From: Pezizomycotina sp. ARF18
Taxonomy: Eukaryota > Ascomycota
Direction: 5' to 3'
NCBI GenBank assembly: GCA_002224055.1
Contig: AZLU01000069.1
Coordinates: forward strand, 62,001 to 126,000
Length of the DNA: 64,000 bases
Shown: positions 1 through 64,000 of the stretch, in pieces
Position numbering within the stretch: position 1 is the first letter of the stretch
How the letters are laid out: the number at the start of each line of letters is the position of its first letter
Translations under genes and position numbers: made by a program
Notes under the pieces: generated by a model
Told to the model about the DNA's origin: nothing
The model's database searches: none
Seen by the model: the letters and a program-made list of their open reading frames with translations, nothing else

Positions 1-563
1 GGATTAGCAGGTATTGTTAGCATCTAAGATCAATATTGGCATGGTTTATGGCGAAAATATTATGATGCCTTGAGAATGTAAAAGTATCAGATGACCAATC
101 ATAATTACTCAACATTGTGACTTGATTTGAAGCCACTTGAGAAACACTTTCGACTATGATATTCATCATTTGGAGAAATAGTACTGTAGAGAAGGACGGA
201 AGGCAGCGAACAAAGGAAACTTACACACCACGACATTTCCCGACGCAAAAAGTCGGCGGGGTTCAATTTGGTTCCGATCTAGTTATTTAGTATCTGTTAG
301 CAATTTTCTAAATGAAAAATCTTGAATTTGAGCGTGCATAAGTAATTCTTGAGAGAATAATAAATAATTTTTCAGAGTATCGAAAGTTGTTCATCATATG
401 AAATTCTTAGCATCTCAGATACTGACATAGAGTCATCACATGGATTTAGGAGCATGAGGAAAATGGAAGCAGCTTATTCTCCAAAATGCAATGTTGTAAT
501 AGATAATAGTGTTTGTAGGGAAGGGATGGAACTCGTAAACAAAAGGAAAAGGTACAAACTCAC

Positions 564-619
564 CGTATCGAACTTTTTTGTGAAATCGCCGAGCTTCGAT
601 TTGATCTGTATATAATTAT
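564..619 (-). CDS. Possible isolated exon of an NLR-like gene
   Basis: Read on the minus strand, a branch-like GCTAAC (636-631) is followed 10 nt later by an AG acceptor, a 56-nt open exon and a GTGAGT donor at 563. The exon reads DNYIQIKSKLGDF followed by TKKFDT. The start of exon 4 of the STAND gene at 15431 reads DNYISIKRNLDALG, also just after an acceptor. The match is short, and no flanking exons of such a gene could be recognised. It may be a fragment of a second, decayed copy of that N-terminal region, or a chance match. Confidence 0.22.
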
Positions 620-1860
620 CTTCAGTATGGGTTAGCATTTCTATAAATATAGGCTTTTGCATCGAGTGGTATAGGGAACTTAATATTGCAGGAAAGGCCA
701 AATGGGTTTTAGAATGGTTTCTTCTTCATAAGAAATACTTAGCGTTTCTGATGGTCTTTAGGTCATCACGTGGATTTGGAAATACGAGGGAATTCAAGTA
801 ATTCTTGCCTAAACAGGAAGATTGATAAGGAAAGACGGTATTTTCAAGGTACTTGTACTTACCAGAGAGTTAGCACGAAGTGTAGGAGTACCTATGCCGA
901 CCAGAGCTCGAGAATCTGGTGGAAAGTCAGCATCGTTTGCAAACTAACTCCAGAATATTGTAGGGAAAAGGTAAATCATTTAGATACGGAGAAAATTGTG
1001 AACCACAAGGTATTATAATATCAGAACGTGAAAGGACTTTAAGTCATCATTCAAAAATTGTCAAAAGTTTGACATTATGTGTTGATTTTCATCATTGGAA
1101 TTCGATTCGTGAAAGTTTGATGCGTGGGAATCTGAAGGATATAGGAGAACTCACAGGTACGAAGCTAATAGTCTTGAGCTTTCAAATCCTCATCAATGCA
1201 AGACTTTGGTCTTGGAGAAAGGGGGGGGGGGGGGGTTAATGGTACGTTATTTAATTAGAGATTGTTGGGAAAGTAGTATCAAAGAATTGGAAGTTGTGTT
1301 ATGAAGGGCATGTAGTTTAAACCAGAAAAAAGCTGCAGCTTTCAACTTTTACTCTTATCTTTGCAGAGACATGCGAAAGCTTTCTTCGAAGGTGGTTGGT
1401 GAAGAATGGGGAAGGACAGGTGATATGGAAAACAACAAGAAAAAAAAGCAAGCCGTGAAATGAAGTCTTTCACATATGCCAAAATCAAATAAGAAGTCAG
1501 ATGGGCGATTTTAAACATCTTGTTGGCCTTCATTGAAAAAAAGTTATTGAGCAGTCTTCTCTGACAGAAAAAAAACGGATATGTTCCTCGAAAAATTTGT
1601 AAGAGAAAAAATCAAAGTGGAAGGAGAAAAGAGGAGAAAGGTCAAAAAAAGCTCGATCAGTGGCCTCAGAGATCTCACCGTATAGATGATTCGTAGAACA
1701 TCTAAACAGGATGTTTCTCCAATCGAATCCAAGGCTAATGTTCATCTCTGACCGTGAGCGGGATAGATGAATAGGTTTATAATAATTGTGTTAACGCAAG
1801 AAATCTTGTGAATAAGGCGTTTTTTTTTTTCTTTCCTGCTCAAGCTTTAGAAAGCAAGAG

Positions 1861-1918
1861 AGAGCCGGTGAAAATAGCAGAGGTTTTTTTTTAAGAGCCG
1901 GTGAAAATAGCAGAGGTT
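1861..1918. repeat. 25-bp direct repeat, two copies
   Basis: The sequence beginning AGAGCCGGTGAAAATAGCAG occurs at 1861-1885 and again at 1894-1918. The copies are separated by a T-rich spacer, giving a 33-bp period. They look identical by eye, which suggests a recent local duplication, possibly slippage beside the T run. Confidence 0.85.
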
Positions 1919-2719
1919 CAAAAATGTCGTTTTTACTCCTGAAGGTCGAGGAGAAGTATATAAACCCAACAAAAAGATGGTGCAGTAGTATTGTCATGAA
2001 GAAACGAGTTTGTTTGCAATACCAAAGGTCAAAAAGATTGAAAAACGGTCGACCCAAGGAAACGAAAGACATAAAAAGAGAAAAAATCCACGACGGTGAA
2101 TAACTTAATGTAAAAAATTGTAAACTAGGAGGTAGAGGCAATGAGCAGCATAAGATATTCTCGAAGCGTGTATAGTGGATAAGCAAAGAGAAATGAAACG
2201 AAAAGACCGATAGAACCAGAAACGAAAAGACAAATGCAAAAGGCGTAGCAAAACAACGAAAAAAAAAGAAGGATATTATTTTATATTAGGTCTCAGGTAC
2301 TGCTAAGCAGGAACATTCAGACATAAGTGAGAAGTTCCCGAAGGAAAACAAACTACTTTGCTACATGTTTACGCCTGATGATATCATCATTGACTAATAA
2401 AGGAGAAAAAAAAAGGAAAAACCCAAAGAGCCACAGTTCCACTCTACGATCTACGACGCGGTCTCACTCTGTTGCAAACCGAATAATGAATAGGGAGAAA
2501 AAAGCACAGGAAAGGAAAGGAGTGAGTGAAGTTGTGCCGAAGAGAGAAAGGAAAGGAGTAGTAGGCAGCTGGGCAAGAAAATCCCCTTATTGTCCATCTT
2601 TTCACCAGTTAATCTCCAATTTCTACCTTCCAGGTTAATCCGGCCTGGCATTCAAGACTCCTTACTGGCTATTTATTTGCGTTTCTGCCTTTTTGGGTAA
2701 ATTTTTTTCCATGTACCTC

Positions 2720-3010
2720 TCGGTTTGATTGATCGGAGGGAAAAAGGTTTTGGAAATTGTTGGCAGCAATAGTTTAATTTATAGTTGCTGCAGAGGAAGT
2801 GGCAGATATCAACACCTTTTAATTATTATTTTATTTTATTTATTTAATATGTTAGCCCTCACTCTATACACCCTGAGCCCTAAATACTAAAAAAATAAAA
2901 AAATAATTAAAAGTGTTGATATCTGCACTTCCTGCCAACTTCTATAAATTAAACCATTTCCAACCCCAAACTTCCAACCCTTGTTTTTTCTCCTTTTTCC
3001 ATCAACCAAG
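2720..3010. repeat. Large imperfect inverted repeat (foldback or MITE-like)
   Basis: The segment 2794-2838 (GGAAGTGGCAGATATCAACA and the following A/T-rich bases) is nearly the reverse complement of 2890-2935. Outer blocks also pair: TTTAATTTATAG at 2773-2784 with CTATAAATTAAA at 2942-2953, and a weaker GGTTTGATTGAT / ATCAACCAAGCC pair further out. The loop is about 50 nt (2839-2889). The whole would fold into one long hairpin of roughly 290 nt. There is no open reading frame and no clear target-site duplication, so it may be a MITE, a foldback element or a hairpin RNA locus. Confidence 0.7.
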
Positions 3011-3589
3011 CCGTCTTCCTCCTAAAGTGTCAGGCTGTTGACCGGGCCCGTGAGAACCTGATCCCTTCCACCGGATGGCCTGTCTCCATGGTCTCAGTTA
3101 GCCAATAATTCAATTCAATTCCCTAGAAAGAAAGTAAAAAAAATAACCCCTTTTGCAGGATGCTAACCATACATGGGCGGGTGGGTTTGTGGTTTTTTTT
3201 TTATATATAAGCTATCAGAGAATATCCTGACTGACACTTTCTTCACGGTAAGTCTCCTAAATTTTTATCGAAGGGGTGAGCTTCCAGGCTTTACTGGACT
3301 GGCCTCTTCACTGGCTCCTCGCCCCTAGTACGGGTTGCCCGAAGGTGTAGGTGAGAGTGTATGCTGAGGGAGACCAGTCTTAATACTATTAAACAAACTC
3401 ATACAGGTTCCCCCTTCTTTACACTTGGAAGGCGCCACTGGATCTTGTGTGGAGTCAATGATGATAACACTCAGTAAATATATTTTACTTGCTAGTACTT
3501 AAATAGTTGCTTTCCATCACTGGACTTCTCACTTATGATTCAAACAAACACTAGTAATGCAGTGCTGAGCTTCACACACAAAAAAAATT

Positions 3590-4030
3590 TTTTTCTTCTT
3601 TCTTTTTTTCTTTCTTTTTCTTGTTCTTCTTGTTCTTCTGTTCTTCTTTTTACGTCTTTTTTGGTTTTCTTCTTTTCGGGTTTCTTCTTTCTCTTTTCTT
3701 CTTTTCTTGCTTGTGTTCCTCTTTCCTTTTATTCTTCTCTTTTCTCTCCTTATTCCTCTTTTCTTTTATGCTTTTAATTTTTTAAATTTTTTTTTCGTAT
3801 TCTTCTTACTTTCTCCTCGTTTTTCTTGCTTTCTTACTCTTCTTATCCTTTTCTTATTCGTCTTTTCTGATTTTCTCTTTTCTTCCTTTTCTTTCTTCCT
3901 TTCTATCTTCTTTTTCTTTTCTCTCTTTCTTTTCTGCTTGTCTTCTCTTTTCTTTTCTTCTCTTTTTTGTCTTGTCTTATTCTTTCCTTCTTGCACTTTT
4001 TCCTCTTTTTTTTTTCCTTTCTTTTCTATT
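3590..4030. repeat. Long polypyrimidine tract (TTC/TTTC-rich)
   Basis: About 440 bp of the plus strand is almost pure C and T, made of irregular TTCTT, TTTC and CTTTT units. Open frames across it translate to Phe/Ser/Leu on one strand and Lys/Glu/Arg on the other, as expected from composition rather than coding. Homopurine-homopyrimidine DNA of this length can form triplex structures; that property is inferred from composition only. Confidence 0.85.
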
Positions 4031-4930
4031 CTCGTGTTTGTTTGCTACGCTATTATTTATTTTTCTTCTACTGTTGTTGTGGTTCTTGTTTATTTAGTTG
4101 CTATATTTCTACATTATTATGTATCTATTGCCAATTCCTATTTTCCTGAGTTATATATATCTCAATTGTTCTCAGCCAGAATTTGGTCAAAATGCGGACA
4201 AGTAGTAACATTGCAATAGCACGTCATTCTCCATTTTCACTCTTCCGTGCCAGTTCTAAAAACTATAGTTTTATCCTTCGCAAAACCATCTCGGAAGAAC
4301 ACCAAGTTGTGTTTTCATGTACATGTTTGTTTATCCATATCACTTCCTGGAATATCTTTTTTCTCTTGAACGTTTTCGGTAGAATGCCGTAGGGCTGATT
4401 TTAATTTGGCTATGAAACGATTCAAGTTTATAATTTTGGAAAGGCTTTCGAATACTACGATGCTTTCATGGATGTAAGATCAGGCTTTTTGAAAAGCACG
4501 CTTTAGTAATATCTGTGTTTGATTCAACATCGGTACATCGGTACAAAAATGAAGAGATCATGGTGAGGCCGACTTGTGGAGGAAGAGTAGTAATCGAATA
4601 ATGCTTTGGACTATCTCAAGCCAATCATATAACAGCGATCATAGAAGGATTAGATGAAAGTTCAAAAATAGATACCCGAAACAAGAGATTTCGTGAGAGG
4701 TTGGTAATACCGGCATTCTATGCAGGAGAGATAGAGAGATAACGCTCTAATTTTTCTGATATAGACCTTGTATTTTTCTATAATTCTAAATGACAGAATC
4801 ATATCAAGTTATTCCCCGTAAAACCCTTTTCTATTACTCGAAAGCCTAAGTAACCTCAGATAACGAACAGGAGCTCCTTTTATTATTCCCTCGAATAAGC
4901 CCAGCCCCGCTTCACTTCCGCTTCACCGCC

Positions 4931-5678
4931 TCATCCGCCGCCTTCTTTCATCTTCAACCCACCCACAATCTCCCTGTACGCCAAAAAACCAACCACCCCG
5001 GAATAAAACCCACAGCATATTAAAAAAGAAAAGGTACACCCACATGTACATAAAATTACTCGTATCCAATTTGACTCCCCGTCAACCACTCCGGACAGAA
5101 CGTCATAAACCCACCATATAATTCCCCCACAGCCACAACAAGAATCCAATACCACACCTCCGACTGTTCTTTCGCGATCATGTAGCATATCCACGCCGCG
5201 AGAGGACCCTCGCCGAGGACGGTTAGTAGTTCGAGGGAGACTACGTTCGCGTCTGCTACTTCCCAGCGGAAATCGGCTTTTGCGTATTCCTGCCAGAGGA
5301 GTGCGAAGGGGCGGTGGAGTATTTTGCACCGTAGTGCCGTCCGTCGGGGATGTGGAGAAGAAGGAGTGGTAGAGGAAGGAACCTGGAGAAAATATAGTTA
5401 GTTCGTGCTGACGTCGTTGGTGGAGCGTGCAGTAGTTTAATAAAAAGTTAGAGGGGTCGCCTTGGGGGGTAAATTTTACCTTCAAGGTTGAAGTGGACGA
5501 GGCAGTCGAAGAGGTGCCATATGAAGATTACGCGCATGGTGGTCGAAGCAGTGGGTTTCATGGCTTTGACGGAGATGGCGTACGCGACGATGAGGATAAC
5601 GAGGACGGCGGAGAGGGAGGCGATTGTTACGCTGTCGATTAGCTCGGAGAGCGGTTTGGGGGGTGCTTTGCTCGTCAT
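4931..5678 (-). CDS. EXPERA / emopamil-binding-protein family membrane protein (frame-disrupted)
   Basis: Starts at the ATG at 5678 (MTSKAPPKPLSEL). Residues about 15-35 form a transmembrane helix (ASLSAVLVILIVAYAIS). Exon 1 ends HLFDCLVHFNLEG, an intron of about 94 nt (about 5483-5390, ending TTTTCTCCAG) follows, and exon 2 opens SFLYHSFF. Further motifs lie in successive frames: ILHRPFALLWQEYAKADFRW, SLELLTVLGEGPLAAWICYM, GELYGGFMTFCPEWLTGS, then LDTSNFMYMWVYLFFFNMLW. These are the signatures of the EXPERA family, which includes the sterol C8-C7 isomerase EBP and TMEM97-type ER proteins. Frame changes are needed near 5335 and 5060 and another near the C-terminus, so the gene is either decaying or affected by sequence errors. 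The family call is firm; the substrate cannot be told. Confidence 0.85.
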
Positions 5679-5902
5679 AGTTGTTGGGATTCGAGCTGGG
5701 AGCCAATTGAGCAGTTGTAGGTATTCAGATGATAAGATTTGATCAATTGAGTCGTCGTATCGCGTGAAGATGGGGATGGTGATGTTCGGAGAGCGGAGTT
5801 GTGAGGGTGACGCGGGAGAAAACCGGAGGAAAAGTTTTACTTTAATTTTCCCCCGCATTCTCGGCCGCCGCCTGCCGAATCCAGTTTTAAATTAAGCGAA
5901 GC

Positions 5903-5937
<35 letters not shown>

Positions 5938-7756
5938 TCGTACAAGGTTTCCATGGAGACGAACAGGGTCTACTGGGCCGATTTGAAATATATGACAGAA
6001 AAGGGCATTTGGGAAACTTTTTTTTTCGCTCACTACAGGAAACCGCAAACACATGCGCGGGTATTGTCGTGATAATTAAAAACTCGTCCAACATATATAT
6101 TATTAATTAGATGCTTCTCCCGTAAATCGCAGCCACAAGATCCCTTTTTTCCCCTAAGATTTATATATATATACTATTACCTAAATACATTCTGCCACTT
6201 CACAGAGCTAGCTGGTCGTTTTATACGAACATTGAAAAACTCGGATTGTACACTCGGCATAGATATATTATATCCCGAACAACTTGGATGAGGTTTTACC
6301 GCTGCTGATTAACTGATAATACTGAAACTACAGGATATCCAATCTCCTTGTTTCTTGCTCAACAAGTATTTTATTCAAACGCAACTGGGGCTATTTCTTC
6401 TTGAGGCATACGGTAGGGGCTAGGCTGTAAGCTAAGTGATGCTAAAGGACTAAAGTAAATCGCCCGGCCTATCGAGCAGGCTGATGACAACGCGGACTGA
6501 TGTGGGCTCTTCGAGTATATGAAATAAGCCGATGCTCCATAACATAGACACTTCGTTTGCCTGTTAAGGGTCGTAGGCGAAAATTATATTTCGGAAGTGC
6601 CGCTTGTGTGATCTGGCTTCGCTTGAAGTATGGTAGGTAAACTCTCGTAGCCTCGCTCTATAATATCAAATCTTTCCGGCATACTCAAGATCCTCGTAAA
6701 TCAGTATCATGGGCACTTTCCGAGCCTCAAATTAGTCCAATTATGGTGTTCAATGTATTAAGGCGATGATATGCGATGTTCCGACTCCCTTCTGAAGATA
6801 GTCTAATCACTATTTATGTCTGAAGAGAGGGTGACAGCCTGCTCTTTATGACGTACGCCTGAGTGACGCGTTAATCCCTTCAACTACTAGTAATTGCCAA
6901 GCTATGTGCTGGAAATTCGGGGATCAATTGCTTCATTCCTTCCATAACATTGGCGTGGCTTTATATCGTCGTGACTTTCGAAATATATTACTTTGCAATT
7001 CAATTATCATATATCGCAGGTTTGATGAAATCATTACATCCATATACCAACTGGGGCTCCACTTTGTACTTTATGTTGCGTGACCGTAAAAAACTGACTT
7101 CCAACAGCGTAGATTACCGTTTGCTTAATGCATAAAACTTGTAACTTCTATGACAGCTGCCCACTCTAGGCGTGGCTTCGAAGACATTATCGGGTGTGAA
7201 TAGAAACTTCTTTTAGAAAATCTTCATGTGCATTATGAATGCGGAGCTGGGAAGCCATCTACCCCGTAATAGATTATCCACAACGCCTAGTCTTGGATGT
7301 AAATCACTAGCAGATAGAACCTTCACTCTAATAGAAATTTTCTTAGTAGGACGAATCAAAGGACTCTGTACCAACTCTATGCAGCACGATGATCTTAATC
7401 TGTATACATGTGTTGATTACTCATGGCTTACTCTCTTGCCTCCTAAACGAAAATATTCAGCGGAGGCAACTACGCTGATTATTCCTGCACATTTTTCCTC
7501 CAATCGCATTAACGCCTGCTATTTATGACGTTTGACGCTTCGTTACTGTACTTATCTTCCGGTTGCCGACCGCTCGGATAAAGATTCCGCAAGCCTAGTA
7601 AATCAGATTTTGGTTTATGTGTTACCATTCTTCACTTAGTTGAGAATACCTGACTGGGCATCTATGAGAGCTACGGTAGCATCCATCGTCTATCGCGGTT
7701 TCGGAGAGTTCCGAGTTCACAAACTCTTGATTCGCTATTACTAGGTGTCCTCTACC

Positions 7757-7795
7757 AGGCCAGGTCGAGAGAGCGTGTGCACGCTCATCTGGCCT
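7757..7795. repeat. Nested inverted repeat
   Basis: The outer arms AGGCCAG (7757-7763) and CTGGCCT (7789-7795) flank the inner arms GAGCGTG (7771-7777) and CACGCTC (7780-7786), with a 2-nt loop. A 7-nt stretch on the left and 2 nt on the right separate the two stems. It could be a protein-binding palindrome or a small hairpin; nothing adjacent indicates a role. Confidence 0.55.
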
Positions 7796-10700
7796 AGCCG
7801 TGTGTAGCGAATTTCCCTTCTCCAGTATGCTCGACTACGAATATCCTTGGAAAAGGACCGCCCCTCGCCTTAGGAGGAGAATGCCTTCTTTTCGTCTTTA
7901 TTCCATGTTCAGGGTGACAAAATTCTCTGTACATATGTGTAAAGCTTTGTGCCTGGCCAGCGCCTATAAGTCGACGTCGGCATAGTAATTGATACCTAGG
8001 CTACAAAATACGAACGCTTGATAGCTGTTTCAACATAAGAGCTCTTTCTCGAAACTTCTTAAAATATTATAGTCTGAAACCTAGCCAGTCGCGGAAGCGT
8101 ATCGTGCTTCGAGTTTCTGGTATCATATATGAGCCTTTGCTGCTCTTACAATGTTTTTAAGAAGATCTCCGCACACCGCCGCCTCATTATGCGCAAGGAC
8201 CAGTTTTGCGCGTGTGTGGGTGTTTCTAACATGTATCGAGACCCTTGCAACCGAGAGGAGCTTCGGGTATCGAATCACCAAATATAATAAGCTTTTCGAT
8301 ATTTCGTTTCTGTTTGTCACAGAAACTATTCCTCGACGTGTCTCGAGTGTTTATAGACTCTTCGCTCGTGAAGCTACCCAGGGCTTTTTGAAGGTGCTTT
8401 AGTTAATCACTACGAGGGTCGAGTCTATGCAATGTGTTTTAAAGACTACAAAATACGTTTTAGCGTTTGGCAGCCTATTCATAGCAGTTGCTCTCTTGGG
8501 CTCGCTTCTGTTCTTCTATTTCTTTTCGGCATCTTGATATGGACCATTTCGTTTTCCGGTTGCGAATAATGATGAGAATGAGAGGAACTTTATGAGGCTA
8601 GGGAGCATTATTGCGGATATGAAAGTGAGGCACTTGTGTAAGGCGTATACTCCGCTAAATCCGCTCCCTTCGTTCTGAAATATTCTTTGATGTGGAGAAG
8701 GTATATAAGTATTACTATTAAGTGCTTATCTAGAGGGGATTCTCAAAACACGCAAAGCTAATTTGGATGAATTGCAGTTTTCTCCTCCTCACGGGTGGTG
8801 AGTATGGGGTTTGTTGTGGTTTTTTACGGGCTTCCTTTGCAACTATAAACGAATCATTTGTGGCTTTTCTACATCTATACTTTCGTTTGATGAGGTCGTA
8901 CGCTTCTCCATCAAGCTTGCCGGTATCACCTTCCGCAGCTTGACTACTACCGTTTTTGACGCTTTGGAGCCACCTATGATCTGCGCGAAGGAACTATTAC
9001 TGCTGAAACGTCTATCAAAGAATGCCTGGTTCGGCTGGATCGTTGATCGAAACCTTCAACAGGCTTTTGAGAGCTCTCTCCAGAAGTGTCGATCTTTTAT
9101 CCGGTATCTTCCCCAAGCCGACACTGCTACACTAATCCCCCAAAAGATTATTATGTCGGAGCCTACCGAGCTTTTTTATGCGGAATAGGGTGGTCGAAGC
9201 AGGTTAGTTATTTTTATGCTGCCTTCGCCCTTAACGCAATGGCAAACGTGTTCTACGCTATTCTTCAAGCTCCAGCTTACTAGTATTAGTACCTCGCATT
9301 CTGCTCACATTTTACGATTTTTAAAGTCCGATGCCCATACTAGCTTGCATTGGGGGAATATATGTATCGACGGTTAGTGCGTTGGGAATTCTACAACACA
9401 GGCATCAAAATAAGCAGTCATAAGGATCTCATGGCTTCCGCAATGTCTGTTTTATACCGTGATCTACCGTCGCACGTGTCATAACACAGTTGAAGCATAG
9501 TAAAATCTCATGTCTCCCAATTGTACACTCAAGCCCTTCCATTTGGACTGGTTGCGACGGACAAGCGATGAAAATCCAAGGATGCGACCGAGAGATTCTT
9601 CACCGCAGAGCTATCGTAACTCCCGTATCGTAGCCGTTCTTTGCGCTCGCAAAGACCTTCAACCACGCGATTCTTGATTAGTAGTTTTGTTCTCGACTTA
9701 ATCAAAAGTCTAATCGGGGAAACTGGACGTCGGAGGTGCGATAAAGGCCTTGGCGTTATGAATATGCGAATTGCTCAATGTCCATGGGCCTTAAAATAAT
9801 CGGTTGCGGAGTCTAGTTCAGAGAATAGCGTTGCCAAACTATCACGCGACATGAATGGCGCTATAATATCTACTCCGCAGTAGGATACTCTCTGGGACTG
9901 GATAGACAGTTTGAAGATACGACAATCTTAGGTGCAGGCCCAAAAGTCCTTCCACTAAATAATATGATAGGTCAAGTGGTCCGGCCTTTCATGTAGCCTA
10001 TATCTCTGCGTGCTTCCATCTGATTAAGCCTGATAAAGTAAAGTCACGTGATGCAAGCAATTCCATTGGCTGCTATCCTTCTATTGGCAGCTAGAAAAAG
10101 AATGGACGCAGTCAATTTATCTATCTGCTCACTTTCTCCCACGTTTCACGCGTTGGTCCGTAACTCGTGTACTCAATAGCTTGTCAATAATAATCGTGGC
10201 CATGCGTCCGGTCCATAGTCGTTGTGTTGTCATCTGTTCAATCTTCTAGTATGCGTTATTGGAGGTCCTATATAGAATAGATATTTGGCACTATGGCTTG
10301 ATAACGACTAGCGACTTTTAACTTCAGAGTATGGCTTTATTGGAAGCGAATGCGAACTCGGTCCTTCTTTTGGAATATGCACCCATTTTTTTTTTTTTTT
10401 TAGATAGGCGTTGCTTCCATTATTAGAAGTCTTCGTCGCGTCCTTAACATATGCCACACTCTTGAGTAATCTTTGACAAGTATTAACACGTAATGGATAT
10501 AAGCTTTCGCTACAGTATGAATTTTCTGTCTCGAAATGAAGCTTACAAATTCTAGGCTACTGCGAGATATAGTTCCTGGTAGGAGTAAACCAATGTATTG
10601 TGGATTCCGGCTTGAGACGAGAAAGGAAAGCCCCGTAACCCTTTGGCATAATTATAAGCATTTGGAATCACGATAGCTGATTTTTTTATGCAAAACTGAG

Positions 10701-11434
10701 CACAGAATGGTGGAGAAGCATTTATCAAAGGTTTTTTCCTTGGTTTTTTATTTGCTTATTTATTGACCTTTGTTTTTTTTTTTTTTTTTTTTCCCGGCAC
10801 GAGCATAACTTAAGCAGAGTCCCGCACTATTAGCTTATGAACTTAGCCAACTCTTCGCCGGAGGCCTTGAGCAAGGAAGGGGTTCCACTTGAACCTTTCA
10901 AGCACAAATAATCTGCTTCTGTGATGTCACCGAAGCCAAATTTACGCCAAGGGCCCGTTACTGTGCTACCTACTTCTGGGGAGCTCAGAAAGATCTATGT
11001 ACGTTGTCTGTGTTACACCAGTATCAGTTTTCAGAAGTTGTACACGATCAGCAGCAGTTCCATTACAGCGTAGCATTGAATTTTGGTTAGGACGTATTCA
11101 AGGTACTGATAGAATTATACTCCATTCTAATTGAATGTCTCGACTTAGCCCGTGGGGTGTACTTGAGTAATATATAAAAAAAAAATAAGTAGAGAGTGTT
11201 TCCTTCCTCGAAGCCCTTTTGATACAACTCTCGCTCCAAATTAACTCCAATACTACCAATCAAGCGCCAAGTCCACGAGTCATTCGACTTGGAAGCTGGA
11301 GAATATTCCTTACTAGCCGTTAAGGTTCCTCCGCCTTGTCATTCGTGTCACCTTCTACAGTAGAGAAGCCGTTAGACCGGTAGCAGAATTCCGGAGAAAA
11401 GGCCTGAGCAGAATCTTGTGCGGGATTGACTGAT

Positions 11435-11460
11435 AGATCTAGATCTAGATCTAGATCTAG
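11435..11460. repeat. AGATCT hexanucleotide array
   Basis: About four and a half copies of the self-complementary hexamer AGATCT. Each unit is its own reverse complement, so both strands read alike and both give Arg-Ser repeats in one frame. It lies about 320 bp upstream of the membrane-protein gene at 11782. Confidence 0.85.
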
Positions 11461-11781
11461 GTCGTTCTCTACTTTTCTTTTCATAGCCAGGGCTACTTTT
11501 GGAAGGTTTCGGTTGAAACCGATCAGTCTTTATCGAGACATACCGGCGGGGAATAATTTTTTTTTTGAAAATATTGAAATAATCCTTCAGCGGCGTCAAG
11601 CCGACGTACATTAAAGGTAAGTCTATATAATACGGTTGCTACTCTTTAATTTTCAGTTTGTAGTGGCATTTAACAGAAAAGGGGCAAAAGGGGCAATTCT
11701 GCACAGATCTTCAGAATTCATATACTTCCTCCTTTCGCTCTCCGACTCCTTCCACCTGAAGTGCTTTCACCAGCGGCAGAG

Positions 11782-12394
11782 ATGCCAGAAACATACACCT
11801 CAAACACAATACCCATGATCTTCGCCATCGTAGTCACAGTCATCGGCTTGATCATGGTCACATACGTCGCCGTCATGAAATACCGGACAGAAGCCTGGAA
11901 CTCGAAGCCGACACGGCGCTCGCTAAATGCCAAGCCGAAATCCGGGAGCTACGCATGCAACTCATAAACCACTCTCGAAACGTATCCATGACATCGTTCG
12001 TCCCGATATCGGAACCTGAATCAGCTGCTCGCGCGCTGAACGACGAAAGGTGGCGGATCGAAATGACGGCGGCGAAGAGGAGGCACGAAGCGCAGCGGAG
12101 AAGAACAATGAAGCGTGGCGGAGGATGGAGAAGATCGATGAAGGGGATGTCGATGAGAAAGGGTCGGTTAGGGAGTCTAATGCGCCGACGGAGGTTCCGG
12201 CCGGAGCACGCGAAGCTCCGCCGATGAGGACTATCGAAAAGGAGAGACCTGAGCCTGCGCTGCTACCGCCCCATGAGCGAGAAGCGCAAGCGGGTATGCT
12301 ACTTCCGCCGCATGAGGTGCCAGCACGTGTACCGTCGCCGACTCCATCGCTTCATGCCCAAATGAAAGCGTTGATACGACTGCGACGTTGGTAA
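11782..12394 (+). CDS. Single-pass membrane protein with charged coiled-coil tail (frame-disrupted)
   Basis: The ATG at 11782 gives MPETYTSNTIP followed by a clear hydrophobic helix (MIFAIVVTVIGLIMVTYVAV, about residues 12-31) and a basic KYR stop-transfer. After a frame change near 11890 the sequence continues LELEADTALAKCQAEIRELR, a heptad-like coiled coil, then LNDERWRIEMTAAKRRHEAQ. A second change near 12085 leads to EKNNEAWRRMEKIDEG and a Pro/Glu-rich tail that repeats LLPPHE twice (near 12260 and 12300). The domain order fits a short N-terminal segment outside and a long cytoplasmic coiled coil. No family was recognised. GC content is higher than in the surroundings, which supports coding. 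Confidence 0.55.
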
Positions 12395-12963
12395 ATTCTT
12401 CTAATAAAGAAAGTACTAGCTGAAACTAGATAGTAATGTCTCAATATACCGCTGGGGCGACCCTAGATACGACTAGATAGCAAGAGAGCACGATTCGTTG
12501 CCTGTAAGCCTACTGTAGTATTATTAATATACCATATGGAACGTAGAATATTGTTCAAAGTCATCCCTAGATATCGAGAACTCACGTTTCGCTATTTAAT
12601 GCATAATATGAAATATAAAATAGGAATTTTTTTTAATTGATAGTTTCATTGATATTCTCAGGCTTATGACGCAGGTAGAATTTAGAGGAAAGAACAGTAA
12701 ATTTCTAGACCTTGAACCCACAGATTAGTAGAGATAAGCTTGAGAGTGCATGATTAGCTAAGATCTCTATGTTTAAACTTGCCTTTCCTGCAGGCCTGTA
12801 TTGATTCTCATAAGCGAATCATATTAAGTTGAGAAAATGAAACGCTATATAATTAACGCCGATTAAAATGTCTCTCCAATAGCTTTACCATCTTCTAGAT
12901 ATTTCTTCCAGAGATACCCGGCTATAGTCTACCAAATTTAGTGTTTCATCGCTTTAGGAAAAA
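12395..12963. other. Intergenic spacer
   Basis: An AT-rich 570-bp spacer between the membrane-protein gene and the orphan gene at 12964. No open frame, repeat or RNA gene is visible. It presumably carries the promoter of the downstream gene, but no defined element could be picked out. Confidence 0.5.
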
Positions 12964-13486
12964 ATGCAGCAACCATCCATAGAGCTAGAAGAGCTTTACC
13001 AAGCGGAAGCCTCCATCCCGCAGGAGCTATTAAACGCAAGGGACGAGGATTTACACAAAGTCGCCCAGGTCGCTGAAAAATGCCTAGAACGACGAGCGCA
13101 GATTTACATCGAGAGCCACACTGACAAAGAAAATGACGAATTTATCGGCATATTGAACGGGATCATCGATAAGACGAAACCGCAACCAAATCTAGGGAGT
13201 TACTTCTTTCATATACGGTTCGTAATTAATGTTTCAGGACCGCTACCCGTAGTTGAACTCAAAGGGTTGGTGGCGCCATTCAGGTCTAGCGTTGTGACAC
13301 CAGAGCAGATAGGTAAGTTCTACCGAATTTCGATTGTAGTGTTTCAAAGTTTTAAGACAGCTTGCTAATTGAAATATAATAAATGCAGTTCAGTATAGGG
13401 CCATACTCGCTCGGATTGTCAGGGCGCTTCAGAAAGTTCTAATGGCGGACGGCGTTCGAGACATTTGGAGGGTCAATATGTATTGA
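12964..13486 (+). CDS. Orphan 148-residue protein, two exons, intact
   Basis: Exon 1 runs 12964-13312 (start MQQPSIELEELYQAEASIPQ). A 76-nt intron 13313-13388 has GTAAGT and ATGCAG ends. Exon 2 runs 13389-13486 and ends RVNMY-stop (TGA). The join keeps frame and gives 148 residues. The first 60 residues are helical and charged (DEDLHKVAQVAEKCLERRAQ), the middle is more hydrophobic (FFHIRFVINVSGPLPVVELK), and the end is an amphipathic helix (YRAILARIVRALQKVLMADG). No signal peptide, membrane helix or known motif is present. It lies about 1 kb upstream of the STAND gene on the same strand, and is one of the few multi-exon genes here with no frame break. Function unknown. Confidence 0.7.
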
Positions 13487-14471
13487 ATTTCTTCTAATAC
13501 AATAGATTCTAGAAAATTTATAATAATTTTTTTTTTTTTTTTTTTTTTTTTTACAATAATCGGATGTTCAATTTTAATTGAAAGCTGCATGTTGCACAAC
13601 CCACAGAGATGGCAGCCTCGTTCTGTTTATAAAGCTTTCTGCAGGGCAGTAAAATAAGTAATTGGATGAGAGCGTAGAGTTCTGAAAGAGAACCCCGTAA
13701 AGTATCAATATTGATTCACTCAGTGAGAGCGAGTATTCCTGCGCGCGAAGCCTTTCTAACTATCTATAATTTGGGGGTAATTTCTGCTGCGTCGCGATAT
13801 CCGTATGCATGCCGGATCCCAGTCGTGCCTCTTCTGCAGTTATCCCTAAAGTGCATAATTGCGGCTTTGCTCTAGCGAGACTGTAAATCCACTCGCAAAA
13901 ATGTTTCGAGAAAGCCTTCCTTTCCATTCTATGAACAATTACACAGAATATCACCATGTTTAGGGCTCTGTGCGAAGCACGCATGTTCGCAGCCCTCAGC
14001 CTTGTTCATATTTCAACTCATTGGCCCGATCATTTGCAGTTCAAAGGATGTTCTACATTCTCTTACACCCTCTCGCATTTTACACTCAGGATTTTATCAA
14101 CTCCAACCTTCAGCCTTCTCATCTTTCAATGTAAGCGGAGGTAATGGTAGCCTCACGCCATGCTCGCCCCGCTACATATATGAAGGGGAGAGTCGCCAAA
14201 GGAATAGAATCCTAGGCGATTCATTGCTGCTAGCTGAGAACCATCTTTAGGAAAGAAATTGTTGAGAGGAACAAGATATTAAAGGCCAGTGTCGAAGTTA
14301 ACTGAACCAATACCAAATTCTAAAGCGCGCCGGTAATATTTACATGGTTTATTTCAAGAAATCTTCCCCGTCATAGCTCGAAAAGTTCATTCAGGATCAT
14401 GACGACAAAAAGGTTTTAAATCCCTCACGTTTTACATAGTCTTCAATCAAAGCTTGTTTTATCGGTCTGAC
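13487..14471. other. Intergenic spacer upstream of the STAND gene
   Basis: Holds a T run of about 23 near 13529-13552 and several short frames that do not look coding. A pyrimidine-rich stretch (about 14030-14130) may be the promoter-proximal region of the STAND gene. No RNA gene or mobile element was recognised. Confidence 0.45.
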
Positions 14472-17400
14472 ATGTCACCTTTATTTTCATCAAAGTTCTC
14501 CGACCATCTGGGACAGAGTTCTCCAAAATTACCTCCTGAGGATTGCCTACATATCAGTGGCACCCCGGGATGTGATCGGGACAGAAGGGAACTAGTCTCT
14601 GAAATTGTTAAACTCGCAGAAGCAAAGAACAAGGAGCGTAAAGATAAACAGTGCACTTTAAGTTCCGTAGGGAGGAGACATGCGTTCGAGACGTGTTTTG
14701 CATGGTGATCGACTGGGTCCAAAAGGTGGGACAGATTGGTGACGTGATATTTCAGTACAATGCTGGTCATCTCGCTCTGCCGTGGGCTGGATTCAAGCTG
14801 GTACTCATGGTAAAGTCTCCGTTGGACCTTTTGTAGCGGAATATTCGAGAATATGGATAATTATAATTTTACGAGCTTCTTGAACTAATTTCGTTTTTCC
14901 CTGGACGCAACACAGGTGATCACCACCGATAACGAAAACTTAGGATCAATCCTCTTAGGGCTGGAGTCGATATCGAGCGGTCTAGGTCGCTGCGAGGTGA
15001 TCGAGGAAAGCCTTAGATCCGCGAAGCAGACCAAGACCGAAGATATCCAATTTATGAAGCGATCAATTGAGGCATATTATGAAAAAGCCATCGAATATCT
15101 AATCACTGCGATCAAGTTCTTCAACAGAAATATGGCGTGTGAGTTTCAGAGGTCTTTAGAGACGTATTATTCAGTAGCCAGTGTCTAGCTCTAAAATAAT
15201 GCTAACTAGGGACCTAATAAAGCCAAGATTATAGGTGGTGTCTTTCATACGTTCGGCATTGCGGCACGTTTGGAAGCGCTTATCCCAGCAGAAAGCGAAT
15301 TTACAAAGTGCACAACCATATTGAATTTGAGATTCAACCAAGGTGAAAAGAATTCGGTTTCTGCGTTATTTTCCGGGGACGAAATATCCAATGTGTATAA
15401 AAATGTTAATCATTTCAACCGATAAACCAGACAATTATATTTCCATAAAGCGCAACTTGGACGCTCTAGGGAAGTCAGTCTCGAGAGTGGAGAGCTCCGT
15501 TCACCGAATGGAAGACGTCGGGTATAAAGTGGAGGACACAGTCTCCAGAGTGGAGAACTCAGTGTCTAGAGTAGGGAACTCTGTCTCAAGGGTAGAGAAC
15601 TCAGTCTCTAGTGTGGAGAAGAGGGTAGCGCAGCAGATGTCCGGTAGGTCTCCAATTCTCGGCCCACTGCAATATTGTGGTCATGATACGCGCGGTTTAT
15701 CATGCAATCCGTCTAACTAGTCTTAAAGACAAGGAGCGACGAATGATCCTTAAATGGCTCTCTAAGGCTAAATACGAACGTGAACATGATTTCGCCCGTG
15801 AAGGGCGCCTCGTTGGAACTGGAGACTGGCTCCTTGATAATGGAAGCTTCCGAAAATGGCTAGATAGCGACGCACACCCGATATTTTTTCTTCATGGCGG
15901 TAGTAAGTCGAAACTCTCCAATAGACGCTTCTGAAGCTATCTAGTCAATGCCACTAAATTTTAATTACGGACTCTATAGTTGGCTTTGGAAAATCGAAGC
16001 TAGCATCTCTTGTCATAGATACTATACAAGAACTTATCAAAGATGGAGCTGTCGCCTACTTTTATTGTAAAGCGGACGGCGCACAGCAACCAAAATCAGA
16101 AGATATCTACCGTGCCATCGTTAGGCAACTGGCATATCAACCTCATATCGTGGATATGATACAACTTCCAGTGGTTCAGGAATATAGCTCTCTCAAGAAG
16201 AAAGGCCGCTCGGGAGATGGTCTAATACCCGAATCAGTCGCGAAGAAACTGTTGGACACTTTGGTCAATCTTTATCCTAAAACATTTATTTTCATAGACG
16301 GCCTGGATGAATGTGAATTAAAAAGCAGGGTGGAGGTTTTAAAGTACTTTCAACGATTTGCGGAGGTTGGGCGCTGCTCTAAAGATCTAAAAATTTTCAT
16401 ATCGAGCAGGGAGGACCGAGACGCGATCAGGATACTTAAGGGCTGTCTAGACGCTGTTATTACTCCAAGCGATAACCAGCAGGACATTGAGGCGTTCATT
16501 AAGCACAAGCTCAAGGCCGAATACTTCGCGTGCGAGGAACTATCGCCGTCCATGATTGAAGAAATCAAGACGGTACTCGGGAAGAATGCCCATGGCATGT
16601 ACGTGCGATGGTTCTATCCACTATTCCAATACCGATTACCTTATAATAACTTCTAATAGGTTTCTTTGGGTCGAGTTGGAAATCAACGATTTGGCTAGGC
16701 GAGATTTCGCGTGGAACATCGAGACATGGCTTCAAAATGTTACTCTTCCCGAACCGCCCAACGGTAATCTTCACAAACATCGCAGCGATAACCTGCCCGC
16801 AGCTCTCAAGTGCTCATACGACAAGATAATGGTTAATATTAGAGATCAAAAAGATGAAGCTCCGGATTTTGCCATAAAAATCTTTCGCTGGTTGATTGCG
16901 GCTGAGCGAGACCTGACCGCCGACGAGCTGTTGTCATCATTTATGATTGGGGAAGTTAATGATGAAGGCAAGCTAATTAACGGAAGGAATAGGTTGAACG
17001 AGTCGGTGGTCCTCAAGATTTGTCAACCCTTGCTGAAGATTCACCAACCCTTCCGCAGGATCCACCAACCTGCACCTGAGGTTCACCAACCTGTACCTGA
17101 GGTTCACCAACCCTTAGTCAAGTATGGTTCCAAGCGGTTTCGATTTATGCACCAGTCTTTCAAAGAATATTTACTTGATCAACTAGAGACCAGTAAGCAG
17201 GAAAGCGATTTATTTGTTACAAGTCTATGTGCCCTAGCCTATGGATATGAACCGCGTCTATGTGAATATTACCGCCATAATTTAGTTCGGAAGGCTGATT
17301 ATAAGCTTGCTGCCGAAAAGCATGGTTTACCTGAGGTCTTTGCCTACATTCTAAGTTATTGGGAACACCATCTCCAGAAGTGCTTCTCCAAAGCAGATCC

Positions 17401-18328
17401 TAGGTATCATCAGATTGGAGATGTTTTATATATGTCGGAAAGGTTTCGATTCTACATAAACCACCTTCTCTCTTGCCCCGACGAGGACTTCACGAAAACT
17501 AAGATCTTAGATGGCATGCGGTACTCTGGACATGGTGATTTAAGCGATTTATTGCAATACATCCTGCTCTTTGCTCATGATAGGGAAACGGTCGAAAGGC
17601 GCATATCGCTTGCCACGGGTGGTGCTTTCGATCCGGACGAGCTTAGTCATTGCTGCGCAGAATTTATCACCAAGATAGTGATACATGGTATCTATTCTAC
17701 TGTTACGGAACCGTCCCGGAAGGGAGAGCACTTATCGATAGTTCTGACTACAAAGCTGCTCGAGTATTACCCAGAGAGCGTTTCGATAGTCTGTAGCGAA
17801 CCTTTTTGCCGACCTCGTTGCAGGGCTTGCAAAGCCCAGAGAGGCAACCCAAACGGAATTCAAAAGCGTCAGACTACATTGTTGGTGGCGCTGTGCTCGA
17901 GTGCCTTGATTGGTAATTATCTGTGCTGGGAGTATAAGCTCGTTGGAGCTGAGGCTAAGCGGAATGGCTTCAAGCATCCTCCGCGTTTGGACGCAGTTCG
18001 TCTGCGGTTCCAACTAATTGCTCAAGCTATAGCGTTAGGATCCGATCTTTCAATGCAGTTTACTGGGCATGGCTTTTACCAGGACACGCCATTGCATATA
18101 TTCTTACAGTACAGTCCTAGTACTGAATGGTTCCCTCTTGAAGAGATTCAGCAGATGGTGATCACAATGGTCAGTGCTGGAGCGGATATAACGGCAAGAG
18201 GCGGCAAGGGAAAATTGCCGGTCGATCGGGTTAAAAACTCTAGCAAGGACCTTGCATTATTTATAAAGACTCTGTCTGGGGGCGAAACCTTTTCGGAGGC
18301 TCCGGGCGAGGTAACGATCAACTGTTAA
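14472..18328 (+). CDS. NACHT-type STAND NTPase (fungal NLR-like) with DUF7708-like N-terminus
   Basis: Seven exons: 14472-14809, 14916-15138, 15235-15342, 15431-15643, 15729-15902, 15980-16598, 16660-18328; about 1,114 residues. The N-terminus has the DUF7708-type pattern WHFKFRREE, VRDVF, HLALPWAGFK, GRCEVIEE. A coiled coil of SVSRVEN heptads follows (15476-15630, about residues 239-290). The Walker A loop GGIGFGKS spans the exon 5/6 junction, Walker B is FIFIDGLDEC (16285-16314), and a sensor-like IFISSRED follows. HQP repeats precede RFMHQSFKEYLL, the usual winged-helix end. The C-terminal 380 residues are mostly unclassified with one ankyrin-like unit (DTPLHIFLQY...SAGADITARG, about 18080-18200). 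One missing base near 14651 is needed to join frames; elsewhere it reads cleanly. STAND proteins act as ligand-triggered oligomerising switches, in fungi often in incompatibility and cell death. Transcribed toward the F-box gene. Confidence 0.9.
15476..15630 (+). repeat. 21-bp coding repeats encoding SVSRVEN heptads
   Basis: Inside exon 4 of the STAND gene, about six imperfect 21-bp units of the type GTCTCCAGAGTGGAGAACTC are arranged in tandem. Each codes seven residues (SVSRVEN variants), so expansion or contraction by one unit keeps the coiled-coil heptad register. Confidence 0.85.
17022..17118 (+). repeat. 18-21 bp coding repeats encoding xxxHQP units
   Basis: Within exon 7 of the STAND gene, five consecutive units end in CACCAACC or a close variant and encode LLKIHQP, FRRIHQP, APEVHQP, VPEVHQP and a degenerate first CQP. 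The last full units are nearly identical at the DNA level (GAGGTTCACCAACCTG). They sit just before RFMHQSFKEYLL, where related proteins usually have a short linker. Confidence 0.8.
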
Positions 18329-18705
18329 CCGTGAGTTCTTGCTATACTGATTTTACCGTATCATTAACGATAATCAGCATCCATACTAGTCTCATTAATC
18401 TATACATCCCTTAATACGAAAAAGACAGCCAGCCATCTTATGCATACCCATAATATAGAAATGCTAGCGCTATCGTGATGTGATACGTCAAATCATACGT
18501 GAGACATTCATGCTCTGATTCTGTATACAAGTCAAGTGTTCGCTCAGGCATATTCCCGTCGAGATGCAGAAATCAAAATGCAATACAACCCCGTTGGATA
18601 TTCATCACACGCGCAAATGTGGAATCTGAATAATATAGTTCCTAAACTTGAGAGTTATAGCCGGAGACATCTCTCCTTCGAGTACTTTTAGATATGTTCA
18701 TTGTC
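18329..18705. other. Convergent intergenic region
   Basis: Lies between the stop of the STAND gene and the stop of the F-box gene, so it holds both 3' ends. It is AT-rich with no frame or repeat of note. Confidence 0.5.
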
Positions 18706-19113
18706 TCATTCCGCCGAATAGTCTGGATATACAAAATATTTCCCTTTCAGTTCCTCCGGTAAATCCCTCTTCACCCTAACCTCCCAATCATACTGCGCGA
18801 CCTCGTCGAACCACCGCGATTCGTAGTACCTCCCCGCCGTGCGCGCCGAAATGGCGTAGCGGGGCTTCATCAGCGGCGGCGGCAGCGAGGAGCGGAAGAA
18901 TTTACACACGAACCGCAAGCACTGGCGGTCGGCTTCTTCGGGTAGGTGGCGGTGGATGTGCAGGAGAAGTTCGTTGGGGAGATTGCAGAGGCCAGAGGTT
19001 TGCGTAACGTTCGAAGGCGAAAGCGGTATTTGTTTTTGATACGCGTCCGTGGAGTACGTGCCATTACAGTCTTGTAAGGGATTGGTGGCTTTAGGGTGGG
19101 GATCGAGGCTCAT
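18706..19113 (-). CDS. Short F-box protein
   Basis: Single exon, ATG at 19113, stop TGA, 135 residues. Residues about 41-80 (GLCNLPNELLLHIHRHLPEE followed by RQCLRFVCKFFRSSL) match the F-box: L-P-x-E-L-L-x-x-I, then an aspartate-rich turn, then L/R-x-V-C-K-x-F. F-box proteins recruit substrates to SCF ubiquitin ligases through Skp1. No substrate-binding repeats follow; the remaining 55 residues are charged (SRWFDEVAQYDWEVRVKRDL) and unclassified. Higher GC than its surroundings, intact, and convergent with the STAND gene. Confidence 0.78.
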   Translation of the reverse strand: MSLDPHPKATNPLQDCNGTYSTDAYQKQIPLSPSNVTQTSGLCNLPNELLLHIHRHLPEEADRQCLRFVCKFFRSSLPPPLMKPRYAISARTAGRYYESRWFDEVAQYDWEVRVKRDLPEELKGKYFVYPDYSAE

Positions 19114-22100
19114 GGTTGAAAGAACTGACAGCTGGCGGGCCGCGGGAGGTGAAGGATTTGATGATATACCTATGATGCTTTGGGCGGCGGCGTATAATTG
19201 GACTAATAGTGGAGCTAAACGGTGATTTAGGATCGCGTCTTTAAATGTTGACGTTGAGGTGAAGTTTAGAGGTGGGATTCTTATAAGGCACGAGAAGTTT
19301 CGGAAGTCCGGTTAAATTTGGTTTAGGATTCACAAACTAAATTTAATGGCGTGCGATATCCTAATCCAATGGCAAATACCTTTATAGCGCAATGTCTAGA
19401 AAAGAAAAAAGAGCTTGGTGTATGATACTAGCAGTTTAATATATACAAACTGCTTGAAAGAGTCTTGCGAAAAGTCTAGCACTCTACAGTAGACTCGGCT
19501 AGGAGCTATGATATGCCTATGCGAAAAATATATCCTCGAAGAACTCCATAATGCCGCGCGATTCGGCAGTCCAATAAGTTGAGAAACTCAAGTGCCCAAG
19601 TATCCCTCCAAACCTTGTGATATAGATATAATGAATGATATTAACAAACTGAAAGACAAATTGCCGACCTCATAGACGGCCTTAGGACGTGCCTTTAGGA
19701 TCAATAATTCCTCAATTTTTCAACGGCAGTCCGCAGCCTGCTTTGATTTGTAAACCGATATTGTATCATTTTTGGCTTTAGATAGCTTGCGATATCTAAA
19801 TTCGGCGCAGGTTTTGAAACTTTGCCGCTGGCTTGCAATTAAGAGTCCCATCATCCTGTAAGCTTATTAAGATAAAATTTTTCGAGACGTTCATTATCGT
19901 GATTGGAGCCTTATACTCTTTTGAAGAGTTAGTGTTAAAGATATAAAGTTCTTCACGTGTTAACGGAGTGTTGAACGGCGCGTTGCTGCCCAATTTTTGT
20001 CATTCGTTTTGATCTTCTAATGCTGCCCCAGAAAGGGTGATTTCGCGGGCGCGAAAAGCCACTGAACCCCCTTGTAATATTTCCCAAAATATTGAAACGC
20101 CGCTCGCACTAGAGCAAATTTCTTAATCATTGCTTGTTGTGTGGGGAAACAAGATGTAAAACCTCGTACTGATCAATAGTGGTCCCGAATATTGCCTGCG
20201 GAGAATGCTGATCAAGGACAGGATACTGCTTGAAGATAGGAGATCGGAAACTACAGCATTTCCGCGCAACTTTTTTTTTTTGTCTGGCTCCACGGCAGCA
20301 TGTTGACGGCTCTGACGAGAGTAATCATAAAAAGACAAGAAATCGGATATTAGCGCTACTTGCGGGTTCGCTTAAGTAATTTCCTTTTTTCCTTTAAAGA
20401 ACCTTTTTTTCTTTCTCTAAATAAACCCCAGTGCTCCTCAGGAGGTGCCGTATGCAGCCAGTTAGGCCTAGAACAACCTTTGGCAACCTGGTGGGTATTT
20501 AGATTACTCTCCTTATATCCCTTAGCAAGGCTGTGTTGACTTGTAGCAAAAGGCTAATGCAAAGGAAGAAATAAAAGAAAAAGAAAAGATAAGCTGTATA
20601 AGATAAAATTGTGGTCCTTACCGAAAGACTACTAATTCAAGTTTGTGGAGATAACTACGAAGGATAAGAAGCAAAACCCCCTTATTAGGAATAGTTGAGG
20701 AAAAGAAACAAGCTGTGCTTCCCTTACGGATGAGTTAAATGCTGATTGGCTGCCAGGTATAAGCAGTGCTAAGTTTCTTGATGGGGGTTTATTGGGCGAC
20801 GACAGCATCAACGTCTCCCAAGTGTATCCTGGTCGTGATGCTACAGTCAATTGTATAAGCCTGGCTTGGAAGCGCAGGAGTTTTTAAAAGGATTGTTATC
20901 GATAGCTCTTTATCTGAGGATAACGATTTTGTGCTTGTTGGGCCCGTCGCGGCGCTAATGCGGATGATCATCAAGAGATATTTCATTCTGCATTAGCGGA
21001 GGTGAAGGTGGTTCTGAGAACCTCGACCGAAGATCGCTTTATTGAGAGTGCTGAACCCTATTATATACTGTTCAAGCCTGTATCCAACAACATAGTCAGC
21101 AATTAATGAGCCGTGCTCGTGTATAAACGTTGAAATAGCTCTTTCATCATCCTTGTGCGTCTTTTCCTCGTATTTCCTTAGTGGATTCGCCCTTTGACGA
21201 ATAGGGCTCGCTAATTCCTTCCCCTTTTTTTTAGTAATGGCTCCTTTCGCGGAGACGCTAAACTTGTAGTATCTCCACAAAAAAAGTGAAAAAAAGGAGA
21301 ACATGGGAAGTTCCGTCCCACATTAGCGTCGTAAAAGACCAAGTCTATTGTCGTGAAGATGCAACCCGCCACCAATTCACGGAGATGCAGCAATCAGTCT
21401 ATCCAACCGAAGAAGAGGAATATAACGACGAAGAGCTGAAGGCAGAGCTTTGAACGCAGGGAGGAAAGCTAAAGAGCTTTGTCGTTTTAAATTCCCTTTT
21501 TTCATTGTATTTATTTTCCTTTTCTGGGGAAACCCCTTGCGTCTGTTCGCAAACTATGTACCGAAAGGATTAGCGACATTTCGGCCGCCAGAGCAGGTCC
21601 AGAGAGTGCATCTCCAATCGAAGGGATAGTTTGAACCTTTCCTCATGGCTGTGTACATACAGTTCGAGGGTCCGAGCCGTCAGAGAGCCGCAAGTACTAA
21701 CCTGCAGATGTGAAGGACCGGCAGTGAAAATTTTTCTCCCACATTGAGCTAAACTAAAAGTAGTTGGACTCGGGACGTTCGTTCGTTGGGCCGTCACGAT
21801 ATCTATTGGCTAAAGGAATCGCTAGTAGCCCTTCTGAGCTTGTAAATAGGCGGAAACGTTTTCTTTTAATAATCAAACATGGTTAGCAGGCTGAGCATAT
21901 TTAACAACGAGAGGAGGATGAAGCAAGGAGAGTCCAGTTGTTCGCAATTGGCTCGTCCAATAGATGAAGTCATCATATCTGTACTCTAGGCTTTTGGTCG
22001 CATATTATTCTAGGCTCTATAGGGGGTTAGCCAAAGTCATAGCTGAGGTGTAACTGAAGGTTAGGGAGATTTTCTTCACGATGGATCGTGTATAAAACCG

Positions 22101-22212
22101 CGTTGCGTCCTGCTTTTTGAACAGTAGGCTCAGTTGTATATAGCTGTATCAATCTTCTTAATGATTTTTTAATCTTCTACCTTACGAATTTATAGCAGCG
22201 ATACTTACAGTA
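19114..22212. other. Intergenic region without a recognised gene
   Basis: Several overlapping minus-strand frames between 20630 and 21400 and at 21570-21797 do not resemble known proteins; some include runs like AKGAITKKKGKEL. A minus-strand frame at 20123-20338 (SFYDYSRQSRQHAAVEPDKK) has a codon pattern that could be coding but no ATG. There are short A/T runs only. A decayed gene on the minus strand at 20.6-21.4 kb is possible but cannot be supported. Confidence 0.4.
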
Positions 22213-22795
22213 ATGGTCGTTGACGGCTTCGGAGTCGTAGGCGTAGCATGGCTGGCCATTCCGTTCCTCACAAAGTGCCATGACCTCCAAAACTGTGAGA
22301 TCGAATTCCACCGCCAGGTTCTAGAGCTTCGGAAGGTGGTCAACGAGCTCCAGATATTTCTCCGTAATCGTCCCGTCACATTCGCGTCTCATGGCGAGAC
22401 GCAGCAATGTCTAAAGGTTCTTTGTAACTACGGATACCAACTTCGCGGCCTAGAGGCCATTTACAAAGTAGAATCCAGGAGTAGAAGTGTGCGCACATTT
22501 CTTGGCTGGGACACTAGGAGAATACGCAGGATAGCAGCTCGTCTAGCTGTAATGCAATTAAAACTAGATCTCGACGCGAAGAGCGCTAGTGGTGAAGTAC
22601 CCGCGAATATTCTGATCAGAGGTATGAGTGAGGATCAATACGTTTAACGGTGAAAATTGATCAAACTAATGCACGCACCTTCTCGAGTAGAATATAGCTA
22701 TAAGGTTTGTTTCCACGATTCGCCGCCTTGTCAAATCAATAGACCCAATAGTACGCGACGCCTCCATCCTAAAACAAAATCGACCGCCCAGCTAG
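22213..22795 (+). CDS. PigL_N-like helical-domain protein, two exons
   Basis: Exon 1 22213-22621, intron 22622-22697 (GTATGA donor, CTAAT branch, ATATAG acceptor), exon 2 22698-22795 ending TAG; 168 residues. It starts MVVDGFGVVGVAWLAIPFLT, then helices VLELRKVVNELQIFL and CLKVLCNYGYQLRGLEAIYK, and the pattern SRSVRTFLGWDTRRIRRIAA followed by RLAVMQLKLDLD. That layout (hydrophobic GVVGVA start, L..L spacing, S-x-x-x-x-L-x-W, then a basic helix ending in K-x-x-L-x-L) resembles the helical domain at the N-terminus of many fungal NLR, ankyrin and lipase-like proteins (PigL_N type). No effector domain follows in frame. A different frame at 22808-23161 may be further exons, so the gene could be truncated. 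Confidence 0.6.
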
Positions 22796-25700
22796 CAGAC
22801 GACAGGTATGTCCTCCTATCCAGACGCTTCAGAGTTCACGGGCCTAATGAACGGAGCTTTAGAGCCGGTGCCGCAAATTAGAATCGCAAGCCGCCTCCGT
22901 AATATAGAAGCGGCTGATAAGGCGGAAGTTGACCGGAGATTTTATAGCATAAAGCGTCTCCATATTATCTTTTCCCATTTCGCGGGAAAATCTTGTAAAA
23001 CGGTCCAAGACATTGGGCTGTTCGTCTTTCTCCCGCAAATAATAGCGGTTAATCGACAATTCTGTAGCAGGGAATACTGGTCGCCGCTAGGAACTATTTG
23101 TGGTGGAAGTGCTCTTGGGAATGAAACCATAACGGACTTAGGAAATACCTTTTGCTATTAGGTAGTAATTCTATTCATTAGCTAAGGATATAAAGAACCG
23201 TATTCAACGTTTCAAAAATAGTAAACATACCTATAATCAACTGTTATTTATTCCGCAATGCGTCTTTGTATGGATTTATTGTGTTCTGGCATAAGGTATA
23301 TCAACTATTGATCCTGCAAAGTATAGTACTAATAGTCAACGTTCTTAACATATTTGCCAGTCTTGTAACTAGGACCTCTGAAGATTATATATTGCGCGGA
23401 ACCTAACCAAATCATGAGAATGCTATTTTCTTTCTTTTCCTCCCCCCTTTTCTTTTTTATTTATTTATTTTATTTCATAATGATATTCATAATGCGTCAG
23501 AATATCCCCATAAATAATAGTAATAAAAAATAGAGAATAAAACAGAGAGGTAGGAAAGACGTACTAAACAGTTAGAATAGGTAAGAGTGTCAATAAACCT
23601 CTGCAGCAAGTCCAGCCAAATCACGTCACGGAAATACTTGTATTTCCTCTTTGATCTCGATCTGAATATTATTGATGAATTCGTTGAAAGATTTTTCTAT
23701 AAATACAAAAGCGCAAAATGACCGTATTTCTGCACGTTTTGGGGTGGACTCCTCCTTGGGGCCGTATCCATGGCTGTGGCTCGCTTATCGTGACATCCCG
23801 CCTTTCCGCCGACCGCGACCTTGGTAAAACAGGTAGCTAAAACCAGAAACCAGATATTCGGCACGCATCTGCCAAATATTGAAACAAGCCCTCGAACTTC
23901 AATCTGACAGAGCTGAAATGACCCTTCGATATTCGTGTTTAGATTTAGAAGGCCATGTATCGAATTATGAACCTGCCGAGGCTCCAGAAAATGAATGCTA
24001 TGATATTCGTCATTCCGTTTGCGCAATGTAATCTTCCCACTGCGGTCCATCACTATACGAATTCGTGAGACCACCCGAGATAGAACGATTCCAAAGAGTT
24101 GCGCTGGGCTGGCGATTAATTTCTATTTATGTAACACATGTGACGTGGAGATTGAATTATTAGGGCCGAGGCCTAATAGAAGCATGTGAATTGATTGAGA
24201 ATGGATATTTCTAGCGTTGATATTAGCCCTGCGTAGGTCTTTGATCGAAAATGGTTTTTGGTTCGTCAAACCATTCGCAGAGATATTGGAAATTATGGAT
24301 TAATTCGAGGAAATTCAGGGGAATCACTACTTTATATACAATTTTTCAAAAAGACTAGACAATGAAACGATGACGAGACTTCTTTGAATCTTTCAAATTA
24401 ATAGTAAATAATGCGATACACGATTGATTCGCGTGATGATACAGTGAAGTTGAGATGTGAGTAACGTGAGGGGCGGTGCTTTAACTTTCGTCAGTCATGC
24501 ATTTCGCTTCGTTTCACCTTACTTCCGCCGTGGACTTGGCGCTAAATCCTGATTATTGATTGGACGAAGACTGACAATTTTTTTTTTCCACCCGTGACTA
24601 AAAAAGTAGAAGAACTTCCTGAGCTTTGTGATACAACGGTCTTCAGTGCTTTGTTTGCGATCGGGGCCAAGAATTGCTTATAGCCTTGTTGGTATCCGTT
24701 GACGGATCGTATATCCAGGCTATCAGACAGGCTAGCTGATGGATCCAACATGCCACAAATTTATACGAGCTCGGAATACTCTTGTGCTGCCGCTGCGGTA
24801 GTACCTTGTGGGCTTCTCAAGTGTTATAGCAGCTTCACACTCAGTTCGAAAAAAGAGACAGAATCCCCATCATAGAGCTTGGTGCAATCCCGAACGAGAC
24901 CGTCTAATTGAAAAGGGTTGACAAAGCGAAGAATGTCAAGGCTTTCGTCTGACATCCTCCCACACCCATTCTGCCCTAAACTTTTTTTCCCCCTCTGCTT
25001 CTTTTCATTTCCCCCGAATTTTCTCCCGCACTTGAACTTTGGTACAGTACAAGGAAAGATCTGATTGTTAGGCAGCTTTTTCCTAACATCAGTACGGAAC
25101 AGCGTTCGATTGGTAGGCTAGGATCTAAAGACGCAAATTGAGCCGCCACCGATAGCACGGACGGAATTTGAGTCTTCGAGTCTCCGGAGATTCAGTTTCT
25201 CTGAGTAGCGAATTCAATCTTTCTCAAAACGGTCCCACAGTAGGAACTGTCATCAGATAAATGTAAACCTAAGAAGGTGTAGTGTCAATATACCACTCAT
25301 AGAATAATACTAGAATGCACACAAGAGCTACTTGCGCCAACATCCGTCATGCGTTATGCAAAACACTGCGGAAACGACATTTTGACTGTAGTATAGCCGC
25401 CAACTGAAAATAATCAAATAAAGCCATTGTCGCTGGAGGACATTTGAATCAGAGGAGCGCACGAGACCACGGTCACTCCTGTTTCTGAGGACGCGAGATT
25501 TCTTTTGAAAGACACATTGGTCGGATTTTAAAACACTTTAGCACAAGTCGCAGAATAAGGACGGCTGCAGCTCGAGAATACGCTGGAAACCTGACAATGT
25601 AACTCGGCTCCCTCAGTACCTCGAATAAAACAAAGTCATCGTGTTAGTATATGCATTATTATTGTATCCTGTAGCAATATATGAGTTGATACCGTGGAGC

Positions 25701-26317
25701 TTAAGCCTAGCGATACGACATGAGCGTATCCTTGACACTTTATAACTTGAACTATAGATCGCTCTATCATTATCCACAGAGCAGGAGCCTATATTATATT
25801 CGGCAGAGTAGACTCTTTGAGCTCTAAAGTCCACGCACAAAAAGGACGAAGCGTCCACATGATAACCGCTTGAGTGTAATGATGAAGATTCCTAGGGTCA
25901 TTCAATGTTATAAATTCCCTTAAAGCTGTCCTTCTTATGTATTCATATCCGCCTCAGAACCGTAGAAAACGCTTTCTTCCTCACCAATCCTATATTATGT
26001 ATATGTGCGGCAGAGTAGACATCTTTGAGCTCTAAAGTCCACGCACAAGAAGGACGAAGCGTCACACAGTAGTATAACCGCTTTGAGTGTAATGATGAAG
26101 ATTCCTAGGGTCATTCAATGTTATAAATTCCCTTAGAGCTGTCCTTCTTGATGTATTCATATCCGCCTCAGAACCGTAGAAAACGCTTTCTTCCTCACCA
26201 ATCTTATAGTTTAGCTCTCTAAACAATTCTCTTGCTTTCCTCTTGCCTCTACATAATTCCCTTCTCTACGTCTAATACTTCTCTATAATACTCAATAACC
26301 AACTTTTCACTTGGAAA
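22796..26317. other. Intergenic region upstream of Hsp70-like gene A
   Basis: 22808-23161 is open on the plus strand and reads protein-like (IRIASRLRNIEAADKAEVDR), but has no clear start or family. A minus-strand frame at 23697-24074 (125 residues, RSGKITLRKRNDEYHSIHFL) is unrecognised. The rest holds short runs only, apart from the duplicated block at 25801-26203. Confidence 0.45.
25801..26203. repeat. Tandem duplication of about 200 bp in the promoter region of Hsp70-like gene A
   Basis: The block starting CGGCAGAGTAGAC at 25801-25989 recurs at 26008-26203 (period 207 bp). Copies are more than 90 percent identical by eye and differ by a few small indels and substitutions (for example TAGACTCTTTG against TAGACATCTTTG, and CTTCTTATG against CTTCTTGATG). 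The second copy ends about 115 bp before the start codon at 26318, so the duplication lies in the likely promoter. A short bridging segment repeats CTATATTAT at the junction. Confidence 0.9.
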
Positions 26318-29094
26318 ATGACGAGCCGCGATCAAGTTGTCAACAACAAGAATGACGCCGTTCTAGCAGTCTCATTTGATATTGGAACCCTTTTTTCCGG
26401 TAACCCAGTATATTCTTTCTCAATTGATATATTTCCGCCAACTACTTCATTATGACTATCGTTCGATCCGGACACGGATTCCCTGCGTTAATATTTCCTA
26501 TGCCATTTCTATTCCTTTCTATACATAAGCTGAGGATTTCAGCCAAGTACCGTTTCGCTAATCCTATGATTCTCTCCGGTAGAGGCCGCTTTTACGTCAA
26601 ACAACGAGAACAAAATCTATAGAGTTGACCAGGACGGCTCTGTAACTGCCAACACTTCCGGCTTCCAGTACCGTGTGCCAACTGCAATGGAATACAATCA
26701 CAATGAAAACTATGTCCAGTTCAACTGGGGATGGCCAGTTGACGCGCCGGAAGGGACGGTAATTCATAGATTTGAAGAATTCAAGCCTCATCTCCTACCT
26801 TCTTATCAACAATTATTGAAGGAGAAGGGGATTTCGTCCCCCTGGCTCTACACACCAAAAGACACCAGGGCTATTTTTCTAGACTATATAGCCTGTCTGA
26901 ATGAGTCCGTGGAAAATTATGCTAAAAAGCATTCCGTCAGCTACAAACCGGAACAATGCACTATTTTGTTCACCATACCGACAAGCTTTCATGAAGGGAC
27001 GGAAGGGATGAGCATGAATGAATTTAGGGATCTAATAACGTCCTCGGGCAGTCCATTCTATGGACTTCAAGATCGTGTTCAAGTCATCGATGCTTCTAAA
27101 GCCGCGGCCGAGCATTGTGTCCGTGAATTGCTGCACGCGGAATACCGGCCGATAATCTAGTATGTATATATTAACTCCAGAAAGATTTTAAAATGGTTAC
27201 GGCTTCTTTTTTTGTTATTTATTTAATTTTCTAGGTGTTCCTCTTTTATCTTCAAATTGGCGACTCTAACAAGAATAACAAAAAGGTTGGAAAGTGTATC
27301 ACGATGTGTGGCGTCGGTTTCTGGAATTGTGTATGTTTCAACATCAACTCTGATTTTTAATTATCACATGAATTACTCAGCTTAGTGTTTTCAATAGGAA
27401 GTCGTAACGTTTGGTATCGAACGTTTAGAGCCAGGGTTGGATCTTAGATTCATCAAGACGACATTGGTACGGTACCATTTCTTTTGCCGTCCTTACTTGA
27501 GATTGTTACTTGTACTAAAAACGGAACCTTGTGCTAACTAGTGTATATTGAACAGGCCACCAGTGTGGCTCTCGTAAGATTGACAGAAGCTTTCAAGAAT
27601 ACCTGCGGCAGGGAATAACTTACGAGAAAGACCACGAAAAGGCTGAAGGCAAGCATAAAATACTAGCCGACTTTCAGGGATCCGAAGAAGAATGCCAGAC
27701 GCTTGAGTCTTTTATCCAAGGGAAGGTTCTGTTTTGTAACAACAGCTTGAGAAAAGTTGAAGTCAAACTCTCCCTTCCAAAAGTCTGCCTATACCAAAAT
27801 ACGAGGGACGATTCTATTACATTGTCCAGGTATGATTGAACGTGTCACTTGCTATCATTGGGACTAGAGGCAATCGAACAGCTTCACGGCGAGTAGTAGT
27901 TGAAAGCAGTATTTTATGAGCTGCTAACCTTGATTTCATAGAGATATCATGGACTCATTCTTCAAGAAACCTATCAACAAAGTATTTTCCTACCTCGACC
28001 TTCACATCAAAGAACTTGAAATACTCAAACTTAAATTAGAGGCAAGGCCTTTTTCTTTCCCGTTGCCTTCCTGTTCTTTGTCGATCTAGTCAAATTTACC
28101 TCAAATTGACATATTATCAGCCCTATACTTTCGTTTTTCCATGTTCACAGAATTTCGCTTTCCTAAGATTCCAGCCCTCCTAACGATTTCTTGGACTCTT
28201 TAGGTAATATTCCTTTACGGAGGACTCGGCTCTACGCCTTATTTTGAGGAATCCTTGAGGCAGAAATTAGAATCTGCCTATCCTCCGACGGGAAACCCTG
28301 CTAGCAACGCCTCAAAGTACAAAACCAATAATAGCGAGTTTGAGCTTCTTGTACCAAATGATGCGTGCGTCAATCCTTTTACTTCAAGTATAAATGAATT
28401 AGCTAAAATAGCGACGACTAAATATATTTATCACGTTACAGGGAATCTGCGGTATGCCTCGGGCCGCTTCAGAGATATCTCCCAGTATCTCCGTTCAGCT
28501 ACGGGATCCTTAATTCTGAGGGTGACATCAAATGGTTCTACGACAAGGTAAAGATCTTCCACATTATTGAATGAAAATTTAACAATAACAACTTTTTCAT
28601 CTGATCCTTCAGGGAACATCATTCCTTAGTCCTAAAACTCAGTCATTCACGACCGACTTGATCATAAAAATGAGGAAGACTTGCATTACCTTTAACCTTC
28701 GCATATATCGTGATTCTGGGGATATTGCTAGGAGACCCAACTCCAAAGAAGATACAGCCTACCGTAAGCTTATTTCAAAGTTGTCATTTTGTTCCGCATT
28801 TCATCAGCTAACAGTTAACGTCTAGAAGCTGAAAACCGGTTTAAGTTGCCTATTGCATTGGAAGATATTAAGTCTTCGTACAGTTCCACCAAGAGCGGTA
28901 GCAAAAGGTTTCAAGGTTTGCACGGTAGGAAGCGCAAGGAATACTCGGTCACCATTACAACGGATACTACGAATGGCCTGAGTCTTGTCGTTGCGTACAA
29001 TAATGTCGACGGTGAGCAAAAGCAAGAAGTTGCAGGGTTCCTTAACGTTGAACAGAGAGTATGGATCTCTCCATCTCTCAGTGTCAGTGATTAA
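26318..29094 (+). CDS. Hsp70-like protein A (divergent, HSPA12-like fold; frame-disrupted)
   Basis: Nine exons by eye: 26318-26399, 26583-27159, about 27235-27331, 27398-27466, 27564-27829, 27942-28041, 28204-28547, 28613-28763, 28826-29094. Exon 1 ends in a phosphate-1-like loop (SFDIGTLFS, where canonical Hsp70 has DFGTTYS). Exon 2 carries YRVPTAMEY, ILFTIPTSFHEGTEGMSMNE and QVIDASKAAAEH. Then EVVTFGIE and CGSRKIDRSFQEYL match the region after phosphate 2. Exon 7 has the adenosine motif VIFLYGGLGSTPYFEESLR. The canonical DxGGGT loop is not recognisable. The exon 6 donor is GC (GCAAGG), giving a GC-AG intron. Frame problems occur at the exon 2/3 junction and near 28490. The family comprises actin-fold ATPases; whether this one binds ATP is doubtful. 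Preceded by a duplicated promoter block. Confidence 0.82.
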
Positions 29095-30681
29095 AGCTGA
29101 GAATGGCAATTTGGCACTAGCTGTCTACATTTACTGCTTTTCTAGAACTACCTTTTTCACTTCACCTCCCCCCCCCCCCCCCCCCTCCTCTATTGCCTTA
29201 CAGGTGTTTTTCGTTTCTTAGGGACGCTTCACCGGTATTCTCTGTTTCGCTCTTTACTCCAATCACGAGTGCTTGTTTTCATTTTGTTACACCTTCATTA
29301 TACTTAAACTCAAAGTAGGACATTCCTCTTGATCTAGCTATAATTTATCAATATATGAAACTCCGTACCAGAATAACGTATCGATATAATTGCAATGTGA
29401 AAATTTTTGTTGTAAATTTACGGGCAAAGTTACCAGTGATTTCTAAGTACAAGTTCAGAAGGTACAGAAACAAAAACGAACATTATTAAAACAAACTCCC
29501 TCCTAAACTCAGAGCGCGAGGAATGGCAAGAATAGACGTATCATCAGCTGACAAAAAGACATAGAGAGCCCACACCTCTATATCACTTTTACGTTTATTC
29601 AACAGTCTGGACGCTAAAACTAAATTCGCTCTCTATATCTCTACGCATGGAATAGCAAAATCTAAGTGCATCTGTGCACATTATCACGGTATCCTTTGCC
29701 ACTGACTCAGTTCTCCCTAGACCAAGCTTGAAAAAAGGTCCGAAGAAAAAAGTTGTGAGTGAGGTTATCTGCAAGCTGCAGGTTTTCATGCTGGAGAGTT
29801 TATGCGCAGATTTTGTACGGCTAGTGGTGTGGGGGAAGCGCCTACCATCACACAGAACTAAACATCCTATCAATGAGCAATCTTAACCAGGAAACGACAT
29901 ACATCAAGTTACAGCCAATCTGTTGACCCCTTAGCCCTGGTTCTTACTATTCATCCTCTTATTCTATTTCCTCGTTATTTGCTTTTTAAGTCTGAGCGGC
30001 GCATGAGTATCACAGAGCTCTTGCTTTCATATTTTTACTTTTTCCTTTTTTTTTTTTTTTTTCTCTTTTTTTTTTTGGCTACTCGTGAGCGCTGCTTGAT
30101 ACGGAGCAGTATGCAATATGCGCTATGCTAAGATGTCATACGTCTAGCATATAATTAACCATATTTTTTAGGCTGCATTCGTGCTATCACCAAGTAGGTA
30201 TAGACCATAGACCACGTTAATGATAGGCGGGAGCTAGTTGTTCCGTCCATTCATGAACAGCCATTACATGCATAAGACTATTGCGACGTTTTAAAAGTCC
30301 GGATTCCTCCCCTTCCTTCTCCTTCCATAGATGTACCAAGACACACATAGGTCCGTGCTTCCTGGCTAGAGCTCATTATAGCTGGTAAGAGTCTACGAGG
30401 CTGCAAAAGGCATCGTAGGACGATGCTGAAAGAAGGTACTTCAGCTAAACTTGATGAACATTGCAGAGTACCTACCAAGAAGTTAATACATTGTATAAGG
30501 TAATAAGATTTTGCCAACGTGTTCGCACGAAAGTCTTACATCGATAGGCACTGACGTAGATATTCCAGAATCGTGGATGGCTAGGTTTTTAATGGTAGCA
30601 TACCACACACTTAAAACAACACCTCTTTAATTCTAAATATTTATAATTATAAGACGACAACGAGAGAGAAAAAAAAGGAGT
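29095..30681. other. Intergenic spacer between Hsp70-like A and the GNAT gene
   Basis: Contains a C run of about 20 (29168-29187), T runs near 30048-30078, and no supportable reading frame. It includes the 3' ends of both flanking convergent genes. Confidence 0.5.
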
Positions 30682-31609
30682 TTATTTCATGCAGCTGCTA
30701 CTTGGGCCTGCATAGGGGCTGACGTTGCGCTGTTCTCTATCAAAGTAGAACTCATGGCCGTCAAGTAAGTCCCCCAGCGGCCAGTTCCGAGTGACCTTAA
30801 TAGCGGCCAACGCCGTTAGTGGTTCGCCGTGATCGACTAGAAAGCCAGTGCTAACACTCGACACTGTCCCGTTTTATCGTTTTCGTAGTATAAACTGCCA
30901 CTGAGCTCCGCCTGGCTCACATACTGCACCGGTAACGGATCCAAGATGGGCTCTGCGATAGATTTCATAAAGTCCAGGTCGAAGGATTCTGAGTCAGTCT
31001 CTTCTGAAAGTTTAGAAGTTAACGCCTGCATGTTTGAGTAAGAAGGAAGGAATCACCTCAGGTCATATGTAGCTCATCGACGTACTGCTTACAGCTTTTG
31101 ATAGCGCGAGTAAGGAGGCCGGATGCGAGCTCAATATGCCAAAAAGACCATCGTCATCCTTCTTTGCGAGGCGAAGCAGCTCAGTCGCAAAACCACGTCT
31201 CCTATGCTGCCGATGAACAACGAGTTGCGTTACCCAGCAAACTATTTTGCCATCGAAATCCCAGCGGCAAAGAACAGCGTGGCCAGAATACACACTGTCG
31301 ACGGAGACCTTAACGTACATATTCGTTGCGCGTGTAGTAGTGGGAATGCATACCGCGCGAAGTCGGGAGCCGCTAAGCTTAACGCGGCTACCTATACTGA
31401 TAAGAAGTCGAATAGGAGTTAGTCTTATGCCAGTTTTTGGAATTGTCGTTTCGGAAGGAAGAGTTTTGCTCGCATGGCCTCTGGTATGAGCCATCCGCTT
31501 CCCGGCACTTTCCCCCGACACCATAGTGTTCATTAAAAAATGTCGATGCTTCCTCGAGCATAGAATTTGTGATCGTTATGTCCTCGTACTTCTCGCACGT
31601 TGCGTCCAT
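30682..31609 (-). CDS. GNAT-family N-acetyltransferase-like protein (frame-disrupted)
   Basis: The ATG at 31609 opens MDATCEKYEDITITNSMLEE. Exon 1 ends at 31093, a 67-nt intron 31092-31026 (GTAAGC, ATGCAG) follows, and exon 2 ends at 30682. The acetyl-CoA-binding signature is clear: WVTQLVVHRQHRRRGFATEL (beta-4, then R-R-x-G-x-A), followed by LFGILSSHPASLLALSKA. Exon 2 holds an acidic segment (EETDSESFDLDFMKSIAEPI) and then KVTRNWPLGDLLDGHEFYFD. GNAT enzymes transfer acetyl from acetyl-CoA to amines; the substrate is not evident. Frame changes are needed near 31520 and 30860. The total, about 300 residues, fits the fungal stand-alone GNAT type. Confidence 0.72.
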
Positions 31610-33305
31610 TTTCTTCGCAGTTGATTAATAGGCGTGCTTCCAAGTGGTTCTAGTTTCTTGATATTCTTTCTATTGTAAACTAAAAAAATAAGAATCTCCA
31701 TCTTCCACGTAGTTATGATAAACTCTAATGGCGAGCACTCTGATCAACGAATTCAGAGTGCGTCACAATACTCTTTTGGAAACTCAAAAATGCGAGTCGC
31801 GCCAGCTCCACTAAAAATCCCATTTGGCGGGCGACCGGTTGTGGTTCGTGAGCATTTATACGCTAACTCTTTTGCGTATAGTATCCGAAGCTAATGCCCG
31901 GTTTTGTGTAACCGTAGGCACCGCCGATGACTCGCGCTTCGTATGGTGATTTCCCGAGACCGGAAACCAGATTAATTAACCAAGTTCCTGATCGTGACCA
32001 TTCAGAGCTTACAGTGAGTTTCGCGATAAATCCGCTACATCAATCCTGAATTATACTTGATTTAACGGCCACGATGATGAGAATTCGCGTTTCCCAAACG
32101 TCCACGTCCAGTAGTTAATATCTCCTTTAGAGATTGTTGTCGTCTTAACATTATATCTGAAGCAGCTTGAGCATCAACAATCGTGAAAATATAGCAAATT
32201 GAAATCCTCCCCTGCCGATGACAATTGTCCTAAATCATATACTCCTTACTCGTATACCGTAATAGGTAGCGTAAACGGGAGTCCGTGGCAGAGTGGGCAT
32301 ATTTTCATTGGTCAAGGCCCTCACCCCCACGAGATACATGCAAAATGAACTCAATCAGCGAATAGAACGAGCTGCCACCAAAGGTATTACCTAATTGCTG
32401 GCCGAAATAATATGAAAATAAAGTATATGGGATGAAACCCAGTAACGCAGAAGCTGAGTACGTAACTGCAGAATTCGCGCGCCCTGTTTCTTTTTTTTTC
32501 TTTTTTTTTTTTTGGTAACCCGGGCTTTGCGCCAAAATTAGGAACCGGCATCATATGATTTATGCAAATAGAACGCCCCCCCACAGTGCCTAGAATACCA
32601 TTATCCAACACGGAGCGCCTGGATATCATTCCAGTCACTACCCTGGAAGTTTTTAATCATTGGTGTTTGGGATTTGCTCGGTTGGATTCGCTTGAGCGTG
32701 TGCCATCAAATCAGCACGGAGAGAACGGAAAAGCGGGAGGAATTAAATAATACCTCCCCCCGTGAATATACCAACTAGCGAAAGCATGGAAGGCCAAAAT
32801 AGCAGGCGCTTTGAAGTAAGGCAGGACAAATGGCACAAGGTGAAATAGATAAAACAAGAAAGATACCTTCAAAGACTTCCTAACTTTTGCCAAGTACTTC
32901 TCTGGACTTCCTTACGCTCCTCTACAAGAGCCTTCTTGTTGGCCACTTCCAGATCTTAGTTCTTCGCTATGTTTAGCAGTGCTAAAGTAACCAAGCATGA
33001 CCCACTGAATTATATTCAACAATGCAACGTGTCGTAGCGTAAGACTCTGGAGAACCTTCTAGGAAGTCTTAAGTCCTTCACATCGCAGATCGTAAGATTT
33101 AATGCCTATAACCATCTCCCGTGTCCCCACACGATCGCTTCGAGAAGGCTCGGAGTAGTTATCTTACGAAACTACCCCGATGAGATTCCTTCGCCCGGAC
33201 ATTCCGAAATATCGTACCAGTCAGCACTCTTTAGCCTTAGAAGGCGAGTTTACCTCTCATTTACGTTGGCAACTTGCAGATTGACAGCACAAATTCCGGC
33301 TTGCA

Positions 33306-33365
33306 GGATGCAGTGCATTGGATTTTGCTGACGACGTAGCAGTTCTCGCGGAGATGGAAGGTTGC
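33306..33365 (+). mobile_element. Possible LINE reverse-transcriptase remnant
   Basis: One frame reads LDFADDVAVLAEMEG at 33318-33362. It matches the catalytic F/Y-A-D-D box of LINE-type reverse transcriptases, including the usual LDF before and V-A-L-L-A-like residues after. Flanking DNA on either side does not read as the rest of the enzyme, so if real this is a short, old fragment. A chance match cannot be excluded. Confidence 0.3.
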
Positions 33366-34164
33366 AGAGCCCCCTCGAGCTCGTGACTGGAAACATTGGC
33401 TAAGGCGTCCACGTTTCTTCATGCGCTTGGTGGCTCACCAACGCGGCAGGGGCCGCGCACCATGGTTTAGTGGCTCGATGCGACTCACAATTGCATCACA
33501 GATCAGAAGCAATTGTGAAAGGAGGATGAAAACCTGGGGAGCTCGAAAACATCAAAGAAGTATCTTTAGTTACGGGAGGTACCACCGAGCTGAAGCGGCA
33601 TCGTCATGGTAAGGATTCGTGCAAGTCGGTTAACTGGATTTCTGGTCTCGAGAAGCGCCTTTCATGAAACAAAGCGCTAGAACGTGGCTGGAGCGTCGTG
33701 ATTCTTCCCAGTTTTGTGATTTCGGAAAATCTCAGTTTATGATTTAGCTATGAGCGTAGTAAGTTATTGTAGGATAACCATGATCTCAAACTACCACGCA
33801 CCATACCGAGAACCTATAAATAAGCAAGTGAACTCCGATTTAAAATCAAGCAGTCACTTACTAATATATTCGATTTAGAATGATATTCGGATTTTTCCCA
33901 TATTATAAATCGAAATTGTATCATTGCTACTCGTACTAGTCTAAAAAAGCAGCTTGTAATTCCACCAGATGGAAAGAAAGAAAAATCTCAGGAGGTATTT
34001 TACAAATTTTCAGTAAGCGTGAAGCTTCCCTCCTGGTGAAGATCTCCAAGCCAAAATCTCCACGATATATCAATATTTTCTCAATTCTTTGTCGAAGTCC
34101 CTTGCTCGTTGATTGGGTTCTGGTAATTTGCTCTATCGTGTGTGCGAAAATAACAATGAAAACC

Positions 34165-34184
34165 AAAAAAAAAAAAAAAAAAAA

Positions 34185-34240
<56 letters not shown>

Positions 34241-34265
34241 AAAAAGAGAAAAAAGAAAGAAAGAA
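34165..34265. repeat. A22 run and AAAG microsatellite
   Basis: A 22-base A run (34165-34186) leads into about 20 units of AAAG with a few interruptions, ending near 34265. Translations of this stretch (Lys/Glu or Phe/Leu/Ser runs) are artefacts of the repeat. Confidence 0.9.
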
Positions 34266-36359
34266 ATTGGTGTTCACGGTATAATACATCAATAGCATGG
34301 CACCGTGTATGTGGAAGTACGCTTACCAGCTTTCAAATCTACCAAGGGTCCTCAAAAGCAACCACGATCCGCTACCAAGATGAATAAGTTGTGTAATTTT
34401 CAAGTGCTTATGGTGAAAAAGTGATTTAATCCTTGCGGAGGTTGATCTACGGGCATACGAATTCCACTTCACCGTTTCCTTAATCGACATGGCCTTTTCT
34501 ATACGGATTGAACACTAACAAGGTGCTCGGAACATCCAGAGCTAGAGTGTCATCGTATAGCACGCAAATTTACTTGAGATAGGAATTAATCCCGAAAATA
34601 AGGAACACTCACGAGAATATGGTCAAAGGGGAAGAAGGTTTCTATTATTCATTAATACCATCGAGTTCTTCCTTTGAAGACTCGCGAAAGGTCGCTATAA
34701 AAGTGATATAGGTTCTAAACACCGGTCTCGTCTCTTATTTCATCATTCTTTCTTTACCAAATAAGTCTGCGCAGTTGTCTGGATAGGATTCTACCAGTAC
34801 CGAAAAGCCTACTTCCTGGTTTTGTAATTTCCTGCAGAGGTTAAGCACGGATCGGCGCCCGCAGGAACGTTGCCGGCATCTCGCATGTGGGTAATTGACG
34901 CTAAATATGCCGCCAGAAATTTGATTTTCGACGTCTCATCCGTCGACTTGCAGAAGACGATCGTATTAGCTCAAAATTTTTCTTTCCAAGCCCAGACTTA
35001 AGAATTCTGTCTGACGGACTTGTTGTCGTGGAATGATGAGAAAGAAGCTTAAGTGATCACTCATTTCGATAAACGCTTTTGTTTCTGCGCGACATCTTTA
35101 AGACCCTCCGCATCGTTCGCTAGAAAGACCAGGGGGACGCCCAGTAAACGGCGACCAGGACCATGTTTTTTCGGGCATCATGCTATTCGCTTCTGGAGGG
35201 CCACGTTCTCATGATTTTTATTTTATAGACCAGCTTATCGATAGCGAATTTTCGACGATATAAAAAGTATATAATTCCAAATATCCCAGGGTTCCCTTGG
35301 TTGGCTCTTTTCGCCTTGGTGACAGGCTGAAAGCCATCGGGCCCGGGGGTTTCACGAACTCTCCCGCAATTATTTTGAACCCCTGAGCTTCAAAATAAAG
35401 CCTATTACAAATAAATTAATCAAGCTTTTGCTTTATGGATTTTTCAGAGTTAGAATGACCTTCGTTACCGAGAGTGCGCGTCCGGTTACTGCCGATTGTG
35501 AACACTTTTATTCCCGACCATTTGCTGTCTCAAGCTTCAACGGGTTCAAAGAAGGAGTACTTAGCGATCATGATTCATGAACATCAGTTCGAGAGCTCTC
35601 GGCGCCCGGATTCTTTTGCCTCTTTTTCTAGGCACATGGACGAATTGGGATTGCTCCTCTTCAGCCGCACGCAATCTCTAGCAGCTTTTATAAAAGGTGT
35701 GGAGCTATCGAAAGGGGGGTCCCCTACGCGACCCCACCGCGTTTATATACATGTGGGAAATTATAATAATAACAGTTACTGGATTTTGAGACTACGATGA
35801 GACCCTTTGGCCCATTTCCCCTTGCTCGGAAAGGTCCTTCCCCTCTTATCTTGGCCTTGTCGCCTTGTCGCTATGACTAACTGAAAGAGCTAAGATTTTT
35901 TTTTGGAATTCTAGTGGCCCCACTGACAGACGACTCTTTTCCCCTATAGGCGTTCTGGATTTGAAGCTTTGAGGGTTAACTTTTCCCCATTCGAGCACGA
36001 GGAGGCTAGCGAAAAATGCAAATGTTTGTAAAATATACCCTGTGCCACAACAGCGTGGCCACGGAGGGGTCGTTTACCTCCGGCTCTTTCTCAAACACCT
36101 AAAAAAAGGTGGAGGCGGGGAGAATTTTTCTCAAAGTATAAATATCTTTTTAGTCCCATAACTTCTTGGAAAGGTAAGAATGCTTTTGCGGTCAATCCTT
36201 GGAGTTATCGATTAAATTTGAGTCCTTCTTTCTAAAAGAATACGTCCCTTTGGAACCAGTATTGAAAAAGTAGCTCGCGAGATATTAGCCATCGCATCCG
36301 GATAACTTATTTTATATTATCTTAATTAACTGTAGCCGAAGCTGGCAAAAGGCGCCGCC

Positions 36360-39300
36360 ATGGATCACCGAGTAAGATGCGCCGATAACTGCGGGCACTG
36401 TGGGCGAGGTAAGCTATCTATCGGTGTTGATCCGGTTCTCTGGGTCTAAATATATTAATTCACCTCTTTTTTACGACTAGGTATCCCGTATCAAACGCCT
36501 TTCTTCTTCTGCGTTCACTGTTCTATACCAGTCTGTTCGAACTGTTACCAGAGCCATCCTTGGGATCATGTTCAGTTATTCCTACGCATGTCCTCGCGAC
36601 AAACGATCCCAGATACACCACCAGACAAGAAAACGTGTGCATCTTGCCAGCAGCAAAAGCATTCGAGGTATGTATCTGAGCTTTCGGGTGTTTAATATCG
36701 CGACTCATAGTAAAAATTGCAAACATCTTAAAAGATTGAGGGGAAACGAGGCTGAAGCTAACGCTCCCATTTCCAAAATTTTGTAGAACCGAATGCGCTG
36801 AAGCGAACTGCACGTTACAGTGTGTGTAGATTGTCGTTACGTAGAGAGCGGCCAGCGGGCGCTGCAGGACCATGCGCACAAGAATGCCGTCCAAGTTTAT
36901 CCGCCGCACTACGAAGCTCCCGTGGCGGTTTCCGAGGTTAACTGTGATGTACACACTCAGGACAAGAAGTTCATGGCTGTCAGACATTGCACACGCTGCC
37001 TTGCGCGTACGTATTAATCCCTTTTACGCATTATACCTGACGTTTTAGAAGCTCATTAGAGTGCTAATATGTAATTTTTGCGCAGCTCTCGCGTTACACC
37101 AGCCAATATTTTCATGTAAAACATGTCGATATCTTTACGATGACTCGGTAGCATTCTGCGAAGGCTGCTCACATCCAGGTATAATAGCTGTATTGTATTT
37201 TATATGTTCTATTGTAACTTTGAGAAGGAAACTAATATTCGCGATAGGTGTCGGTGAACACAGTACAACACATACATTCTGTATGCTGATGTTTTCAGTC
37301 ATGCCTCAGGCGAACATCGATGATGCGAGCGGGGCTTCGCTTCAATGCATTGACTGTTCAATGGGTAAGCGAGCTTTCACGCGTTCCGACGTTAAATCTT
37401 CCTGATGCTTATTTTTGTTTTCCAATACTCAGTCTTCCCGCCAGCAAGGATGAACGAAACAATATACCAGCACCCACATACGCGTTACACCATCCTTCTT
37501 TCACCGTTACTCATAGAAAACGTCATGTACAAGTCTACAAAAGCTTGCCAGAGAACAGGCCCGCGCGGCTCCTTCGTCCCCTGAACAGCCAGACAAGAAC
37601 TGTCTGTTCAGCTTGCTCAGCGGAGTTACGGTGGAACTCGCAGAACTACATCTGCACGAAAAAGGGCTCGGGCGTGTTCGAGGCCTTCTGCGGGAATGTG
37701 CGAATGGCGCGGGCATGCTAGACATCACAGGCACGGCCGGCCGGATAAGTGTACCTGGATCCTGCAAAGCGCCAGTCAAGAGCTCATCAAGGGCTTGGAC
37801 CGTTTGATATTATATGTCAAGTGTGTCACGGAAGTAAGTTTGCAATTCCCTTCAATGAATTCTAAATGAGATCTCGAAATATCAGAGGCTAATATTGTCT
37901 GTGTCATCAGAATGGTGGAGCTCCTGGGCTACCGCCTCCATTGCGGCATATGTAATAAATTCGACGTCTGCGTCATGTGCATAACTGCAAAGAAGGTCTG
38001 GTTCCATAGCCACGACGATGTCATCGGAGGAGCAGCACAGAGCATCCTGACGCCGCCGACGGGCAACAACTGGATATACTACGTTATACCACCAGAGCAA
38101 GGAGATATATTCCGCAAGATTCGCCAGGCGAGGTTGACCGCCAAGGTCACCGTAGGTAAACCACAGAATCCGGGGATGCATCACGCTCATTCGGCTCCCG
38201 TGGGTGTTCACGGCGGAGCACATTCGTTTGTCAGCGCGCAGACACCGCAAGGGATCATGCATACCCAGGCGGGCGTTGCGGCGAACAGGCAGGCAAGCAG
38301 TTCAAGAGAAAGAGCGTGGCGACGAGCAAGGTGGTAGGAGACGTCGCGAAGCAATTTGGAAAGGTATAATTTTATTCTCTAAGACCCTTAAATCCGTCTT
38401 TGCTAATTAAACTTCTAGGCCTTCACAAATGCCGCCGTCAAGAGCGTCGCCGGAAACGTAGCAGGAGACGTCGCTGGCGCAGTGACTGGCGCCGTTATCC
38501 AGGCCGCCATAGATGGCAACAGTAACGACTGGACGGCGGCGGTGGTGCTGGCGGAAGTGACAGCTCTTCCTTATTCAGTAATGACAATATGAGTCTTTCG
38601 GATGCATTGACCTCGGGTGTCGCGTCTATAGATTTGTCGGGTTTGAATCTCGGCAGTGATGACGACAGCTCCTCGATCTTCCAGACGGATGACTACTCAG
38701 GCACAGACCAGTTCACGGACGCCTTGCAGCAGCAAGCGCTCCTAATGCAACAGCAACAGCAGCAACTACTATTACAGCAACAACAGCTACAGCAGCAGCA
38801 AGCGGCCGCGAGGGGAAGAGGCAGAGCTGCACCCCGTGGAGCGGTAGTCAGAGGTCGTGGCGCTGCCGTCGCGAGAGGAAGAGGAGTATCCGTAGCGAGA
38901 GGAGGGCATCCTATCGGACACCATCCCAGTCAGCAGCTGCAGGCCATCGGCAATCATCCTGGGGCCACACATCAGGCCACTGGCCACCACCCGGCCACTC
39001 ATCAGGCTATCGGAAACCATCCAGGTGTAGCTCAAGGACACGCGGTCGCCCCCCACCAGGCTATCCATCTTCCGGGTGCTCAACCGATGCAAGCGGGTCA
39101 GCCTCTGGGAGCCCAGCCGCTCCAGACAAGCCATCTCCCCGGAACGCAGCCGCTCCAAGCTGCATCGCCCGCCCCTCACTGGGACAATTACCACAAGCCG
39201 GTACTCAGCCGATGACCGGCCACGGTCTGCCTCAGCACACCGCCAGCCCCCCGATCCCGTCTCAGAGCCCTGTCCACCAAATGAGTCCGACCGGCCATTC

Positions 39301-41020
39301 TCCTAGCCGGCGCCGTCATTGCAGCACCAGATGCAAATGCCATCGATACAGACTCAGGTGGACAGTTCCCGAATCAAATACCCGGCCAGATCCCCAACCA
39401 AATCCTTCCCGGCCAACCGCTCCAGACTAGCCCGGTCGGCGTGTCCCCGAGCCCAGTCTCTGCTCACCATCAAATGCCGTCTATCGCGCAGCAGACAGGG
39501 CAGGTTAACATGGCTGGACAACCCGGTATCACCGGCCAGATTCCAAGTCCTGCTCCATCTCAACACCAGATACTGCCGCCCGGTCAAGCACCAGGACAAC
39601 AAATGCCAGGGCAGCAAGCTCAGGTTCAGCAAGCAGCAGGGCAACAGGCACCGATGGATCCGGCAACGGCGCTGGAGTACGCACAGGCCGCTCAGACGGA
39701 CAGACGGCTCCCGGCCAAGTTCCCGGACAACCTCCTATGGACGCGGCGACGGCTCTCGAGTATGCTCAAGCGGCACAAATGGGTCAGACGGTTCCCGGAC
39801 AAACGTCGCAGTCCGGCGCGCAACCTGGGACGCAACCCGGGAACTTACCAAACCCGAACGCCCTGGCATGCCGGCGAATCCGGCACAAAGTCAACCGCAG
39901 TTTCAACACCATGGACAGCCTACTCAACCCGCAGGACAACATCCTAACCAACATCCCCAACAGCAGGGTCATCCTCAGCAGTATCCGCAACAGCAGCATG
40001 AACAAGGTCACCCACAGCAGGGCCATCCTCAGCAACAAGGCCATCCTCAACAGCAGGGCCATCCCGAGCACCCTGGGCAACATCCGGGGCAACATCCGGG
40101 GCAACATCCGGGGCAACATCCGGGCAACATCCGGGGCAACATCCGGGCACATCCGGGGCAACATCGGGGCAACATCCGGGGCAACATCTGCTGGACAACA
40201 CTCTACTCATCAACAACATCCACAGCATCCCCAACAGTCCCAACATTCCCAACAACCGCAGCACCCGCAGCACCCGCAGCAACAAGGCGGCCAGCCTCAA
40301 CAAGCCGAACCCGGAAAGCCAATAAGCCCGGCAAACCCGAAAGCCTCCCGCCGAGCAAGGCAAACCGCCGAAACCTGAAAACGAGAAGCCCGAGAAGGAA
40401 AAGAAAGACAAGAAGGATAAAGACAAAGACCAACACTACCACTACACATCCAGCAGCAACAGCAAAACATCTTCATTCAGCAGTCACAACAACTCTACCA
40501 GCAATCTATACGGCAGCAGAACGATACCCAGTCAAAGCTGCTTCTCGCTCAGCAGCAAAACGACCAGCAGCAGATGGCGTTACTTCAGCAGCAGCTACAG
40601 ATGCAGCAGCAGCAATCACAGATGCAGCTTCAAATGCTTCAGCAACAGCAGCAGCAACAAGCTATGATGGCCACAACACCCAACGAGGTGGTTCTAGTCG
40701 ACAACACGGTCGGCAGTCCGAATATGACCGTCGTTGACGTGAACATGAACTATACATCCGGTCCTGACCTCGGCCTCTACGGTAGCGGAGACTTCATATA
40801 CGAGGATACTACGTACATCGACGAGAGCGTCGCGGTCTACGACCCGAACACCGGCGCTGAGATTGACGTAAACGTCGATGTCACGGTTGAAGAGCAGTAT
40901 TACGCTGATGGTACGGTGGAGGAAGAGATTTACGTGGATGAAACGGTACTGTATGACGATGGTAGCGGGTACGTAGAGGAGTATGATGTTAACACTGAGG
41001 TCGATATTTCTGTAGAGTAA
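36360..41020 (+). CDS. Large multi-module Cys-rich (ZZ-like) protein with Q-rich, RG-rich and GQHP-repeat tail (frame-disrupted)
   Basis: The ATG at 36360 is in a strong context (GCCGCCATGG). Exons: 36360-36408, 36481-36667, about 36787-37006, 37086-37178, from 37299, then further exons to 41020. Treble-clef-like modules follow one another: FFFCVHCSIPVCSNCYQSH; CVDCRY with HAHK; HCTRCLA joined across an intron to FSCKTCRYLY and FCEGCSH; VCSACSAELRW with NYIC; and LHCGICNKFDVCVMC. Such ZZ/B-box-like folds bind peptides or act in ubiquitin pathways. The 3' half (38.4 kb on) codes GDVAGAVTGAVIQAA, a poly-Q stretch (38750-38810), an RG-rich block (RGRGRAAPRGAVVRGRG), Gln/His/Pro-rich sequence with GQHP repeats, more poly-Q (40575-40665), and an acidic end (VTVEEQYYADGTVEEEIYVD). 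At least five frame changes are needed. The composition suggests a condensation- or prion-prone tail (inference). Confidence 0.7.
38730..38815 (+). repeat. CAG/CAA-rich polyglutamine tract
   Basis: Mixed CAG and CAA codons, broken by CTA/TTA leucines, encode LMQQQQQQLLLQQQQLQQQQ. The mixed codons and leucine interruptions suggest the glutamines are kept at protein level rather than arising from a pure triplet expansion. Confidence 0.85.
40074..40190 (+). repeat. 12-bp minisatellite GGGCAACATCCG
   Basis: About nine copies of the 12-mer GGGCAACATCCG lie in tandem with small disruptions. In one frame it encodes Gly-Gln-His-Pro; in another, GNIR. Phase slips between units put downstream repeats in a different frame, so array instability may have contributed to frame breaks in the host gene. 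Confidence 0.9.
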
Positions 41021-42486
41021 GAAGGAGGTATCGGAGGTCGTTAGAAGCTTTGAATGGTGGATTTTTTTTTTTTGGGGGGGAAGAATTCGCATACACATTT
41101 TCACATTAGGGCAAGATATGAGCACTGTATTATTCGCTTTCTGTTATAGTTTGATTTTAGTAAAGTCATGTATTTAATCACTTAATTAAATGTAATCCAC
41201 GATTATGAAACGTTTGCGATACTTCCTTTTCATTAGATTCAATGGTCGGAGAATTATGAGCAGATATTCATGATTTCCGTAGAGCGCGACGCTCCGGATA
41301 CATTCTTGATGGGTTAGAAGAAAAAGAAGAAAGGATTAATGGCAATTGTAATAGTCTAGTCTTGATGACCGGTTAATATATAAAAAAATTACAAGCGCAG
41401 CTTAATACGAGATCATTCAGATCGCACAGTTTTAAAGGCAATTCAAGCTCACATCACCTACCTTTCGATTGGACAAAAAAAAGAGGCTAACATAACGTCA
41501 ATAGGCTAATGGCTATCTAGAGGCGACTCATGGCCTAGGCCAGGGTTGAAGATCCCCAAGTCCAGACAAAGTATTTCTTTGTCTGGTGGTTATAACCAAC
41601 AACGCTACTATACACTCGCGCTAATGCCAGGGGGCAATGAATGTTCCTCTCTAGTCACTTCAGCCTCAGCTTTTCCTTAAGATATAGCGGAAGGAAATCC
41701 AAAGAAAATATATACTTGTAGAGTCTTTCTAAAGTATTATGAATATTCGGCTCTTTATCCGATATATATATATCCGTGACCCATATTCTCTAATAGATAC
41801 ATGTATATTGTTGGCCGTCTTTGATTTTACCCAGAGGTAGACATCTGCGTTTTCTCTAGAGAGGTATAACTACACGTATATTCCCGATTAATTACGAGAC
41901 AACCCTAATCTAGGATCTAACAACCAACTGAGAAAAAAAGGCACGCGGATACGCATATCGGAGCAAATGAAACAAGGCAAAAGCTGGACGTATATATCCG
42001 TGAAACAAAGAAGGCGAAAGAACGAAGTGTTGTTGTCTTCCAGAAAGTAAGTCGGTTATTTTGCAAGAAGAGATATCGCATCATGAAGGACACGGTCATC
42101 TTGAGAAATACAAACAAAGAAACGTTCGCATCTCCCCAGTGTTTTTTATTAGAACTAAAATGGAAAGCAAAAAGAATTTTTTTGCCCTAACCGCTCATGC
42201 CGCTCTCTCTTTTAGTCTCTCTTTCACGAGGTTCTGAGTGGCTCTACGGAAATATATAGCAGATTCTGATATCTAAATCCCTACGCCTGCTAGGGGCCGG
42301 CTATAACTTCAACCTCTTAGAGCTTCATTCTTCTTGACACTGCTATAATCCTCCTCGCTAGTCAATCGTCGATTATATATTACTATATATCCTCGCAATC
42401 AACGAGTTTCTTATATTTCCGAACATCGACAATCCAGAGTCCACTGTAACTCCCCTTCCCATCACGAAGCCATATCGTGAACAAAG
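41021..42486. other. Intergenic spacer
   Basis: An AT-rich spacer between the zinc-finger gene and the DUF6604 gene, with T8-9 and G8 runs at 41062-41080. No supportable frame, repeat family or RNA gene. The last 200 bp are pyrimidine-rich, as expected for a promoter. Confidence 0.5.
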
Positions 42487-44824
42487 ATGCTTTCCCAACC
42501 AGCCCTCCCTTTCATCAGCTCTTATAAGACCTACAAAAAGCACACCCATAATGTTGAAAAGTACCTCTTCGAAACCGTCAAAGCGATCCGACGCGGTAAA
42601 AGGGTGCCTATTACTTCCAAGTTTTCGCCAAACGCGGACCCGCCAAAGGAAATAGTATACTCCGCACGTCCCATTCATAGAGTATGCGACCGAAATCCGG
42701 TGCGCATCTTTGGCCATAGAAGCCCCCGGGAGGTCATCTGCTACATGGAAGAAGCGCTGCACCCAAGGAGATGCGTCGCAAAGTTCTATGCCTCCCTTAC
42801 GAGGTGTGACGAGGACAACAAGTCAACCGAAGGGCACCAACGCTTTATCCAGATACTAGAGACTGTGCTAAAGCTATCGAAACCTCTGGTGGTAACAGTC
42901 GGAAGTCTCCTAGTGACGGAATCCGACAAGCAGACCAAAGAAAAGAGTAAAGCTAACGCTCCGGCAGCTGCTCTTGAAAATAAGTTTGCCGCCCTCCGAA
43001 CCTCGAAGCCCAACGATCCAGCTTTGAACATCGAGAAAAAGGTCGAAACAGCCATTTTCGCGGATGATACCGACAAGCCCACAGTTTTGAGCCGAAATAT
43101 CCAAGAAGAAAAAGTATTTAAAAAGTCGAAGAATGATCTTACTTGAGAGGATTTGGAATTCAGGCTAGATTTGGGACTCGCCGCATTTTGTTTCTTCGAT
43201 GATCTGAACAAAATCAGAGACTACATCCGGGAAGTCTGGACAAATACAAAAACAAGGATGGCAACAGCGATTGATGAACGCCGCGATCATAGCAAACACC
43301 GCCTTAGACCTCGTCTGACGCATGACGAAGAGTTCAGGCGTGCGTTTCCGAAAATTAAGTACTTCGAAGACCTCCAGAAGCACGCTATCATCGCGACGGC
43401 CAAAAGAACAAAAGTAGCAGCGACGAGGATTCTGGTAGTGACACGGTGACCACGGCTTCTCTGCTAAGAAGATGGACGACCAAAACTACTGGCAAGAGTT
43501 TTCCAAATGCGAAGAATCGGAGTGGCTCCTCGCTACGGCGCACGAAGCTATCGCAGGATTTTTGGACAAAATAAAGCGGAGTTGGCGTCCCGTATATTGT
43601 CCCCCGAAAGGTCAAGCAGGCTTTGGAGATTACCGGCCGAGGCCGTTGGAGGAAGGAATCGACCCCGACAGCCTCTCCTATCAAGAGAACAAGGCACGGA
43701 ACATATTGCACCTGCAAAACATTCTCGCAATAATCAATTGTTACATATATCTGCGGGACCCCTTTACACAGCCAGAATTCAACAACGTCTTCGTCGACGA
43801 GTCATGTTTGGAGTCAAGGAATGCATACCGGTATCACGCATACCTGGCTCGTTTTCGCCATGCAAACTTAGCTCGACATACAAGATATCGTCAGGGAGAG
43901 CATGCCCGATTGTTACGAAGAGCTCCGCCACACAGCGATAGCGATCAAGGCGTCCATCAAGATGTCGGTTATGGATCACCAATCCCGCTCGCGCCAGTTG
44001 CACGACCCCGCTTTCGAGATCGAGTACGCCGATAACTGCCTGCAGATAATCGACAAATGGATCCTCAAAGACCCAATATACGACCGGCTCTGCAACACAC
44101 AAAGTGTAGGAATATTGCCGAACCGGAGGAGAAGTCTTTCCTGACAAAGATCCACCCACTCTTGTGCGGTAGCGTCATCTTTGTATTGATTCTGTGGATT
44201 CGCAACGCGGGACTTGAGGTAGTTTCGGATTGGACTACGATTCTCGCGCCCGTCCACCTGTACAATGCCGTTATCAGTCTGGAAATCTCAAGGGACCTTG
44301 GGAAGACACGGGACGGCTCATTGAAATCCATAGCCCAGGGATATTCCGCGGGAAGAGGCCGATCACTACCGTAGAATGCTCAGACAGCTGGTCTCGTGTT
44401 CGAGAAAGCGCCACGAGAACGGCTACATATCCCCAATCGTGTAGCTCTTCGCTTCGCGCTACCTCAAGTGTGGGCAACTTGGGTGGAGCATCGAAAAAGC
44501 GGAGAAAATCATCAACGCGTCTCGAGCCTGTGACCCGGATGATACAAGCAGCGCGGGGCGCAGCAAATCAGCTCAGGATGGTATATCCATCATCAGACTT
44601 CTGCAGGCACTCGCGACTTAATGGTACTAGAGGCGCCGAAGCGCTTCGACTATCTATCCATGCACCGCCGCAACCTACGCCTTGTCTGCCGTCTGTTTCG
44701 AGTGGATATTCTGTCGTTGTTTGAAAAGGTCGGAAAGAATACGAAAATTTGGGCCGAGTTTCTTGATGACGACTGGGCCTCTCGCGGATTAGCGAGTACG
44801 CTCTTCGCGGTTCCATCACCATGA
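42487..44824 (+). pseudogene. DUF6604-family protein gene, heavily disrupted
   Basis: The ATG at 42487 gives MLSQPALPFISSYKTYKKHT and VEKYLFETVKAI, the S/T-Y-K-x-Y-K start typical of the fungal DUF6604 family. Other family-like blocks follow: CFFDDLNKIRDYIREVWTN, MNAAIIANTALDLV (other frame), HEEFRRAFP-type sequence, EEKSFLTKIHPLLCG, APVHLYNAV, a WEDTGRLIEIHSPGIF block, and KRFDYLSMHRRNLRLVCRLF near the end. The pieces are in the right order but spread over three frames, with an in-frame TGA at about 43144 and at least six frame changes. No function is established for DUF6604; members often sit at the N-terminus of ankyrin or STAND-like proteins. Probably a pseudogene, unless sequence errors are unusually dense here. 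Confidence 0.7.
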
Positions 44825-45934
44825 GAAACCAATCAGTAACCAACGAGGCATTTTGAGAGATCTTTGTGGAGGTCGCAAAATCATGCAGCCGATTATCGAC
44901 CGTGAAGGAGACTTCGAGATTCGAACGATTAACAGCACATCGAGCATATGAAACTAGCGGCGCGGATTGATCCTTTAGCAAAGTAATTTCGATATTATTT
45001 CCAAAGTCGATGCCGCTATGTTAGTTATATTAGGAGAACATGAAGCCAAGAGCTTTATCTTCAGAGGATAATACAAATATTTTTTCTTCGAAATTGTGCA
45101 GATCAAACTGTATATCGTGACCTTACGCTACAGCAAATTAGCAGATATAAATGCGGTTTTGTAAAGGCATTATTTTTTGACTATAGTAATCATACTATAG
45201 AGCAACAAGGCCAAAGAGCTGTCATTATTACTACTATGTACTGCCACAGTATCTGCGAAAATCTTGCCAAAGAGACCGAGGACCCCTTTTGGAGCCACTT
45301 GTAGGAATATTCCGTAATTCTAGCCTAAGGAGGTCTGTGAAATATGAAAGACTGTCACATGCAAAAGGGTGTAGGACCGTGGTCAAGACAACGAGAAGCC
45401 ATTTGTCTCATGCGGCATGTGCAACTATGGGCTTGCACCTCCCGCGGATGACCAGATGGAAATAAATTCAATGCTTGAAGTATTAAAAGATAAGACTCTA
45501 TCCTCTGAGAGGCCATGGAGGAAAGAGAAGAACGAAAACAGCGCGGCTACGCATATGAGAAAACAGCTAGTCTGGATCAGACTCTTCTGGCCAAAGTTTC
45601 AAGAAACGACGCGTGCACAAACGAAAATCGTAATTCTCACCAAGGATGGCGTGGGAAATAGTCAAGAATGACAATTACCAAATAATAAGATAAATAGTTG
45701 ACACAACACATCATACTCAGAAGCGAAGGGTTAACGGTGCTGTCGATGCTGTTCTGCGGAACGAAGGAGGAAGTTGCGGAATAAACATGCATAATAGTAT
45801 TTCAGTGCTCTGGCTTCGAAAAGGTGTAGTGAAATAAGGAAAAAAACCTGTATAAACGTTTTCAGCCACCATATATGAAAACGCGATGGTAAACAAGGGC
45901 TAAATACCTCGTACTGCACATCAAAGCAATTAAT
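44825..45934. other. Intergenic spacer with one small open frame
   Basis: 45417-45671 is open from an ATG (84 residues: MCNYGLAPPADDQMEINSML) and preceded in frame by EKPFVSCG, giving a CGMC motif. Nothing else is recognised and it may be a stray exon. The remainder is AT-rich without repeats. Confidence 0.35.
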
Positions 45935-48252
45935 TTATCCATGCCAAGTCTCTGTTCTTATCACTTCACCGCGTTCACCTTTGATTTGAAATCTCAAGCC
46001 CAGATGGGACGCCTCGAAGGAGAACATGAAATATTTCTGGAAGGATGGCTCAAAAAGTCGCTTCCACTTCTGTAGCTTACGGCGGCGCGCTGGATTCTCG
46101 AAGGTATATTACCTTTAGAAACATGGTAGATCTGTGACTCAAAGTCGGCTACAATTGAATTTTTAATTAGCCATCGATATATTAAGTGAAGTTCTGGGAA
46201 GGGGATGCGAAGTCGGCACATACGTCGGCCACTGCTCTCTGCCACGCATGCGGGTCGGGTTTCCAGATTCCCAACATGGCGGACGATCTCAAATTCGAAT
46301 GAATCCGCTCGCTTTGTGAGATGGCTTCCGAAATCATTTATTCCGCTGTTCTCAATGCATCTTTGGCCCTGGGGCAAAGAAATATGCATGTAAGTGATTA
46401 TAATCTTTCTCTAACGTGGAGGTCTTAAATTTCGAAGTCACCTTGTCCAGGAACCACAAGTAAGAATCATCCTTATTTCTAATTCCATAGCTTGCTCTCG
46501 GCCGTTGCTGGAACTCCAAGATACTACCAAGGGCCACGGCGAATTCCCTAAAATCAATTCTTAGAATCAGAGACCACCGCCTAAAATAAAAATAAAAATA
46601 AAAATCCAATTTCGATGCTCAGATATTACTGATCACTTACGCATGCTGGGGCGTGGAGACAAGAATATCGACTTCATTTTTTGATAGTTGATTCTTTGAT
46701 CTCCCTTTGGAAGATTGAGTTAGATCCCAATCCTCCCACAAATATTGCCGACTGTTATATATTCTCACTTTTATCAGATGGACCCAAACATTAATATCAG
46801 GCTGAAGCTATACTTCAGCCAATAGTTATCATTTCTTTTCCTTCCGTTTTTCTCTATACCGGACGTAGATTTAGAAATATAAAAGGCACTTACTATTATC
46901 CTGATGTTTTTTTGGTTTCGCATTTTCCATGTGCTTAATATAGCCTTCACAGTTGCATCAACACAGGGCTGAAAGAACGATGTGAAGGTATCCCTTTCAG
47001 ATTTTATTAGCGTCGTCTTCCTTCGAAAAAGATCTTTAGGATATCTTACTCGTCTATCTTCAAGCTTCCGCCTGGATTTTGATAAATTTCGAGCCAACCC
47101 GTTCAGTTCAACTCCCCGTTCTGAGGAAACTGTGCATCCTTCTTCCACTTCATAAAAGACTCTTGGATTTTTCTTTCCTCTTCAGAACCTTTGAGGCTCT
47201 CTCTCCAAAAGTCTTTAACTTTTTTATGTAAATGAGTCAAAAATTCCTCGTCGATATCATCAGAGCGAAGTCTAGATCTGATGAGGTGTGAATTAGTACC
47301 GTTTTTCAATCCCGCTTTCCTCCTCATTTTTTTTCGAAGTGGCCGAGGTACCCACATATGTTATCAATTGGAGTACGCTTTATCGCAGGTATGGTTCTGC
47401 TTGAATTGGAGTTTTCCTTGCCGTGTGATTCTGCCGTAAGCAGATGGTACGAAAGAATTTCCTAACAGGGTCAAGAATAAACCATTAGCTCACTTCCCTT
47501 CCTGATTTCTGTTTGTAGCATAAGATATCCATTTTCCCTTCTCATCTTTAAGTAGAAGATCCGGACGCCAAATTTCTTTGATGGGCATACCGTTTTTCTC
47601 CAGCCAGCATCTAAAAGAATGAAGGCCGTATTTTCAGGATCTTTACGTAATTCCTCCAATTTGGATAACTGGAATTTCATGCCCTTTGCTTTGCTGAGGT
47701 CCCTAATCGCGTAAATAGCTGCTGCGACAGGCTGGCGTACGATAGTCCAGGGAAAATTTCGGCCATTGTTCCAGGACCTTAGAATATCCACGAAACGCTT
47801 CCTATCGATCTTCGTGAAGGAAGCAGGGACGGAGAAAACAAAGTGCCAGTTATATTTCTTATCAGGCAATGATTATCGAGCTCCTTTTCCTTGATCGTCG
47901 TGTATAACTTTTCGACGTATTCCGTAATAACCTGCTCGACGGTCCTCCCAATTTTCGCCGCTTGATGCCTCCACATGGGGCATCTATCCAACTCCTTCTC
48001 TTCCTTTTGAGCTTTTAAGTCGACGTGGCTATTGATTCTCGACATAAAGTCGTCGCATGGTGCCGCCCTCCTAGCCTCTGTAGGATACTGTGGCTTCCTT
48101 CCCTATGGCGATAAGGCTATCGTTCAGATATGCAGAGACGGCACGGATCGGGCGCAAAGTGGCGGGACCGCCCGCAGGGATCTGGGCCCAACTGCGGGCT
48201 TGTAGGTCGCTCGCCTGCGGTCATCCAAAAGGTCGACGCAGATCTCTGTGTA
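45935..48252 (-). CDS. Hsp70-like protein B, first exon missing (frame-disrupted)
   Basis: Read downward from an acceptor (ACTACACAG) at about 48253: EICVDLLDDRR, GGPATLRPIRAVSAYLNDSL, IAIGKEATVSYP, CDDFMSRINSHVD, then YNWHFVFSVPASFTKIDRKR, WTIVRQPVAAAIYAIRDL, FILLDAGWRKT, EIWRPDLLLKDEKG, DDIDEEFLTHLHKKVKDFW, AVALGSILEFQQRPRASYGI, FEFEIVRHVGNLETRP, and an end reading KRLFEPSFQKYFMFSFEAS with TAA at 45937-45935. Each block has a counterpart in gene C in the same order. The phosphate-2 loop is DAGWRKT instead of DxGGGT. The exon with the phosphate-1 loop is not found upstream, where a GA/AT microsatellite lies. At least three frame changes. Canonical ATPase activity is unlikely. Confidence 0.8.
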
Positions 48253-48508
48253 GTGGCGAGGGCAAAAAAGAGATAAATTAGCCTGCATGCCCTAGAAGCA
48301 GAAAATAGAAGCATCAGAACCAAGGCTTCATATTAAATGAAATTGAAGGAAATAAGAGAAGAACAGCATTTGCGGTGACGCATCGATGATCAAGTCGTCG
48401 CTGTTCATCGGCAGGTGAAACGAAAGATGACCCGGTAGAGGAGAGCAGCAATTGCGAAGCGAAGGAGAGAGAAGACAGGCTTGGGGGAGGGGGAAGAAAG
48501 AGGAGGAG

Positions 48509-48553
<45 letters not shown>

Positions 48554-49077
48554 TATATATAAAGTAAAGTAATAAGGAACAATACATAAAAAAAAAAAAT
48601 AAAGAAAAAAAAACAAATCAGTAAATCAATAAATCCATAAATCTAATAATAAGTAAATAATAAATAAATAATAAATACTAAAAATAAAACATATTAACTA
48701 TTTAAATAATTTGCTGGTGGACATTACTTGTTGAAAAATTCCCAAAATCAAACCGATCACAATATCCACCCCCCCATCCATGATCTTCTTTATCCAACAC
48801 CAAACCTATAGGCCAGAACTACAAAGAGAGAGCGAGGGGCTTCGACGAGGAGAGGCTTCGACAAGAGCGGGAGCTTCGACGAGAGCGGCGGCTCCGACGA
48901 GCGGGGGGCTTTGAAGATCGAGAGGCTTCAAATACGCGGGGAAAATGCAATTGGATAGCAAGTGAGAGCTATTATACAAGTCCTTTAGGCAGCTGATAGA
49001 TCAATCCCCGGCAATCTTCTTCTGGGCGTGGGCTAAAGAAACAGTCCTTGAAGCCGAGCTTAAGTAGATTGTGATTT
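48253..49077. other. Spacer with microsatellite and imperfect GCTTCGACGAG repeats
   Basis: Includes a purine-rich lead-in (48480-48511), the GA/AT microsatellite and an A-rich stretch to 48700. At 48815-48945 several imperfect copies of GAGAGGCTTCGAC / GGGAGCTTCGACGAGAGC are spaced about 17-20 bp apart. No coding frame is supported. Confidence 0.6.
48512..48560. repeat. GA microsatellite followed by AT repeat
   Basis: About 19 GA units (48512-48550) followed directly by five AT units (48551-48560). Its position mirrors that of exon 1 of Hsp70-like gene C across the inverted-duplication axis near 54.89 kb. Confidence 0.95.
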
Positions 49078-49471
49078 TTATTCTTCTAGATCTGCGGAGT
49101 TGTCGTCTTCCACATACGGCACCTCAAACAAGGGTCCTACGGTCCTTTATATGCCTTCTTCCTTCTCGCTTTCCAGTTTATATGGCTGATTTCCTTCATC
49201 CAACGCTTGGATTCAGATCGCTGTTTTGTCGACGAACCCCTCGATGAGCAAAAACCCTTCGACGGCGACTCCAATAGACTGCGTGTCCACTTCAACCCTC
49301 TTGGCAACATACCGCCACTTCTCAGCCGTCTTGGAAACAAATGCCCAAGCTAAACAAAGGCTATCAGGGCCGTACGGTCGACAAAAGCTCCTGCACGAAA
49401 TCGAAATACTTGTGCACCTTCTTTGGTGCGAAACAGTACCTTACAAATTTTATCGTTTCGCCATGGTACAT
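49078..49471 (-). pseudogene. Unrecognised gene remnant with protein-like sequence
   Basis: Starts at an ATG at 49471: MYHGETIKFVRYCFAPKKVH, KYFDFVQELLSTVRP, then (after one frame change near 49360) DSLCLAWAFVSKTAEKWRYV, AKRVEVDTQSIGVAVEGFLL, IEGFVDKTAI. The same frame continues past a TGA and a TAA with ALDEGNQPYKLESEKEEGI and TVGPLFEVPYVEDDNSADLE before the final TAA at 49080-49078. The two internal stops could derive from CGA and CAA by C-to-T change. The sequence reads as real protein (balanced composition, alternating helices and an acidic tail), but I do not recognise the family. It has no counterpart at the mirror position in the right arm. Confidence 0.5.
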
Positions 49472-51442
49472 TGACCTACGGTGCGCAGCTAAATGGAGCG
49501 AGCCATTGACGCCGTGCTTCGTTCCACTCCATGCAGGCTATCGTGGCCATTTCCTACCGGGCAGTTTGATGCGGAGCAACTCGACTCTTCAAGAATCCTT
49601 AGAATTTGGACTACAAGGCTGAGATAACGTGCCAATAACCGAACTGGAGACAAAGTCGCGGCCATTGCGTTCGGCACGCAGTGAATTCGACTCTTCGGGG
49701 AAAAAAAGAAAAAGAAAAAGAAAAAAAAAAAGGACCCGTGGCACGCGATTTTGAAGAAACCCCAGTGCCGTGGTGTGCAGAAGGACATGTCACCCCACCA
49801 CGATCTCCGTATCGTCCTGCTATTACCAGAATCTCCGAATGGCTTCTCTTATCTTCTTATCCGTCTCCCGCTCAGACTGAATTTCTTTTCTTCTCTTTTT
49901 TTTTTTTTTCTGAAAAAGAATTTAGGGTAAGAAATTCTTTACCTCCAAGTCCTAACGTCGAGGCAGCGAATATTCGATCAAACAAAGATCTAGACAAGCA
50001 CAGTACCTAATCTAGCTAGGAAAGTATCTTAACAGACAGCAACTAGCGCCGCGCATACTGAAGTGAAGTTTCTTTTCTTCTTTTTTTTTTTTTGTATAAG
50101 AACATTAGAAGCATACCTACCAGTGGCCTGAAAAAAAAAAAAAAAAAAAAAAAAAGAACTTCCTTTCTCCTTTTCCCCGTGCTTCAGAGCTGATTTTGCT
50201 TTTGCTTATTACCATTTATAATTGTAGTTATCGCCGGCGAGATACCTCCTGGCCTGCAGAGACCGGGATACTCACGTCTGCCTGGATCATTTTCCATCCT
50301 CGATCCATACATAGCTGGCTGTGGGCATGGCAAGGAGGAAGGAAAAAAATTGGGTTCATGGAAGACCCTCGGATTGATACAAAGCTGAATCCCGGCCAGC
50401 CAAGTAGAACAGTGCCCTGAAAAACATTCTATTAATATTCGTCGATGACAGTCAACATTTTCCTTCTCTTTACCACCCCTTTCTTTTCTCTCTTTCTTTA
50501 ATTTCTCTCTCTTTCTTTTTTTTTTTTTTTTTTTTTTTTTGAACCCGTGCGATGTCATAAATGGCACCTTCTGATCTAGCTATGACTCTTCATATAGCTC
50601 TATTCGGATCAGCATCGACCCCTTCTCCACGCTTTTGAACAACCCAAGCGCATTCATAAGTCGTATATTTCCTACAATCGACGCGCCAACTCTGCCTTGT
50701 TCGTTTTCTCTTCTAGCTCGCTTGCATGCCTTCATTGCCCTAGCAATTTCCTTTTGGCGTAGTCCTCCCGTTTTTGTCCTTTGAGTATCACAAGAATCCC
50801 TGGCTTCGATGTTTTCTCATTCCAATCTCCCTTAAATTCCTTGACAAGATTCTCTATTTAAGAGTAGGAGAAGAAGCCGAAGTCCGGTATGAGAATACGG
50901 AATAAGTCGTGGCGGACATCCTTCTATGACTGGTTTTCTTCTCCTGGCATTTTCCTTCTGCTTACCATAAAAATAAACTTCAGTAGATCAACAAGATGGA
51001 CCCGATTTCGATGACAATGGCGATATAAACATCATGTGTCATCATCACATGGGACGCGGATAATTTAAACCGAAAATAAAACGGTCCACTCGTGTCTCGA
51101 GCTGCAAGATCTGAGATCTTGATCACAACAACGGTGTGCCATCGCGTATTCCAACTCAACGATCCAGTCTCGAAGCGTCAGCCCCAACCTCGTAGACCTC
51201 GCTCGGGCAATCAATAAGTTATATCCGTTCCAGACTCGGACACGCCGCAAAAAAAAAAAACAAAAAAAAAAAAAGGGGGGGGGGGGGGATACTAGAGCGA
51301 GCTCCTCGGTAATAGTCTGTTCTAAATTATCTTTCTCTAAGAGTTAGTAGTATATACCCGCAAGTCTTTTCTTTCTATCTCATCATCCTGTCTTTTCCCC
51401 TCTGGTTTTCTCCGCCCGTCTTTCATCCATTTTTTATCTTTT

Positions 51443-51477
<35 letters not shown>

Positions 51478-52091
51478 TACTCTTCCGTTCTTACCATCCC
51501 CATTGGCCAACAATACTCCAGGTTTCAACCCTTCCCCCCCCCCCCCCCAAAAAAAAAAAAGGAAACAAAAAAAGAATATTATAATAATCTGGTTTTCAGA
51601 ATGATTAACACATATGTCATTAGAAGCAGCGAAGATATATATATATCGCTATCCCGTCCTTCCCAAAAGACTGGCTTCTCATGCGCTTCGAACGACCACT
51701 CTGCACATCCCCGTCGTTGCTCTGTCGTTGGGAGTTCGATTTTCCAGCCTTATGACTTCTTTAAGGTATTTTTGTGGCGTCGTTCAGGCGAACCCTCCCT
51801 GAAAATCTGTTCAGCCCTATCGCCCTTTTTTTTGGCTGCGGCTAAGAGAAAGGCAGAGAAAAGACCTGCTTGGTACAAGCATATACTCTCCTGCAAGAAT
51901 TATTGTTCTCGTTACTTTAAGTACATGTGAGCTGTTCCTGAGGCACCATGGGTTGAAAAGTGTTTCATTTAGCTAACTTAACAGGAATTTTTTTTTTTTT
52001 TTTTTTTTTTTTTAATTAAGGGGACATTGATAATGGGTGTCTAAATATATATACTGCAAGTTATCCGAAAGGGTTTAACTATCCAGTTAAA
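49472..52091. other. Intergenic region with homopolymers and microsatellites
   Basis: Holds A- or T-runs (near 50131-50155, 50517-50540, 51990-52012), an A/G homopolymer junction (51250-51289), a TCA array (51443-51477) and a C/A junction (51535-51561). An ATG frame at 51601-51930 (109 residues) is unrecognised. No RNA gene or transposon is identifiable. Confidence 0.5.
51443..51477. repeat. ATC (TCA) trinucleotide microsatellite
   Basis: About 11-12 uninterrupted ATC units. The minus strand reads as methionine codons, an artefact of the repeat. Confidence 0.95.
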
Positions 52092-52860
52092 CTAGACCCT
52101 CAAGCTTTCCGGTTCTTCCTGTTCAGGATTGAATTCTTTTCGGAAGCTCAAAGCCGGAGATTTCATGACTTGCGGGTCGGTTCGGGCCGACTCGAAGCCC
52201 TCCATCGGGGATCCTGGGAAGGTGATGGGACGGAGCTTCTGCGGCGACAAAAACTTTTGGCCAATAATCTGCGTAATAAGTCTGGGGGGAAACAAATGAA
52301 ATCGATAATCCAGTGCGCGGCAATTTTCCGCCGAATATTTATAGTTGATGCTCGATGCAGAATGGCGATCAGGTAGAACTCTAGGAAGCCTTTGAACCCC
52401 CCCAAAAAAAAAAAATTAGCCAAGGGAAACGCCAAGACCTCACGATTTACAAGGAAGGATTTTCTTCAGAGAATAACTTACCGCGCAGCCCTCATCAGAT
52501 AATGAGCTGGCGTTCTCCAACTGCTGCAGCTTTCTTATCGAACTGCCTGACCTTCTTGATCTGGTGTCCGGTTACCTTGTGCTTCGGTTCGCGGTTATAT
52601 AATCCGTTTTCCTTCCTTCGTCTGGAGAGGATTTTTTTTACGATTTAGGAGAGGTGTTCGTCAGCTCTGGATCATGGGGGTTATAACGGGCGATTGACCG
52701 TGGCAAACGTCATACGGCAGGAGAGGGAAAAAATAATCGACTAAGGCACAATACCTTCAGAATCGGAAACGTCTCCGGGAGAGGAGCTAGCCGTCGGGGG
52801 GTTCTTTTTGTCCTTTCCTTTGATGATGGCGTCTTTGAACTTCGCGAGGGCGGTGGACAT
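52092..52860 (-). CDS. Small disordered protein P1 (paralogue of P2), three exons
   Basis: ATG at 52860; exon 1 52860-52755, intron 52754-52622 (GTATTG...CTCCAG), exon 2 52621-52482, intron 52481-52282 (GTAAGT...CCCCCCAG), exon 3 from 52281. Exon 1 codes MSTALAKFKDAIIKGKDKKN followed by PPTASSSPGDVSDSE. Exon 2 opens DEGRKTDYITANRSTR, meets an in-frame TAA, and beyond it continues SSIRKLQQLENASSLSDEG in the same frame. Exon 3 in phase reads TYYADYWPKVFVAAEAPSHH and ends at 52123; another frame ends NPEQEEPESLRV at 52092. Composition is Ser/Pro/Lys/Glu-rich, so it is likely disordered. It shares intron 1 position and phase and the SPG...SE|D...TD pattern with P2. Function unknown. It may end at the TAA (about 52 residues) or be a pseudogene. 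Confidence 0.5.
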
Positions 52861-55800
52861 GGTTGCGATTTTTGCGGTCGATTCAATCTTTTTTTTCTCC
52901 TTTATGCCGTGCGTATCGTTTCGGTGGTTTGTGTGAGAGCGACGGTACGAGATCGATCTAGGAAGAGAGACTGAGAAAGACGGCGGCCTTGAGATACCGA
53001 CCTAAGGCGTTGATGGTGGGATGTCAGAGGTGGGTTGCCGACCGTGGGGTGACGACTTCGGAAAATCGATTACAGAGCGCCGAGTACGAGACACAGGACG
53101 GGGACGAAGCTAAGACGACGGCAAAGACGGCAAAGACGAAGATGAAGAAAAGGGAAAAAAGGAGAATGGAGGAGATGGAGAAGAGGCAGACCGAATCAGA
53201 CGTGTCTGAAGAAGAGACGGAGGTCAAAGCGGAAGTCTGAGAGTTTAAGGGGAAGGGCGGTTAAACGCCGGACACAAAGAATACAACGACAGAACAGAGC
53301 GACCGTCGGGAGAGACGACACGAGGAAGACGGAAGAGAAGAAGAAATAGCGAGAGAATAAGAAGAGGAAGACGCAAAAGGGGCCCCGCAGCAAAGGGCTG
53401 TTGCTGTAGAAGGCAAGCCAGTAAGATCGGGGGATACCGACTGTGGAGAGATCAGCTGTGACCTGTTCTCTTCCTCGAATCTATTCGAATTAACGTCACT
53501 TCCTACGGCAGGAGAGGGTGAGATCAGGAGGAGGAGCTAATTCAGATCGTTGAGGGGAAGTGCTTTGGCGAAAGAACGAATCTGGTTCGTTATCTTGAAG
53601 AAAGACAAGATGAGTCTTATCTGTTGGTTTCTTTTCTTTTTTTTTATCCTTATTTTCTTTGCACAACCTCCTTTTTTTTTCCTCCTGGGTAACTCCGAGG
53701 TTTTTCAAAAGGACGCTTAGTTAACGGAGGCGGTTAACAGGTAAAGCAAACTTCAACAACGCCTTTCCCGTACGGCGCCCGTAAAGGCAATTGTATGCAA
53801 AGCCACCCTAAAAGCCTCGTGATAATGTGGGTGGAGAATCCCTACCACACACTCAATTCATCTAGAACAATGAGAACAGAGAAAACAACGCCACCGACTC
53901 GACAATCCCCAGCCCGGCTTAGCGCGATTGGGTATCTACACAAAGACAAAGGCCGAGTGCCTTATTGCCAACGAACTTATTACTTACTCGTTTTTCGGCC
54001 TACGAAGGAGTTACAACATTAGCACAGATATGAAGAGAGAAGGGAGGAAACTGTATCAATGTGATACAATAAATCGAAATGCGACGTTATATTTTTTCAC
54101 CTCCGCGAGAAATAGCGTCGCGGAGACACTGGGCAAACATTCACACTCAGAAGACGGATTTTAGCATCACCACGGCTAGACCTGGAAATAAGGGCTACCG
54201 TCGGCTCAAAGGCGAGGATACGGAGGGCTGCTTTTTCGTAATTTACCAAGTGTGTTGTCAACGCTTGCTCCGACGCCGGTCGCGCGAAGAACGGAGGGAT
54301 CAGTACAATTGCCCGTTGTGGATTTCGCCCTTTCGATCAATCCCCAAGGATTTATTTATTGCGATAGTCAGATTTGGTTTTTTTGGGGTCTAGCTTTCGG
54401 GTCTCTCATCTCGCGCATGGACCTCGTTACGGTTGGCGCCCAGTTGGTAAGATTGAAGCTGAAAGTGAAAGCGAAATTGTCTCAGCAGGCCTTTGTTTCA
54501 ACCCTTCCTTAGCTTAGTTGTTATCGCCGTGATAAGTCTGCCATCGGCAGGGAATAACAAGATACAAGAGATACCAAAGTGAACAATCAAGGAAATCACA
54601 TGCAGTTGCTCAACCCCTCAGGCGTTCTACGCTGTTCTCTCTGCTTGGTTCTCTTTTCGGTTATTCGCATTAACCCCTTGTGAATCGATACGTACATTCC
54701 CCTTCTTTGTTTCTAGAGTAATAAAAAAAATTAAAATATAATAAGTCAATGAAGATGAAAGACCAAGGTTTGGTCGATATAGAATTCTGCTTTTAGTATA
54801 CGATTGGCAATTGATTTAAGGTAAGGAATACTCAAGGGTCTATCTTTACTCCACTCCTTGTGCTCGTGTGTCCTTCAAAAAATATTATTTTCTCGAGGTA
54901 TACCTATCTATAGATAAAAGGAATCTGTGCGTGATTTCAAGCCCGGCGTTTTACAGTGTCTCAGTTTTCATCCCTCTTTCGCGAACAATCGTGGATTCTC
55001 TCCACAAAGACAAAGAGCACAAATTTTTTACAGTGGCGTCCTGAACGCCTTGGTCAACCCAGCTCCACATCGACGTAACGGTTAAGTCCGCGGGTACGAT
55101 GTCACCACCTTCACAACATTTTCGAAACTAAGAATAAAATACGCCAAAAGAGTTATAACAATAACATCTTTCACAGATCGTCGATATTGATGAATCGAAC
55201 CATAGAAGCCGTCATCCAGTCTCAGTGTATCATATCATACATGCCCTTCTTTTTTTTCTTCTTTTTTTTTTGCAATTTATTTATTATTTCCCTTTTTTTC
55301 GATATTTAAAACATTGAAAGTGGAAGTTACAAGGAAAAAGAAAAGGAGACATACAGCTCTCCTTCCGAGCTGTATCAAGCTCCCCTTTCAGCTTGAGAGT
55401 ACCTCTAGTATTATTCTGAGAAAAAATAGCTATTAAAAGGGGGGGGGATTTAGTTTTGGTCCGAGGACGAGTGTAAGAGATTAGATATCGCTTTCTATGG
55501 AGCGGAAGCGAGACCTCCTCTCAGGGGAGATATCTCAGATTGTTGATAGCAAAAATAACTTCTAGCCTCATAGAACAATTAGAGTGGAACTATAACCTGA
55601 ATGATGCAAAGTAAACAAGTGAATAAACTAGGGAACAAAAAAAAAAAAAAAACGCATACCACTGAATGTACAGAACGAAATACGGCAATATCACCTCAAT
55701 AATCTAAGCTTATAAGCTGGCGAGAAGGAGGCTTGATCAAGTGGCACATGCACGATCCAGCCCTATAGAGTCTCTCTACACAAATAGCCTCAAAAATTTT

Positions 55801-56932
55801 AGACTATATATAACCCGAAGCGGGAACTCATCCATTATCGGAAAAGTCAAGATGATCGGGATAGCAAGAATACACGGTTAGGATATGAAACCAAGAAGAC
55901 CGAAGAACCTTCCTACAGTTCCTTTAGTGCGAAGGAGAGAACGCCATGGTATAGAATATATCGCGATATGCATGGTTATAGGTCGCATATCCTGTCAATC
56001 AACAAGGTATCCTGACAGCAAACCCCGATATACTACACTACCATGAAGTCGTTAAGCTCCATCTGAAAGAAGTAAAACAGAGACACGCAGGCCGATAAAG
56101 ATTGCCCCGTTGGAATGAAGGGATACACATGTTTTCAATAGAACCGCTGAAACCGGAGAACCAGCTAATTCTCTCCACGCAAGAGAAGAAAAAAGTCATA
56201 CGTACCGGAAACCCGAACCGAAGTCGGCCTTGGATCACTGACCGTTGTCGCGCTCGAACCGGCGGTTCAGGATATAGAATCTCACCCTGAATCCTCAGAA
56301 GAAACCCAATCTCAGCTCTTACACGGTCGCAAAAAAAAAAAAAAAAAAACATGTCGTCCTTACATCAATACCGTGTCTGGAAATAGTGTATCAAAGTCTG
56401 TTTTCCCTATTCAGTTAGTAAACTTAATTTCAACAAATTTGCAAAATAGCGATTCCCATTTTAGAGCCAAAGCCGTCTTTAGTGAAATTTGCTTTCCCCC
56501 TTTCTTCTGTTGATAGCGGTATTGCTGTATTTTGAAGCAGTTTTTGCTCCAAACGGATGGCTACCAGGGGAGGTTGAATTTAAGGCTGTCGCAGGACAAA
56601 GTCCACTAGCTCTGTCAACGCTAGTGCCTCTGATTCGCCTTTCAACCTCCTTTAATTTGCCCCCAAGCACAACCGAAATCGAGATAAATAGGTCTTCATC
56701 CGAGTTCCATCCTATCTCCTCTTCACTTATATACTCTCCGTAAGCTCCATCATTATCGTAAGTGTTAAAAGAATAAAGACTGTCCTCCGCAAATCTCCTA
56801 GACTATCATCTCTATATTGCCAAAGTCAACCTGCTCTCATTGTTAATTCTATAAAGAAAAAAAACGATCTTGGAACGCACCCACTGGCCTATCATTAATC
56901 CAGACTACCGAAGCGGAAACGAAAACTTCCCA
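52861..56932. other. Central spacer of the inverted P/Hsp70 arrangement
   Basis: Contains the proposed symmetry axis near 54.89 kb. At 53010-53240 a Lys/Glu-rich frame (TKMKKREKRRMEEMEKRQTE, ending EEETEVKAEV) runs divergently from P1; it may be a small coiled-coil protein or purine-rich DNA. A frame at 54252-54512 (ALSINPQGFIYCDSQIWFFW) reads protein-like but lacks ATG. Another at 56489-56743 begins with a signal-peptide-like hydrophobic stretch but also lacks ATG. No clear palindrome was seen at the axis itself. Confidence 0.4.
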
Positions 56933-57333
56933 ATGACGGACAAAACAACCAAGCCAGAGAAACTCGGGAAGCTCCTGCTCCGCCCTTTCAAAGCAAGAGT
57001 AAGAAGTCTCCTCCGGCCGATGGATCCCCTTCTCCCGGAACGGCTTCTGCGTCTGATGAAACCAGTGAAGGTTCAGAAGGTATGTCGTTTGTGATTCCCC
57101 TATCCACCTCGTACCTCGTATTTAACCAGTCTAACGCGATCTTTTGTTTTACTCTCACGTTTCTACCAATAGATGATTGGGAAGGAACGGATTTCATGCC
57201 TGCCGACCCCAGGCACCCTCCAGCAAGACGCCAGAACGAAGCCTGCAGACATTTCGACAAATTAAAGCAGAAGCAAGAGGCCGAGGGAACTTCCGGCTCG
57301 GAAATGCCTGCGGGCGAAGCCGAAAGCACGTGA
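56933..57333 (+). CDS. Small disordered protein P2 (paralogue of P1), two exons or more
   Basis: Candidate ATG at 56933 (MTDKTTKPEKLGKLLLRPFK). A frame change near 56990 leads to SKSKKSPPADGSPSPGTASA and SDETSEGSE at the end of exon 1 (about 57078). After a GTATGT...CCAATAG intron of about 92 nt, exon 2 reads DDWEGTDFMPADPRH, RRQNEACRHFDKLKQKQEAE, SGSEMPAGEAEST and stops at TGA (57331-57333). The same frame then continues to 57530 with HVPTRQFFGKEFDLGRFSGD, one more TGA, and TSSFYGALYPPQISPQNIRR. P1 has the same intron phase and a matching SPP/SPG, SE|D, TD, R...KL.Q pattern. Rich in Ser, Pro, Glu and Lys and probably disordered. Function unknown. Confidence 0.5.
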
Positions 57334-60300
57334 TGGGAACGTGTTGACGATCACGTGCCCACGCGACAATTTTTCGGCAAAGAATTTGATTTGGGCCGCT
57401 TCTCAGGTGATCGTGTCTGAGGAAATTTTCCCTCCCGATCCCGGCCGGCAACAACAACCTCGAGCTTCTATGGAGCGTTATATCCTCCCCAGATTAGCCC
57501 ACAGAATATCAGAAGGTAATTTCTCGAAGGATCATTGTCGATTAAAATCCGCAACAGGAGGTAGTGCCATCGATTTATAATCCGCGCGGGTTTGGCCTTC
57601 TCTTGGAGGGGACGAGTATATATTTGGTTACAACTACATTGTAATGAAAGCAGCAGTTATTATGCAGGTTTTAATTTGGTAGTGTATAATAATATCATCC
57701 TAATGTGTCGCGCTGCTGCTACACGGCCTTTTTGTAGTGTTATAATGTTATAACTTGCATATTAGCTTTAGATTCTCAAAACTTGTGCAATATTCCACTT
57801 ACATCTACCTTCGTTTAATGACCTTCAAGTTTCCTCGACGCTGAGCTAAACCCAACGTTCTGGTTGGTCCTCCGGTGATTACAGAAACCGGGGATGTTAA
57901 TTCTGCTACGAGAAGCAGAGTTATGCTCGGAAAGTTTGCATTTGTTTTCTCGAGACCGATTGAGATGGGTATATAGTCTTGCTCAGACTCTCCCGGAAAA
58001 AACCTGGCCGTATATCAAGCTTCGTATTGCCGGGCCGGTAATTGTGAGGAGATGCTACCGCTCGCCGAAGGAACGGAATTGTGGCATTGGAAGAACCTAG
58101 AAGATTAATGATAACAAGCGAACTCTTTTCCAAAAAGACAGAGTACCTGTAAGCGAAGCTTCCGGGAAGGAAAGAAACATTTAATCGGTTTCCCTAGATC
58201 TAAGCTCCTATCAGCCATATTCGGGGAAAGGAAAGGAAAGGAAAGGAAAGAAAGGAAAACAAGGCAAAAGGAAGTGAACGCCATCTGAATCTATATATGC
58301 GTTCCGGCTTAAGCTTTGCCTTACCTGAGAAGGGTGTTGGCGTTATGACTAAGAATAGTGTAATCCTTAGACTGGACAAAGTAACTGTTCAACGCACCTG
58401 TTCATCTACCCGATCTAAGAAGATATACCCGATCCCCCATTAGTATGATTGGGTTGACCTCAAAGTTCCCTTATCCTTGAAGACGCAAGCCTGAACTACC
58501 CTAAGGAAAATATATATATATATTGTCGTACAATGTTCGCGTAACCGCGGCTGCAGTCGTAAGATCTTGGGACGCTTCACATTCTGGAGCTTGCTAAATC
58601 GAGACAGTAAATGCCACTTGCATAAGGCGGAAACCGGTAGACAGTAAGTTACGGAGGCGGTGTTTCTTTTTTTTTTTCTGGTTCGTGCATAGTGCAAAGG
58701 GAATCCACGTCTGTTCGTTAGATCGCGTGTCAAATTGCGTGAACCGTCGACCACGTTGCGAAAGAAACAGCAGAAGAGAACATAAGGACGACAAGTGAAA
58801 AAAATAAGGATATTTCTCGTGGCAATATGTAAATTTGAGGGAGGATTGAATGCCTGTCTGATTGCAGTTCTCCTTTGTGCTCGCTAAATGGGGACTCGAG
58901 GTAAACATGATCAGTCGTTATGATCTAAATATAGAAGGGAAAATAATAGGTAATAAAAAATTTTTTAAGTGAAGTAAAGTATCGAGAGAAGATCGATGAC
59001 TATGAAGAGGGAAAAGCCGTGGACATATATATAAAAAGGGGATGCCGCAAATCACTCATGCGAAGCGGATGTTCCGAACAGGCTAAGTAGCCGCGGGTAC
59101 CGTACATATATAACTTGAGGATCGCGGGTCTGCAAAGTGAAAAGAAGTAGAAAATCACACAAGGAGAGAAGAAAATGTAAGACTCCGAAAATTATCACAT
59201 CTCACCCGAGATTTTTATCTACCCAGGGTAGTGTTTAAGAGACGAAAAAAAAAAATGAAATTAAATAAATAAATAAAAAGATAAAAGGTGGCTTAATTCG
59301 AAGAGCGAAGATATTACGTCCTAGGCTCCGCAGTGTGAGCAAATAACAATGTAATTTTCTGTACAACAGTGTACTCTTACTTTTTGAACTTTGACAAACC
59401 GACATGCCGTTAACCCGATGTATAATTGCAAATTCATTCGCTAAATTTGCAACTTCGCCTGCAAAAATAACATGTAAGGTTCTTGCAAAACAAGAACCAT
59501 ACTCATGCCGGAAACCGTTGTCGGGCTTACATCGAAACGTAAGGAGTGGATCCTGTAACTTGGATTTCAGATGTTGGTTAATTAATAAAATTCAAAGGGA
59601 CTGATTCATCTTATATTAATCTGCTGGATAAATCGCCGTCTCGAACAACGTCTTTGACACAAGTGAAGAACTAATGGAGGAAAAAAATGTCACCCTACTA
59701 AACTCGTAGAAGATGATAAAAAAATTTTCTCTTACCGCTTGTTGTGTGTACCGGTGTGTGTGTATTTATTGGAAGGTGGGCAGAAGTTATACAGCAAAAT
59801 TGGCTACGTCTACCGAGGCTGCAGGAGATCGAGATCGTTCGTTCATCCTTGCGGATTTCTGATTTTCACCCAAAATTTTAGTTCATTTATAATAATCAGA
59901 GCAATAGCGAAAGAGAGAATTTCAGCAGTATATAAGCGAGAGATACCTATAAAAAAAAGTTGTATGAGCCCCAAAGTACAGAGTGAATAAAAAATTATAC
60001 TGAAACTGTATTCGAACAAAGGAGCTAGATGCTAAGAGCCGACGTTGTGGGACGATATTCCGCGGAGCACTAGTCTCATGCCCCTGAATTTTACCCGCAA
60101 AAGTCTAGACCAGTTTCTTTAGCGAGGACTAGCTTGATTCTAGCGCTTTTCTCGAAGTAGAAGAACGACCAACCTGGTTATAGATGTCAGATAGGTGCTT
60201 GGTGATCCTAGAACCTACTGGGGATCGAAGTTTACTAAAAATTCGAGGCAAAGCTCGTCATCTGTGCATGATTTCTTACTTAGCTGCGGTTCACTCAAGT

Positions 60301-61212
60301 AACCGGCTTGTCTTTGAGTCTTATTTCATCTTTCCTTTCGTTTTTTTTTTTTTTTTTAAGAATTTAGTATACAGCTATGAGATCTTACACCGTAAAGTAA
60401 ACGCCCCATAGGAAATGGCCACGAGAGCTTGCATGAAGGAGGTTATAAAATCTGGGGACGTCTAACTGGTACTGTAGGTGCTCATGCATTTTTTTGGCTT
60501 TTTTTTTTAAAAAAAAAAAAAAAGAAAAAAAAAATACAAAAGCAAAAAAAAGGAACACTTTGTTATCCTATGAGTGATGGCGCAACTGGTTGAATACAGC
60601 CTGCAATCTGCTACTTTCGCCCAAAATTTCGCAAGGCTGAGCTTTATTCCGCGCATAGAGATTCAGCAGACAGTACCCTCGGTATTTCTAGCGTAGTGTT
60701 TAGGCGACACCTCACTTCTGAATGCTTTAAAAAAATACCCATGGATCTCAATGGATGTACACGGGCGTCCCAATATGTATCGCCAGCATGCGCTCCTCAG
60801 AATATCTACAGTGGTTGAAAAATAATCCTGCAACTTAGCAGAGCCTGCGGCGAAAATGTTTTTTCGAAGGCGCTCAGCAGTTGCAATCGTAGATCATTGA
60901 TTGGAAAAGAGGATGCAGTACTCTTATATCATTCCTTCATCAATGGATGAAGTGGACGGGTAAGATAAGCACTCCACCTCATCTTCCCGAGAGCTATATA
61001 TATATAGAGGTAAATGTTCTCGCGGGTCTTTCTTTTCAAACAACCAGAAGAAAATCCGGGGCAGATACTTCTCGACTATTGTTCTCAAGGATAGTCAGCA
61101 ACACGATCCAGCTGGAGTATTTGTTCATCATCCCCACGCTTTTCCACTGTATTCATTCTCTCGCATAAATTTATCGATTTTGCCTCGTAACTGTCACTTT
61201 GGGGCTCTCAAG
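57334..61212. other. Intergenic region between P2 and Hsp70-like C
   Basis: 57334-57530 remains open apart from one TGA and may be a former C-terminal extension of P2. Elsewhere there is a GGAAA array (58226-58256), T runs near 58667 and 60342-60357, and an A-rich patch at 60509-60550. Small ATG frames (57894-58100, 59404-59604) resemble nothing known. Confidence 0.5.
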
Positions 61213-63807
61213 ATGGAGGGTGTAGGACGGGGGATAGATATTGTTTTCGGTGTGGATTTTGGGAATTTCTCAACAAGTTCGCCCCACAATACCCTCATCA
61301 AAGACTTTTGCCTATTTTTCTTAAAAAAAAAAAAAAGTAGGAATATATATATCAAAATACAAGCAAAAGATCGAATTAGAAAACCGAAACTCGAACTAGG
61401 CTCAAAATAGCAATACTATTTATTTTTCTTCTATATAACTTTATTACAGGTCACTGGTCCGTTGTCGTTGCTCAAGCTAAGTTCTCTTCTTTCTTGTATT
61501 TTCATTGATTGTTTTCATATAGAAATCTCTGTCGATTTGCTTGATGCTCGAAACGGACGACAGTCGGGACCTGCCTGCTTCAAACACGGACCAGTAACTC
61601 TGGAACCTATCCGTACCACGTCTGCTTATCTCAATCAAGATATTATCGCCCATGGACAGGTGGCCACAAAATACCCGAACGATAGTCTGAAGGCGGCGGT
61701 ATGCTTGGACGACTTCATGTCCCGGCTAAACAGTCACGTCCAGGCAGTGATGAAAGCAGATCCAAATGCTCGGCAACCTCTCTGGAATACGAACCTGCCA
61801 ATGTTTGCAGTTCCACGGAGGCAATCATCTTAGAATTCATTGAAAGAACCTTTACCAGTCTCGAGTGGGATGTCTTCAAACAAAGGTGGCCTAAGGAAGA
61901 CTATAACTGGTCCTTTGTTTTCTCCGTACCTGGCTGCTACGATAAAGCCGAAAAGAAGTGCTTCGAAAACATTATAAAACTCTGGAACAAAACCAGAAAT
62001 TTTAAGTATATTGTCATTCGGCAGCCTGTTGCTGCAGCCATTTATGCAATAAATCATCTCTACAAGGCGGAAGATACGAGGTCCCGGCTTGATGTGCCGA
62101 AATTTGAAGCGCTGCTTGAGGCACCAAGAACCAGTGGTTTCATTTTAGTCGACGCGGGATGGAGGAGGACGGTATGTCCCGCTTGTTTAAATGGTCAACT
62201 ACTTCTTAAGAGCTTTAAAAGGGAAAAATGAGATAATTTGAGAGTATCGAGAAATCAGTATGAGTAACGATGGTAGCTTACATTTCGGCTTTCATTGTAG
62301 GAAACGATCTCCTTCCATCTTGTTAAGACAAAACCTCGAATACGGGTGAAGCGAACCCCACTAAGAAGCATATGTATTGCATTCCCAATTAAAATATTTG
62401 AACCTCTCTATCTACTCCGAGAAACTTACTCTGAGCCTTTTTGCAGATAACTATGTGGGTTCTGATGTGGTCGACGAGATGTTCACGGACCACCTGCGCG
62501 GTAAAATAAAAGGCCATTGGCGAGACGATTTCATTGGGTCTCAAGACGAGAGGAGAACAATAGAATCTTTTATCAGCTGGAAAACAAAAGCAGAACATTC
62601 TCACCCCGCCAAAATAAAATTATACGGTATAGGTACGAGGTGTATAGAAAATACTGACGGCTTTTTGAATATTGATGAGTATGATATTTTAACTACCACC
62701 TACAAACAATACTTTCAACTAACAATGCAAGCTAAGATATTGTATCAATTCGTTCTTCGAACCCTGCGTCACCGAGACTATCAAGACGATAATGCAGCAC
62801 AGAGAAGCCGCAAGACTTAAAAATATCGACATCAAGGTGAGAAGCTTAAGAAAATTAATATTCTCGCCTAGTTATGTGCCTTACGAATTTTCGCGTTGAT
62901 GATTACGCGATAGACTGTTAACTATTCGCACAACTCTTCCGCCTAATTATAATTTGATAATGAAACTAACGAGCAAAACAGTCCGTTGTATTAGTTGGAG
63001 GGTTAGGATCCAATGCTCTCTTCGAGAGAAAAATTAGGCAGCATTTTAATAGGGAAAATATTGATATCAGCGTCAGCGCCTCTCGAGATGCGTAAGTGTC
63101 CCTCGGAGGATGGAGAGATCGATTTTTCAAACGAAGTTACGCCTTCTTCTAATATCTTACTATGCAGTGGATTCGCTGTAGCTCGCGGTAGCATACTCGA
63201 ATTCCAGCAATGGCCATACTTTGACAGAAATTCATCGAAAGTGAGCTATGGGATCAAGCATAATGACGGTTCCTACGAGTGGTTCTTGACCAAGGTGATT
63301 CATTCCTTCACATATCCTAGAGAACGAAATGTGTGCTGATAGGTATTTGATTGGTGTGTTGTGAAGGGACAAATTTATCGGAGCAGAAAATTCCAGAATT
63401 TCAAGCATACTATTTACTTTAGCAGCCTTCGTGAAACGAATAACTCTCTCGACTTCGAAATCGTCCGCGATACGGGTGATTTAGAAAGCCGACCGACTTC
63501 TGTGACGAAGAGTCTTGGTCGGTGTACGTATCTCAAAAACATCACCTATATCTGTGTAAGCTCTACTAACTTTACATTTCGTGAAGTGAACATCGAGAAT
63601 AAACCGTTTAGCGTGGACCTAAGTGGTGTACACCTTGACAAAGTCCATGCACCACATATAAAACGATTTTACAAACCATCGACGTACCAGAAATGCTTCA
63701 CGCTGTCCTGTAAAGTGATAGACCAGGAACTGGTATTCAAAATCACTTACGATGGCGACAAGGTGATTGATGCTGGAACTTTAGATGAGTTGGAGTTAAC
63801 ACTCTAA
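61213..63807 (+). CDS. Hsp70-like protein C (divergent, HSPA12-like fold; one frame shift)
   Basis: ATG at 61213. Exon 1 61213-61276 ends in a phosphate-1-like loop (FGVDFGNFST). Exon 2 61523-62171 carries ISVDLLDARNG, HGPVTLEPIRTTSAYLNQDI, DDFMSRLNSH, IERTFTSLEW, YNWSFVFSVPGCYDKAEKKC, YIVIRQPVAAAIYAINHLYK and FILVDAGWRRT, where canonical Hsp70 has DxGGGT. Then NYVGSDVVDEMFTDHLRGKI, the adenosine motif VVLVGGLGSNALFERKIRQH (donor at 63090), AVARGSILEFQQ, VSYGIKHNDGSYEWFL, and a last exon from about 63343 reading DFEIVRDTGDLESRPTSV and ending DAGTLDELELTL-stop at 63807. One frame change near 61800. It is the most complete of the three paralogues. The C-terminal third resembles no canonical Hsp70 substrate domain, as in other HSPA12-like proteins. 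Confidence 0.85.
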
Positions 63808-64000
63808 TTTTCTTAATGAAGGTAACCCCTGCGCTGAAATGTGCTAAAGATGCCTAATTTAGATTTTGATTTACTGATTAGAATTCAAGTCCGGAAGAAA
63901 GTAAATGCAGATTTTCTTGCGATACTATTTAGAATAGTTTGATCGAGACTGCTCATGCGCATGCTCGCCTTCATTCCCCGGCCCCTCGGGGCAGGATACG

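Follow-up and report, generated by a model that had tools for sequence, protein, structure and literature searches.

A gene for a small protein (P), lying upstream of, and on the same strand as, a divergent Hsp70-like gene, has been found four times on one contig of Pezizomycotina sp. ARF18 (P1-B, P2-C, P3-D, P4-E), and this repeated pairing suggests that the two proteins work together. To the full reading, a local duplication of a P plus Hsp70/HSPA12-like unit to four copies, one of them inverted, with the two proteins as functional partners, we give about even chances. P1-B and P2-C lie in the window, i.e., the whole 64,000-nucleotide stretch of DNA that has been analysed (Table 1).

Table 1. 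Positions of the Hsp70-like genes, P genes and conserved island in the window.
Feature	Position	Strand	Remarks
A, Hsp70-like, part of gene	26360..28550	+	same cluster, more distant; VLAVSFDIGTLFSG 26360; TILFTIPTSF 26960; SAVCLGPL 28446; SYGILNSEGDIKWFYDKV 28497-28550
B, Hsp70-like	45935..48781	-	start codon to stop, introns and frame breaks included; matches C; motifs DFGNFSTS 48749-48726; WHFVFSVPASF 47848-47816; RQPVAAAIYAI 47737-47705; FILLDAGWRKT 47623-47591; FAVALGSILEF 46543-46511; stop 45935
41-bp conserved island	49527..49567	-	about 770 bp upstream of B start codon; 85% to 60399-60438, E 1.5e-6
P1, small Ser/Pro-rich acidic protein	52495..52860	-	exon 1 52860-52755, phase-1 intron, exon 2 from 52621
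P2, P1 family	56933..57333	+	exon 1 56933 to about 57079; exon 2 57173-57333, motif PADPRHPPARRQNEACRHFDK
Conserved island, C-side copy	60399..60438	+	about 800 bp upstream of C start codon
C, Hsp70-like	61213..63807	+	introns and frame breaks included; MEGVGRGIDIVFGVDFGNFST 61213-61275; exon 2 from about 61522; WSFVFSVPGCY 61908; FILVDAGWRRT 62139; FAVARGSILEF 63172; stop 63807

Layout of the array and its symmetry

The first-pass annotation had described P1-B and P2-C as the mirror-image, inverted duplication of one linked pair. The duplication has been strengthened by two copies outside the window, whereas the mirror image fits only two of the four units. D and E are two further relatives of B and C on the + strand of the contig beyond the window, with P3 upstream of D and P4 upstream of E, each on the strand of its Hsp70-like gene; their discovery turns the mirror pair into a four-copy array in which one unit is inverted and units 3 and 4 run on the + strand. 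A P gene thus precedes the Hsp70-like gene on the same strand in all members of the B-E clade (4/4). The distance from the P start to the Hsp70-like start codon is 2.5-4.5 kb, which is far for a co-regulated fungal pair and counts against the pairing. For the more distant relatives A, F and G no P partner has been detected, either among the ten matches listed per profile in a P-profile search of the contig ORFs or by translation of nearby hits; weak profile hits near or upstream of F (104388-104480, 110504-110551 and 93475-93540, minus strand) have been set aside, as their translations lack a P-like motif by eye. Scans of the whole window for tRNA and Rfam families have found none.

The gene ends (45935/63807) and P starts (52860/56933) on which the earlier symmetry argument was built have been borne out, and the midpoints claimed from them are arithmetically correct. 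Their agreement within 25 bp nevertheless depends on the landmarks chosen, since the start codons of B (48781) and C (61213) put their midpoint at 54997, some 100 bp away from the remaining three. A preserved palindrome has therefore been rejected, and the symmetry reduces to similar unit lengths: from P start to Hsp70-like stop, one unit measures 6926 bp and its counterpart 6875 bp. Similarity of the arms beyond the Hsp70 exons, which had also been expected, is nearly absent as DNA and present as P protein. Outside the Hsp70-like exons the arms have not been alignable: when a global alignment is cut into windows of 100 columns, identity there is 0.29-0.54, and the P genes, at 0.43-0.54, do not stand out. 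Local searches have returned as exceptions the 41-bp island and A-rich runs. A third gene in the spacer has been considered and rejected: only the island has been found there, and its best matches upstream of the other genes are not significant, being equalled by 10 (D), 39 (E), 158 (A) and 181 (G) of 200 shuffles.

The Hsp70-like genes

B and C are genuine inverted paralogues, and their homology on opposite strands agrees with the first-pass annotation: over 149 bp they are 70% identical (E 1e-12), and in exon 1 they reach 86% (E 2e-9). A search of the own genome with D has returned eight matches, all on this contig and all corresponding to the homologous genes B-E. A and F together are related to this clade at the profile level (hhalign probability 95.7, E 9e-9), while the assignment of G as Hsp70-like is tentative, because it matches F only at E 0.08-0.5. 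From an all-against-all tblastx of the cluster the leads to F and G alone have been taken, its E-values being meaningless through chaining.

The label Hsp70-like has been given for motifs in the expected order together with very weak profile and fold matches. No hit has been obtained for the chained C or the A ORF with PF00012 of Pfam, for the chained C, the A ORF or a D piece with the NCBIfam Hsp70 models, or for the chained C with PDB Hsp70 sequences. Foldseek with a C segment has given nothing at E <= 0.001 among 284 matches with E <= 10, and no Hsp70 among the best 50 of these 284; a fold prediction of the A ORF has been set aside (pLDDT 37.5). A phosphate-1 motif, which we take to be of the DLGT/DFGT type, has been seen near the N terminus as DIGTLFSG in A, which we assume to be close to that of HSPA12, as DFGNFST in B and C, DIGTS in D and DFGTVCTS in G. 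E has AVDLGPLA only, without T, the motif of B is in a different frame from the B ATG, and none has been seen within the translated stretch of F. At the phosphate-2 loop DxGGGT, for which the organism's own canonical HSP70 has DLGGGTFD, the array genes differ: C reads DAGWRRT, B DAGWRKT, D DVGSVKA and E DVGAGNL, so that GGGT is absent from B and C. Near the domain end, FAVARGSIL (C), FAVALGSIL (B), YAVAQGSIM (D), YAVSRGMLM (E), SAVCLGPL (A) and SAVCLGSL (F) presumably represent the adenosine motif.

The P genes

All four P genes are readable with one phase-1 intron following acidic codons, the splice sites (GT/AG), exon limits and phase having been taken from the letters, without transcripts. 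Exon 2 of P1 contains one frame break, and P2 cannot be read from 56933 in a single frame, its exon 1 being broken once near 57.0 kb. The exon-2 motif PADPxxPxxxxQNExxxxxDK is best in P2 and P4 and looser in P3. The proteins are probably disordered, and a Pfam scan of P2, P3 and P4 has assigned no family. An N-terminal amphipathic helix has been rejected as inconsistent, since equally good ones occur in 564 (P1), 85 (P2) and 11 (P3) of 2000 shuffles.

P2 is similar to P1, P3 and P4 beyond composition. In composition-preserving shuffles of exon 2 (2000 each), the observed score has been reached 0 times for P1-P2, once for P2-P3, 0 times for P2-P4 and 5 times for P3-P4; exon 1 beats the shuffles in P1-P2 only (12/2000). 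The common intron phase of P1 and P2 that had been proposed is upheld by the splice-site readings, and the two align beyond shuffles in both exons. P1-P4 does no better than shuffles (674/2000) and P1-P3 only weakly so (52/2000), so that P1 has been joined to the family via P2, and outside that match it is a weak member. Among 8170 contig ORFs, P2 exon 2 has found, after itself, P4 as its best match (E 0.011) and P3 as the next (E 0.8), and a P3+P4 profile has returned P2 as first non-self match (E 0.0014); P1 has come at E 4.6 with a P2+P3+P4 profile, ninth among the best ten rows. The best non-self places in a tblastn with P2 have been 75000-75077 (E 0.004) and 67230-67361 (E 0.014), the next reaching E 0.25; both are on the + strand in the spacers directly upstream of E and D, and the chance of such a placement, one hit per spacer, is about 5e-4, as calculated after the hits were known. 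The codon-position signal in P is weak, each usable pair offering 19-44 codons. When P2, P3 and P4 were searched against the own genome, not even the other known P genes were returned, so that P genes may also lie away from Hsp70-like genes. A P-like match on contig C2 (E 0.2) has been rejected as low-complexity sequence; weaker ones have been noted on C33 (E 2.3) and C146 (E 3.7).

Proposed partnership, its alternatives and related systems

Considering this layout, we infer that the P and Hsp70-like proteins are functional partners, the best reading being that P is a small partner inherited together with an altered HSPA12-like protein. A possible, if doubtful, competitor is passive hitch-hiking, in which a segment with both genes has been tandem-duplicated and inverted while their functions are unrelated: tandem duplication copies neighbours whatever their roles, the spacers are long, and no physical tie between the proteins has been seen. 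The units are old, however, with third-position mismatches of 0.55-0.71 among the B-E pairs and unalignable spacers in units 1 and 2, and despite this age both genes have persisted in 4/4 units with order and orientation unchanged. That the P similarity arises by chance between low-complexity sequences is highly improbable; composition (Ser/Pro/acidic), weak pairwise scores and the two of six exon-2 pairs (P1-P3, P1-P4) whose score is reached by 52 and 674 of 2000 shuffles would agree with it, but the near-absence of such shuffles for the other four pairs, the rank of P3 and P4 as the two best hits, the places where these hits lie and the common intron phase speak against it.

Decay of the cluster, with B, C, P1 and P2 as pseudogenes, is improbable as well. 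Several frame breaks have been found in B and C besides those in P1 and P2, and D and E are broken too, but actin (C382) and canonical HSP70 (C49, C70) of the same assembly flip frames likewise without room for introns, so that breaks of this kind are to be expected in this assembly and are no evidence of decay. Against decay, B-E keep codon-like substitution: B-C mismatches by codon position amount to 0.335/0.281/0.548 over 352 codons, and neutral simulations of C through the same pipeline have never, over 180 runs, given a difference of position 3 minus 2 above 0.111, with simulated copies that lack indels and retain more codons (749-862 on average). We likewise find it quite improbable that P is no gene of its own but the 5' portion of the Hsp70-like gene, spliced to the rest over a very long intron, or else a leader transcript by which that gene is controlled. 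Its constant place upstream on the same strand and its always readable phase-1 intron would suit this, but an in-frame stop follows the motif in each of P2, P3 and P4, an ATG stands immediately ahead of the phosphate-1 motif in each of B-E, and introns of at least 2 kb are, to our knowledge, exceptional in ascomycetes.

If P and its neighbour are partners, the PADPxxPxxxxQNExxxxxDK stretch may serve as a short docking motif for the neighbouring Hsp70-like protein, and the latter might act as a nucleotide-dependent or pseudo-ATPase holder more than as a cycling chaperone, a reading that draws on DAGWRKT/DAGWRRT of B and C where DLGGGT is expected; the altered loop would make B and C candidate Hsp70-derived pseudo-ATPases. 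Divergence among the four pairs could, speculatively, keep partners matched, as in fungal self/non-self or stress-sensing families. The stronger version, with each P protein as a client or activator that is dedicated to, and co-evolves with, its own pseudo-ATPase neighbour and the four diverged, matched pairs as a fungal recognition or stress-sensing module whose specificity lies in the pairing, is unlikely.

Divergent Hsp70s of the HSPA12A/HSPA12B type resemble the genes described here in that Hsp70-type motifs occur in order while overall similarity is poor; the source (PMC2266713) reports homologues in vertebrates only, among the genomes searched there. The present genes differ in having no family-level sequence match and in their phosphate-2 loop, which is altered throughout B-E. 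The atypical ascomycete Hsp70s SSE, SSZ and LHS (PMC3879978) are likewise related to Hsp70, have a limited capacity for the full cycle and act as partners of other proteins, but they occur in low copy number and match canonical Hsp70s, whereas here a local multicopy array is far more divergent and has four copies beside a small gene. In HET-S/NWD2 of fungal non-self recognition, a smaller protein gene is clustered with that of a large NTP-binding protein (PMC3321046); B-E are not NACHT proteins, and the likeness is in layout only. Among the literature matches listed, titles and abstract openings describe no pairing of P with an Hsp70-like gene; a paper on Ophiostoma mentions one Hsp70-like gene only. 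If the pairing is functional, divergent fungal Hsp70-like genes gain a testable partner, and the four-unit array provides natural variants for matching and mismatching partners.

A two-gene unit present four times on one contig

The pair of a small Ser/Pro-rich, probably disordered protein (P) and a divergent Hsp70-like protein is real and is present four times on contig AZLU01000069.1 (C69; 196,259 bp), nearly all of which has been examined, in a genome of 46.4 Mb and 408 contigs. Hsp70-like genes beyond B and C have been found by tblastx and tblastn with the genes of the cluster: D and E, which with their P genes form the units P3-D and P4-E next to P1-B and P2-C, and the more distant A, F and, tentatively, G. 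Among the best ten matches per P profile, no P gene has been found beside A, F or G.

Features along contig C69 (the window spans C69:62001-126000; positions above 64000 continue its numbering)
Feature	Position	Strand	Remarks
NACHT-like STAND gene	15958-18325		NPHP3_N Pfam match, E 1.4e-20, in first ORF (15958-16653)
Hsp70-like gene A	26.4-28.6 kb	plus	more distant
DUF6604 domain gene	42481-43143		E 2.6e-13; ~3 kb beyond the B stop
Hsp70-like gene B	48781-45935	minus	
Hsp70-like gene C	61213-63807	plus	
P3	66902-67397		upstream of D; MPPGQAIPSAAKK..., exon 2 EEAVVQFENPDSKNPLSRNQNN... (DNA reading)
Hsp70-like gene D	69364-71873	plus	
P4	74766-75083		upstream of E; MGKTSSPPPP..., exon 2 EEYARRKLLTPADPQNPVCAQQNE... 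(DNA reading)
Hsp70-like gene E	79252-81834	plus	
Hsp70-like gene G	from ~89.3 kb	minus	more distant, tentative
Hsp70-like gene F	~97.6-96.1 kb	minus	more distant

The relation between P1 and P2 proposed in the first-pass annotation has held, as their alignment exceeds that of shuffled sequences (0 of 2000 shuffles as good for exon 2, 12 of 2000 for exon 1). The two best non-self matches of P2 exon 2 sit upstream of gene E (E-value 0.004) and gene D (0.014), with the next at 0.25. A P2-only HMM run against 8170 ORFs puts these two places directly after P2 itself, in that order, at E-values of 0.011 and 0.8. P3 and P4 can each be read with a phase-1 intron, as in P1 and P2. Judged by sequence, P1 is the weakest member of the family; its exon 2 aligns weakly with that of P3 (52 of 2000 shuffles as good) and no better than chance with that of P4, where 674 of 2000 shuffles have matched the score, and a profile of P2, P3 and P4 places it ninth among the best ten matches (E-value 4.6). 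A partnership of the P and Hsp70-like proteins within the units is plausible.

In searches of the own genome, all eight matches of the D query fall on C69 and represent B, C, D and E only, while the C query has recovered itself, B and D and has missed E, and the A and F queries have recovered themselves and each other only. The P2 and P4 queries have found only themselves, and the P3 query has found itself together with three matches at E-values of 0.2-3.7, one of which, considered as a further P gene, has been rejected as low complexity on inspection. No P query has recovered any P gene but its own; the searches thus lack the sensitivity needed to call P genes absent elsewhere in the genome.

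Symmetry and similarity of the inverted arms

DNA matches on opposite strands together with protein-level similarity establish B and C as paralogues in inverse orientation. The inverse DNA matches comprise exon 1 (86%, E 2e-9) and 47706-47854/62050-61902 (70%, E 1e-12), and 13 tblastx segments, 352 codons in all, give an amino-acid identity of 53%. The first-pass annotation had described a mirror-image duplication of the whole pair, with midpoints agreeing within 25 bp. The arithmetic is correct, but the symmetry reduces to near-equal distances from P start to Hsp70-like stop, 6926 bp in unit 1 vs 6875 bp in unit 2 (4972 bp in unit 3 and 7069 bp in unit 4), and the midpoint of the B and C start codons lies ~100 bp away from the others.

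An excess of similarity between the arms beyond the Hsp70-like exons is borne out by the P1 and P2 exons, which beat their shuffles, but not at the DNA level in a global alignment, where the arms outside the Hsp70-like genes cannot be aligned. Local search gives an island of 41 bp (49567-49527/60399-60438, 85% identical), located ~770 bp before the start codon of B and ~800 bp before that of C, besides A-rich runs. In 100-column windows of the global alignment, identity outside the Hsp70-like genes is 0.29-0.54, and windows over the P genes, at 0.43-0.54, are not conspicuous among them; in the Hsp70-like exons, values of 0.5-0.67 are seen in many windows and of 0.37-0.47 in others.

Frame breaks and substitution pattern

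Frame breaks are present in B, C, P1 and P2, and decay of these genes has been considered as their cause. Matches to actin (C382:14800-15874) and to canonical HSP70 (C49:53036-54818; C70) likewise switch frame at places where an intron would not fit, and the breaks are therefore not read as signs of decay. By eye, conserved genes change frame roughly three times per kb, and the assembly looks indel-rich.

Among the copies B to E, mismatches are concentrated at third codon positions, with values at positions 1/2/3 of 0.335/0.281/0.548 for B-C and 0.400/0.349/0.687 for C-D. The difference between positions 3 and 2 is 0.267 for B-C vs at most 0.111 in 180 neutral simulations of C passed through the same pipeline, a control that is inexact because the simulated copies carry no indels and give longer matched stretches. 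The P pairs follow the same third-position trend in numbers too small to rest on: 0.37/0.37/0.53 for P1-P2 (19 codons), 0.38/0.35/0.65 for P2-P4 (26 codons), 0.48/0.39/0.61 for P2-P3 (44 codons) and 0.57/0.24/0.62 for P3-P4 (21 codons).

Neighbourhood of the array

Fungal immune-receptor regions typically hold NACHT-like genes, and the NACHT-like gene in the window is no more than circumstantial in this respect; the ORF following its first one is without a Pfam match. Just upstream of A, at 25790-26220, ORF comparisons have revealed near-identical short direct repeats, mostly 84-100% identical with one at 65%. The stretch 38000-41000 has a GC content of 0.58-0.59 and contains low-complexity Gln/Pro/Ala-rich ORFs in several frames.
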